The notes under the pieces were generated by a model. The model was not told the DNA's origin. It did not search any database and saw only the letters and a list, made by a program, of their open reading frames with translations. Shown here in pieces: positions 1 through 64,000 of a stretch of 64,000 nucleotides of DNA (the first letter of the stretch is position 1; each line of letters begins with the position of its first letter). The translations under genes were made by a program, and so were the position numbers. The stretch lies in NCBI RefSeq assembly GCF_029873635.1, contig NC_080423.1, forward strand, positions 106,315,988 through 106,379,987, written 5' to 3'. Origin of the DNA: Malania oleifera. Its lineage: Eukaryota; Streptophyta; Magnoliopsida; Santalales; Ximeniaceae.

Positions 1-3000
1 AAATATAAGTGTGACCCTAATCATGATATAAAAGATCTCTCACATGTGCACCTTTGAGTACCTCAAGATGCGAATTACTGCGTCCCAATGACTTGTCCTC
101 GGAGAATCTAGAAATTGACTCACAACATTTGTTGCAAAAGATATATCCAGTCGAGTGACAGTGAGATAATTCAACTTTCCTACAAGTCTCCAATATTGTC
201 CAAGATTAGGTAGCAAATCACCCATATCCGACACTAACTTGATGTTAGGATCTATGGGTATATCAACCGGTTTAGATCCCAATAAGAAAAATTCATGCAA
301 CAGATCAAGAACATACTTTCTCTATGACAAAACAATTCCGATACGAGATCTAGATACTTTTATACCCAAAAAATATTTCAACGGTCCCAAATCTTTGGTA
401 TGAAACTTAGTTTGTAGAAAAAGTAGTCTGTAGAAAAAGTTTGAGACTCTGAATACCTTTATCATCATCACCTATAATAACAATATCATCCACATAAACA
501 ACAAGAAGGATCCAACCTAATGAAGTAGACAATAAAACATGAAATGATCCATAGAACACCGTCGAAGATCAAACTCAAGTACTACAGCACTGAACAACCA
601 AACCATAATCCGAGAAATTGTTTTAAACCATATAAAGCCTTCTTAAGCCAACTCACTAAGCTCGACTCCCCCTGAGCAACAAACCCAAGTGGTTGCTCCA
701 TATAAACCTCCTCCTCAAGGTCACCATGCAAGAAAACATACTTTCCATCTAACTGATGTAGAGGTCAGTGACAAGCAGTAGTCAAGGAGATTAATAGACG
801 TACTGATATAAGTTTGGCAACCGGAGAAAAAGTATCAAAAGAATCCATAACATACACCTGAGTGTATCCCTTAGCAACAAGAAGAAGCTTTATACAAGCC
901 ACAAAACCATCAGGGTTGACTTTCACAGTGTAAACCTAACAACAACCAACCATAGGCTTGTCAGGAGAAAGAGGTATTACGCCCCAAGTACCATTATTAT
1001 GTGAAGCGGCGTTCATCTTTTCAACCATAGCATCCCTCCACTCAGAATGGGCTGAGGCTTCTGAAACAGATTTAGGAAGGGTAGTAGATGAAAGAGTAGT
1101 AACAAAAACAATAATAGGAGGGTGATAAGGAGTCATAATAAACATAGTTTAAAATGAAGTGTTGAGTACATGTACGTTTACCTTTTCGAACAGCAATAGG
1201 AGGATCAACATCATGGGAAGTATGATCATCAAATGAGGAAACCAAAGGCGTGGTAGTAGAAGCTAGAGAGGACTCTCTTCCTTGGAGTCGCCATCGTGAA
1301 TACATCTACAAATTAGGATGATCAAGACGATGAGAAAGACTTGAACTACATGGAAACTCAAATGGTTGGTTGGACAAGGACAGCAACGTAAAATCTGGAA
1401 AATTAGGCAAAGGAAGAAACTCATTGAGCTCAAATGCGCTCAGTGACTGGGTATAGTAAGGTGTAGACTCAAAGAAGGTAACATCAGCAGAAACAAAGAA
1501 GCGATGCATCATAGGACTATAACAACGATATCCTTTTTGAGTGTATGAGTAGCCCAAAAAGACACATTTTATAGCACGAAGATCCAACTTATCCACCCTT
1601 GGAGTTAGTTGATGAACAAAGGACAAACACCAAAAATATACGAGGAGGAGGTGAAAATAAAGGTGAATTAGGAAAGAGAATGGAGTAGGGAATTTTACCA
1701 CTAAGAACAGAAGATGACATTTTGTTGATCAGATAACAAGCAGGTACAGCATCACTCCAAAACACTTCAGGTACATGCATTTGATAAAGCAAGATGCGAG
1801 TGATTTCAAGAAGATGTCTATTTTTCCACTCTGCAACCCCATTTTGCTAAGGAGTGTGGGCATAGGATGATTGCCCAGTTGACAATGAATTTGGAAAGGT
1901 GTGGTGGCAGCAGCAATGCAAGTAGTAGAAGGAGATAGCAGCTCAAAGTGATAAGAGTCCACTAGCTTCACGCCCTCCGCCAATCATATTTCTCATCTTC
2001 AAATCTTGAATAACCATAGAATTAGGGAAGAATGTTACTAACAATTCATGGATTTAGTAATTTTTCTAATGGAAATAAGAATGAAAGGAAATTTGGGAAT
2101 ATATAAAACCGAAGGAAGAGAAATAGAAGAAGTGAGATTTATAGTCCCAATTTCCTTGATTGAAGTAATGGATCCATCAGAAAAAGTAACACAAGGTAAA
2201 TTTGCAAGATATTGAAGAGGAGAAAAATCTAGGTATACTGTGATATGATCAGCGGCAATGGAGTCTACGACCCAAGGACTAGGACGAGAAGTACTGGATG
2301 ACAGGCATACTATGTGAGTCTAGGCAAGAGATGCAATGGGAAGAGAAGCTTGTTGTGACGCTCTGCTAGAACTTGGAATACTCTTCCTTTGACATAGATA
2401 CAGTACATCACCCCCACTCAACCCCAAAGATGAGGAGTTGGTGGTGGTTGCATTGGCTGTCCCCAAAGGTGTGAAGTCAATCATGTCTGCATTGGCAACA
2501 CGTGAAGGTCTGCCATGAAGATCCCAACACTGCTCAATAGTATGATTATTCCATCCACAATGAGTGCACTTGCGAGGAGTACCTCTACCTCGTCCATCTC
2601 TACCACTACAACGATTCGAACCACCTCGATAACTTTTGTGGTTGTTTGGTAGAGAACTAGAATCACCCTGTGTAGCAAAAGATGTCCTCTTAGAGCCAGA
2701 TGCAAGAGCAAGAGAATGTGTGCTAAAGAAAGCACAAAGAACACAAGAATAAACATCGGCAAATGATAGCAGCTCGGTGCTACTAAGTATCTGGGATCAA
2801 ACTACCTTGATCTCAGGTCTCAAGCCTGCTAGAACATAAAGAACTATCATCTACTCCCTCTGCTTCTCCATCTCACGAACGTCGACAGTTGCACGACATT
2901 AAGCTCCTCATGAATAGACTTCATCTCTCCAAAATAATCTTCTAACTCCTATCTCCTTGTTCTAATTGAAAGTACCCCTAAGATAAATCATACATACGTG

Positions 3001-3317
3001 TTATGTTACTAGAGTATAGAAGTTTGACATAATCTCGAATCTCCTTGCATGTTTCTAGACGCATACACATCCGGTGCAATCTATGGCTCCATCAAATTCC
3101 ATAAAAGGGAAACAATTAAGGCATCTTCCTGAACCCACACGTATTTTCTCTTCTCATCTGAAGTATTAGATTAGAGCAAGTGGTCAGATTTCCCTAATCC
3201 TACTAAATAAATCCGAATAGCTTTAGACCATCGAACATAGTTCTTTCCATCCAACTTTTGAGTCATTATTTGTGGCAATGATGTAGGAAACAAATTCTTG
3301 GGATTCATAGATTCCAT
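1..3317 (-). pseudogene. Ty1/copia gag-pol remnant, left edge open
   Basis: Degenerate copia polyprotein read on the minus strand from about 3317 down to base 1. Visible in order: a UBN2-type gag start (ATG at 3317, then LDGKNYVRWSKAIRIYLVGL), a zinc knuckle KCTHCGWNNHTIEQC at about 2533-2577 (C-X2-C-X4-H-X4-C), a protease remnant DSIAADHI near 2250 where DSGA is usual, the pre-integrase motif QDLKMRNMIG near 2000, integrase GVAEWKNRHLLE near 1820, the FLGYS block near 1550, the reverse transcriptase start (SEWRDAMVEKM) near 1050, and the RT tail KLNYLTVTRLDISFA near 150. Many stops and frameshifts, plus deletions in integrase and RT, make it inactive. The 3' LTR would lie left of the window. 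The family is certain; the exact lineage is not. Confidence 0.9.
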
Positions 3318-3327
3318 CCCAAAATTC

Positions 3328-3597
3328 ACAAATCAACAACCACACCAAAAACAATAAGAACAATCAAAACTAATCAAGACAATCACAAACTATGTGAAGC
3401 ACCGACACAACGACGGATGAGGTAAACAACTCACCAATGGATATAGCACTGCCACAACACTCACAAATCAGCAACCACACCAAAAACAAGAAGAACAATC
3501 AATAATTCGGACAATCACAAACTATGTGAAGCGCCAACACAACTACAGACAAGATGAACAACTCACCGACAGATATAGGACTGCCACAGCCTCACAA
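3328..3597 (-). repeat. Tandem duplication, about 135-bp unit, in the copia leader
   Basis: Two adjacent units begin at 3328 and 3463 with the same 20-odd bases (acaaatcaacaaccacacc and acaaatcagcaaccacacc). They stay alignable through the block containing cacaaactatgtgaag and actcacc. They lie between the gag start codon (3317) and the primer-binding-like site at 3990-4000, so this is the untranslated leader of the copia element. The rest of the leader (3598-3989) shows no coding potential. Confidence 0.7.
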
Positions 3598-3989
3598 CTG
3601 AACATATAAACACTGCCACGGCTCCAAAAAAACTCACAAAGCCTTCACAAACCCTGAACAGAAGTTCACACGAGTGCATGGTCAAAAAAGGTTGAATTTT
3701 TTTAGTAAAAAACTGGCTCAACAGCTTGATAATATAGTCTAAAGAAGGAATCAAGGCATGGCATAAGAAAATAACAAGAAAAAAGTGGCCGGAACTTCAC
3801 TCATGCGCCAGCGTGTGGGGTCAGCCCAGCCAGCATTTGGCTGGCGTGTGGAAACGCATGGGGGGTCTATTTATGGGTGCATGGTTGGTTTGTGAAATAA
3901 TATGAGATGGAGGTAGATCTAGGAAGGACAGCCGCAGTAATGTGTTTTCCAGAAACGGATGAGGGGAATAGGGTTTAGCTTGGATCACA

Positions 3990-4228
3990 CTATGATACCA
4001 TGTTAGATTACCCCTTTACCTATAAGCTTAAGCTATTCGGTTGTGGGCCAACAATGTATATCAAGCTTTAACACTCCCCCGCACGTGCAGCCGGACAACA
4101 CATGGAGCAATAAACACATGATAAATAACACCCATAATAGGGAACACAATAATATTATTTAAACGCACACAAAAACGCAGGCAACAAGACTAGAACCCAA
4201 GACCTCTTGGTAACCAACTCTGATACCA
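3990..4228 (-). mobile_element. TRIM-like block: short terminal repeat between two tRNA-Met primer-binding sites
   Basis: Read on the minus strand: a primer-binding site TGGTATCAGAG (4228-4218), about 130 bp of non-coding sequence, a purine run GTGCGGGGGAG (4084-4074), a 73-bp segment starting TGTTAAAGCTTG and ending TCTAACA (4073-4001), then a second primer-binding-like site TGGTATCATAG (4000-3990) that leads into the copia leader. PBS, PPT and a TG...CA repeat in this order are the parts of a terminal-repeat retrotransposon in miniature. The matching 5' terminal repeat is not visible right of 4229 beyond the CTTAACA end. The 73-bp segment may instead be a truncated LTR of the copia element itself. 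Confidence 0.5.
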
Positions 4229-4850
4229 TGTTAAGATTTGATTAAAATGAATTACCTAAATTTAAGATAGGTCTCTTCCTCTGTTTATAATACAAATTAA
4301 ATACATTCTATTCTAATGACAATAATACCCTTACTAACTTTCACTAATTAACGTACTAACACACTCAATAACAATAATACTGAAAGACACATATAACCTC
4401 TAATAGTTGTCATCTAAACTAATTTAATGAATTGGAGAGTAGAAATTAATGGAAGGCCCTTCCGCGCTCGGAGATTAGTCGGCTCATTTGAGGCTCAAAT
4501 ATTATTAGTTATGAAAAAAGTGTACATTATTTTCAAATAATTTTATACTAATTATACACTTGAAGTCATAATTACTTCATGTATCATGAATAAAAATTCT
4601 TGAGATTTTATTCTAGTGCTAGGCTTATTATGAATAATAGTGATACGACATGTAACACCAATTCAAAATTTTATATATGTAAGCAATTTTAATTAGATTC
4701 AGTAATATTTTTAGAATTAATAAGGATGACAAAAACAACTACATGAAATCAATAAGTACAAGTACTTAATTGTACTAATAAAAGTATAAGGGCTAAAAGA
4801 GATTTCTGTTTATAGTATAGGGACCAACTTAAGATTTCAGCCAAACAAAA
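4229..4850. other. AT-rich spacer
   Basis: No coding, RNA or repeat structure is recognised here. It is AT-rich with short scattered ORFs only. Confidence 0.5.
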
Positions 4851-5565
4851 ATGAAGTTCGTGAAAAATAAGTTGAACGAATGGAATAAAGAGGTCTTCGG
4901 TAACTCTAAAGATCAATGTAAAAATAACATAATTTTTAGATTGCAAGCTTGGATAGGTTGGGGGACTGTGGACCATTGGGTGAGACGAAAAGGCTAAAAG
5001 GGCTCGTCTTTGCAATGATTTGGAGGTGCTTTTGTTCAGATAGAATATTAGTTGGCAATAAAAAAGAGGATATGTAACTCTGCTTTGTTTTATAGGGTGG
5101 TTACTGGAAGACAGGGACAAGTTTTATTAAGGAGCTGGAGTTAGACTTGAGCTGTTTTGTGCAAAATCATAAGCAAAATAGAGAAGAGATTGAGAGCTTT
5201 ACAAGTTTTTATATACAATGGATCGTCAGCATAGATTGATGCTTGAACGACTCAATTGGAGTCCTATTGGAAGGAGTACTGCTATTTAGTTAGAGAGGCC
5301 TTTTGAAACACAAAAAGTTAAGCAACTGGCATTTGAAATGGATGGGATAAAGCTCCAAGCTCTGGTGATTTTGTGATAACAATTTTTAGGACTGCTGGGA
5401 GGTCATGCAGGAGGATGCTAAGGTTTTTTGGGGAATTTCATTGTGATGGGGTGGCGGGAGATGGCATGAGTTCTGCTTTTATAGCCCTAATTCCTAAGGA
5501 GAGATCTAGGAGGGTGAGGAATTTTAAGACTCTTAGTCTGGTCACTAGTCTTTACAAGGTTTAAA

Positions 5566-6190
5566 CTAAGAGGTTCATAGTTTTAAAAAAATCATGGAAA
5601 TGAAAATCAGAAATAAAAACTAAAAACTCAAAAACAAGCATCATGGTTGGTTAATATTTTCAAAACTAAAACAAATTGAAAAAAAATAACAATAACAATA
5701 AAAAATAATATAATGAAAAGAATATAAATTTAAAATATTATATTAAGAAATAAAAATTAATTATAATTATTTTATTTAGTTATTAGAAGGAGAGCTTGGC
5801 ACAATGGAAGAGCTGTCGCCGTGTGACCAGGACCCCTGATATGTGGAAACAACCACTTGCAAAAATGCAAGGTACGACTGCGTATTATAGACCCATAATG
5901 GTCCACCCCTTCCCCAAACCCCACATACGCGGGAGCTTTGCGCACTAGGTTGCCCTTTTGCCCTTTCTTATTTAGTTATTATACTTTTTAAACTCATTTT
6001 TTTGTGTTCCAAGAACAATCCTAATGTATATGTCGATTGAAAAATAGTAAAAATGAATTTTTTAAGTATCATTTTTTTATAAATTTATTTATTTTAATTA
6101 GATTTTAAATTCACATTTTCATTTTATTTTAGCTTCAATTAAAAAAATATATAGAATAATCTATAAAAGTCCATCCTAGATATTAAAGTT
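5566..6190. repeat. Dispersed AT-rich repeat inserted in L1 copy A
   Basis: This block separates two collinear parts of the L1 reverse transcriptase, so it is an insertion. Parts resemble two other places in the window: ggttaatatttt...aaaactaaaac also occurs near 54380-54410, and ccaagaacaatcct followed by a gattga/caattg block also occurs near 15940-15980. No clear terminal repeats were found. It may be a non-autonomous DNA element. It is itself interrupted by a SINE at 5786-5967. Confidence 0.45.
5786..5967 (+). mobile_element. tRNA-derived plant SINE (Au-SINE-like) with exact 14-bp TSD
   Basis: The sequence starts near GAGCTTGGCACAATGG, with the Pol III A-box-like TGGCACAATGG at 5797-5807. 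It continues with the body motifs GTGTGACC, ACTTGCAAAAATGCAAGG, GGTCCACCCCTTCCCC and GCGGGAGCTTTG, and ends in CCCTTTTGCCC. This is the layout of the widespread angiosperm Au SINE family. The target duplication ttatttagttatta is identical at 5772-5785 and 5968-5981. The B box expected about 25-40 bases downstream of the A box is degraded, so this copy probably cannot be transcribed by Pol III. Confidence 0.88.
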
Positions 6191-8058
6191 ACTTAGCAAC
6201 AAATAGCCACAACAATTGATAACTATAAAAATCAGCTTTTTGGTTCTCATGGAAATTGACAACAAAAAAATAAAACATAAACAAAAGTGTTGTCATTTCT
6301 TCAAGAAAACAGAAAACAGGATATATATATATATATACCAAACATCCCCCAAGGTATTGTCTAAGAGGCTTAGAGAGGTTGAGGGGGATATGGTGATAAG
6401 GGCTTAGTCTGCCTTTATTAAAGACACAAATTGTAGATGAAGTACTGGTGGCTAAGGTTGAGAATGTAAAAAGGAGGGGCAACATGATTCTAAAATTAGA
6501 TTTTAAAAGAGCATGAAATGGTGAATTGAGTCTCTTTTTTTTTTTAAGGGAAGGGTGGGGGGGGGGGGGGAGGAATAAATGATTTTAGAAGGGTTTTTGA
6601 GCTTGTGAATGAAATGGATGAAAGGGTGTTTTGAGTTCAAAAGATATTGTGAAGGGACATCCTAGGAAGTGGTTCAAGGTTTCTCAAGGGACAAGGCTAG
6701 AGTATCCCTTGTCTCTATTCTTGTTTAGTCTAGTAGGTGATGTGTTAAGCAGATTGATTTTGTATGCTTAGTACACAGGAGTGATTAGAGATTCATTGGC
6801 AGGAAAAGAGAGGCAGAGATGCCCGATGGTATTATATGATATTAAAGTTTTTTCTGTAGGATAATGTTAAGAAATTCTAAAAGCACCTTACTTTTTGAGA
6901 ATTTTTTAAAAATACTTTGTGGTTGAAGATAAACATATCCAAAAGTGAGAGCTGCCATTAATATGGATCATAGTTACTTAAGAGGGATTCAAGGCTTTAG
7001 CTGGTTGTGATTCTTTAGAGTGGCTTTTGTCCTATTTAGGTCTTCCTTTGGGGGGTAACCCTATGTTTGCTACAAAAAGGCTTCCCTATCTTTAGGGGGG
7101 TATTATCACTCTAGTTAGTGCCTCCCTTCGTAACATTCCCAAATATATTTTTTTATCCCTTTTTAGAGTTCTTCAAAGTGTAGTAGGGGTTTTAGGGAGG
7201 CTTATGGAGATTTCCTTTGGTATGGTAGAGGGGAGACATAAGGTGGTGTTTAAAAACATCTCTTTATTGGAAAATGGTTGTGGAGGTTCCCATTAGAGGT
7301 TAATTCCCAGAGGTGCAATGTTATTAGAATTATGGAGTTCATTTGACTGGGTGGGGTACTAGAGGAAGAGGCAACATTTCTCAGGCTGAGTCCTTCAGGT
7401 TGCCCATTTGTACTTTCATTTTACTCAGTTCAAAGCCGCTAAGGTAATAGGATTCAATTTTGCAAGGATGTTTGGGTGGTAGAGGTTTTGTTGGAGTTGT
7501 TGTTGCCTCATCTTCTTTTTATAATATTTTGTTAATCATGCACCAATTACAAATTCATTTCATGAGAAGGGGGCACTCTTTCTTGGGACTTCCACTTTTT
7601 TAGGAGTCTCAATAAAGCAGAGATTGATGAGCTTACTGCTTAAGTGAGTTTAGTGGACTCTTTTTGTTCCCCAAACGAGGGGAGATGTTCGGGTTTAGCC
7701 AGAGGATTCTTCAAGCTCCTCTTGAGACCTTCAACCCCTAGTTCTTTTCCTTTGTATCATATCATTGGAAGGCTATGGCTCCTTTGGATATCCAAGTTCA
7801 TTTGCACCTTGACTCTTAATAATAATTTGGAAGACTTTTTACATGTAAGAAGAACCTATGACGTCATCATCTTAGATAATTGTATCCTGTGTCCAATGAG
7901 AACCCTATGTTGATGGCTGGTAAGTCAACTTTGGAATGCTCTATTTTCTTGTTTCGATGAAGCATGGATGTTTCCTTTAAATATGGTGACTTCTGGTTGT
8001 TTTCAGAAAAGTAGCAAAGTGAGGGTGTAATGGACATGTGCAGTGTGGGTTTAGTATG

Positions 8059-10240
8059 ACTTTATTTCAGCATTGTTGGGACATGGTCAAGGGGAATGAA
8101 GAGTTTCAATGAGCTCTAAGTGGGATTTCGATAAAAAGTGTTAAATCAACCTTCATCACTTTAGTGCCTAAGAAGAATAGGTATATCAAAGCTGCAGATT
8201 TTCAGCCTCTTAGGGGAAGTTTGTTTGCACATATTAGCCTCTAAATAGAGGTTGGGCACTAAATGGTCTAATATTCTGTGAACTGGTAGTGTTCAATTAA
8301 CATTTGAATAAGTTCTGAATTGGTTCTAGCCTAACTAGCATCCCCGCACATGCTGACGCGTTCAGCACAAGATTAGAACCACATTTGGACACATTTGCCC
8401 TTCCCCCAACAAAAAACACCAAATTGGTCACAGAACCCAAAAACCCTTCTCTCCTCTCTTCTTCATGCACAGCTTCCATGCACCTCCTCTATGCACAGCT
8501 TCCATGCGCCTCCTCCATGCACAGCCATGCCTTTCCCCTCCATACACAGCAACGCACAGGGTTCTGGTTGCAGGAAGAATCTCAGGGGATTTCAGGAGAA
8601 TGGCTGATGAGGATTCTCAGTGGGAAACAAACTCCTCTTCTTGCCGGAATCTAGGAATATGGCAATGTTGGTTATAAAATCAAGCCCTCGGAACGACAAC
8701 GATATAACTTTTGTCACTTCATATTATTTTCTGTAATTTTTTCTAGAATCTGAGTGAAGACGAATGGATCTGCAATTTTTAAATGTTTCAGTATTTCTTT
8801 TCTTTTTATGCAATATATAGGATGTTTATTTAAACATGAAAAATTATATACGTTTGTTTTTTTTTGTACTTAAATAATTTTCGAATTTTACATTTTTTTT
8901 TTATTTTCTTAAGTTTTCATGAAAACGTTTAAGGGTTAAAATAGTAAAAAAGATATTCATATTAATCTTTGCCAAAGTATTCAAGGGTTCACTTTAGTTC
9001 TAATTTTGGTTCATAGATTAAGAACTGGATTCAGCATTCAGCGCTTTAATGCTTAATTTTGTCAAACACACCCTTAGTCTAGAGACAACCACATATAAGA
9101 TCATTACAAAGGTTCTACTCAGTACTCACAAGCTTAATTTTGTGATTGGAAGTACCATTTTGAAGGCTCAAAGTTCTTTTGTGGGGAATAGGCTGATTTT
9201 GGATGCTATTTAGTACCAAATAAGGTTGTTGAGGATGTTCGTAGAAGGAGAAAAGAGGGTTGTTTATTAAGTAGACTGTGAAAAGGCTTTGACTGAGTAA
9301 GTTGGAATTTTATTGATAAAATCCTTTTTGAGGAAGGATTTTAGTGAAAGGTGGCAAGCTTGGATGAGGAGTTTTATCTAATGCCTCTGTCTTAATCATT
9401 AATGAAGAGCTTAAATCATGGTTTAGGGCTTTGAGGGGGTTAGGCAAGGGGATCCTCTCTCTCTCTCTCGAGGTAGATGTCTTGAGCAACCTGGTCATAG
9501 GGTCATAGATAAAGGGTGTATGAGAGGGATTGGAGCGAGAAGTTAGGGGGTTGTACCGTCTTATCTTCAGCTTGCATATGACACTATTTTCTTCTTAGAA
9601 GATCATAGAAAGTCATTTTCAAATGTGCCTCTACTATTGTGCAGTTGTTTGAGAGGGTCTCTGGTTTAAAAAATAAATTTGGGGAAGAGTGGGATAGCTT
9701 GTGTTAATTTAAGAGTATCTAAATCTTTGAAGTTGTCCTCTTTTAGTTGGGCACTGTATTCTTGATTGGCCTCTGATTTACTTGATTGCCTTTAGGTTGT
9801 CATCCTAGCTTGGTTCAGTTTTGAGATCCCATGGTGGAGAAGCTGTCTGAGGTTGGATGTGGAAGTGTGCTTTCTTTTATCTAGCTGGGCGTATTACCCT
9901 CATTCAGGCATGTGTTGCTAGTATTCTTCTTTATTTCTTCTCTATTTTTAGAATTCCAATAGTGGTATCTAGAAAGTCATGAGATATTTCCTATGGTCTG
10001 TGCTGCGAGAAAAAAGGGATCATCTGGTGAGGAGATAGTTTGTAGAGCTAAAAAGAGGGGATTTTGGACTTGTAAAGTTGGTATCTAAGAACATTGCTTT
10101 AACAGATAAATGGATGTGGCATTTTCCCTTAGAGGAGTCTTCCCTTTTGCACAAATTTATTAAAAGTTAGTTTGGCTTGCAGGATAAAGGGTGTTACTTG
10201 GGTGTTGAGATATTCTTTCGACAGTCCTTGGAAGGTAATT
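8059..10240 (+). pseudogene. L1-type LINE ORF2 remnant, copy B (RT domain)
   Basis: A second plus-strand L1 reverse transcriptase. STFITLVPKKNRYIKAADFQPL (8140-8215) is split by an insert (8221-9074). The frame continues with TTTYKIITKVL at 9090, FVGNRLILDAI at 9180, a degraded CEKAFD block at 9275, VRQGDPLSL at 9440, a decayed FADD block (AYDTIFFLEDH) at 9565, KINLGKSGIACVNL at 9670, ITLIQACVASILLYFFSIFRIP at 9890-9955 and LVSKNIALTDKWMWHFPLEESSLLHKFIKS at 10070-10170. Stops are frequent. The C-terminal zinc region is missing: identity is lost near 10240, where a minus-strand L1 fragment begins. No TSD was found. Confidence 0.8.
8221..9074. mobile_element. hAT-like non-autonomous insert in L1 copy B
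   Basis: The L1 reverse transcriptase frame is interrupted exactly here and resumes afterwards. The ends are weakly inverted: GGGGAAGTTTGTTTGCACA on the left, and on the right the complement of gtcaaacacaccctt, AAGGGTGTGTTTGAC. Flanking octamers cctcttag and acccttag agree at 6 of 8 positions, which suits an old 8-bp hAT duplication. No transposase is present. The interior holds a short imperfect minisatellite (about 27-bp units around catgcacagcttccatgc, 8463-8530) that creates overlapping spurious ORFs. Confidence 0.5.
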
Positions 10241-10329
10241 TCACAGATATATCATAAAATCCATAGATAATCATAGTCCATATATTATTTATACATTTTT
10301 CATTAGACATTAAGGTTTCACTGAGAGTG

Positions 10330-11930
10330 ATCCCTGTAAGAAATTTCAAAAAACAAGCCTCCATGAAGCAACCTATACCAGAAAAGACCCAAGGATATGC
10401 CAGCAACTGGATTTATCCAGGAGCAATAATAAATACAAACCCCTTCCATTAAAAATTTGGGCATTCCTTTCCAGTACAATTCCCCACAGAGAAGAAAAAC
10501 CACATCTATATGCGCAGTAGCATCCTTACTCCTCCCAAACCCGCTAAAAGAAGTACTCAGAAAACCTTCAGCCAGTTCTGGACAAACCTACTCTCAATTA
10601 ATAGCCAAACAATCTAGTCCACAAAATCAAAGCAACTAAATGCTTAAAAAAGAAAAGAGAAAGAAAAAAAAAAAAAAACCAGTAAGCCAAATTTACTCTT
10701 ATTGCATTGTGTCAAAGGGAGTTCACCCCCAAGGGAAACCACCATAAGCATAAAGAAAACCTCCCAAATAACCAAATGATCCCTCTTCTTACCCAGTTCA
10801 GACTAAATAAAATCTCGCATATCTTCCCGCTACCTAACAGCAATCCTTAACAAAGACATGAATTTAAAAAATAAAAAGGAATAGTCACAAGACAGGAGTA
10901 AATTAGATTATCCCCTGGAGAAAACAAGGCATGGTTCCACCCAGTGTTTTAAAAATGCTCAATCAAGACTGGCCTCAAGGAAGGGTGTGTCTAAAATTCC
11001 TTGAGGCTCAATCTAAAATATCAAATCCCAAAAAGGCTAACGCTTTACCTATTACATGTTGAGGATTACACATTTGTACAAAAGGCACACCTTTTGCGCC
11101 TTTGTAGTCGAGGCTTGTGCATTTTGGGTGTGTGATTCTCAAGTTAGATTTGACTAGAAAATTTTAAGTCCATGCTTATATAAATGGAATTTCATAATAT
11201 GAGTTGATTTCTAAAACTCCTGGACCTCAATCTTTCCAAAATAACAGAGAGCTATATCTTAGATCTTGAACATAATTTGAACTTTGTAATATTATAGGTA
11301 TCTCCTGTCATGACTAATAATGAATTCTAGTTGGCAATTTTTGAATTTCAGACAAGTAGTTTGTAAATTATATTTAATTCTTATTTATATTATATTTATA
11401 ATTTTCTTAATTTTTTCTTTATTTTTAAAATATACGTAATTGTTTTACATATTTTTATCTAAAAAATAAAATTCTTCAAAGGCTTATGCCCCAATGACTT
11501 GAGGCTTACACCTTGCCTCTTAAGGGTTAAAATGCCTCACCTTATGCCTTAGCCTTCTAGAACATTGGTTCACTTCCACCCATGAAGAAAATTAGAGACT
11601 TAGCCGCTGCTCGTCAAGGAATCTAACTGCCTAGTATTTCTATACGAAGGAACTTTTAAGTAAATCAAAGGCCAACCAAAATGCCACAATCAACTAAAGA
11701 AGCAAGTTCTAAAGACCTATTCAAACTCAAGTTAAAAGCACCAATACCAATTTTACCCATATTTATTTTCAGACCACACACCACGTCAAAAATTTGTAGT
11801 TAGAACATTCATGAACAACTCCCTAACATCACACAAGTAAAAGACAATATCATCCCGGAACTACAAGTGGAACACAATGACCCTCTCACTCCCCACAACA
11901 ATCTCCTTTCTTTTTAAAAAAAAAATAAAA
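10330..11930 (-). pseudogene. L1-type LINE ORF2 remnant, copy C (3' half)
   Basis: Minus-strand L1 debris. From the right: a decayed YRDDIVFY block near 11860 (the FADDT region), LIYLKVP near 11660 and a MGGWK-like block near 11590. After a MITE insertion the sequence continues with LIYSCLVTIPFYFL near 10900, LNWVRRGIIWLFGRFSLCLWWFP near 10770, and the C-terminal part near 10480-10330 (LYWKGMPKFLMEG, corresponding to the WLERNxRIF block). The copy is full of stops and abuts copy B tail to tail. The position of the 3' end is uncertain. Confidence 0.65.
10952..11567. mobile_element. MITE with CAGTGTTTTA-type termini (hAT-like)
   Basis: Inverted ends: CAGTGTTTTAAAAATGCT on the left, and CAATGTTCTAGAAGGCT when the right end is complemented (about 13 of 17 alike). 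The body is rich in gaggc/gcctc motifs (ggctcaatc, gcctttgtagtcgaggc, gacttgaggcttac), typical of a frequent plant MITE type. It splits L1 copy C. Flanks gttccacc and gttcactt share only the first four bases, so an 8-bp duplication is suggested but decayed. No coding capacity. Confidence 0.6.
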
Positions 11931-11985
11931 AAGGGAAGTCGAGATATGATATGATTGATAATACAGTTGACATCATAATACAATT

Positions 11986-12236
11986 AGAAATATCAAAGCA
12001 ATAAACATATGTTAAGCACCTTAATTGTCAACAAAATTTTTTATGGCAAAAAGTAAAAAAGGACATTCCTAGACAATACTCCAGTACCCACTAGAAATTT
12101 CTTCTGCATAATACAAATGACATCAGATTATGATGAGAAATATCAAAGCAATAAACATTTTAAAACACCATAATTGTCTACAATTTTTTTTTATGGCAAA
12201 GAGTTAAAAGGACACTACTAGGCAATACTCCAGTAC

Positions 12237-12260
<24 letters not shown>
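11986..12260. repeat. Tandem duplication (about 150 bp) containing part of KAR exon 3
   Basis: Two units, 11986-12109 and 12141-12260, share gaaatatcaaagcaataaacat, the stretch around tttatggcaaa, and actccagtacc. The second unit contains the 3' half of KAR exon 3 with its donor site. The first carries a decayed partial exon (minus-strand reading DAEEISSG) with the same GTACTGGAGTATTG donor context. The unit duplicated the exon-intron junction. Confidence 0.75.
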
Positions 12261-16787
<4,527 letters not shown>

Positions 16788-16960
16788 TGAAGCTCCGAAA
16801 CGTTTCCAGAGGACCGGGGCCGGAGAAGAAAAGAGAGAAAAAACAACGAATGTCGCCAGTAAAAACTATTGAGAGAGAGAGAGAGAGAGAGAGAGGAGGC
16901 GATGAACCAGCCAGCAGCGAGGTGGCGCCCCGTCTTTTTTTTCTTAGGTAGGGGTGCAGT
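16788..16960 (-). promoter_or_regulatory. KAR 5' leader with GA/CT microsatellite
   Basis: Directly upstream of the KAR start codon. On the minus strand a (CT)12 run (16871-16894) lies about 85 bases before the ATG, a common feature of plant 5' leaders and core promoters. No convincing TATA box was identified. Confidence 0.5.
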
Positions 16961-18517
16961 TGAGAATTAATTTGCAATTTCTTATTTCCGGGTGATTGAG
17001 GTGATAATTATTAGTAATTTAAATAAATAAATAAAAATTTACGATAAAAAAAAATTAAACCACGAATTTTGGTCACAATATTTTAAGATAAGACACAAAT
17101 AATTGAGAAAATATCTATATATTATGTTCACAATTTTCTTTATAGTGAGGAAATTAGTGATCAAAATTAAAGTTATATTTCAAATTACATTAGATTGCAT
17201 ATAATATACATAATACTGTAATAAAGATATTATAAATACATACACAACTTTGAACAAAATATTAGAAATTAATTAAAAAAGTTATTAGGATCTCACATCA
17301 AAACCTCATGATATTCTTTTCATGAATGTTATAGAGGATTAATATTCATTTGTTTTTTTGTATAATAAAAAATTTTCAATTGTGCGTTTAAGAAAATACG
17401 ACTAAGATGCTAAATTGATAATATTATAAAATTAAACAAAACAAAATGCTATTTGCATTTAACCTTTTGAAATTATATTAAGTGTAGATTTTGAATTTAT
17501 ATTTCTGACATTAATCCCACATTTGACTAGCCAAATATCTATTTAAAAAGAAAAACCACCAACACAAATTTATGCCATATAAAATCGGATAAGAACAAAT
17601 ATTTTTACAATAAAATATTAAATTAATTATTCTTTGCTCATTCTATGTCATGAATTCAAAAAAATATTTATGTAAAATTCTCTCAATGACTGTAGCACAT
17701 TTTATTTAATAAATCAAAATCACTCCTCTTAGAAGAGCGTACCACATAAGAACTCTTAGAAGAGTGTACCACATAGGAGAAGTGTTGAAGGAAGGGGCTA
17801 GGGATCATTTCTAGTTGAATTTTCTAAAATGGTACTTGAGAGAGAGAGAGATAGATGGTGCGGCCAAGCACAATCCATAAAAAGCATGTAGTTACATAAA
17901 GAGTCTCCATGTGGGAGAGGGTGGGGTGCGGGGGAGAAGATGAAATGCCATTCTTTTCATGTTTCTCAGCTCAGTTCATATTTTCTAGTTGAATCAATGC
18001 ATACTCAACTGACAAAATATGTATAGTTGGCCTCCAACAAAATTCCTCTTAAGATAACTCTCAATATCAAGCAGTTCCTAAATGCCCTAGGCTACAAATA
18101 TGAATCTCTCTTTTTACATCAAAAAATAAAAATATGATTGGTACATGTCTCTACTGTCAGAAACCCACAATAGCAAATCCCTTCTCTATCGTCATAAATT
18201 CTACCTCTATCCCCCTACCTATATAGCTTCAATAGAGCATTTTAGTGTTCAGCCTTCTGAAACCCAACTCTTCCTTAACCAAAAGTGATCCCAAAGACCC
18301 AAACCAATACAAAGAACACAACCTTCCTGCCCATCAATGGTTGCCTTTCTAACCCAATCTCTCCCTTGTTTCCCCTTTCCAAGGACTTCGAAGCTTGGTC
18401 AAACAAGAGACGGGATGGCATCGTGCCCCGATTAAATAAAATGGGGCGGAAATGGGTAAGCCAACAGTCCTCATAGTCACTCAAGAGAAGCATCGGTATA
18501 GTGAAAAACGAACCCAA
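16961..18517. other. Intergenic spacer between GTE 3' end and KAR 5' end
   Basis: AT-rich spacer of about 1.5 kb. The part nearest 18517 must contain the GTE 3' UTR and poly-A site. At 17728-17781 a 27-bp unit, ctcttagaagag followed by gtaccacata, is repeated twice in tandem. No coding region is recognised. Confidence 0.5.
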
Positions 18518-21500
18518 TCAATCAATTTCTCCTTCCTCAACATCATTTACTGGGCCTGGAACATTTTGGGGCTCCCCTTCTTCCTCCTCCTCGTCATCAG
18601 CCTTCATGTATAATCCAAGTTGCTCCAAGGGGTTACCATTTCCTTCAAATTTGAAACTTCCCAAACAATTTAAGGAGTGATCCGGGCTCGTTGCATCTCT
18701 GAAGGTCGACAACTGTTCGTCAGGTGCAGCCCTCAGCATTTCTAAATCTTCCATGAACTGAGAATTCTCATTAATATCAACAGTCTTTTCCATCTGCAAA
18801 TGCCCAAAGCTTAGGTCACCATTCACAGTAAACTCTTGCAATTGGCTTCTGCAACAAATAATAAATGTTCACTTTACCTTTAGCAGTGCCTGTCGTGCTG
18901 CTTCTCTCTCCAGTTCCCGCTTCCTTTTGGCCTCCGCCACAGCTTCTGCTTCAGCTTTCCTTCGAGCCTCTTCTGCAGCCTTGGCTTCAGCTTGTAACCG
19001 AGCTTTTTCTAATCATACCGCAAGGAAAATCATTATTGGAAAGAGGATAGGAACACAAATAGGATCCATCACTTCAATCCCATAAGCAGATAGATGCATC
19101 AGACAAAAGAGGGCATCAAAATAAAAGTCAGATGTCAGAAGTATTGAACCTTCTTTTTGCTGCCTCTCAAGCTCCTCCCTTTCAAGCCTTAATTTCTCTG
19201 GATCCAACTTCTCGACCTGTATTCAACACATAATGCAACTTGTAAATAATGGTATTCTAAGATCACAGCTAGAAATTGGAAACCTAGAATAACCAACAAT
19301 ATCCCAAAATAGTATCAAACCTTTTCAAGGGTCTTCTCCCGTGCTTTGAGAATGGTGTCAGCAAAACGGCTCCTTAATAAAGCTGCACGGTAGAGCTTTT
19401 CGGGGGAGACTTGCCTCTCAGATGGAGCACTCTCCCCTAAAATGTTACAGCATGATGGATGAGATGATGCTCCAAAACTAACAGCAGACACTTTCTTCAT
19501 GATTTTCATGCTTACCATCTTGACGGTCATCCGTGCCAGTCGAAACCGGCTTGGACTGAGAATTCTGCTCAACTTCGTCTAACCCATTTAAAGATTCTGT
19601 GCAACGGCAGGAGTTCGAATCAATATTGACCTTTTTTTTATGGAGGGGTGGGGGTGGGAACAAATCCTCCATCATAGTCCAACCCTCCGTCATAGTCCAA
19701 CCATATGCAAATATTAAACATAGAACCACAAAACTCACGATTTTCAGTGTCCATATCAGCTAAGCCGCTTCTTTTCTCATTTGCATTTGCTCCAGAACCT
19801 AAGATTTCCTAACATAGAGAGAAACAAAGAAAATATCCCCAACTCAGAGAGAGAGAGATGACATTTTTCATGAACACCACCAATACTAAGAAACATTGAC
19901 ATGAATCAGGGATTTAGTCATATGAAGACCTTTGCAGTATGTGCAGGGGCAGAAGCTTCAGCATCATCAGACTCACTCCCTGAACTACTGGCCGAGTCTG
20001 AGTCTGAAAAAACACAAAAGCAATAAATACAATTTAAAGCAATAAATACAATTTGAATGAATTGAGGAACAAAAACCAATAAGGATGATAATAACAATGA
20101 TTAACCTTGAAAAGAATTAACAGATTCATATTTTTAACCAAGATATATACAAACATCCAAATAATTCCATAATTTATAGAAAGGTTGTAAAATGTTGCTA
20201 CTGGCAGACCCTCTACTTAAAAAGGGATACAGAAAATTTTGCAAAGAAAATAAGCTGATAATGCAGTTATTAACAGTAGCAACAAATGAAATCAAAAAGA
20301 ATTGGCCACTTTCCTCAACTATAGGCAGATTTCAAATAAAATTTTGTTAAGACATATGCTCAACATTCAGAATCCCAACAAGTTTGATCTTTATGCTTTG
20401 GTAGTTCAAAATCTGTCGCATTTGTTCCTTCATTGCTGCTCCTTTTAAGGGTGTGGAATAATTTGTTTGGACCATTTGGAGAGAACTGGGTGGGTCTTGA
20501 GCTGGTGGAGCATCTATTGGCCATAACCTTTTTCAGGGTTTGGGAGGAATAGAGATGATGCAGCATTGTGGAAGTGTGAGCTTTTTCCCACATTATGGGA
20601 CATATGGTTGTAGCAGATTGCAATATATTCTCACGGGAAAGAAAATTTCTTTGCCTATGCTTTGGGATAGGATTCAGTACTTGGCCTCATTGTGGACCTT
20701 TGCCGCTGGTTGTTTAAAGGATTATATTTTTCTGCCTTATGCATGACCATAGAGCAGTGCTGTTTGGATATTGTTCTTTTTTTGTTCTTTATGCTCCAAG
20801 GAGGCTTTCTTATGTGCCTTTTTGTATTTCCTATCTAATAGAATTTCTTCTTCAGTCCAAAACATTCAGATTCCCAACAAATCTATACGGGAACTCATAA
20901 AGAGAGTTCAAAATTTTCTACAAACCAGAAACCTCAAATCCATGAACTCATTCTGCAGTATACTGGTCTGGTCTCTTGATTTTCTTAGATGCCCGACTCA
21001 ATTTTGAAATCTGCTTTCAGAATACATCTAAAAAATGTGGTTGACATATTGTTTAAGGTGTGCTCTCATCTAAATCTTGAGGCACCTGCAGCTACATGGA
21101 GGCATGCCTGCTAGTGTGAATAAATTGTATGCATACAGATTCTCTTCAACCCAACAGCCTACCTAGTTTATCTCGGTATATTGTTTCAAATCAACTTTAT
21201 TCCTTGTTTACTTATATTTAAATTTTCAAAAAAAACAAAAAAGGATTTTTCTAGATGTATGATAAAATGAGTTTGAAAGCAAATCCACGATGGGAAAACA
21301 TGTTGCTACTTTTTCTTTTCTTTGTTCTTGTGTGTGTACGGGAAGAAAGGCAGGGCCGTGGGTTAAGAAAAAGAAGCTTTAATAAAAATAGCAAGGAGAG
21401 AAAAATACAGAAGCGGAGAAGTCGTCCTCAAAAGATGAGAGAAAAGGAAAAGTCAACATCATCTTATCAAAGTGACCCAGTCTCAATTACCATCCTGAAA

Positions 21501-24500
21501 AACAGCCAGCGCTATAAGCCCAAAGTGAAGCCAAATACCACTCTCAATCCAAAAGATCCTTCTCTCTTTCCAAAAAATGTTCTAGCATTCCTCTCCATGC
21601 AAATTCCCTCCAGCACAAAAGGCAGACCTCCACAGCCTGTCCATATGCTTCCAAAACCAACAAAAAAAAAATACTCAAGAATTAAACTGACTTCAAACAA
21701 ATCCTTGGAGCTACTCCCACACAGACAAATATATGAACACAAAACTTTAGAAAGATTTGTGCGAATAATCCCCTGATGAATCTCAATTCCAAATTCTTGC
21801 ATCACCCTTATTGGAATTAACGCTGCAAAGAATTAAACTCCTCCCAACTCTTTATCGCTCAATCCCTTCTAAAATGAAAATCCCACAAGAAAGATCCCTC
21901 TCAAAGATTAAAAAAGGGAAGGAAGGTGGAGGGAGTACATTTTAACGTTGTTAAAATATGCTTCTTAGAATTTTTTTTCTCAAGATTGTAATTACTGGAA
22001 ATTTCAAGCATGCACAAATAACCTTTAGTACACACCACTAGCTGTTTAAGTGAACAGTCAAATCATAACAATTCATCGGCTTCTCTTAAGTTAGAAAGAC
22101 CCCACATCACCTACCACAAATCCCCTAGAATGACAGGCTTACTTGCAGTCCTTTGAATTTATGATATAGGGGCAAACTTATTTTTAATTCCAGACTCGCT
22201 CATTTGAAAAATCTGAGAAGCAGCGTTGAAGAGATTGATTATTCCTATAAAGCTGCAGCCAATAGAAAACTAAGATGCCACAGCATCATTTTTTTAAAGC
22301 AGAAATTCTAGAATTTCAGGGGCACCAAGTATTAAAAGAGTAGTTCCTACATGTAATCCAAAAATCAAAGATCGTGTATGCGTCCAAGAACTCTTGCCCA
22401 AGTAAATACCTAAGCCACCAATACAAGAAAGCTGTATCAACTCCTTCAAAAATTCTCCTATTTTTCACCACACAACCCAAAAAATGGTGGGAAAGGATAA
22501 GGGAGAGGGCTTTCTCCTCTCTATACAAGCATTCACACATCTGGAAGCCCAAAGTTCCTCCCAGCCACAGCCACAGAGAAGCAAAGAAGAGACAACCCAA
22601 CCACAAATTTCTAGTCCAAAACAGTTTAATAAAATGTAATTCACTGAATCTGCTGCATTTTACATAGAGAACATCATTTCGCCAGGATTAACGTTTATTG
22701 AATGTTAATGATGGTCAAGAGTTAAGACCCTTTCCCAAGCTACTTCCAAAGCAAAAAAACCTATTTTGGTTAGAGCAGCCATATTCTGGCTCACTTTCCA
22801 AGGAAATTAGCCTTTCCTTCAACAAGATTCACTTGTTCTCGGCCTTTACGGTAAGGATTTTAGCGGGAAACAGCCACCAGTATTCAAAATCCAAATTGGC
22901 CTATAATACACATCAAAGAAAAGAGAGAACAATCTCAGCCCCACCCTAGACATCTCTTTCAAAGGAAAAGTTTCAATTGACTTCACGTGTAGAGGAACAT
23001 CCTTGTTTCAAGCACTTAGGAAAATGAGTCTTCAAAAGGATGTCTCCACACCAAAGATCATGCCAAAAATATATTGCCTCCATCCCCCCCCCCCCCGGCC
23101 AATCAAAATGACGCAAAGCAAATATGCTATCATACTTTCTTATCCACCTCAAACCCCCACTCCATATGGTTCCCTTCTAGCCATAGTGATCCACCCATCA
23201 TTATTAGTCATATTTGGCACAGTAGTGCTATGGGGTAACAAGCCCGTGACCATCAAGGGCCCACATAGCGACATCAGGGAAGGAGAAAAGAGTTGTGGTC
23301 CCCATGCACTTCCTTCTCTAATGCTGGTACATGGGCCCATGATGCCATGAGCCTACGATCCCAAGTGTTCTAGTATATGGAAAAACAAATTATCAAAAGA
23401 AAAAACTTATCTCTAGGCCAACAACCATTAAGCAACTTCTCTGATTTTGCCCCTATGGGTAGGGGTTTACTCAATTCTTATTGGTTCGATTTTGACGCAA
23501 ACCGATAACCAAACTGAAAAAATCGATTTTCAAAATATAAATCAAAATTGAACCATACACCAACGGTTTAGTGTAACCGTAAACCGAATTTTTACAATTC
23601 GGTTCAAATTCAACTAAATTTTTAATATAAAAATTTATATTAAAAAAAAATAAAAAAGATTTGCAAGCCCAAAAAAGTTCGAACCTAAATCAAGCCCATC
23701 TAAATGTAGACAAGGCCCAAGGGTGGCCAGCCAACTATAATGGAGGGCCTAACTCGGTGCAATGATAGAAATGCTAGATGGACTTTTATGTAGGAAGGGA
23801 GGGAGATTCTATTCTTCCTCCAACCAATGTGGGACAAAGGTTCCCCTAGGCCAAGTCCCCAACCTAATTGCCAGATCTTCCACTCCACTACACTCGTCCC
23901 ACATCGCCATAATGAGGATTTTGAGAGTCAAGCATCTTATATAAAATCCTTTCCCACTCCCTTGAGCAAGTTCAACAACAATCTAGATTTAATTAGTCAA
24001 AAATATTAATTAATAAAATAAAGTATTAAATGGTTTCAATTATATAATTAAAGAAATAACATATTTCGTAGTACACACATACATATGGTATTAAAAATAA
24101 TCATTTTAAAATTATAATCGGTTTTCGGTTTTTGGGTTCAGTTTTTAAGTGAAACCGAAGACCGAAATACCCAACTGAAGTTTCAAACGGTTCGGTTTCG
24201 GTCCGATTCTCGATTTTTTGGTAAATTTTGTACACCCCTACCTATGGGTCACACCAAAGGAGGAGCATCAAGACTGTTAACCTCTCTCAAAAGAGATTCT
24301 TAGTTTGAACATCTCCAAAAAGACGAGACAACCCAAACACCAAAAATTTTTAGTCCAAAGCATTTTAATAAAATGTAATTCACTAAATTTGCTGCAGTTT
24401 AAATATATTGAGTCTTCAAAGGGATGTCTCCACACCAAAAGATCATGCCAAAAATATATTGCCTCCATTGAACCATCAAAATGACGAAAAGCAAATGTCC

Positions 24501-27500
24501 ACCTCAAAACCCCCCACTCCATATGGCGCCCTTCCATCCATAGTGATCCACTCGTTCTTATTAGTCAATATTTGGCACCGTAGTGTTGTAGGGTCATGGG
24601 CCCATGACCATCAAGGGCCCACATGGCAACATCAGAGAAGGAGAAAAGGGGTTGTGCCCCCCATGCACTTCCCTCTCAATGTTGGCACATGGGACCATGA
24701 TGCCACGGGCCCATGACCCTAAGTATTTTCCTATTTGGCAACAAAGAAAGTTATCAAAAGAAGAAACTTATCTCTTGGCCACCAACCATTAAGCAACTTC
24801 TCTGATTTTGCCCTTATGGATGACAAAGAGAGAGATAGAAGGGGAGGAACTTCTTAGTTTGTTCAACAAGGAGGAGCATCAAGACTGTTAACCTCTCTCA
24901 AAAGAGATACCTAGTATGGACATTTGCAAAAACATCTCTATTCCAAGCCTTCAATTATTTCCTTAAGGCTTTCAATTTCATTGCCCACAATGAAGCTAAG
25001 AAAATTCTAACTTGAAAAATTTCCCACCAATTAAAATAAAATATTTAAATCTTTCATTTTGAGCCACATGTTTCCAAAGCAAAGAAAAGGTGTGGAGCCT
25101 ACCTAACTATACAAGTCTCAAGAAGATTCGGACGGTGCTCAGGGATTGTCCTAGGAAAGTTTCAATAGAAATTTTGAAAAAAACAACCAAGCCTAAAAAT
25201 TCCACTAGTTGAGGTTAGCAATATGAATCCTGTTTTGCTGTTCTACACAATCTAGAGCAATATCCTTAAATATATGGAGAATCCTCCAAGACTTGATCAA
25301 GCAAAAGATCAACCTACAAGTGGGAGATCAAAGAGCGCATCTACATTCAAAAAGATCAAGAGTTCCCTCAAACAAGTTTTCTATAGGAGAACCCCACTTC
25401 TTTCAAGGGAGTAAATAAGTAAACTAAAATCACCTCCCAAGACCCAAGGGCAATCCTCAATAGCCTTTATGCCTAAAAACACTCATTCCGTAGAAGTTCC
25501 ACTGTTTCTTCGTAGCCTATAAATCTCATAAAACTAAGTAAAATTATCCTCCAAAGTTCTAAACAAGAAAGTAACATAGAAGCTCCTTGCCTAGCCATCC
25601 ATTAATACCACCCCATCATCTATAAAAGAATGACAATGCAACCAGCAGCTCCTGCAACCCCATCCATATAGCTAATAATATGCATGTCTATTGACTTTCA
25701 TTTTGGTCTCTTGCAGACAAACAATGATAGTCTTCCACTCCTAAAGGAAAATTTTCAGCACAGCCTTTTTGCTCTGATAATTTCTACCCATAGCTTCCCA
25801 AGTGATAAGCCAAAAAATTCTAAGCACCGTAGAGGACTCATATCCAAATTCTACAACCCAGCTAACCAATCAAATTTAACTGCTCTCTCTTCTCCTGTTC
25901 CTTCTACCTCTTCATTCCCCTTTATTTTTTTATTTAACTTTTTTTAGTACTAGTTCTACAATAATAGAACCAAAGCCAATGCCACAATTTCTCAAATGGT
26001 ATCAAACAGTCTTGTTCGTACATACTAATAATTGCTCATCATGTAGGAGAAATTAGTATTTGTTCATCACAAGGGAGAAAATGAATTATGTAAAGATATC
26101 AATTTGACTGATAAGAGGATTAAGGATAAGTTCTCTTATCATCTAGGTTCTTATTATTATATGGTGTTTAGTAAATTCTACATTTTTTCATAATTATGTT
26201 GTTAGATTAAATATATAGAGTTAATTAAATATAATGTAAGGGAACTGATATCCCTGTGTATAGGGTGTAGAAAAATTGCCGAAAATCAAACCAAAATCAA
26301 ATGCAGTTCGGTTTTTTGGTTCCCCAGTTTCTATTTCGGTTCTCAAAAAAATAAATTTTTAGTTTCGGTTTCAAAACATAACTGAACCGAAAAAATCGAA
26401 AAAAGGATTTAAATAAAAAACTAATATATAAATTAATATAATTAATTAATATATATATCATATATCCGCCTTGGGAGTGGGGGACTAGGTATGGGCGTAC
26501 AAAATTTTTAAATGATTATTTTTAATATTGTATATATGTGAACTATAAAATATATTATTTCTTCATTTATAAAATTAAAACCATTTAATACTTTATTTAA
26601 TTAATTAATTTTTTTAACTAATTAAATATGGGTTGTTGACCTTGCTCAAGGATAAGGAAGGAGTGGGAATGGGATTTATACAAGATGCATGACTCTCAAA
26701 ATTCTCATTTTGGTGATGTAGGACAAGTGTTGTGGAGGGGAAGTTGGGGTGGGGACTTGGCCTGGGGGAACCTTTGTCCCACATTGGTTGGAGGAAGAAT
26801 AGAAGCTCCCTCCCTTCCCATATAAAAGCCCATCTAGCCTTCCTATCATTGGCATTGAGTAAGGCCCTTCATTCTAGTTGTCTGGATGGGCAACCCATAG
26901 GCCTTGTCTACATTCAGAAGGGCTTGATTTAGGTTTGGGCTCTTTTGGGCTTGCAAATCTATTTTATATTTTTTTAAATATAAGTTTTATATTAAAAATC
27001 GAGTAAAACCAAACCAAACCATAAAAATTCAGTTTATGGTTACACTAAACCGTCGGTGTATGGTTTGATTTCGGTTTTAGATTTTGAAAACCGATTTTTT
27101 CAGTTCGGTTATCAGTTTTGACCAAAACCAATAAGAACAGAGTACACCCCTACCTGTGTATGTGCACTCTACATATATTTTGGATTGTACATCAAACTTC
27201 CATAATAACTGTCATCATTGTAATTTGCCTTCAATTAAATAAGTTAAGAGTTGCACACATGGTAACTGGCAACTGCACCTTATAATATGGCACCATCCCC
27301 TATGGGGCATGATTTTCAACTATAAAATTTTAATTGATTAGTAAAAAAAATTCTTTCATGCTTATTAAAGATTGAAATACAAATATATACTATTTTAATG
27401 TTATTTTGTGTATGCATTGAATCAACATGCCAATATCTAGACACAGTTGGACTCCTGACCCACAGGCCGCAACAAAAGCATGTCCACAACTTTCAAACTT

Positions 27501-30500
27501 ATTATGCAACACCCAAATAGATGGTTCATTGTTCATAATCAAGACCAACCATGAATATAAGATTAGAATAGCTCGGCATATGCATCAAACAAATAGTGGA
27601 CTTCTCAGCAGGTAGAGTTCACAGCCTAAAAAATGTTCACATCTAATACAAGACTCCACTCCACATTAGAAAAGGTTATTTCTATAGCTTGAACTTTCAC
27701 TCTTCTCACTGAGGCATTGAGTAGAGTCCACAGCCACACCCAAGAAAAATACTTTCCGTCAAAGGTCCCAATACCACAGGCTCTTGTTTGAACTAGATTT
27801 GCCAAGAATGGTTCAAAACGCTGTAGGTAAAAAAAGAAACACTTTGGTATTTCACCCATCTTGACCTTCAATTTTTATGTCTTATATCCAAACTTTGATG
27901 TTATATCCAAACTTCGATGTGAAAGAAACCAATAAGCTTCCGCCAAAAGGACAAGCGTAACCCCATCTATACGGGATGAGACACTAAAGAATTCCTCAGT
28001 TCAACAATTAATTGACTACTAATGCCAAATTAGTATTCAGTCAACATTCAAAACAGAGGAAAGACATTCAAAAGTAGATCATATTTAATGAAAGGGGGTA
28101 TTATGATGCCACAGAAAGAAAAAAATGACTAGCGTGTGACAATCTTCGACTGTACAGCATAAAAATATCCTGCATGTTAACTTTATGGGGAGTTCCTATT
28201 ATGACTAATCTGCAACAATCTTTGGATAAAAAGAATTATTAAAACATCCTGCAGTTTGTCTTCAAGTGATGTTCCTGTCATATAGGATAAAAATTTTTAA
28301 AAGAAAAAAGCATGATTCCAAAATTGTGTTGGCAGGGAAAGAATAGCATTGCCGAATCATGTTCTCTTTCTTGTGGGAGTGATTCATGATATTTTTAGGG
28401 TAAAAGACACATTACTCCCTTGAGGTGAAAAGGCATGAAACGGCCCCAATATTTAAAAAAAAAATTCTAGGGAACCCCCCCCCACCCCCCAAAAGGTGTC
28501 AAATTTTCCAACCTCCAGTTTACCAAAAAGACAGAGATCTCCCCTTCTATTTGGCCAAAAAAGGTATAAGTATCCCAAAAGTCAATTATCAAGGGAGGTT
28601 TTTGTAGGATTTCTAAAACCTTAGGGGAGGTCTAGAATTTCTGAAACATCAAGGGAGGTCCACATCTTTCTGCTAAACCTAAAGGGAGGTCAGTGTCCTT
28701 TGCACTATTTCTTAACTAATTCCTAACAGAGTTCTGCTTTTAAATCTATTAACATAACCAAAGAATTTTCAAAAATTAAAGCTCTACATCTTGAAGTTTA
28801 AAAAATAAAATTAAGGGGAAAACTTGTGAAAGGATTACAGAAACACAAACCACTAGATGAAGAACCTGATTCGCTGCTGGAGCTACTTGAACTACTATAT
28901 TTACTGTTCCTAAGAGCTGTGTCTTTTTCTATCTCCACTGGAGGGTAGCCCGAAACAGGAGGATCATTGCCACCAATATCTACATCCTCGTCAACAGGGT
29001 CATTGCCTGAAAATATACTTGGGATGAAAATCAACAAGCTAAACAAAGTATCCTACAAAAATATTTTTAAAAAATAAAATAAATAAAGAGCAAAGTCCCT
29101 CCACATTTCAAATACTATCAACATTGTAAATAATGCATTCAAATGAAAGCAAAAATAACCTTTGCATGGTTGCATTGAAGAGTTGCTAAATCCAGACTCG
29201 TTAAGAACCTGCAGCCAGAAAAAATATATACACAAGTCAACAGTTAGATATGCATGGCAGATATCTAAGTCGCATGCTGCGCACACACATTAACACACAC
29301 ACACACACACACACACGGACAGACCTCCATTTCACAAGGTTCAACTTTCTCCTGCTTCTTCTGTTTCTCCAGCAAATAATCATCTAAAAGCTTCCGTAAA
29401 GCTAACAAGGTATCATCACTAAGAGCATCAATGTCAATCTCAATCTCATCTTCACCTGTTTGGCTTTCGCTGAAACTATGCTCCTTTAAGAAATCAACAA
29501 TGCTATCCGGCAATTCTCCCAGCAAAGCTTCCAGCTCCGTGCTTAAAGCATGCTTCTCCTCATCAGTAATGACCCTTTTAAGAGGCTCGGGCTTGACTTT
29601 ATGGTCTGATGGCGTGGTTTTCTTCTTTTTCAGGGGTGGTGCAGCAGATTCAGTTTCTAAGTCAACAACTGAAGTTGAAGGCACCAACTCTACACCACCA
29701 GTTACAGGAAGCTTTTTCTCTATGGGTTTCCACCTAACTTCAAAGAACTTACTAAGCGTCTCAGCCATTAAGTGGACGTCATTACCAGGTGGATTATAAG
29801 TCAATGCATTTGAAAAAGTAAGCCTCACATCTGCAGCGAACTCTGTTGGACTTGAATATCGACCTGAGGCAATCTTGCTTTTCACAGTGCCCAAATCCAT
29901 AGGATGCTTAATGACAGTAAAGTAATCAGGAATGTTTAACTTCACTATATCAACAGGAGTGTTGAAAACCCAGCCATACTGATGTGACATCAGGCGATTT
30001 AGCAATGTCTCACATTGTTTCATCAACATAGGATTTGAAGATGTAACTGATGCAGCCTGCTTCACTGAATCAAGCCGCCCAGCTACACCGCGCTTTGTGC
30101 TGGGACCATTACGTGCCGGTGGACCACGTTTCTTCTCTTGTGTATTTGCTTCAGATGGCCTTTGGAAACTCTCTTGAGAAGGCCTCTTTTTTCCATTGCT
30201 GCAACTACGAATATCACCCGAGGGCGATAAAGCCACAGCATTTGAGCTCAACGAAGCAACTCTCTTCTGAAGGACCCGAACCTGTTCAAGCTCTGTTCTC
30301 AACCTCAAATCTAAATCCCTTCGTTCAGACCGTGACATCTTTGAGAATGACAGAACTTGTAAGGGGACACCAAAATTATCACATCCATCTGCATTCAAAC
30401 TAATGCACTTCCTTTTAGGGGCACAGGAATCCTCAGACGCAGTCATCTCCGTTTCAACTCGTCCAGAACTCCCAAACCCTTCCGATTCCCCCATTGTCTC

Positions 30501-30641
30501 CACAGCATGACGGTAATCCGGAACAAATCCAGAGGACAAATGTCCCTTAGAGAATTTCCGTGTTTTCCCCATCATTTGTGATAGTGAACACTTTCTTGAC
30601 TCCTTCTGCCCAGTGTACTCTATGGGAACAGTTGGTGCCAT
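18518..30641 (-). CDS. GTE8: BET bromodomain transcription factor, GTE8/GTE10 group (complete, 10 coding exons)
   Basis: Nuclear reader of acetylated histones. Exons on the minus strand: 29325-30641, 29160-29208, 28851-29006, 19930-20003, 19739-19808, 19516-19596, 19321-19436, 19150-19216, 18878-19008, 18518-18793; all introns GT-AG, phases consistent, 778 residues. Start chosen at the ATG giving [13 protein letters not shown]; the frame also opens at an upstream GTG (30665), not a plant start. [22 protein letters not shown] (24-45) is the group signature. The bromodomain is about 205-305 with acetyl-lysine-binding Asn283 (TYNPPGNDV). The NET domain is about 354-429 ([18 protein letters not shown], then an EIDIDAL acidic stretch). 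Then come a Ser/acidic linker, a charged Ala/Glu/Arg coiled coil (about 600-690) and the C-terminus LEQLGLYMK...DVEEGEID. Length fits GTE8. The exact paralogue is uncertain; the family is certain. Confidence 0.95.
20382..20860 (+). mobile_element. 5'-truncated L1 LINE 3' end with 20-bp TSD
   Basis: Plus-strand remnant of the C-terminal zinc region of L1 ORF2 and its 3' tail. [24 protein letters not shown] (20450-20525) matches the xWNxLFxxFGVxWV block that follows the last zinc ligands. A decayed MWxxWRERN region follows near 20620. The flanks aacattcagaatcccaacaa (20362-20381) and aacattcagattcccaacaa (20861-20880) agree at 19 of 20 bases and mark the target duplication. No poly-A tail is left. 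Confidence 0.75.
22587..24935. repeat. Tandem duplication of an L1 segment, one unit hAT-interrupted
   Basis: Unit 1 runs from about 22587 to 24310 and unit 2 from about 24318 to 24935. Shared landmarks are ttaataaaatgtaattcact (22625 and 24367), gatgtctccacaccaaa (23039 and 24424), catgcacttcc (23307 and 24662) and aaggaggagcatcaagactg (24256 and 24867). Unit 1 contains an extra stretch of about 340 bp (22676-23020) missing from unit 2, and the hAT element 23460-24240. Unit 2 is therefore a paralogous empty site for that insertion. Confidence 0.75.
23460..24240 (-). mobile_element. Non-autonomous hAT element, copy 1, with snRNA-like promoter module
   Basis: 781 bp. The left end TAGGGGTTTACTC and the right end gtacacccctA are inverted relatives of TAGGGGTGTACA. 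The exact 8-bp duplication cctatggg lies at 23452-23459 and 24241-24248. Subterminal regions are dense in ggttcggtttcggt motifs in both orientations. On the minus strand GTCCCACATTG (23834 side) is followed, after 34 bp, by CATAAAAG (23790-23783), matching the promoter module of copies 2 and 3 with a weakened TATA. No transposase is encoded. Orientation is given by the promoter module. Confidence 0.88.
26261..27152 (+). mobile_element. Non-autonomous hAT element, copy 2, with snRNA-like promoter module
   Basis: 892 bp, inverted relative to copy 1. The left end is TAGGGTGTAGA and the right end GTACACCCCTA. The exact 8-bp duplication cctgtgta lies at 26253-26260 and 27153-27160. The interior is homologous to copy 1 (aacctttgtcccacattgg, ccatctagccttcctatcatt, ggccttgtctacattcag). 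GTCCCACATTG (26776-26786) is followed by TATAAAAG at 26821, with 34 bp between them. No ORF of note. Confidence 0.9.
27161..28396. other. Intron sequence without recognised features
   Basis: Part of GTE intron 3. No transposon termini, coding homology or RNA structure was recognised. Short ORFs on both strands have no family resemblance. Confidence 0.45.
28397..28706. mobile_element. MITE, 310 bp, AGGGTAAAAGACAC termini
   Basis: Inverted ends: AGGGTAAAAGACACATTACT on the left and AGTGCAAAGGACACTGACCT when the right end is complemented. The interior repeats caagggaggt/aggggaggt motifs. A relative lies at 53552-53869. No target duplication is visible. The superfamily is not determined. Confidence 0.6.
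29293..29316. repeat. (CA)n microsatellite next to a GTE splice donor
   Basis: On the coding strand this is a (GT)n run starting seven bases after the exon 1 donor (GTCTGTCC). It offers alternative GT dinucleotides close to the real donor. Confidence 0.85.
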
Positions 30642-31740
30642 AAGATCAACCCCCAATATCTGCACATGTCAACTTCTGACAATTAGATTTATACCCTGAC
30701 CTCAAACTTCAGACACCCAGATTGGAAAAAACATAAATTCATGCCAGTATATATCCTTCACGTTAGAGTATAGTTAATTTCAAATCTTTTATCACGCTTA
30801 ATTCTTTATTTTTCTTTTTTCATTGCATCCCATCAGCATCGGCCGTTTCCTTCTTCCCCACAATATTGAGAGTCAAATTTAAAATTTTCCCTCACAATAA
30901 AGTCCAATTTGACATCCAGCAGCACGACTTCAAAATCTCCACAATCATTCAATAATTTCTCTCAATTTTGACAAACAAACAGAAGCATAATCAAATATCC
31001 AAAAAAATATTAAAAACCCTAGTTCCAACACATTCACTGATTCAGTTCAAACAATGCAAACCCCGCAAGTCCCAAAGACCGTAAAACGATCACGCCCCTA
31101 AAAAGTTCGTATTTTTGTGTCGCTCAAGAAACTCAAAAGAAAACTCCTTTGTTGCTACAGGTCGAAAACTCCTCACAACAAAGGCAATTATATATTCAAC
31201 GACGCAAATAAGTGTTAGAAAGATATACACGAACGAATCCTAAGCCGAGTCGAGCATAAACCGCACAGAGAAAACCCTAGATCGACGGAGATACCCCGAG
31301 AAAGAAGCTAAACAAATCTGATCGCGACGATTAAAAGAATGCTTCAATTGAAAACCCTAGAAATCCTTCGCAAGAATCCAATTCAAAACCTGGATCTCGA
31401 GCAGAAGAGCCGTTGGGCGTGCCGTACGAAACCCTAGAAACCCCTTCGTAATTCTCTTCCAGAGTGAGAAAAAAAATGAGAGAGAGGGGGAGAAGGCTTT
31501 TTAGAGAGAGAGACGAAGCCAAAGCGAGCGAGAGAGAGAGAGCTAAAATCTGAGATGGCTAGGTTAGTTTGCTCCTCTACTTAAAGGCCCAGTGCCTGAC
31601 TCGCCCGCCGCGAGCCAATTAATCGCCACCGTTCAATTCCCGACTCTGCATAATCTAAGGGCTATCGCGCATTCCTATTTCGAACCGTCCGATCTAGATC
31701 CGACGGCGGAAATTATTCCCGACCACTGTGTTCAGACCGT
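30642..31740 (-). promoter_or_regulatory. GTE 5' leader, probable leader intron, and promoter
   Basis: Just upstream of the ATG the coding strand reads ...ACATGTGCAG then ATATTGGGGGTTGATCTT, a good acceptor, so a leader intron probably ends at about 30661. The first leader exon is likely around 31300-31555, a region with long CT runs (minus strand) typical of plant leaders; its donor was not fixed. Farther up, TGGGCC (31590 region, seen as ggccca on the plus strand) is a site II-type element found in proliferation-linked plant promoters. An imperfect palindrome CCGTCCGATCTAGATCCGAC lies at 31686-31707. Confidence 0.5.
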
Positions 31741-34700
31741 ATTTATTAATTAAAATTCAGGTTAGACCTATTATTAAATTCAATTATTGGAAAAAGAGTC
31801 GTCGTTTGTACACTCTCTCGCGGATGTAAACGTGCTTTACTCGCTTTCTGAAGGGAAGTTTGTTTAGAAGGACACGTTGCTGCTGCATAAGGCGAGTGTT
31901 CTACATATTGTACTCTCAAAAAACATAAAGATTTCACCTAGGCATCATCCACGTGTTTTTTTGACTTTTTACCGCCACTTATCGCGGTAAGTTAGCTATT
32001 TAGGATTTGGCTCTCACGTGCTTTAATTTGATATTGCGGGCGGTTTTAATTACTCCCTTTGTCTTTTATAATTATTATTTTTGTTTGATAAATTTAGAAA
32101 TTATAATTTTATAAAATAAAATAAAATAAATTTTAATATGATTAATTTTATATCAAAAATTCACCTAAAATTTTTAAATTAGTTTAATTTCCAATTAAAA
32201 ATAGACTTTACAATTACAAAATTATTGTCTTTATAGATTTAAAAAATAATATAATAGTGCAAATTAATATAAATAATATGTGAGTCTTTTATTATAAAAT
32301 AATTAGTTTATTATAAATTATAAAATGTAAACTCAAATTATTGTATTTAATACGAACAAATTAACAAATGATGCTTTTGTTGAATGATTCGAATTAATTT
32401 TTTGTATTTAATTTATTGAAATACTTTTTATCATGCATTCAGTTACTATTCAAGTTTAATTTTTATTACAATTTAATGAAAAGATATTTATTGCTTGATG
32501 AGACTAAATTTAATTCATAATTATCAATACATTCACTTGAAGATCCCGATGATCAAACAAATAAAAAAAATATCTTCTTCGAGACACATATTTGAATCAA
32601 ATGATTTCAAGCTTGCAAAGTTAAAAATGAGTAATATAACAGGAGAATAAACTTTAATTTAGAATGAATAACTCATATTCAAATTCAAACTTTTGAGCTT
32701 TATATTCAAATTTTATATCGCAAGATCACAAACTTCGAACAAAATAACAATAAGCAAAATTCAAATCTAAAAACTTTTTTTATTTTTGTAAAACTGTATT
32801 TGCTTTTTACTAGTTCTGATTAATTTATTTAATATATATTATATATACTATAATTATTATTCAAATATTAATACAATACGCATTTATATCGTGTGATTAT
32901 GCATTAAAATTGCAAACTGATAGTAAAATTTAGAAAAAATTTCTTTGAGTTAGTTCCTAACATGATTATCATCCAACACAAAATTCATTTAGGCCAAGTG
33001 GCCTATTCATTAAAAAAACTACTTCATATTAAAATATAGATACAATTTTTGGGGGGTAGTTTGTACTTGAATTTATTATGAGTCAAAATAATTTGACTTC
33101 AATAGGATTGAATTTATTATTGATAGATTTGATTTGCTACCTTAAATAAATCATTTAGACTCTAATTTCAATTATTAACAAAATCAAAAATTAAATTATA
33201 CCACAAAATTCTTAATTTCTAGAATCATAACCTCCTAAAAGAGTCTACCCAATTAAATATTTTCATTCTTTTACTTACCTAATTTTGTTATATTGCCACA
33301 TTTGCCTATATAAATATCAATAAAAATATAATAAGAAGAAGAAAGAGAACTTATATATCATCAATTTTCATATAATATTTTATTGTGGTCCGCCCCTTCC
33401 CCAGATCCCGCATGCATGGAAACTTTGTGCACCAAGCTGTTCCTTTTTTTTGTGAATATTTTCAATAAAACTTATGATTGTACGTTCATTGTACGTTCAC
33501 TATATCGATAATGTATTATATTTTTTGTCGCACACCAATGTCATATATAATTTTTATTACTATTTAAGGAAAGTTTGAACGGCTTTTAACTATTTTTTAT
33601 TATTGTATTTTTTTTAAATATCCTCAATTTATAGGTTATCTTATAACTATAATATTTACAATTCATGGAAATATAAATAATTTAATAAGTTATTTTTATT
33701 GTAAAAATTAAATAAAAATTTATAACCTTCCATTCTCTTATCAACCCGATACCCAAAAAATAGTATCTGACACTAGTAATTTGACGAACATGTTACTTTT
33801 ACATTTCAAACTTTATGATAATTCGTTTTCAAAAACTAGATTTGTGTGTCTTCATATTTCTTTCACAAATTGTGTATATTGTTTAGTTTATGTGTTACTT
33901 GTATTGAAAAAAATATATATATCGAGTCCTAATTAAATGATTGGAATAATGAAGGCAATTACAAACTTGCTTGAATTTTTTTTTTATTTAAATAAACTTT
34001 ATTGCAAGTAACTTAAAAAATTATCGCACAAAAACACCATCTTACGAATAGTTTATTCAAGAGTTTTATTAAAATTGCAAGACTACATATAACTAAACAA
34101 CACATTGTCACTCTATATTTATTATTAATTAGTCGGGAGTGTGCATTATTAAATAATTATTTATTTAACTACTCTTAAAATATCAAAGAAAAAATATGAT
34201 AGTTTTCAAAGTGACAAAAATTGTAATGCTAACTATACCATTCATCTTGTATCCATAAAATTTTAAAATTTAACCTGAGTCCAAAATCCAATTAAATACC
34301 CAAACCTTTAAATCTTTACCAGTTGTTTTCTTCCAATCCTTGTATTTTCAACTTCCCACACGTCCTCCACTACCCAATTTTACAAATAACCTTTTATGTG
34401 TAATAATCGTGCTGAGCTGAATATCAACAACTATCACCTTAGTTCTCACATCTAATATGTTGTACCTTATGCCCTAACTATGGACGATCTTGCTTGTTAT
34501 ATTCTTTCGAATAGACTCTTTAATTTAATAATGCATACTTTGTTTTACATACAAAGTATTAGCAACGTCTAATTTTGTTATTAAATAATTATTTTTAACT
34601 AATTATTATTTCATATCAAAGATGAGAATTTGGCTATTCTGTTGAATATTGATTTCATTAATGGATTTCTCTTGGTCTTAGAATATGGTATACTATTTTT

Positions 34701-34774
34701 TCCTTTTAATAATATTATATATAATTATTTGTTTTTCTTTATGTTTTGGTAATACATAATGTGTAGGGACTTTG
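31741..34774. other. AT-rich intergenic spacer
   Basis: About 3 kb of AT-rich sequence with no gene recognised. Parts (31985-32100 and about 33600-33770) resemble 52620-52920 on the other side of the retrotransposon block, for example cacgtgctttaatttg and atatttacaattcatg. This suggests an old duplication or a decayed unrecognised element. A SINE fragment lies at 33383-33449. Confidence 0.5.
33383..33449 (+). mobile_element. Truncated Au-SINE-like 3' fragment
   Basis: Carries TTGTGGTCCGCCCCTTCCCC, then GATCCCGCATG and CTTTGTGCACCAAGCTG ending in a T-rich tail. This is the same 3' body as the SINE at 5786-5967. The tRNA-like 5' half is absent and no TSD was identified. Confidence 0.7.
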
Positions 34775-34779
34775 CAATG

Positions 34780-36109
34780 TGACAGGGATCAACATGCCTT
34801 ATGTATCCCTTTTACTGATATGATGACACATGGACAACCTTCTGATGTCCACTCCTTTGCTGACATGGTGACACGTGGACGACCTTCAGATGTCCACTAT
34901 TGTTTATATATGTTTTACAATAACACATGGGATCAATTGAAGATCTTCTACTTTTTTTATAAAAGACTTCTTTTATGTGAAGACTTTGTTATTGTGTTAA
35001 TTTATATTTTTCGTGAATATATTATTTCCAAATTATTAGGTGCTTGAAAATCATGCTTGAATATCCAAGTGAAGTATTGAAGTAAAATCCAACTCAAAAC
35101 CCATGTGGGCCCCACATGACTCCGATGGGCCCCCACGCAGTTTTGGCCTTCATTTTGGAATATATTTAAATTTCAAATTTGAATTGTAATAATGTAAGAC
35201 AACTAAACTTGACTTGTGTGCTTAGTAAATATTAATTGTGTTAGGTTAATAGTTGTTGAGAGTTGTGGTTGAAAGTTGTTGAGAGTTGTTGAGTGTTTAA
35301 TGCTTTGTCTCTCAGGCTATGCCTATAAATAGTCTTCTTATTGTAAGAACAAGATAGGAAGTTGAAGTTGAATATTGAAGAAGCATCTCTTTGCTTGAGC
35401 TTGTAAAGTTTGTTCCTCTCCTTGTGAGTGAGTAGTGTGACGTTACGGCGTTCTCTCCGGATATCAAGTGGTGAGAGACCACTAAACTATCCAACGACTC
35501 CATCAACCCCTCCTTCATCTAATACTCTCACGACCCCTATCAACACCACAAGACCAGCACCTTCATACACTCACACGACGATCATCATCTACACTCCATT
35601 GCTGCGTTCATCTTGTGATTCAAAACTTGTACGAAGGACCTATGGTGTGACCTAATTACGTGTGGAACAACGTCAAGTCATCCAAATCAATTCCTTACTA
35701 ACTTTAGTACTTGTGTTTGAATCTTTTGCTGTATATCTTGTGAACCATTGCTAGTAGATTAAAATCACATCTTTGAATAGCCCATTTGATCTATAGATTG
35801 CAATATTAGTATTTGTTAGTTAAAATCAATTGTATAAATATTAGTTTGCCAACATAGAACTTTTATTCTTGAATCTTTGAAATAACAACTTTTCAGCATA
35901 TAACTTGATTCCTTTGTGAAAGAACCAATTGAGACTTAATTGCTAGACAAGTCATACACCTTTTGAAAATCCTTGAACATGTGAAATAAAGTATGATTTA
36001 TTGTGTTTATGTTCAGATAATTAAATTATTAAATTAAAGTGTTTAAGTGTATGTGCTTGTGCGAGGGTTGAATCGTAGGACATAGATCGACCATTCCCGT
36101 CCTACATCA
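34780..36109 (+). repeat. Outer element 5' LTR
   Basis: 1330 bp, TG...CA. A TATA box TATAAATAG at 35324-35332 marks the probable U3/R border. Two gatg(a)cacatgg-type direct repeats occur near 34823 and 34868. Transcription of the outer element would start shortly after 35350. Confidence 0.92.
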
Positions 36110-36112
36110 TCT

Positions 36113-36124
36113 TGGTATCAGAGC
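36113..36124 (+). other. Outer element primer-binding site (initiator tRNA-Met)
   Basis: TGGTATCAGAGC, the complement of the 3' end of plant initiator tRNA-Met, starts three bases after the LTR end. Confidence 0.9.
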
Positions 36125-36535
36125 CTAGGTCGAATTAGGTGAACCTTTTAAGTCCCAACGCCTTTATTTTCCGTTTACAAAATTGATGTGCGACTTTCAT
36201 TGTCCAAACCTTCCCATCTTCAAAAACCTTAAACGCAAAAGTTGTGGGAAATTTTCTTAACTTTCTTTTGACACAAAGATCGCCTTATTTGAAGTTTTGT
36301 AGCGAAAGTTACGCCCCAAATACTGAAAATTTTTTGCGATTGAAAATCGTTTAACAGCTCTTGGGTTTCCAAAAAAATGGGTGACGATTTTGTCCAGAAC
36401 AGCCCACCTATACTCTGAGTTTTGGGTATTTGGACCTTAGTTATGTTACGTTTACACTTGACCTTACCTTGTGTAACCAAACACCATTCCAAAGGGCTGC
36501 CCTAGTGCTTTCCGAATCCTTTCCCAACCCCTAGG

Positions 36536-37605
36536 ATGTCTACTCAAGCCGTGAATCCTTACTGAGGTCGTAGGATTTATGTTGAAAGAGTGCCACTTAT
36601 GATTCCTAGAGAAAGACCTTACTTCCCTCCACAGAGGCGAGTAAGTCGCCAAGATGACATTGCTAGGATACCCCCACGTCATAAGCCCTATGCCCAACAT
36701 TGGGATGATGAGGACTATGACATTGATGACCTTCATATTAGAAGACCTTGCCGTAAGGACCGGTGTGATCCTTACAATGATAAAATGAGGATAAAAGCCC
36801 CCATCTTTGATGGACAAAAAGATCCTAAAGTCTTCCAAAATTGGTTGACTAGAATGGACGCCTATTTTGAGTGGTGTAAGATGCATAACTCACATCGAGT
36901 GATGTTTGCAAAAATGAGACTAATCGGGCAAGCCAAACTCCATTGGATAAATGTTGAGAGGCAAGAAACAAGGTTAAACCATAGACCCATTGAGCATTGG
37001 GATCTAATAAAGGATATATTAAGGGAGAAGTATGCACCCCTTGGATATAGAGAGCACCTTATAGATCAGCTTTACGACTTGCGTCAAGGTAGTATGACTG
37101 TTCTAGAATATATGAATCAATTCAATAAGCTGACTGTAAGATGTGGTGTCTATGAGACTGATAGTCAACATACCTCTCGGTTTTGTCTAGGACTAAAACC
37201 TAAAATGAGGAGAAAACTATTCCCATATCACATGAAGTCCCTTGAACATGCCTATAGTTTAGCTTATAACTTTGAGCAAGGGACTAAAGAGCCCATGGGA
37301 AAACAGTTTGATACCTCTTCCAATGAGTCATACTCTTACCAGATTCAGAGTTATGAAAAGTCCCAACCAGCACAATCAAGTCTAGTCACCTCCCGAGAAA
37401 GCAATTCCCCAGTCGAACAACCTATGGACAAAGGAAAAGCGCCTATGGACTAGGCGCTTGAAAGGGAAGATGGTGAAAAAAATGAGAAGGAAAAGAGAAA
37501 AATTAGTGATGAATCCTTAAACCCCATAAGTAAAAATTTGTGTGATCAAGAAAATCAAAATGCACAGGAAGTGTCGGTGGATGTTCCTAAGGAAACTGAA
37601 ACACC
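36536..37605 (+). pseudogene. Outer element gag
   Basis: The original start is probably the ATG at 36536 (MSTQAVNPY), but an in-frame TGA at 36563 breaks it. The open part begins at 36590 and runs to a TAG at 37451-37453. Retrotransposon gag domain with DGQKDPKVFQNWLTRMDAYF (about residues 73-92 of the open part), VMFAKMRLIGQAKLHWINVE and LRQGSMTVLEYMNQF. Lys/Glu-rich sequence continues past the stop until the inner element inserts at 37611. No zinc knuckle is seen, and protease is absent on both sides of the insertion. Confidence 0.85.
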
Positions 37606-37610
37606 CCTTT

Positions 37611-40059
37611 TGCAACGTCTCTCAATTTCTTAACATAAAATAACACATAATAAATAAAATGGTCAACCCGAACCCGTGGGTAGCAGGGACACCTGTCAAA
37701 CACAGCGGAAAACCTAACAGCAGTAAACATAAAATCTCAAACATCCAATCATAATACATAATACCAGAACTTTTTATAACATCAAAATATTGTTATGATA
37801 TACAACCTCCAAAAGTCAAAATAATACTAGGATTAAATAACAAAAACTCCCGATCCTAGTTCAATGCTTACCCTTCTAGTAGGGAAGCTTCAATCACTCA
37901 ATGGCGGCTCTAGCCCACCGGTCTCACTGGATTTCTTGAAAATCATTTAATGTTCAGGGGTGAGACACTTCTCAGTAAGGGAAAATAAACTAAATACAGT
38001 TGTGTGGTAACATGAATATTTAATGCATTTGTACGTATACAGTACATTTCATAATTTTATAAACATAATCATATCGTACTGGATAAACATATATTTTCAC
38101 ATCTATTAATAAATCATAACATATATAAAAATCATCTGTTATAACTGTAGTACTGAAAACAAATCCAGGATGAATAGTTAGCTGGTGTCATGTATTACCC
38201 CCCATGACGGGTTGTGCAGCCCGAAAGCGGGACCCGACAATGGCTGGCCGACCACTGCCGAATCAAATATGTTTGTAAGTACGATGAGCCCGCCACACCC
38301 TGGTCCGGATTGCCAGGTGGACGTCCACACTCTACTAAAAGCCACATCGACTATCCATCTCCCATCCCCTCGTGGGATGGTTAGCACTAATCTGTCGTAG
38401 ATATCTGATCTACACATATAACTACGGTACCGAGCCCCTGAACTGAACTAAACTAACATCCTGGTGGTGATAACATACAATACATGATCATATATATAAC
38501 ATCATTACGGTCTCATGCCAAAAATATAGTAATTACGGCCTCGTACCTAAAACATAAATATGTGGCCTCGCGCCAATAACATAAATACGGCTTCGTGCCA
38601 ATAACATAAATATGGCCTCGTGCCGATAACATAAATACATGGCCTCGCGCCAATAACATAAATACGGCCTCGTGCCGATAACATAAATATATGGTCTCGC
38701 GCCAAAATTGTTTCAGGTATATATACTGAAAATACATCATTTATCTCATAATCGTCAAAACCATCACAACATAACTCATATATTTCATAATACCTGAAAT
38801 CATGCTTTGTTCGTAAAAGCTTTCACATCATAATATATTTTATATAAAATAATATTCATGCCACACATATGTTGTTAAAAGTCATACTTCATATTCTAAA
38901 ATCGTGAATTCTTTACATCTCATACATACATATACATTTTAATCATCATAGCAGTATTTTCCCAATTGTACATTTCATTCGTAATACACAATATAACATA
39001 TGCTTTTATGAAAATAAATTTACTCATAATCAATAATAATTTGTATGAAAAATTACTACTTTAGTTTATTCCCTTACCTGGCTATTGAGAAATTCCTTAG
39101 GACCCAAAATTTCACGCCCTTGGCGCCCGAAATTTAATTCCTGCAATTTACATTTTTCCCAGATTAATTAATCTATTTCTCCAAAATAATACTCATCTAA
39201 CCTTCCCTAAGCTCTATATACCTCAAATTAATATTTAAACTATTATTTAATATCCCTACTTAATTTTCTGAATTTTGCCTGCGGGACCCAAAATTACACC
39301 TGCGGCGCTCACTCGGGCCTTAAATTTCAGAAATCCTACTTCAGTTCGAAATACTTAATATTTTAGCATTTCTAAATTAATTCTAATTAATTAAAAATAA
39401 GCCCCTTAATAATCGCCGCACCCCAAATTTAGGGTTTTGGTCCGACACCCCCACGAGAATTCCGTCCCACTAGACTTGTAGAGAATCATCCCTAGATTCT
39501 CGTGGTGGTGTCCGTTCATAAATTGGGCTTATATTTTGCAAGAAATTAAAGAAAAAGGGGAAAATGGCTTACCCCAAAGAATACGCTTACGCCGCTCCTA
39601 CCACCAATCCGCTCCGATAAAAATGACGGCAGCGGCGAATGGAGTCTAGTGGTATCTTCGGATTTTCGATTGGGCGAAAATCCGTCATGAAATCGTGGAG
39701 AGAGGGAGAGAGAACGTGAGGAGAGAGAGAGAGAGATTGCAGGTTGCAGGAAAATAAAAATAAAAAAAAAAAAGAAAAGAAAGAAAGAAGAAGAAGAAGA
39801 TAGGAAAGGGGGGGGGCTCCAATTTGAAACACCTGAAGCCTCTGATTTATAATAATAATAATAATAATAATAATATATTTAATTAATATTAATAATAATA
39901 TATTTTATCAATAAAATAAAAATAAATTTTAATTATTTTTTTCTTTTTCTTTTAAATCCGATTAATTAATTAATTAATTGATTATTATTTTTTATTTTAT
40001 TTTTATTTTTTTGGAAATCAATCCACTAATCTTTTATATCTCTTTTTGGGGTTTTTACA
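37611..40059 (-). repeat. Inner element 3' LTR (left copy)
   Basis: 2449 bp. Contains a minisatellite of xACGGCCTCGTGCCGATAACATAAAT-type units at 38507-38712, GA-rich and TAA-rich tracts near 39710-39890, and the PPT-proximal end. It produces several short ORFs that are not genes. Confidence 0.92.
38507..38712. repeat. Minisatellite inside inner LTR (left)
   Basis: Alternating units of cggcctcgtgccgataacat and ggcctcgcgccaataacat, about 24-32 bp each, roughly seven units. The right LTR carries the same array at about 46000-46170 with a different unit content. Each unit contains a small GGC(C/T)TCG(T/C)GCC near-palindrome. Confidence 0.8.
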
Positions 40060-40072
40060 TTCTCCCCTCCTT
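40060..40072 (-). other. Inner element polypurine tract
   Basis: AAGGAGGGGAGAA on the minus strand, directly before the TG of the 3' LTR. It primes plus-strand DNA synthesis. Confidence 0.8.
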
Positions 40073-40324
40073 ATGAAAATTTCGTCCTCGAAATTTGTCA
40101 TTCCCCTATTTCCCTTCCTTAGTGAAAACACTTCCAATTTTTATTGATTACCCTCACTTATGGCGGAGGAATACCGTGGTTACAACGAGGGCTCTGGGAG
40201 ATTACAACTATTCAAAATTCTCCCAAAACTATTCATGTTTCAAAACTAAAAACTCTATCTCTCTTACATTACATTATACAAATAAAAACTACAATACTAT
40301 TCCATTCACATGACTGGCTCAGCT

Positions 40325-43300
40325 CTAAACTCCACTGAATAAGTGCGGATATCTCTGGAGCATCTGATCCTTTAGTTCCCAAGAAGCCTCCTTAATGGCA
40401 TGGTTGAGCCACAGAACTTTTACCAGTGGAATCTTCTTCGTGCGTAGCTCCTGTTCCTTCCAGTCAAGAATCTGCACTGGCACTTCCTCATAAACTAAAG
40501 TATCGCCCAACTCCAGTGCTTCATATCTAATCACATGGGAAGGGTCTGGGACGTATTTCCTCAGCATAGAAACGTAGAATAAGTCATGGATCCTAGATAG
40601 GACCGGTGGTAATGTCAAACGATAAGCAACTGGACCCACTCTCTCAAGAATCTCGAATGGTCAAATATACCTAGGACTCAGCTTACCCTTCCTCCCGAAC
40701 CTCATAACACCCTTCAGCGGTGCCACCTTCAGGAATACGTGATCTCCTGTGTCAAACTCCAATTCTCGCCGACAAGTATCAACATAACTCTTCTGCCAGC
40801 TCTGCGCTGTCCTGATCCTGTCTCTGATAAGTTTGACTTTATCCCGAGTCTGCTGTATCAGCTTTGGCCCCAATACCTGTCTCTCTCCAACCTCTTCCCA
40901 GTACAACGGGGATCGACACCTCCTGCCATACAGTGCCTCATACGGTGCCATCCCAATGCTGGCCTGGTAGTTGTTATTATACGCAAACTCAACCAGTGGC
41001 AAATACTGCATCCAACAACCTCCAAAATCCAGCACACATGCTCGCAGCATATCCTCCAAAATCTATATTGTCCTCTCTGTCTGTCCATCTGTCTAAGGAT
41101 GAAAAGCTGTGCTGAACGACAACTTAGAACCCATGGCTTCTTGCAGACTCTTCCAAAAACGAGATGTGAACCGTGGGTCTCTATTTGAAACTATGGACAC
41201 TAGGACGCCATGGAGCCTAACTATCTCCTGGATGTATAACTCAGCCAATCTGTCCATGGAGTAGCTAACTCTGATCGGCAAAAAGTGGGTAGTCTTCGTC
41301 AATCGATCCACCACTACCCAAATAGCGTCTTGTCCATGCAATGTTGGCGGTAATCCTGAAACGAAATCCATCGCTATATGCCCCCACTTCCACTCAGGAA
41401 TGTGGAGTGGCTACAACAATCCCGCCGGTCTTTGATGCTCAGCCTTCACTTGCTGGCACGTCAAACACTGACCTACAAACTGAGCTATCTCCCTCTTCAT
41501 GTTGCTCCACCAGAAGGACTCTCAGAGATCCCTATACATTTTAGTGCTACCTGGATGTACAGTATATAGGGATCGATGTGCTTCCTCCAGAATGACTTTC
41601 TTGATCTCAGGATCGGCAGGAACACATAACCTGATACGGAACCTCAAGGCTCCATCATCTGAAATGCTGAACTCTGGTTCCTGAACATCCTGTACCTTTC
41701 CCATAAGCTCTACTAGTTTTGCATCATTCCTCTGAGCTGCTTTAATCCTTTCCTATAGAGTCGGCTGCAAAACTAAGTCAGCAATGAATGCCTGGTGATC
41801 GCCCTCTACCAGCTCCACACCGAGCCTTTCCAGATCCATCTGAATCGGATGCTGAATCTCCACTGCAGATACAGATGATTCCACTGATTTTCGACTCAAA
41901 GCATTAGCAACCACATTAGCCTTTCCTGGGTGGTAGCTAATAGTGCAGTCGTAATCCTTTATTAGCTCTAGCCATCTCCTCTGCCTCATATTCAATTCCT
42001 TCTGTGTGAATAAATACTTTAAACTCTTATGGTCAGTAAATATCTCACACCTACCCCCATATAGATAGTGCCTCCAAATCTTCAGCGCGTAAACAACTGC
42101 CGCCAACTCTAGATCGTGGGTAGGATAGTTCTTCTCATATTCTTTCAACTGTTGTGAGGCATAGGTTATCACTCTCCCCCGCTGCATCAACATGCATCCG
42201 AGCCCTTTATGGGACGCATCACTGTAAATTACGAACCCCTCTTCTCCTGAAGGAATCGTCAACACAGGCGCAGTGATGAGTCGCTGCTTCAACTCCTGGA
42301 AGCTCTGTTCACATTCATCAAACCACTCAAACTTCGCTTCTTTCCTGGTTAATTTGCTCAACGGGCCTGACAATCGAGAGAAGCCCTCAACAAACCTGCG
42401 GTAGTACCCAGCCAACCCCAGGAAACTCCTGATCTCGTGCACGTTCTTTGGTCGTACCTAGTCAACTACCGCCTCAATCTTACTCGGATCAACAGAAATA
42501 CCACCCTTGGATATAACGTGTCCAAGGAAGGTAACTTGTTCCAGCCAAAATTCACACTTCTTGAGCTTCGCATATAGCTTCTTCTCTCGCAACACCTACA
42601 ACACCATACTCAGATGCTCCTCATGCTCCTCTGGACTCTTCGAATACACCAGTATATCATCAATAAATACTACCACAAACTGATCCAAGTACTGGTGAAA
42701 AATCCTGTTCATAAGATCCATAAACACTGCAGGAGCATTCGTCAACCCAAACAACATAACTAGAAATTCATAGTGACCATGCCGTGTTCTAAATGCCGTC
42801 TTCAGAACATCTTCCGCCCTGACTTTCACCTGATGGTACCCGGAGCTTAAATCTATCTTCGAAAAGATCTGTGTCCCCTGTAACTGGTCAAACAAATCAT
42901 CAATACGCGGGAGCGGGTATTTATTCTTGATAGTTACTTTATTTATTTCTCGATAGTCGATGCACAACCTCATCGAGCCATCTTTCTTCCTCACAAACAA
43001 AACCAGTGCTCCCCAAGGTGACACACTAGGCCGAATGAACCCCTTATCTAACAGCTCCTGCAACTGCTCTTTCAATTCTTTCAGCTCTGTCGGTGCCATT
43101 CTATACGGCGCCTTCGAAATCGGCGCTGTCCCTAGAACCAGATCAATAACAAACTCTACCTCACGATCAGGAGGTAGTCCCGGCAAATTCTTGGGAAATA
43201 CATCAGGAAAATCCCTCACCACTGGAATATCCTCCACCCTCAGTTCCTCTTCTGATACAGCCTTCACATAGGCTAAATATCCCTGACAACCTTCCGATAG

Positions 43301-43682
43301 CAATCTACATGCCTGAATAGCAGATAATAACTGAGGTGAGGTGCGCACACGTGATCCCACGAATTTGTACTCCTGTCCCTCTGGAGGTCTAAACACTACC
43401 ACTCTCTGATGGCAATCAATGCTAGCATAGTGGGTAGCTAGCCAATCCATGCCCAAGATTACCTCAAACCCATGCATGTCTAAAACCACCAGATTAGCTA
43501 ACAAATACCTCCCTTGAATATCCACTGGACAGGCCCTGGGTACCTTTCTACATACCCCTACAGTCCCAGTTGGCGTAGCAACAGACAAACTAATTTCCAA
43601 CTGCTGAGGCTTAAACCCACACATTTTAATATAATCCTGGGCGATAAATGAATGCGTCACCCCATAATCAAACAAAACAATA
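40325..43682 (-). pseudogene. Inner element pol (PR-RT-RH-IN-chromodomain) with stops
   Basis: From the right: protease at 43680-43400, where the active site reads [11 protein letters not shown] (DYG instead of DSG). Reverse transcriptase spans 43200-42600 with [23 protein letters not shown] and catalytic FIDDILVYS. RNase H is near 42230-41950 ([21 protein letters not shown]). Integrase follows with zinc-finger EEAHRSLYTVHPG and CLTCQQVK. Its core starts MDFVSGLPP at 41371, and the second catalytic region reads SNRDPRFTS where SDRD is usual. The chromodomain is near 40480-40340 (VPVQILDWKEQELRTKKIP, then SWELKDQMLQRYP). Breaks near 42600-42440, 41750, 41520, 41090 and 40650 are mostly single stop codons. 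Not functional. Confidence 0.9.
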
Positions 43683-44798
43683 GCTTTAAATGACAGTACC
43701 TATCACCACATCTCTTGCTGCCTTAGCATCTCCTGGCGTCAAAGCGAAAACTCTGGCTGGGGCCGTATTCCTCTGCTGGCCTCCTCGTGGTGCCTGGTAA
43801 CCTCCTCGTGCAGGTCTAGGAGTAGTACTAGTCTGTGTCGGACACTCCCTCATCATATGTCCTGGCTCCCCGCACCTGTAGCAGACACCTCGCCCAGCAC
43901 GACACTCTCCCAGGTGTCTCTTCCCGCAATATGGGTAAGCTGGAGATGACTGCATACCCTGGAAACCATGATTCCCGGTCTTCTGTCTCTGGTTCCTATA
44001 ATAGCCACCTCTCTTCCACGCGGCACGGCTAACTCCCTGCTGGAAGCCAGAAGGAGTAGACCTCTTCTTCTGCCTCTGCTCCTCAGCCTCCAACCGATCA
44101 CCAATTTCTGCTATAGTGGCTCAGTTAACCAGCTCGGTGAAGTCTTGCAACTTCAAAATCGATACCTGCTTATAAATTTCTCTCCTTAAGCCTCTTTCAA
44201 ACTATCGTACTTTCTTCGTCTCATCTGGAATAATGTACGGGGCGAAGCGAGATAGCTCGATGAACCTCGCCGCATACTGTTATATTGACAGCTGTCCCTG
44301 CTTCAGATTCAGGAACTCCGTAATTTTAGCCTCCCTGGAAGAGACTGGAAAATACCTGTCAAAGAATATCTCTCTAAATTGCTCCCAAGTCATCTCTACA
44401 GGTATAGTCCTCTGCTACTCTAACAATCTCACTGTTGACCACCATCTCTCGACCTCTCCAATCAGTCTGTAGGTGGCAAGCAGCACCTTTTGCTCCTCTG
44501 AACACTACAGCACTGTAAATATCTTCTCCATCTCCTGCACTCAGTTTTTAGCAACTGCAGGATCCGTTCCCCCTGAGAAAGCTGGAGGATTCATCTTTAT
44601 GAACTTCTCGATCGTACAATCGTGGCCTACAAACGAACCACCTTGCTCCTTCGAACTCCGGGCAATTTCTGCCATCACTTGCTGTGCTACGCTGCGTAGG
44701 ACGGCATCTGAGTCACTACCTGCAGCGCCCGAGGGTCCAGCACCCTCACTCCCACTGGCGTGGGCACTATTGCCACCAAGGTCCATCCTGAAAAACAT
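43683..44798 (-). pseudogene. Inner element gag with zinc knuckle
   Basis: Begins with an ATG at 44798 ([15 protein letters not shown] follows). The gag core comes after a stop near 44540 (VQEMEKIF, then EVERWWSTVRL). Then come ERGLRREIYKQVS near 44180 and the knuckle CYRCGEPGHMMREC near 43870-43830 (C-X2-C-X4-H-X4-C), followed by an Arg/Gly-rich tail leading into protease. Several in-frame stops (for example near 44500, 44405 and 44120). Structural capsid protein of the retrotransposon. Confidence 0.85.
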
Positions 44799-45088
44799 GT
44801 AACTTAACTCAAAACCTTATTCTCTATATATATCACTCAACTCATATGATATATTTTCCTAATTAACTTGTCACTCTTGATCTTAATTCAAGGTTCAATC
44901 CTGCAACCTAGATACCCGACCCGACTATAGTTTACAATGAATTTCCTGAAGTCGTCACCCCAGGAAAATCACACAAACCACCACTGAAGTCCTGCATCTA
45001 ACCTACAAAACTAGACCTCAAATTCCCTTATCCTATACTCTGGTATTATTACTGCTGCACTCTAGAGTCTACAGAACCTAGTATCCTA

Positions 45089-45103
45089 GGCTCTGATGCC
45101 AAA
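45089..45103 (-). other. Inner element primer-binding site
   Basis: TTTGGCATCAGAGCC on the minus strand, next to the 5' LTR. It is complementary to initiator tRNA-Met with one difference from TGGTATCAGAGC. Confidence 0.85.
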
Positions 45104-47184
45104 TGCAACGTCCCTCAATTTCTTAACATAAAATATCACATAATAAATAAAATAGTCAACCCGAACCCGTGGGTAGTAGGGACACCTGTCAAACACAGCG
45201 AAAAACCTAGCAACAGTAAACATAAAATCTCAAACATCCAATCATGAAATATAATACCAGAGCTTTTTATAATATCAAAATACTGTTATGATATACAACC
45301 TCCAAAAGTCAAAATAACACTAGGATTAAATAACAAAAACTCCCGATCCTAATTCAATGCTTACCCTTCTAGTAGGGAAGCTCCAATCACTCAATGGCGG
45401 CTCTAGCCCGCCGGTCTCACTGGATTTCTTGAAAATCATTTAATGTTCGGGGATGAGACACTTCTCAGTAAGGGAAAATAAATTAAATACAGTTGTGTGG
45501 TAACATGAATATTTAATGCATTTGTACGTATACAGTACATTTCATAATTTTATAAACATAATCATATCGTACTGGATAAACATATATTTTCACATCTATT
45601 AATAAATCATAACATATATAAAAATCATCTGTTATAACTGTAGTATTGAAAACAAATCCAGGATGAATAGTTAGCTGGTGTCATGTATTACCCCCCATGA
45701 TGGGTTGTGCAGCCCGAAGGCGAGACCCGACAATGGCTGGCCGACCACTGCCGAATCAAATATGTCTGTAAGTACGATGAGCCCGCCACACCCTGGTCCG
45801 GACTACCAGGTGGACGTCCACACTCTACTAAAAGCTACTTCGACTATCCATCTCCCATCCCCACGTGAGATGGTTAGCACTAATCTGTCGTAAATATCTA
45901 ATCTACACATATAGCTACTGTACCGAGCCCCTGAACTGAACTAAACTAACATCCTGGTGATGATAACATATAATACATGATCATATATATAACATCATTA
46001 CGGCCTCGTACCGAAAATATAGTAATTACGGCCTCGTGCCGAAAACATAAATACATGGCCTCGCACCAATAACATAAATACGGCCTCGTGCCGATAACAT
46101 AATTATATGGCCTCGCGCCAGAAACATAAATACAGCCTCGTGCCGATAACATAAATATATGGCCTCGCGCCAAAATTGTTTTAGGTATATATACTGAAAA
46201 TACATCATTTATCACATAATCGTCAAAACCATCACAACATAACTCATATTTTCATAATACTTGAAATCATGCTTTGTTCGTAAAATATTTCACATCATAA
46301 TATATTTCATATAAAATAATATTCATGTCACACATATGCTGTTAAAAGTCATACTTCATATTCTAAAATCGTGAATTCCTTACATCTCATACATACATAT
46401 ACATTTTAATCATCATAGCATTATTTTCCCAATCGTACATTTCATTCGTAATACACAATATAACATATGCTTTTATGAAAATAAATTTACTCATAATCAA
46501 TAATAATTTGTATGGAAAATTACTGCTTTAGTTTATTCCCTTACCTGACTATTGAGAAATTCCTTAGGACCCAAAATTTCACGCCCTTGGCGCCCGAAAT
46601 TTAATTCCTGTAATTTACATTTTTTCCAGATTAATTAATCTATTTCTCTAAAATAATACTCATCTAGCCTTCCCTAAGCTCCATATACCTCAGATTAATA
46701 TTTAAACTATTATTTAATATCCCTACTTTATTTTCTGAATTTTGCCTGCGCGACCCAAAATTACACCTACGGCACTCACTCGGGCCCTAAATTTCAGAAA
46801 TCCTACTTCAGTTCCAAATGCTTAATATTTTAGCATTTCTAACTTAATTCTAATTAATTAAAAATAAGCCCCTTAATAATCGCCGCACCCCAAATTTAGG
46901 GTTTTGGCCCGACACCCCCACGAGAATTCCGTCCAACTAGACTTGTAGAGAATCATCCCTAGATTCTCGTGGTGGTGTCTGTTCATAAATTGGGCTTATA
47001 TTTTGCAAGAAATTAAAGAAAAAGGGGAAAATGGCTTACCCCAGAGAATACGCTTACACCCCTCCTACCACCGATTCGGTCCGATAAAAATGACGGTAGC
47101 AGCGAATAGAGTCCAGTGGTATCTTCAGATTTTCGATCGGGAGAAAATCCGTCACGAAATCAATGAGAGAGGGAGAGAGAACGT

Positions 47185-47227
<43 letters not shown>

Positions 47228-47563
47228 AGGTTGCAGGAAAATAAAAATTAAAAAAAAAAAAAAAAAAAGAAAGAAGAAGAAGAAGAAGAAGATAGGAAAG
47301 GGGGGGGGGGCTCCAATTTGAAACACCTGAAGCTTCAAGAAGCTTCAGGTGATTTATAATAATAATAATAATCATAATATATTTAATTAATATTAATAAT
47401 AATATATTTTATTAATAAAATAAAAATAAATTTCAATTATTTTTTTTTCTTTTTTTTTCTTTTTCTTTTAAATTTGATTAATTAATTAATTAATATTTTA
47501 TTATTTATTATTTTTTGGAAATCAATCCACTAATATTTTATATCTCTTTTTGGGGTTTTTACA
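45104..47563 (-). repeat. Inner element 5' LTR (right copy)
   Basis: 2460 bp, near-identical to 37611-40059. As the promoter-side LTR it differs by a longer GA run (47188-47222) and by a unique perfect palindrome at 47324-47351. Confidence 0.92.
47324..47351. repeat. Perfect 13-bp inverted repeat in the inner 5' LTR
   Basis: CACCTGAAGCTTC, spacer AA, GAAGCTTCAGGTG. The left LTR has only the single arm-like cacctgaagcc at the same place, so the palindrome arose after insertion or by template switching. Confidence 0.95.
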
Positions 47564-47568
47564 CCTTT

Positions 47569-48845
47569 CTCATCAGGAAACACCCGTAGAAGTATCATCC
47601 CTACTTTCTGAGTTTAAGGATGTCATCTTTGAGTTGCCTAGTGAGTCATCTCCCATGAGAGACAATCAACATATCACTGACCTTGTTCCTTATTCATCCC
47701 TGCCTCATTTACCACATCATAGAGTGAATCTGATAGAACACGAGGAGCTGAAACAAGTAAATGAATTGAAGGAACATGACTTCTTTCATAAGATTTTAGG
47801 TCCACTTGGCTGCCCTACTTTCCCTAATCCCAATGAAGATAACACTTTGACCACATGCATCAATGATAGAGCAACCAACAAGATTCTCATCGAGCATAGG
47901 TTTCTCAAAACCATTATTTCAAATAAAGATGTACAACTCATAGGTTACTTCTTGAAAGCCTTAAGGACCATGTTAGGCACCAAACTTAAATGTTCTAGTG
48001 CTTACTACCCCCAAATTAATTGTCGAGTTGAACTAGTAAATAGAAGCCTTAGGGACCCGTTGAGATGTAAGGTAGTTGGAAACATCATATCTTGGGATTT
48101 ATGCCTTCTTGTGGCCAATTTTGCATTTAGTAGTTTAGTGGATAGCACTGCAATACTCAGACCATTTGAAGTTATCACAGGATATAGTCCTAGAAAGTCT
48201 ATAGATCTTATTCCACTACCACTTAAGTATAGAGTGAGTGAGCCGACTTATGCTTTTGCAAAACATATACACAATCTACACTTTGAAATAAGAATGAAGG
48301 TTAATTTGAATCACGAACATTATAAATCTAACGCTGACATACATTACATGTTGAAAGAATTTTCAAAGGGTGATATGGTTATAGTCTATATTCGTCCTAA
48401 ACAGATTCCTGTAGGACAGGTCAAGAAGTTACATGCTAATAAGATGGATCATTTCAAAATTTTAAAGAAAACTAGTTTTAATACTTATATGCTTAATATT
48501 CCTATTGATTTTGGCATAAGCAATGTGTTTAATGTTAAAAATCTAACCCCTTTTCTTGAAGCAGCACTTTTGTGGAGCCTTCAAATTTTAACCATGCAGG
48601 TGATCCTACTTCATTCCCTAATCCTCTTTAACCAGAAACTCCAGAGTTATCTTTGTCTCTGCCTTTACCCATAACAAAAAACCTCGATGAGATCGAAGAG
48701 ATTTTGGATGATAAGGCAACGTTCACATGAGCAGGATCATATCAAAAGTTATTTGTCAAGTCGAGAGACGAGCCACTTTCTGAGAGGAGCTGGATACTTA
48801 AAGAAGACCTCCTTCATCGCACCTCGGAGTTGTATTCCCACTACA
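47569..48845 (+). pseudogene. Outer element deleted pol: RT start fused to integrase, then chromodomain
   Basis: One open frame to 48674 starts with the pre-RT region (LLSEFKDVIFELPSESSPMRD, HHRVNLIEHEELKQ). Near 47870 it passes directly into integrase (SNKDVQLIGYFLKALRTMLG, KCSSAYYPQINCRVELVNRSL). The RT catalytic core, RNase H and integrase zinc finger are gone. The SNKD motif replaces SDRD, so an essential aspartate is lost too. The C-terminal part has GDMVIVYIRPKQIP...KKLHA and FGISNVFNVKNLTPF. After a stop a chromodomain remnant follows at about 48695-48840 (YQKLFVKSRDEPLSERSWI), marking it as a chromovirus. Confidence 0.85.
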
Positions 48846-48877
48846 TCACCTCTAATTATTCGAAGAAGAATTCTTTC

Positions 48878-48891
48878 AGGCTCGGGAGAGA
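48878..48891 (+). other. Outer element polypurine tract
   Basis: AGGCTCGGGAGAGA directly before the 3' LTR; purine-rich with two pyrimidine interruptions. Confidence 0.6.
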
Positions 48892-50261
48892 TGACGGGGA
48901 TCAACATGCCTTATGTATCCCTTTTACTGATATGATGATACATGAACGACCTCTTGATGTCCACTCATTTGCTGACATGGTGACACATGGACGACGTTCA
49001 AATGTCCACTATTGTTTATATCTGTTTTGTAGGAACACATGAGATCAATTGAAGATCTTCTACTTCTTTAATGGAAGACTTTTTTTATGTGAAGACTTTG
49101 TTATTGTGTTAATTTATATTTTTCATGGATATGTTATTTCTAGATGATTAGGTGCTTGAAGACCATGCTTGAAGACCCAAGTGAAGTATTGAAGTAAAGT
49201 TCAACTCAAAACCCGTGTGGGCTCCACATGGCTTCTGGGCCTCACATGGCTCCAATGGGCCCCACACAATTTTGGCCTTCCTTTTGGAATATGTTTAAAT
49301 TTCAAATTTGAATTGTAATAATGTAAGACAACTAAGCTTGACTTGTGTGCTTATGAGCTGGAGTTCCTTGTTTTTTAGTAAGTATTAATTGTGTCAAGTT
49401 AATAGTTGTTGATAGTTGTGGTTGAAAATTGTTAAGAGTTGCTGAGTGTTTAGTGCTTTGTCTCCAGGTTATGCCTATAAATAGCCTTCTTATTGTAAGA
49501 ACAAGATAGAAAGTTGAAATTGAATATTGAAGAAACATCTCTTTGCTTGAGCTTGTAAAGCTTGTTTCTCTCCTTGTGAGTGAGTAGTGTGAGGCTACGA
49601 TGTTCTCTCAAAAGATCAAGTGGTGAGAGACCACTAAACTATCCAACAACTCCGTCAACCCCTCCTCCATCTAATACTTTCACGGTCCCCATCAACACCA
49701 CACAGCCAGCACCTTCATACACCCACACGACGATCATCATCTACACTTCATTGCTGCGTTCATCTTGTGATTCAAAGCTTGTACGAAGGACCTACGGTGT
49801 GACCGAACTACGTGTGGAACAATGTCAAGTCATCAAAATCAATTCCTTGGTAACTTTAGTACCTGTGTTTGAATCCTTTGCTATATATCTTGTGAACCCT
49901 TGCTAGTAGATTAAAATCACATCTTTGAATAGCCCATTTGATCCATAGATTGCAATATTGGTACTTGCTATTTAAAATCACTTGTACGAATATTAGTTTG
50001 CTAGCATAGAACTTTTATTCTTGAATATTTGAAATAACAACTTTTCAGCATATAACTTGATTCATTTGTGAAAGAACCAATTGAGACTTAATTGCTGGAC
50101 AAGTCATACACCTTTTGAAAATCCTTGAACATGTGAAATAAAACATGATTTATTGTGTTTATGTTCGGATAATTAAAGTCTTAAATTAAAGTGTTTAATT
50201 GTATGTGCTTGTGTGAGGGTTGAATCGTGAGACATACGTCGACCATTCCCGTCCTACATCA
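48892..50261 (+). repeat. Outer element 3' LTR
   Basis: 1370 bp, with a TATA box TATAAATAG at 49476-49484 as in the 5' copy. It ends CCTACATCA and is followed by the TSD caatg. Confidence 0.92.
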
Positions 50262-50266
50262 CAATG

Positions 50267-51225
50267 AAATCTCAATATTGAGCTAATGATTTTATGTGTT
50301 TCAAAATAAATAAAACGTGGTTGTACTTATTGAATGATAAAACACCATATTAAATTGTTGCGGATGACAATATATATTTATATATATATTTGCAATATCT
50401 TAAAATCATGATTCACAAGTTAGATTCATTCATGGAGTAGGATGGTTGAACTCTGTGTCAGAGCTAGTAAAGAAAAACGGCTATTGACATTGCCATTGGT
50501 TCTGAGTATATCTCTCGTGCTATCAATCGTTAACCTTATGCAAGTAACTTCTGAAACTTTATTGATATAGTCGACACCAGTAATGAATTTTTGTCAATGG
50601 CCAATTATCTCATTTTGGTATCGCACAAACTTGTTCTTTGATAGGTATATTTGATTAACAAAATTGATCTTTTGAGTCAATTTACAACCATCGTTATGTG
50701 ATTTTCATTATTTTTGCGCACAACTTAAAATAAATTTTCCCAAGATTATCTTAAGTTGATAAAAATGATTGGATAAGAAGTAAAGTAGTTGCATGTGGAT
50801 TTGTCGAATTATGAAAATATAATAAAATATCTAGATTTTTTTTTTTTGGAGTTTCATGCATGTGCAATCCTTTCAGTCAAGAATATGTTGAGGAAAAAAG
50901 ATTTCTTAATAAAAATTCAGTAGCCGGGAATGAGATAGAAAATTTACTTTAATTTATGTCTCACCTTTTAAAAATTGTGTTCATAAATTTATAATTATAG
51001 GTACAATTAAAACGTTTTCCCTCAAAATTATAGTTTTGTCATAAATGAGAATGTCGGTATCCAAAAGTTTAACTCAAGTAGTCATAAATAAAATGTGACA
51101 ATTTGTGTGACTTAGGCCCACTACACTAGTAATAAAAATGAGAATTTTAAAATGATGAGGGCTTTTTGGTAATTAACCCTTCTATTGTAGCAGTGTAGAG
51201 AAAATTAGATTGGGCTTGAGTTGTA
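50267..51225. other. AT-rich spacer
   Basis: No gene or transposon recognised. The right part (51200-51225) belongs to a block duplicated near 53078. Confidence 0.45.
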
Positions 51226-51233
51226 ATTACAAG

Positions 51234-52228
51234 TAGGGGTGTACAAAATTTACCGAAAAATCGAAAACCGGACCGAAACCGAACCGAAACACATTTTGGT
51301 TCGTTTTTTCGGTTTGCGGTTTCGATTTCGGTTTTGAAATACAAAAAATTTCGGTTTTGATTTTGGACCAAAACCGAAAACCGAATTAATAAATAATAAT
51401 TGTATAATTTTATATAAGAGATGCTACGGTGCTACAGGCTTACGGCTGCTACGGTGCTACCTGTTGCCTTGGTGTTGGATCGCCAGTCGCCGGCCAGAAA
51501 CCACCTCCGAATCCACCTCTAGTCGGTCTGGATGGCGAAGATTTCTAGGACGAAGTCCATGCGAGTCTGCGACGCTCGCACTCCTCTTCTTGGAGCTTGA
51601 GACTTGAGAGAGATGCCTCGGAGTCTCGGATAGAAACAGAACCCTCGGACAGATGCCTCAGAGTCTCAGACAGTCACAGAACCCTTCTTGGAACTTGGAT
51701 GATCTTCTTGTTGGTGTGGAAATCCAGGGTCATGCGAATGCGAGAGTAGTACTTCTCGATCACCTGCCGAGAAGATTTCTTCACCATCTTGGTGCGCACA
51801 TACCCCATCTGTGTGTGTGTGTGTGTTTGCGAGAGAGAGAGGCCACCGACGAACTGCAAAGAGGGCAATTGGGGAAGTACAGATTTGCCAAGGCATATGC
51901 AGGAAGCCAGGAACCACATGCTAGCCATCGGCCCATCCCACATCGGTTGGAAATGGGAAGAGAACTAGTATCCCACCCTATATATTTTATGTGGATCCTC
52001 CTTTCAACATGTCTTACGTTTTGGGTTTTGCTATTAAAGCCTTAGCCCAGAAATTTTATAATTTCACAATGGGCTATGGCCTGTTAATGCAGCCCAGCTC
52101 AAGTAATATTTTGTTTTGATAGTTCAAAATTCGGTAAAACCGAAAATAACCAAACCGAACCGTAGAGTTCATGGTTTGGTTGGCGGTTTTGGTAAAAACC
52201 GAACTGAACCGAACCGTGTACACCCCTA
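51234..52228 (+). mobile_element. Non-autonomous hAT element, copy 3, with the best snRNA-like promoter module
   Basis: 995 bp. Ends TAGGGGTGTACA and TGTACACCCCTA are perfect inverted repeats over 12 bases. The exact 8-bp TSD attacaag lies at 51226-51233 and 52229-52236. Subterminal arrays of ccgaaacc/ggtttcgg motifs match copies 1 and 2, but the middle differs (gctacggtgctac repeats near 51420-51460). ATCCCACATCG (51935-51945) equals the plant snRNA upstream-element consensus RTCCCACATCG at all 11 positions. TATATATT starts 33 bp later at 51979. A GT/GA microsatellite sits at 51811-51840. The longest ORF (51653-52045) has no recognised domain. Confidence 0.92.
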
Positions 52229-52236
52229 ATTACAAG

Positions 52237-53551
52237 CTTCCATGCAATTTAATGGGCCATATTAAGCCCAATCCAGTCTCAGTTGAATTTGAAGTATCCA
52301 CCTTAGCGCAGCATAATAAATAAATAAATAGAACTTACCTTAAAGCTTATAAATTCCATTTTTTTAATGAATTTGTTTTCTTCAATATTTTTTGGGTTTA
52401 TATGGTTTTATCTTTGGGATTTTATTATAAATTTCAAATATAAACAAAGGGTTACATATTTTTTTTTTAAATATTAAGTAAATTTGGCCTAACTCACGAC
52501 ACATATAATCAATTAAAACAAGACACCTTAGCGATATGTGCGAGCATCTCATCTCACACATTGTAACAAAATTCTATACTTTACAAAAATTAATTTCAAT
52601 TGAATTTGACAGAGAATCATTTGATTATCACGTGCTTTAATTTGGTATTGTAGACGAGTTTTGTAATTATCATTTTTGTTTCTTAAATTCGATAATTATA
52701 ATTTTTTAATGACATAATTAGTAGGTGAGGTGGACCCAAATGTAGATTAGTGATTACAAATGAAATTTCGAATAATAATGATATTAATATATATTAATTT
52801 TTCAATAATTTGTTTGAAATGTCCCAATGAACAATATTTACAATTCATGAATATATAAGTAATTTAAGTTATTTTTTATTTTTAAAAATAAATAAATCTT
52901 TATAACTACTTAGTCTCTATCATCTTATCAACTTCAAATATCTCCAAATAATATAGCATTTAAAATTTTAGAGCATGCAATTTTAGTAAGGTTGACGGTG
53001 TTATTATTTATCAACTGCTTTTTTTGCTTGACTTAAATGATAACACAGTGAAACGCTGATTGTTTAATCAATTTGGATTGGGCTTAAGCTGCAAATCCAA
53101 GCCTGCAATTTTAATGGGCCACAGTAGGCCCAATCCAATCTCATTTGAGTTTGAAGTTTCAACCTCAGCCCAACATAGAAATTGAATGAATAAACAAATA
53201 AAACTTACCGCAGAGCTTATGAATTCAATTTTCTAGTAGGTTTACTTCTTTTTGGCTGTTAATGGTTTTTTTGTTTTTTTTTTGTTTGAGATGATATAAT
53301 TAAAATTTAAAATAGAAACAAAGAGATATATAATTTAGAAGAAATTATTAGATATAGTTGGTCAATCACATCACTCATAAGATAAAAATAATAATAATAA
53401 TAACAACGCATATATACAAGCGTCTCAGTTATTGTAACAAAAAATTATATTTCATAATAATTATTTTTTATATAACATAAAAATAAGTTTTTTGTTAACC
53501 TCAATAATGTTGTGCAAAAAATCAGGAAAGAAAAAAATCAACATTTATATT
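52237..53551. other. AT-rich spacer with a duplicated block (paralogous empty site)
   Basis: 53078-53270 resembles the sequence around hAT copy 3 without the element: ttgggctt...aag...taatgggcca...gcccaatcc, then acttacc...agcttat. 52620-52920 resembles parts of 31985-33770. No gene recognised. Confidence 0.5.
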
Positions 53552-53869
53552 AGAGAAAAAGACACTAACGTCCCATGAGGTTTAGTAAAAAGATAATGAC
53601 CTTTATTAAAGTTTCAAAAATTGTAGAGATTTTTCAAAAATGTTAGGGACCTCTCCTGAGATTTGTCAAAAATATACAAACCTCCCTTTATTTTTTTACA
53701 AAAGGATAAGTATTTTAAAGGAAAGTATGTGTCTTTTTGGCAAACCTTATGAGAGGTTTATGATTTTTTTTTTTTGAAGCCTCGGGAGAGGTTCGTGACA
53801 TCTTTGAAACTCCAAAGAAGGCTCCGTCTTTTTATCAAATCTCATGAGAGGTGAGTATCTTTTACCCTT
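53552..53869. mobile_element. MITE related to 28397-28706
   Basis: Ends AGAGAAAAAGACACTAACGT on the left and AAGGGTAAAAGATACTCACC when the right end is complemented. The interior has repeated gagaggt/cctc motifs. About 318 bp; no TSD seen. Confidence 0.55.
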
Positions 53870-54483
53870 AAGATGATTTAATAGATGTGTCTTGTCGATA
53901 TTTTCCTTTCATCGTCCAAGTAACCTGGTAAATGTTTATAGTAGAAATGTAACTTTCACCATTTTAATAACTACCCATTAAAATGGAAATTAATAAAAGC
54001 GCACTCTTAATGCTTATAAAACGGATTTTGTAAGAGAGGTAAGGACATTCTATTCTCATCCATATTTTTACTGTTACAAACATATGATTCTTCCATAATT
54101 CCTAACTTAGACATCAAAATGATCCCTTACAGTATACACCAGATTCTTAAAGTCTATTATTCTTGATTCTGGCAGGTGATTGAAATTGTGATCGATTTGA
54201 TTAATCTGGCTAATTTTTTACAGCAGCAAATATAATTAAAAATATGATAAAAATATATTTTTTTTATTTAGAGGTCATTAAATAATGTTGCAAAAATTAT
54301 GAAAATGAAAATAAAAACTGAGAGATAAAAATGGAAACCAATGACTAAAAATAAAAAAAATTAGTAATCAGCCCGTATGGTTAATATTTTTTAAAACTAA
54401 AACAAATAAAGACTTGACCAAACAAATCATTTTGCCTTTGAATTAAATAGCAATTGAAAATATATTAAAAATAACAAAAATTC

Positions 54484-54529
<46 letters not shown>

Positions 54530-57500
54530 TATCATAATGAAGATAGAAACTTAAGATGTACATCACAATTAAAAATAGTAAAATTATTTGTATATGAGTT
54601 CATTCTTTTCTAAAAAATTTTAAAATATTATTAATATTTTTGCTTTATTTATATTTTAAAGTTACGTGGTCTTTTTAAAATTTTAATTAAAATTATAAAT
54701 AAATGATCTATTCCACAAATATTAATCACGAATCACAAAATATTATAACATGTAACAAATTTCAATTATAAAAAAAATTGAAAATTGACAATAGAAAATA
54801 AAAGATCAGTGTAAAAATATAAATTATAATAATTTGTTTATTCACTGCATAAAAGTAAAAGCAAAAAAAACAAAAACAAAAATAATATGATTCGGTTCCT
54901 CTATTTTGAGCACAAGTGCATACCAAAAGGCCCAGGTGATTGAAGGTATGTCAGCCCAATGGACCAGGCCCAGAATAAGCCCATTGTTTGAATGCAAGTG
55001 CAAACCAAAAAGCCCACAAACGGTAGAAAAATACTTTTCAATGGAAAGAGATTTATTCCGAAAATTTTTTCCCATTTTTTTAATTGTGCAAAAAAAAGTG
55101 TTTTTTTTTATAGAGAACAGTTTTTTTTTAGGAAGTTAATTTTAAGTGGTATTTAAAAGGAAGTTTTTATGCAAAATTATTAATGTTTTTTTCCTCATGC
55201 CAAAGAAGAGAAAAAAACAAAAAAGAGAGAGGGGGTTAGTCAAGTGCACAAAACTCTCAGAAAAAAAGTCTTCAGCCAAAAGGTTGAAGATTTAAAGTCT
55301 ATTTATTTTATATGATAAAAATTTAAATTTCGTTCATTTTTTTTTATCATACTTTAAAATTATATTGATTTGTGATCTAAATCAAATAGTTTGAGCAATT
55401 AAGTTGGATGACCATTCCTCTTTTATTTTTCTTTCATTATTATTTTTTTTGAAAAGGTTGAAGCGGAGGGTTTAATGGAGATAGTAGAAGAGTTATCAAA
55501 ATATTTAAAAATTTTAAATTACTACTTAGTTAAGTTACTTATGTAAATTGTGAGAATGAAAATTGTACATTGAAAATTATATTTGTTTGCTTTAGGATCT
55601 GTTTGATTTAATTGTCAAAACACTAACTTGATTTGAAAATTATATTTGCCTCTAAATGCTAATTTGAATCTTTGGATCTTAGTTAGCATTGTTTGAATTT
55701 GTTATCTTGGTTTGGTTGGTTGTTTGAATCTTTGGATCTTAGTAGAAGAGTTTTAATTTCATTATCTGTAAGCTCTAATTGTTTGTCTTGTAACCACGGT
55801 ATTTCTCTATCAAAAGTGAAGGCATATTAATAAAGATTTTTAATTTTATTTTTTAAAAAAATCTTTAATTTTTTCAATTTGACTTGATTCTCAAAACATC
55901 GATTCTCGTATCAAGAGCTTATTTGATGATACGAGGAAAAATTAAAATAATATTCCAATATCCCCTATAATAACAAATAAATAATAAATAAATGGCACAC
56001 ATATGTGGAGCATTATATTTCCCACTCCTTCATGAAGTTGCACGCCCTCTAGAGATTAGATTAGGGTTTTGAAGGGGTTTAAGCACCAACTATCTTCTCC
56101 CACGTTTTAGGAATAGAATTGACATACCGTTTGTCTTAATTGTGAAAGCAAACATCGCACCATTAACAACAACTAATAAAAAGATCATTTCGCACGAACG
56201 CGCGCGCGAGAGAGAGAGAGAGAGAGATAAATTGGGGATTATTTAGTGACAAGATTCTTAAGCCCCCATACACAAATGGGGATAGGAAATGAAGTAGAAG
56301 TGGGATTTTTATATATTTATATTTTATATTTTTTGGGTGTGGTGGAAATGAAGTTTGTGGGTTGTACTTTATTTACAATGTTGTTTGGACTTTTATCTTA
56401 GACTTTTTGTGGATTTTGTTGGGGAAGAAGCTAGCAATGGATGTGGTTGGTAATTGGCTTCTTTAATTTTGGACCATCTTGGGAGTGCCCTCAAAGTGGC
56501 CACCTTTATAATTATGTGGACACCATTGTCAACCAAGGTGGCAAGTGATAGGCCATTCTCAAGGAAATGCAAAGGCTTGTTTGGCATTCTTTTTAATTTT
56601 ATTTTTTTGGCAAGTGGAGACAGAGAGATTTATGAGTACTGAACTGTATCACATATATTAGTAATTTATTTGAGTTAAGAGTTTGCTAGTGGACAAATAA
56701 AGCATACATGAATCTATTAATACCTTAATCCACACCTTCCAATCTTATTGATATCCAGACCTATCCTTAATTTTTTGTTTAGTAGGTATTAAATAAAAGA
56801 TTTGATATTTCTTCTCGATCAACTTCATCCTATCCTTAATTTTTTTTTTCTTTTTAATAATAAAATTCACCCATTCAATTCCTCTCCATATTCTGTCTTT
56901 TATTTTCTACTATATGCAATTTCTCAACTCGTGCGAAAAAATTTACCCTAAAAATAAGAGAAAATTAGACTTAAATACTGTAAATTAGTTTTGTGTACTT
57001 AGTTAATTGTACTGTTCTCACATATTATACATTGTTATGATTGCTTATATATCTTGAAACAAGAGGCAATGGCATTAGGTTTAATTAAAAATTATTAATG
57101 TCTTGACAAAGTGATGATCAACGCATTAGTCAATTATATATTTTATGCTACACATAGGTGAGTCCTACAATACGGCTTTACAAGAAACTTCAATTAATTA
57201 ATGTAAAAAATATAAAACATGTGCAATTCTATTTATTAATCAAATAGACAATGCAACTCAAATATATTTTTTAAATAGTTAAATAAATATTTTTGCTTTG
57301 CATATTCGATTATTTCTATCGATAAAAAGCTTTTCTTCCCTGTAAGCCTTTCATTAACAAATTTTTTATAATGCCCAAATTTCCTCTAAAATGAATTTCT
57401 TTGTTTCTTAATTATTATAATATTCATACAGCATTTTAAGCATTTTTCCTTCATTTTTTTTATTTTATCTTCCTCAGTTATTCTTCTAAAACCCCCTGCT

Positions 57501-57851
57501 GTCTCTAATTGTTATATTGAAATTTCTTTTATTTTTTCTCTAAATATAAAAAATATTTAAATCTTTGATAAATTTGAAATACTTAAATCATGTATTAAAA
57601 AAATTTAAATTTAATTATATTTAAAAAGACTTCAATTAGGTATTAAAATTAATTGAAGTCGTTTGGAAATATTGACAAAAATAAATTGTTAATTTTAAAT
57701 ATTCAAATTCATAATTTATGTTTTCAATTTTTTTTTCATAGTTGTGGAAGTTGTAAATGGGGATTTTTTTTTCCGTTTTATTATTAATTTAAAATAAAAT
57801 ATTAAATAATACTCCGTTTGGGAAAAAATTTCCCACATTAATGCTTACGTA
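53870..57851. other. AT-rich intergenic spacer
   Basis: No protein-coding gene recognised in 4 kb. Contains an A-run plus (AT)n at 54484-54525, a stretch near 54290-54430 related to the dispersed repeat at 5566-6190, and a (CG)n(GA)n microsatellite at 56199-56228. The block 56040-56640 is less AT-rich, with short ORFs that resemble no family I know. Confidence 0.45.
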
Positions 57852-58040
57852 ATCTCGCAATTTGATGCTGTGAGATTTAACAAATCTTGCAGGACCAAAC
57901 TGCGAGATTTTAAAAGAGTTTTGCACAAAGTCAGTTGATGCGTGGCAGAAAATCTCGCAGGATGATCCTACTAGATTTGCGTGGGAAATGAAACAGGATA
58001 TGACGCGTGGCAAATCTCGCAAGACCATCTTGCGAGATTT
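57851..58040. repeat. Row of four short palindromes built on AAATCTCGCA
   Basis: Four consecutive hairpin-like units of about 28 bp start near 57851, 57890, 57949 and 58012. Each has an arm like AAATCTCGCA and a return arm like TGCGAGATTT. The last is perfect over 13 bases per arm (AAATCTCGCAAGA / TCTTGCGAGATTT). The spacers contain the repeated words gcgtggca and tgacgcgtggc. Confidence 0.75.
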
Positions 58041-58579
58041 GCTTGATCTGGTCTTTTCCCCTTCCTTTCACTCGCGAACGGAAAGCAGAGAGGGTTTATA
58101 GAGCTCCACTTGCAGAGAGAGCATAGAGTAGAGAGGAGGACGACAGTTGACCGTTCGAGAGTGCGACTACAGGTGACTGTTTGTGGAGTGGGCGAGTGCA
58201 TGTGACCGTTTGAATGAAAGCTATAAAAACTCAAAAATGGGGTACGTATTTTTTTTTTACCGTAAAATAAAATTTGTTTCATTGAGTTCTTATTTAACAA
58301 ACGTTCAAAAATTTGCTTGGTTTAGCTTCATATAGTATTGTGTGGTTTCGATTTTTTCGTTGAAGGTTGCATCCGGAAACCCCAAGGTTAGGTTTCATTT
58401 CATTTGTGTTTTTCCAATTTTTTTTTCTTCCTGTTCTTTGGCTTTTGGCTTTTAGCTTTTAGTTCATTCAAATTTAAAGAGTACAAAAAGAAACTGAATA
58501 TAATTCATATTTCATGCTGTATATATATATTGAGTCTGCCTCCATGCTAGTTTATTTCAACAATTAAATTTTTAGTGCA
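58041..58579. other. Spacer, possible leader-like sequence
   Basis: Higher GC from 58041 to 58230, with repeated gtgac(t/c)gtttg words (58170 and 58202), then T-rich. No coding region recognised. Confidence 0.35.
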
Positions 58580-59024
58580 TGATATGTGATATGCCCATAA
58601 CAAATCACGCTAATAAGGGCAGATCAACGCCGGTTCCATACTTTCTCTAGGTCTGACTTTCTGACGAGTGATTAGCTCCGACCTAATGAAGAGGAGGAGA
58701 GATTCACGCCGACGCCCTTAAAAGCCGAGTAATAGGCGCGCGCACTTATGGCCGGAGAGCGATTTGCGCCCCCACGCAATAAATCTGAGCCAACCAGCGG
58801 TCAACTCAAGCCCCTATAAGAAGGGATTGGGAGTACAAGCAAAGGTAAGTGAGATAACACTATTCTACTGTTGCATTTAGCCTTCCTAAAAGCCTTCCTC
58901 TTACTTAGGCATCGGAGTGATCCCCCGGAGTACACCCCGGGTCCTCCAAGCCTTTGTTCTTTTCTTCTTTCAGGTCAACGAAAGTCGAAAGAGCATCCCA
59001 ACTATTTTTTTTTACCCCGCAACA
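58580..59024 (+). repeat. 5' LTR (approximate) of a Tat-type Ty3/gypsy element
   Basis: The right border is set by CAACA directly before the primer-binding site. The left border is a guess at a TG near 58580, because the 3' LTR is outside the window. It contains a TATA-like CTATAAGAAG near 58815 and CG-rich sequence unlike its surroundings. Confidence 0.5.
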
Positions 59025-59025
59025 G

Positions 59026-59044
59026 TTGGTGCCGTCTGTGGGAA
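59026..59044 (+). other. Primer-binding-type site of the Tat-type element
   Basis: TTGGTGCCGTCTGTGGGAA, the usual sequence following the 5' LTR in Tat-lineage elements (normally TTGGCGCCGTCTGTGGGAA). One C-to-T difference is at a CpG. Confidence 0.75.
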
Positions 59045-59073
59045 GTTACTTTTTTTCTTTCAAACATTCAAGC

Positions 59074-61214
59074 AATGCCAACCTCACGCAATTCCACCTC
59101 CTTCCCTGATAACAAAGAACCATCCCAATCCATCCAATGGACCTCCGACTCATCTGGTGTTAGTAGGGAGGAGTTCCTTGCCTTCCAGAAGGAAATGAAG
59201 GACATGCTCAACCAACTCTTACAACAGAAGAGTCAAGAAGGGCACGTCCTTCCCCAACCGCAAAAGAAACCCAGCACAGACAAACAAGCTGACGAACTAA
59301 GGGAGAAAGAAGAGAAAACTCAACCCAGCAAGAAGGTAGAAGATGCAAATAGCGTGGACGTCAACCAACAAAGATCCACCGAGCTCGAGGAAAGAATAAA
59401 GAAGATAGATTACATAGAGAAGATGATGAAAGAGGGCAGAACCAGGCCCAACTATGGGGAAACATCCCTAAAGTGCGCGGAATCTCCGTTCAGCAAAGAG
59501 ATCATGGAAGCTCCATTGCCCAGCAGATTCAAGATGCCCACCTTTGAGAGATACGAAGGTTTGTCTGACCCCATTGATCACCTGGAAAATTTCAAAATAT
59601 TAATGCAGCTGCAAGGGGCTCCTGACGCCATCATGTGCCGAGCGTTTGCTACCACCCTTAAGGGTACCGCCAGAGACTGGTATCTCTTCGACCAGGATAT
59701 GTTGGTTCCTTCCAAGGGATGGAGCAAATGTTCATCGGCCACTTCCTTAGTAGCCGGAGAGTTGCCAAAACAACAGGCCATCTAATGAGTATGGTGCAAG
59801 GGGACTGGGAGACTTTAAAGAACTTCATGCACCGTTTCAACACAGCGACCCTAGAAATCCGCAACTTGGATATGGGGGTAGCCTTGGCCGCCCTGACAAC
59901 GGCTCTCCAACCCGGAAGTTTCTTATACTCCCTTGGGAAAAAACCGCCAGTGGACATGGGGGAGTTAATGATTCGAGCAGAGAAATACATAAACCTAGAG
60001 GAGATGATGGACACGAGAGGAAATCGTCTAGAGCGGAAAAGGAGAAACAACGGCAGAGAATCTGGAGACACGTATAGACATATAAAAAGGCACGAAACTA
60101 GTGCGCTGCAAACAGGTCAAAAGAGTAGAGGACAGCACAACAAGTTCTCCACCTACACACCTCTAAATGTACCACGCTCAGAGTTGCTGATGCAGATAAA
60201 AAAGAAGGACTACGTCTCATGGCCCGAACCTATGCGAACGCCTCTACATAAGCGGAACATGTCCAAGTTCTGCGCATTCCATAGGGATCATGGCCACGAC
60301 ACAGAAGAATGCATTCAGCTGAAGAAAGAAATCGAAGTCCTAATAAGAAGGGGACATCTGTCAAGATTTGTCAAGAAAGAAAATCCACAAAGGGAACCAC
60401 TCGAGCAGAGGAGGCATGGCGAAAAAGAGAAGGAAGAGCAAGCTATTGGGGAAATTACGGTGATCTTCGGAGGATCCTCCAGTGGAGGAGATAGTGGGAG
60501 TGCACGCAAAAGATATGCTAAACAGGTGCTGACGATGGAAAAGGGGGAAACCAGTAGCAAACGAAACAAGAAAGGTGACGCCATAACCTTTGATAGCGGA
60601 GATGAAGAGGGAGTGCAGCAACCGCATGATGACGCACTAGTGCTCTCCCTACTCGTAGCCAATTACATGGTTAGACGTATACTGATAGACAACGGGAGCT
60701 CAGCCAACATCATGTTCTGGTCGGTCTTGGTAGGGATGAAGATCGGCCAGGAACGATTGAAGCCCGTCTCGACCCCCTTGGTAGGATTTGGGGGAGACAC
60801 TGTTCACCCCTTGGGAACCATCACGTTGCCAGTGACAATAGGGACGACCCCGCAGCAGGTAACAATGTTGATGGAGTTCCTGGTGGTTGACCGACCTTCG
60901 GTGTACAATGTCATCTTGGGTCGTCCTTTCCTTAACGCAGTTCGAGCGGTAACATCAACCTACCACCTCAAAGTTAAGTTCCCTACACCACAAGGGATAG
61001 GATATGCCAAAGGAGATCAGGCCGCTGCCCGGAGTTGCTATGTAATGGCCTTAAAAGGGAAGATGGAGGCCAAAGAAGCTCTAACGGTGGAAGACCTGGA
61101 GGTCAGAGGAGAGTATCCCCAGATCAGTACATTACACGAAGATATCAACCACATACCACTGCAAGGCCACCAGGAGAGAAGTAACAGATCGGGAATCACT
61201 TGCCCGACACCTTG
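59074..61214 (+). pseudogene. Tat-type gag and protease, one frameshift
   Basis: Gag starts at the ATG at 59074 (MPTSRNSTSFPDNKEPSQS) in the frame that ends at 59785. The gag core (FKMPTFERYEGLSDPIDHLENF, then ATTLKGTARDWY) is followed near 59715 by a frameshift into the second frame, which runs to 61214: EQMFIGHFLSSRRVAKT, MVQGDWETLKNFMHRFN, LDMGVALAALTTAL, SLGKKPPVDMGELMIRAEKY. A CAFHRDHGHDTEEC zinc-binding motif lies near 60275. Protease has ILIDNGSSANIMF near 60675; a DxGSS form is usual in this lineage. It ends VYNVILGRPFLNAVRAVTS and a short linker. Confidence 0.88.
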
Positions 61215-64000
61215 AAAGCGGAGTTGACTGAACTCTTGGACGAATTCTCTGATTTGTTCGCATGGTCGGCAGCAGACATGTCCGGCATCGACCCTGCTGT
61301 GATAGAGCACAGGTTGCAGGTCAACCCTAACCATCGACCTGTAAAATAGAAAAAAAGGAGCTTCGCGATGGAACGGATCAAAATAATTGATGAAGCGGTG
61401 ACGAAACTGTTGCAGGCAAACTTCATCCAAGAAGTGGACTACCCCGAGTGGTTGAGCAATGTGGTCCTGGTTAGGAAGCCCAATGGAAAATGGCGCACCT
61501 GCATAGACTTCACGGACTTGAATAAAGCGTGCCCAAAGGACAGCTTTCCTCTCCCTCGAATTGATCAGCTAGTGGATTCAACCTCGGGACACGAGCTCCT
61601 CAGCTTCATGGACGCTTACTCAGGGTACAATCAAATCCCTATGAGTCCAGCGGATGAGGAAAAAACTTCTTTCGTCACCGAAAGGGGTTTATATTGTTAC
61701 CGGGTGATGCCCTTCGGCTTAAAAAATGCGGGGGCCACATATCAGAGGCTAGTGAACAAGATTTTTAAAGAACAGCTCGGAAAAACAATGGAAGCTTATG
61801 TGGACGATATGTTGGTGAAGAGCATGGAAGCAAGGCAACATTGTAAAGATCTGAGGGAAACGTTCGAACTCCTCCGCCGGTACCACATGAGGTTGAATCC
61901 CTCGAAGTGCGTGTTCGGCTTTTCTGCAGGTAAATTCCTGGGCTTTATGGTGACTCACAGAGGTATAGAAGCAAATCCGGATAAAATACGAGCGTTGCTG
62001 GAGATGGAAGCTCCAAGGAATAAAAAGGAGATACAAGTTCTGACCGGAAGGATAGCCTCCCTCAGCAGATTTATCTCTTGCTCAGGGGACAAAGGCTTAC
62101 CTTTCTTTAGAGCACTGCGGAAGAAGGGAGGATTCGAATAGGGGGAAGATCAGGATGTAGCCTTCGAGCAGCTTAAGCAATACCTCGGATCCCCTCCTCT
62201 CTTAACAAAAGCAAAGAATGGGGAAGACCTCTATCTATATATAGCTTCCACGGAGAATGCCGTCAGTTCGGTTTTGGTCCAGGAAGAGGGTAGGAAGCAT
62301 CAGCCTATATATTACACAAGTAAGGTGTTAAGTGGCGCCGAGAAGAACTATTGTACGGTGGAAAAAGCCGCCTTCTCCATCATCTGTGCAGCGCGTAAAT
62401 TAAGACCCTATTTTCAAGCCCATAGGGTTGTCGTGTTAACAAACCTGCCCATGAGACAAATTCTACAGCGACCGGAGAGTTCGGGAAGAATGATGAGGTG
62501 GTCGATAGAATTAAGTGAATTCGACATACAGTATCAACTGAGGCCTGCGGTCAAGGCTCAGGTACTCGCGGATTTTACAGCAGAAAGGCTCCCCGAGTCA
62601 TCCGCCAAGTTGGAGGACTGGACATTGCACGTTGATGGGTCCTCTAATGCTGCTGGAGGGGGAGCCGGATTCATCCTTTCTGACCTGGAGGGCAATGAAA
62701 CTCTCTTCGCCCTAAAATTGGAGTTCACAGCAACCAACAACGAGGCGGAGTACGAAGCCCTGTTAGCCGGCCTGCGCCTGGCAGAAGCATTAGGGGTGGC
62801 ACAGATCAAAGTACTGAGTGATTCCCAGCTGGTGGTAGAGCAACTCAAAGGAGAATTCGAAGCTAGGGATCCAAGAATGAAGAAATATCTCTCCAAGGCA
62901 AGAGGGTACATAGAAGCATTCGTCCACTTCGACATAGAACACGTACCGAGAGTAGAGAATAAAAAGGCGGACGCACTAGCGAAGTTAGCCTCGGCAACCG
63001 GTTCGGAATGGAAAGACATTATCTATCTTGAACGCATAGGGAACCCCTCCTACAAGGAGGACAGAATTAACTCAGTGGCGTCCGAATTCAGCAAAGACGA
63101 TTGGAGAGAGTCCTTATTCCTGTACCTAAAGGACGGATCCTTACCAGGAGATAATAAGGAGGCTCAAAAGGTGAGGAGGAAAGCGGCAAGATATACGTTG
63201 ATGGGCCGGGAGCTCTACAGGCGATCCCTGACATTGCCCTACTTTCGATGTTTAAGCAAAGAAGAAGGGGAATACATACTACGGGAAATCCATGAAGGAG
63301 TATACGGAAACCACCTTGCCAGTAGGGCTCTAGCTCACAAAGCTATGCGACAGGGATTTTACTGGCCCACAATGAAGAAGGACGCGATTGAACTCGTTAG
63401 AAAATGTGACAGATGTCAAAGGTGCGCTGTGGTACCACACGCACCCTCTAGTCTACTCTCTCCTCTAACAGGTCCCTGCCCTTTTGGTCAGTGGGGGATA
63501 GATATCCTCGGACCTCTTCCACAGACGACTGGCCAGAAAAAATTCTTGTTGGTAGCAATAGATTATTTCACTAAGTGGGTAGAGGCCGAACCCCTAGCCA
63601 CCATAACAGAGCGGAATATTACACGCTTCGTGTGGACCTCATTGGTTTGCTGCTACGGCATTCCCTCAGCGATAGTTACAGACCACGGGAAGCAGTTCGA
63701 CAACGACTGCTTCAAAAAGTTCTGTTCGGATCTATCTATTAAGCTTCTCTTCGCGTCGGTGGCGCACCCCCAGAGGACGCGACTCGAGTCCATGCAAGGT
63801 AGATGGACAGAGGAACTCCCTTCCCTTATGTGGGCGTACCACACCACCAAGAGAGCAGCAACAGGGGAAACCCCATTCATGCTTGTCTTCGGCGCAGAAG
63901 CAGTCATCCCAGCAGAGGTGGGGATACCCTCTTGGCGAAGGCAATACTTTAACGAGCAGACCAATAGCGAGGAGCTCAGATCAAAAATAGACCTACTGGA
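61215..64000 (+). pseudogene. Tat-type pol: RT, RNase H, second (archaeal-type) RNase H, integrase; open at right edge
   Basis: RT has CIDFTDLNKACPKDSFPLPRID near 61500 and the intact catalytic YVDDMLVKS near 61800. The first RNase H is around 62160-62560. A second, archaeal-type RNase H at about 62620-62990 (LHVDGSSNAAGGGAGFIL, EAEYEALLAGLRLAEALG, SDSQLVVEQL) is the hallmark of the Tat lineage. Integrase shows CDRCQRCAVVPHAP, WGIDILGPLPQTTGQKKF and TDHGKQFDN. In-frame TAG codons interrupt at 61347-61349 and 62139-62141. After AHPQ near 63775 a short deletion removes the stretch that normally carries the third catalytic residue (Glu). The element continues beyond the window. Confidence 0.9.

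Follow-up and report, generated by a model that had tools for sequence, protein, structure and literature searches.

The three short transposons of the window (the whole stretch of 64,000 nucleotides of Malania oleifera DNA that was analysed) are non-autonomous hAT elements, one of them a Pack-hAT, which have probably acquired outward-facing snRNA-type promoters for RNA polymerase II (Pol II). This reading is made from sequence. Its best founded part is the nature of the module itself, an upstream sequence element (USE) followed at a nearly fixed distance by a TATA box, which is very likely a genuine snRNA-type promoter module, and we also lean towards the view that the promoter is active in at least some of the copies.

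Elements and promoter modules in the window

According to PMC9845283, plant snRNA promoters consist of the USE RTCCCACATCG and, some four helical turns further downstream, a TATA box. The window lies on a contig labelled C7 of the 1.49 Gb genome that was searched (C1 and C2 below are labels of other contigs), and its elements, here c1, c2 and c3, comprise the following features.

23460..24240, plus strand: c1, non-autonomous hAT element, 781 bp; TSD CCTATGGG, 8/8
23784..23790, minus strand: TATA box (CATAAAA) of the c1 minus module, gap 34
23825..23835, minus strand: USE GTCCCACATTG of the c1 minus module, 10/11
23896..23906, plus strand: USE GTCCCACATCG of the c1 plus module, 11/11, absent from the initial annotation
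23940..23946, plus strand: TATA box (TATAAAA) of the c1 plus module, gap 33
26261..27152, plus strand: c2, non-autonomous hAT element, 892 bp, inverted relative to c1; TSD CCTGTGTA, 8/8
26674..26680, minus strand: TATA box (TATAAAT) of the c2 minus module, gap 33
26714..26724, minus strand: degenerate USE GTCCTACATCA of the c2 minus module, 9/11, absent from the initial annotation
26776..26786, plus strand: USE GTCCCACATTG of the c2 plus module, 10/11
26821..26827, plus strand: TATA box (TATAAAA) of the c2 plus module, gap 34
51234..52228, plus strand: c3, non-autonomous Pack-hAT element of 995 bp, flanked by the TSD ATTACAAG, 8/8
51518..51895, minus strand: diverged fragment of a captured eS17 (Ribosomal_S17e) gene in c3; PF00833, E = 5.6e-12
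51935..51945, plus strand: USE ATCCCACATCG of c3, 11/11 match to RTCCCACATCG
51979..51985, plus strand: TATA box (TATATAT) of c3, 33 bp past the USE
52008..52228, plus strand: predicted outward-transcribed stretch of c3, its putative start placed about 30 bp past the TATA box

Two features mark c1, c2 and c3 as hAT elements, namely the 8-bp TSDs, which are perfect (8/8) in all three as the initial annotation had stated, and terminal inverted repeats, TAGGGGTGTACA, that are common to a transposase-bearing hAT. Their termini are of the TAGGGGTG type, with a degenerate 5' end in c2 (TAGGGTGTAG). The same annotation had treated the three as one family; c1/c2 and c3 are, however, two subfamilies with shared ends and not one uniform family. 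The relatives c1 and c2 are 81% identical across 671 bp in opposite orientation, and the likeness of c3 to c1 is confined to about 90 bp at one end and 55 bp at the other. Elsewhere in the window, a BET bromodomain protein gene has an exon beside c1 and c2 (29265-30668, minus strand), and retrotransposon pieces with gag, protease, reverse transcriptase, RNase H and Tf2-1-like SH3 domains are found at 36566-37450 (+), 41756-43699 (-), 47490-48671 (+), 61350-62138 (+) and 12950-13468 (-).

Each element had been credited with one module, at spacings of 34, 34 and 33 bp. These values are reproduced for the c1 minus module, the c2 plus module and c3, as is the perfect USE of c3, but a single module per element describes only c3, where it lies beside the antisense eS17 fragment; c1 and c2 each have a second module, divergent from the first. 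In all five modules the gap is 33-34 bp, a feature of Pol II-type snRNA promoters, and the Pol III-type (U6/U3) gap, one helical turn shorter, occurs in none of the five. TATA boxes were scored by a simple 7-letter match, the one nearest 33 being chosen among equal matches. By this rule a match of at least 6/7 was chosen at 32-35 for 5.6% of 20,000 random window positions.

Host snRNA genes

The snRNA genes of the same genome provide the yardstick for these distances. In the U1 and U2 genes the USE-TATA gap is 34 bp in seven of the eight measured (four U2 and three U1); the eighth, a U2 match (L082, USE 8/10), has its best TATA at 32 or 15. In the U6 genes, TTAATAA lies at a gap of 24 in five of the ten fetched, those with a clear TATA, one of which (L088) has a second, equally scoring TATA match at 23. 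Upstream stretches of 10 U2 and 10 U6 genes had been fetched, and gaps were taken from five U2 (USE at least 8/10) and from the five U6 with a clear TATA; in the fetched stretches a good USE is missing in the other five U2 and in three U6, and a clear TATA in two USE-bearing U6. The three U1 genes (L110, L111 and L112), identified as U1 by the gene start ATACTTACCTGG, came from the USE sample described below; they have no canonical TATA and carry TACAAGA, a TATA-like box scoring 5/7, 34 bp from the USE. Since the gap is 34 in U1/U2 and 24 in U6, the hAT modules, at 33-34, have the Pol II geometry.

Spacing and conservation among family copies

The c3 query gave 1080 candidate copies, of which 40 were scored and 30 loci, including c3, were fetched. 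Among these 30, the TSD matches at 8/8 in 23 and at 7/8 in 6, and L039 has no resolved 5' end. Together with seven hAT copies from the USE sample (TSD 6-8/8) they form a set of 37, in which the gap is 33 in 29, 34 in seven and 32 in one. The terminus search and spacing test proposed at the outset thus came out positive, with 33/34 bp in 36/37 c3-type copies, and this count, together with the 7/8 host U1/U2 genes, upholds the original proposal that non-autonomous hATs spread USE-TATA modules at Pol II spacing. The c1-type set (n=22) consists of c1, c2 and 20 more cores, fetched after 40 of 712 candidates had been scored. Its plus modules have the TATA at 33 in 14, at 31 in four and at 29 or 32 in two, and its minus modules at 34 in 12 and at 32 in three; no TATA is present under the scoring rule in 6/22 minus and 2/22 plus modules, and one of the 22 minus modules was skipped for a USE below 7/10.

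Conservation differs between the two subfamilies. In the alignment of the 37 c3-type copies it is.966 for the USE,.965 for the next 16 bp and.949 for the TATA box, as against.859 for the remaining spacer,.843 past the TATA and.822 for the predicted transcript; the element end is likewise well conserved (.915-.921). In the c1-type copies, USE (.913/.880) and TATA (.773/.788) are not conserved above their own spacers (.916/.916), which argues against selection on each copy. Selection, which the initial annotation had put forward, is therefore favoured only by the c3-type copies, whose USE and TATA are kept above their near surroundings.

Do the modules merely hitch-hike?

The main rival of our reading, and a real alternative because many USE sites lie in LTR-like repeats, is that the modules hitch-hike as relics of promoters captured from a host gene or an LTR-like element that uses them, useless to the hAT, and that the 33-34 bp gap survives only through the youth of the copies. 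We regard this as unlikely, though well short of negligible. The decay of the c1-type modules at the pace of their own spacers speaks for it, and so do the capture of host sequence by hAT ends and the distribution of USE sites in the genome, to which we now turn.

The fragment captured by c3 consists of a 91 bp leader and coding sequence to about codon 95 (ATG at 51808) and is 72.5% identical to the native eS17 gene L148, so that the modular capture suggested earlier holds for this central part of the element. The feature of Pack-TYPE elements, a piece of a host gene enclosed by the terminal repeats, is thus present in c3; we do not claim it for c1 and c2. In another copy (L041) the captured eS17 and a native eS17 gene have 92.8% identity along 377 bp, and 24 of the 70 eS17 matches in the genome fall inside the 40 scored c3-type hAT places. 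Acquisition of the USE along with the eS17 capture was considered and rejected: the 557-559 bp read upstream of three full-length eS17 genes contain no USE-like site of at least 8/10. As L001 and L015, moreover, match the USE arm and not the captured eS17 part, the promoter belongs to the hAT arm.

Genome-wide, the exact pattern RTCCCACATCGG has 1092 occurrences and its reversed counterpart 69. Among the first 68 listed sites of USE plus the following G on C1, LTR/TRIM-like clusters account for 21 + 17, hAT-like modules for 13 plus L014, the type of L139/L140 (below) for five and U1 genes for three; eight are of no clear class. Both ends were verified at six of the 14 hAT-like sites (long loci, TSD 7-8/8), L014 has a TSD of 6/8 and two further ones are paired by their termini, while within 1.4 kb no hAT ends were found for L107 and L123 (hAT-like) or L113 (L139/L140-type). 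In the two TRIM/LTR-like clusters an exact USE, close to where the LTR begins, is followed at a U6-like gap by a TATA-like box, which was located by patterns fitted to those clusters: the gap is 25 in 18/21 members of the first (L002-L004, L010, L018-L020, L025 and others; none found in three), and 24 in 14/17 and 25 in 3/17 members of the second (L006, L007, L011, L021 and L023 among them). A TTTT run at +50..+85 past the USE, which would terminate Pol III early, is present in 17/21 and 16/17, respectively. LTR pairs were directly seen in part of the LTR clusters only, and none in the tested L008-like members of the first. A separate LTR-like family (L144, L145) combines USE and TATA at a gap of 33, the Pol II spacing; its repeat start holds the USE, followed by a primer-site-like TTGGTATYAGAG, and one LTR was seen. 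Such a family counts in favour of hitch-hiking.

What weighs against relics is, (i), that within the promoter stretch of c3 nothing is better conserved than USE and TATA, even where the spacer has changed, and (ii), that the same geometry recurs in unlike cores. Two further hAT elements, L139 and L140, are 828 and 739 bp long with TSDs CTACCATG and GTGTATGT (8/8), and both carry a divergent USE-TATA pair with gaps of 33 and 34 (one L140 box scores equally at 32). The ends of L139 are common to c1 and c3, and L140 has a variant end. Their cores are 69% identical to one another over about 350 bp, inverted, and match neither the c1 nor the c3 core. Three unrelated cores, those of c1, c3 and L139/L140, thus share this geometry, and in two of the three the modules form a pair that faces outward.

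A possible small RNA product

A further reading takes the modules as promoters of genuine small capped RNA genes, snRNA-like and about 100 nt long, which end at a conserved AAGTA patch. In its favour, the stretch 52004-52110 folds at -33.3 kcal/mol, better than its shuffles, which average -20.4 kcal/mol (z -4.17, 1/200 as good), and 32/37 c3-type copies have CAN3-10AGT and 32/37 have AAGTA, always 80-109 nt into the scanned stretch. The family as a whole, however, points the other way. The consensus fold of 19 copies is weak (-12.4 kcal/mol, with two-sided change in 3/17 pairs) and individual copies fold differently from one another in this region, so that a conserved RNA product, good as the single c3 fold is, was rejected. 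The plant snRNA 3' box, CA(N)3-10AGTNNAA according to PMC5079582, is exact in 1/37 c3-type copies. Rfam gives nothing that reaches the gathering score across the window, and within 51900-52240 its best hit has E 1.3. New snRNA-like genes, which the initial annotation had envisaged, are accordingly not supported here, and we consider small RNA genes an improbable explanation.

Transposase-bearing partners

Partners that encode the transposase were sought through PF05699 (hAT transposase): three of 20 3' flanks end in the TAGGGGTGTACA repeat, one of them with a mismatch. The partner at C1:2908513-2913191 is 4679 bp long, has the TSD GTAGCAAC (8/8) and, as far as it was read, an open frame of 694 codons; the other three partners have a broken frame in the 5' parts read. 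Such elements raise the question whether the module is the promoter of the transposase, left behind in internal deletion derivatives of an autonomous hAT. The terminal and subterminal repeats common to c3 and the partner at C1:2908513-2913191, with identities of 82.7% in the initial 133 bp and 83.9% in the final 56 bp, are in keeping with this. Yet the likeness is limited to these stretches: beyond the ends, and save for subterminal-repeat matches, c3 shares no interior with the autonomous element, and c3 as its internal deletion derivative was rejected. The modules, furthermore, face outward, and neither the four partner sequences nor the three 3' ends read contain a USE of at least 9/10 (at 8/10 the four partner stretches have 2, 3, 6 and 3 matches, respectively). 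An origin of the module in the transposase promoter is thus contradicted for the copies read and, overall, very improbable.

A sample drawn blind to the USE, consisting of 100 listed exact termini on C1, bears on the same subject. It gave 22 elements with both ends, three long (4.66-4.68 kb) and 19 shorter. An exact USE is present in 8/19 short paired elements and 0/3 long ones, a difference that is not significant alone (p = 0.27), and on the C1 lists used it was not found in 11/19 of the short TIR-paired elements. Around single termini of the C1 sample, an exact USE lies inward in 9/56 and outward in 1/100 (p = 0.0005). This test covers exact USEs from the C1 list, which extends to 138.9 Mb, and passes over TCCCACATCG without the next G and without TATAWA. 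Two hAT elements on this contig, C1:34254-35316 and C1:84919-85981, are both 1063 bp long with both ends 50,665 bp apart, and are perhaps a segmental duplication; exact RTCCCACATCGG is present only in C1:34254-35316, not in C1:84919-85981.

Genome-wide spacing

The pattern USE-N15-45-TATAWA has 622 matches in the genome, against 181 for its reversed counterpart. One hundred listed matches of the 622, from C1 and C2 only, were collapsed to 85 USE sites by keeping the shortest gap, and their spacers were clustered by single linkage. Among the matches listed, the gap is 33 at 47, 34 at 11 and 26-27 at 10 of the 85 sites; of 28 spacer clusters, 14 have a modal gap of 33/34 and six one of 25-27. 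Under uniform gaps the cluster peak at 33/34 has p = 4e-10 (3e-9 without the U2 cluster), and the 25-27 group is marginal (p = 0.048). That the USE-TATA spacing is mere chance in AT-rich DNA, where TATA-like words are common (at least 6/7 anywhere in the scan at 35.5% of random window positions), is next to inconceivable: the peak at 33/34 in 58/85 sites and 14/28 clusters contradicts it among the matches listed, and so does the agreement with the 34 bp gap of U1/U2.

Discussion

If hAT elements have indeed acquired outward snRNA-type promoters, the sequence of events may be envisaged as follows. Elements such as c1, c2 and c3 would be moved in trans by transposase-encoding hATs of about 4.7 kb with the same ends. 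SNAPc would bind the USE and then recruit TBP, on the TATA box, and Pol II, the 33-34 bp gap presumably determining the choice of this polymerase. Transcription would start about 30 bp past the TATA box and run outward via the subterminal arm to the terminal repeat. Any benefit of the promoter is conjecture, as a non-autonomous DNA transposon needs no promoter to move; the likeliest use would be that a constitutively bound promoter keeps chromatin open and thereby the short element reachable for the transposase. Such a chromatin benefit of the module to the element appears rather doubtful to us. The scattering of SNAPc-type promoters would then be a side effect.

The plant Pol II U-snRNA genes (U1, U2, U4, U5) are a close parallel, having a USE and a TATA box at the same gap, which is 34 bp in seven of the eight U1/U2 genes measured, as compared with 33-34 bp in the elements. 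Unlike them, the element modules lie inside transposons, often as divergent pairs, and have no downstream snRNA and, measured against the 3' box given above, as a rule no exact one. With Pack-TYPE elements c3 shares hAT ends that enclose a captured host fragment (eS17), amplified in the genome; it differs from them in the outward snRNA-type promoter beside the cargo, which does not come from the captured gene. A review of gene capture from 2026 (PMC13317346) contains neither 'Pack-hAT' nor 'hAT' in its main text.

Transposons that amplify a short binding site are already known, as are USEs outside snRNA genes. In Brassicaceae, according to a review (PMC12595863), E2F sites, 10-bp regulatory sites, were amplified by MITEs including hAT; transposons multiply regulatory sequence there too, but in contrast to that single site the hATs described here carry an entire core promoter, whose two parts stand at a fixed distance. 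The same review has no occurrence of 'snRNA' or 'upstream sequence element'. Trans-species microRNA loci of Cuscuta campestris have a U6-like USE promoter, supported by an expression test, according to the commentary PMC10226582. They likewise place the USE outside snRNA genes, with features consistent with Pol III, whereas the hAT gap is that of Pol II. In PMC11656987, which deals with the LTR sequences of plants, a word search finds no snRNA, CCCACAT or upstream sequence element. Judged by title and abstract beginning, none of the open-licence papers listed is about USE-TATA promoters in transposons, or about hATs that contain such a promoter complete and with Pol II spacing.

A wider picture, which we offer tentatively and to which we give somewhat less than even credence, is that hAT MITEs and Pack-hATs, LTR-like and TRIM-like elements may separately have adopted the SNAPc promoter, hATs and one LTR-like family at 33-34 bp and two TRIM-like clusters at 24-25 bp. 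Transposons might then be the main reservoir of USE-TATA promoters, and the snRNA route a general way of transposon expression.

With so many spacers that are unrelated in sequence and yet 33-34 bp long, the elements amount to a natural experiment on USE-TATA spacing. If the promoters are active, many ready-made SNAPc-type promoters would travel with hATs, facing outward into host DNA. The spread of these transposons would thus be linked to the snRNA transcription machinery, and it may offer a way by which new small RNA genes could arise naturally.
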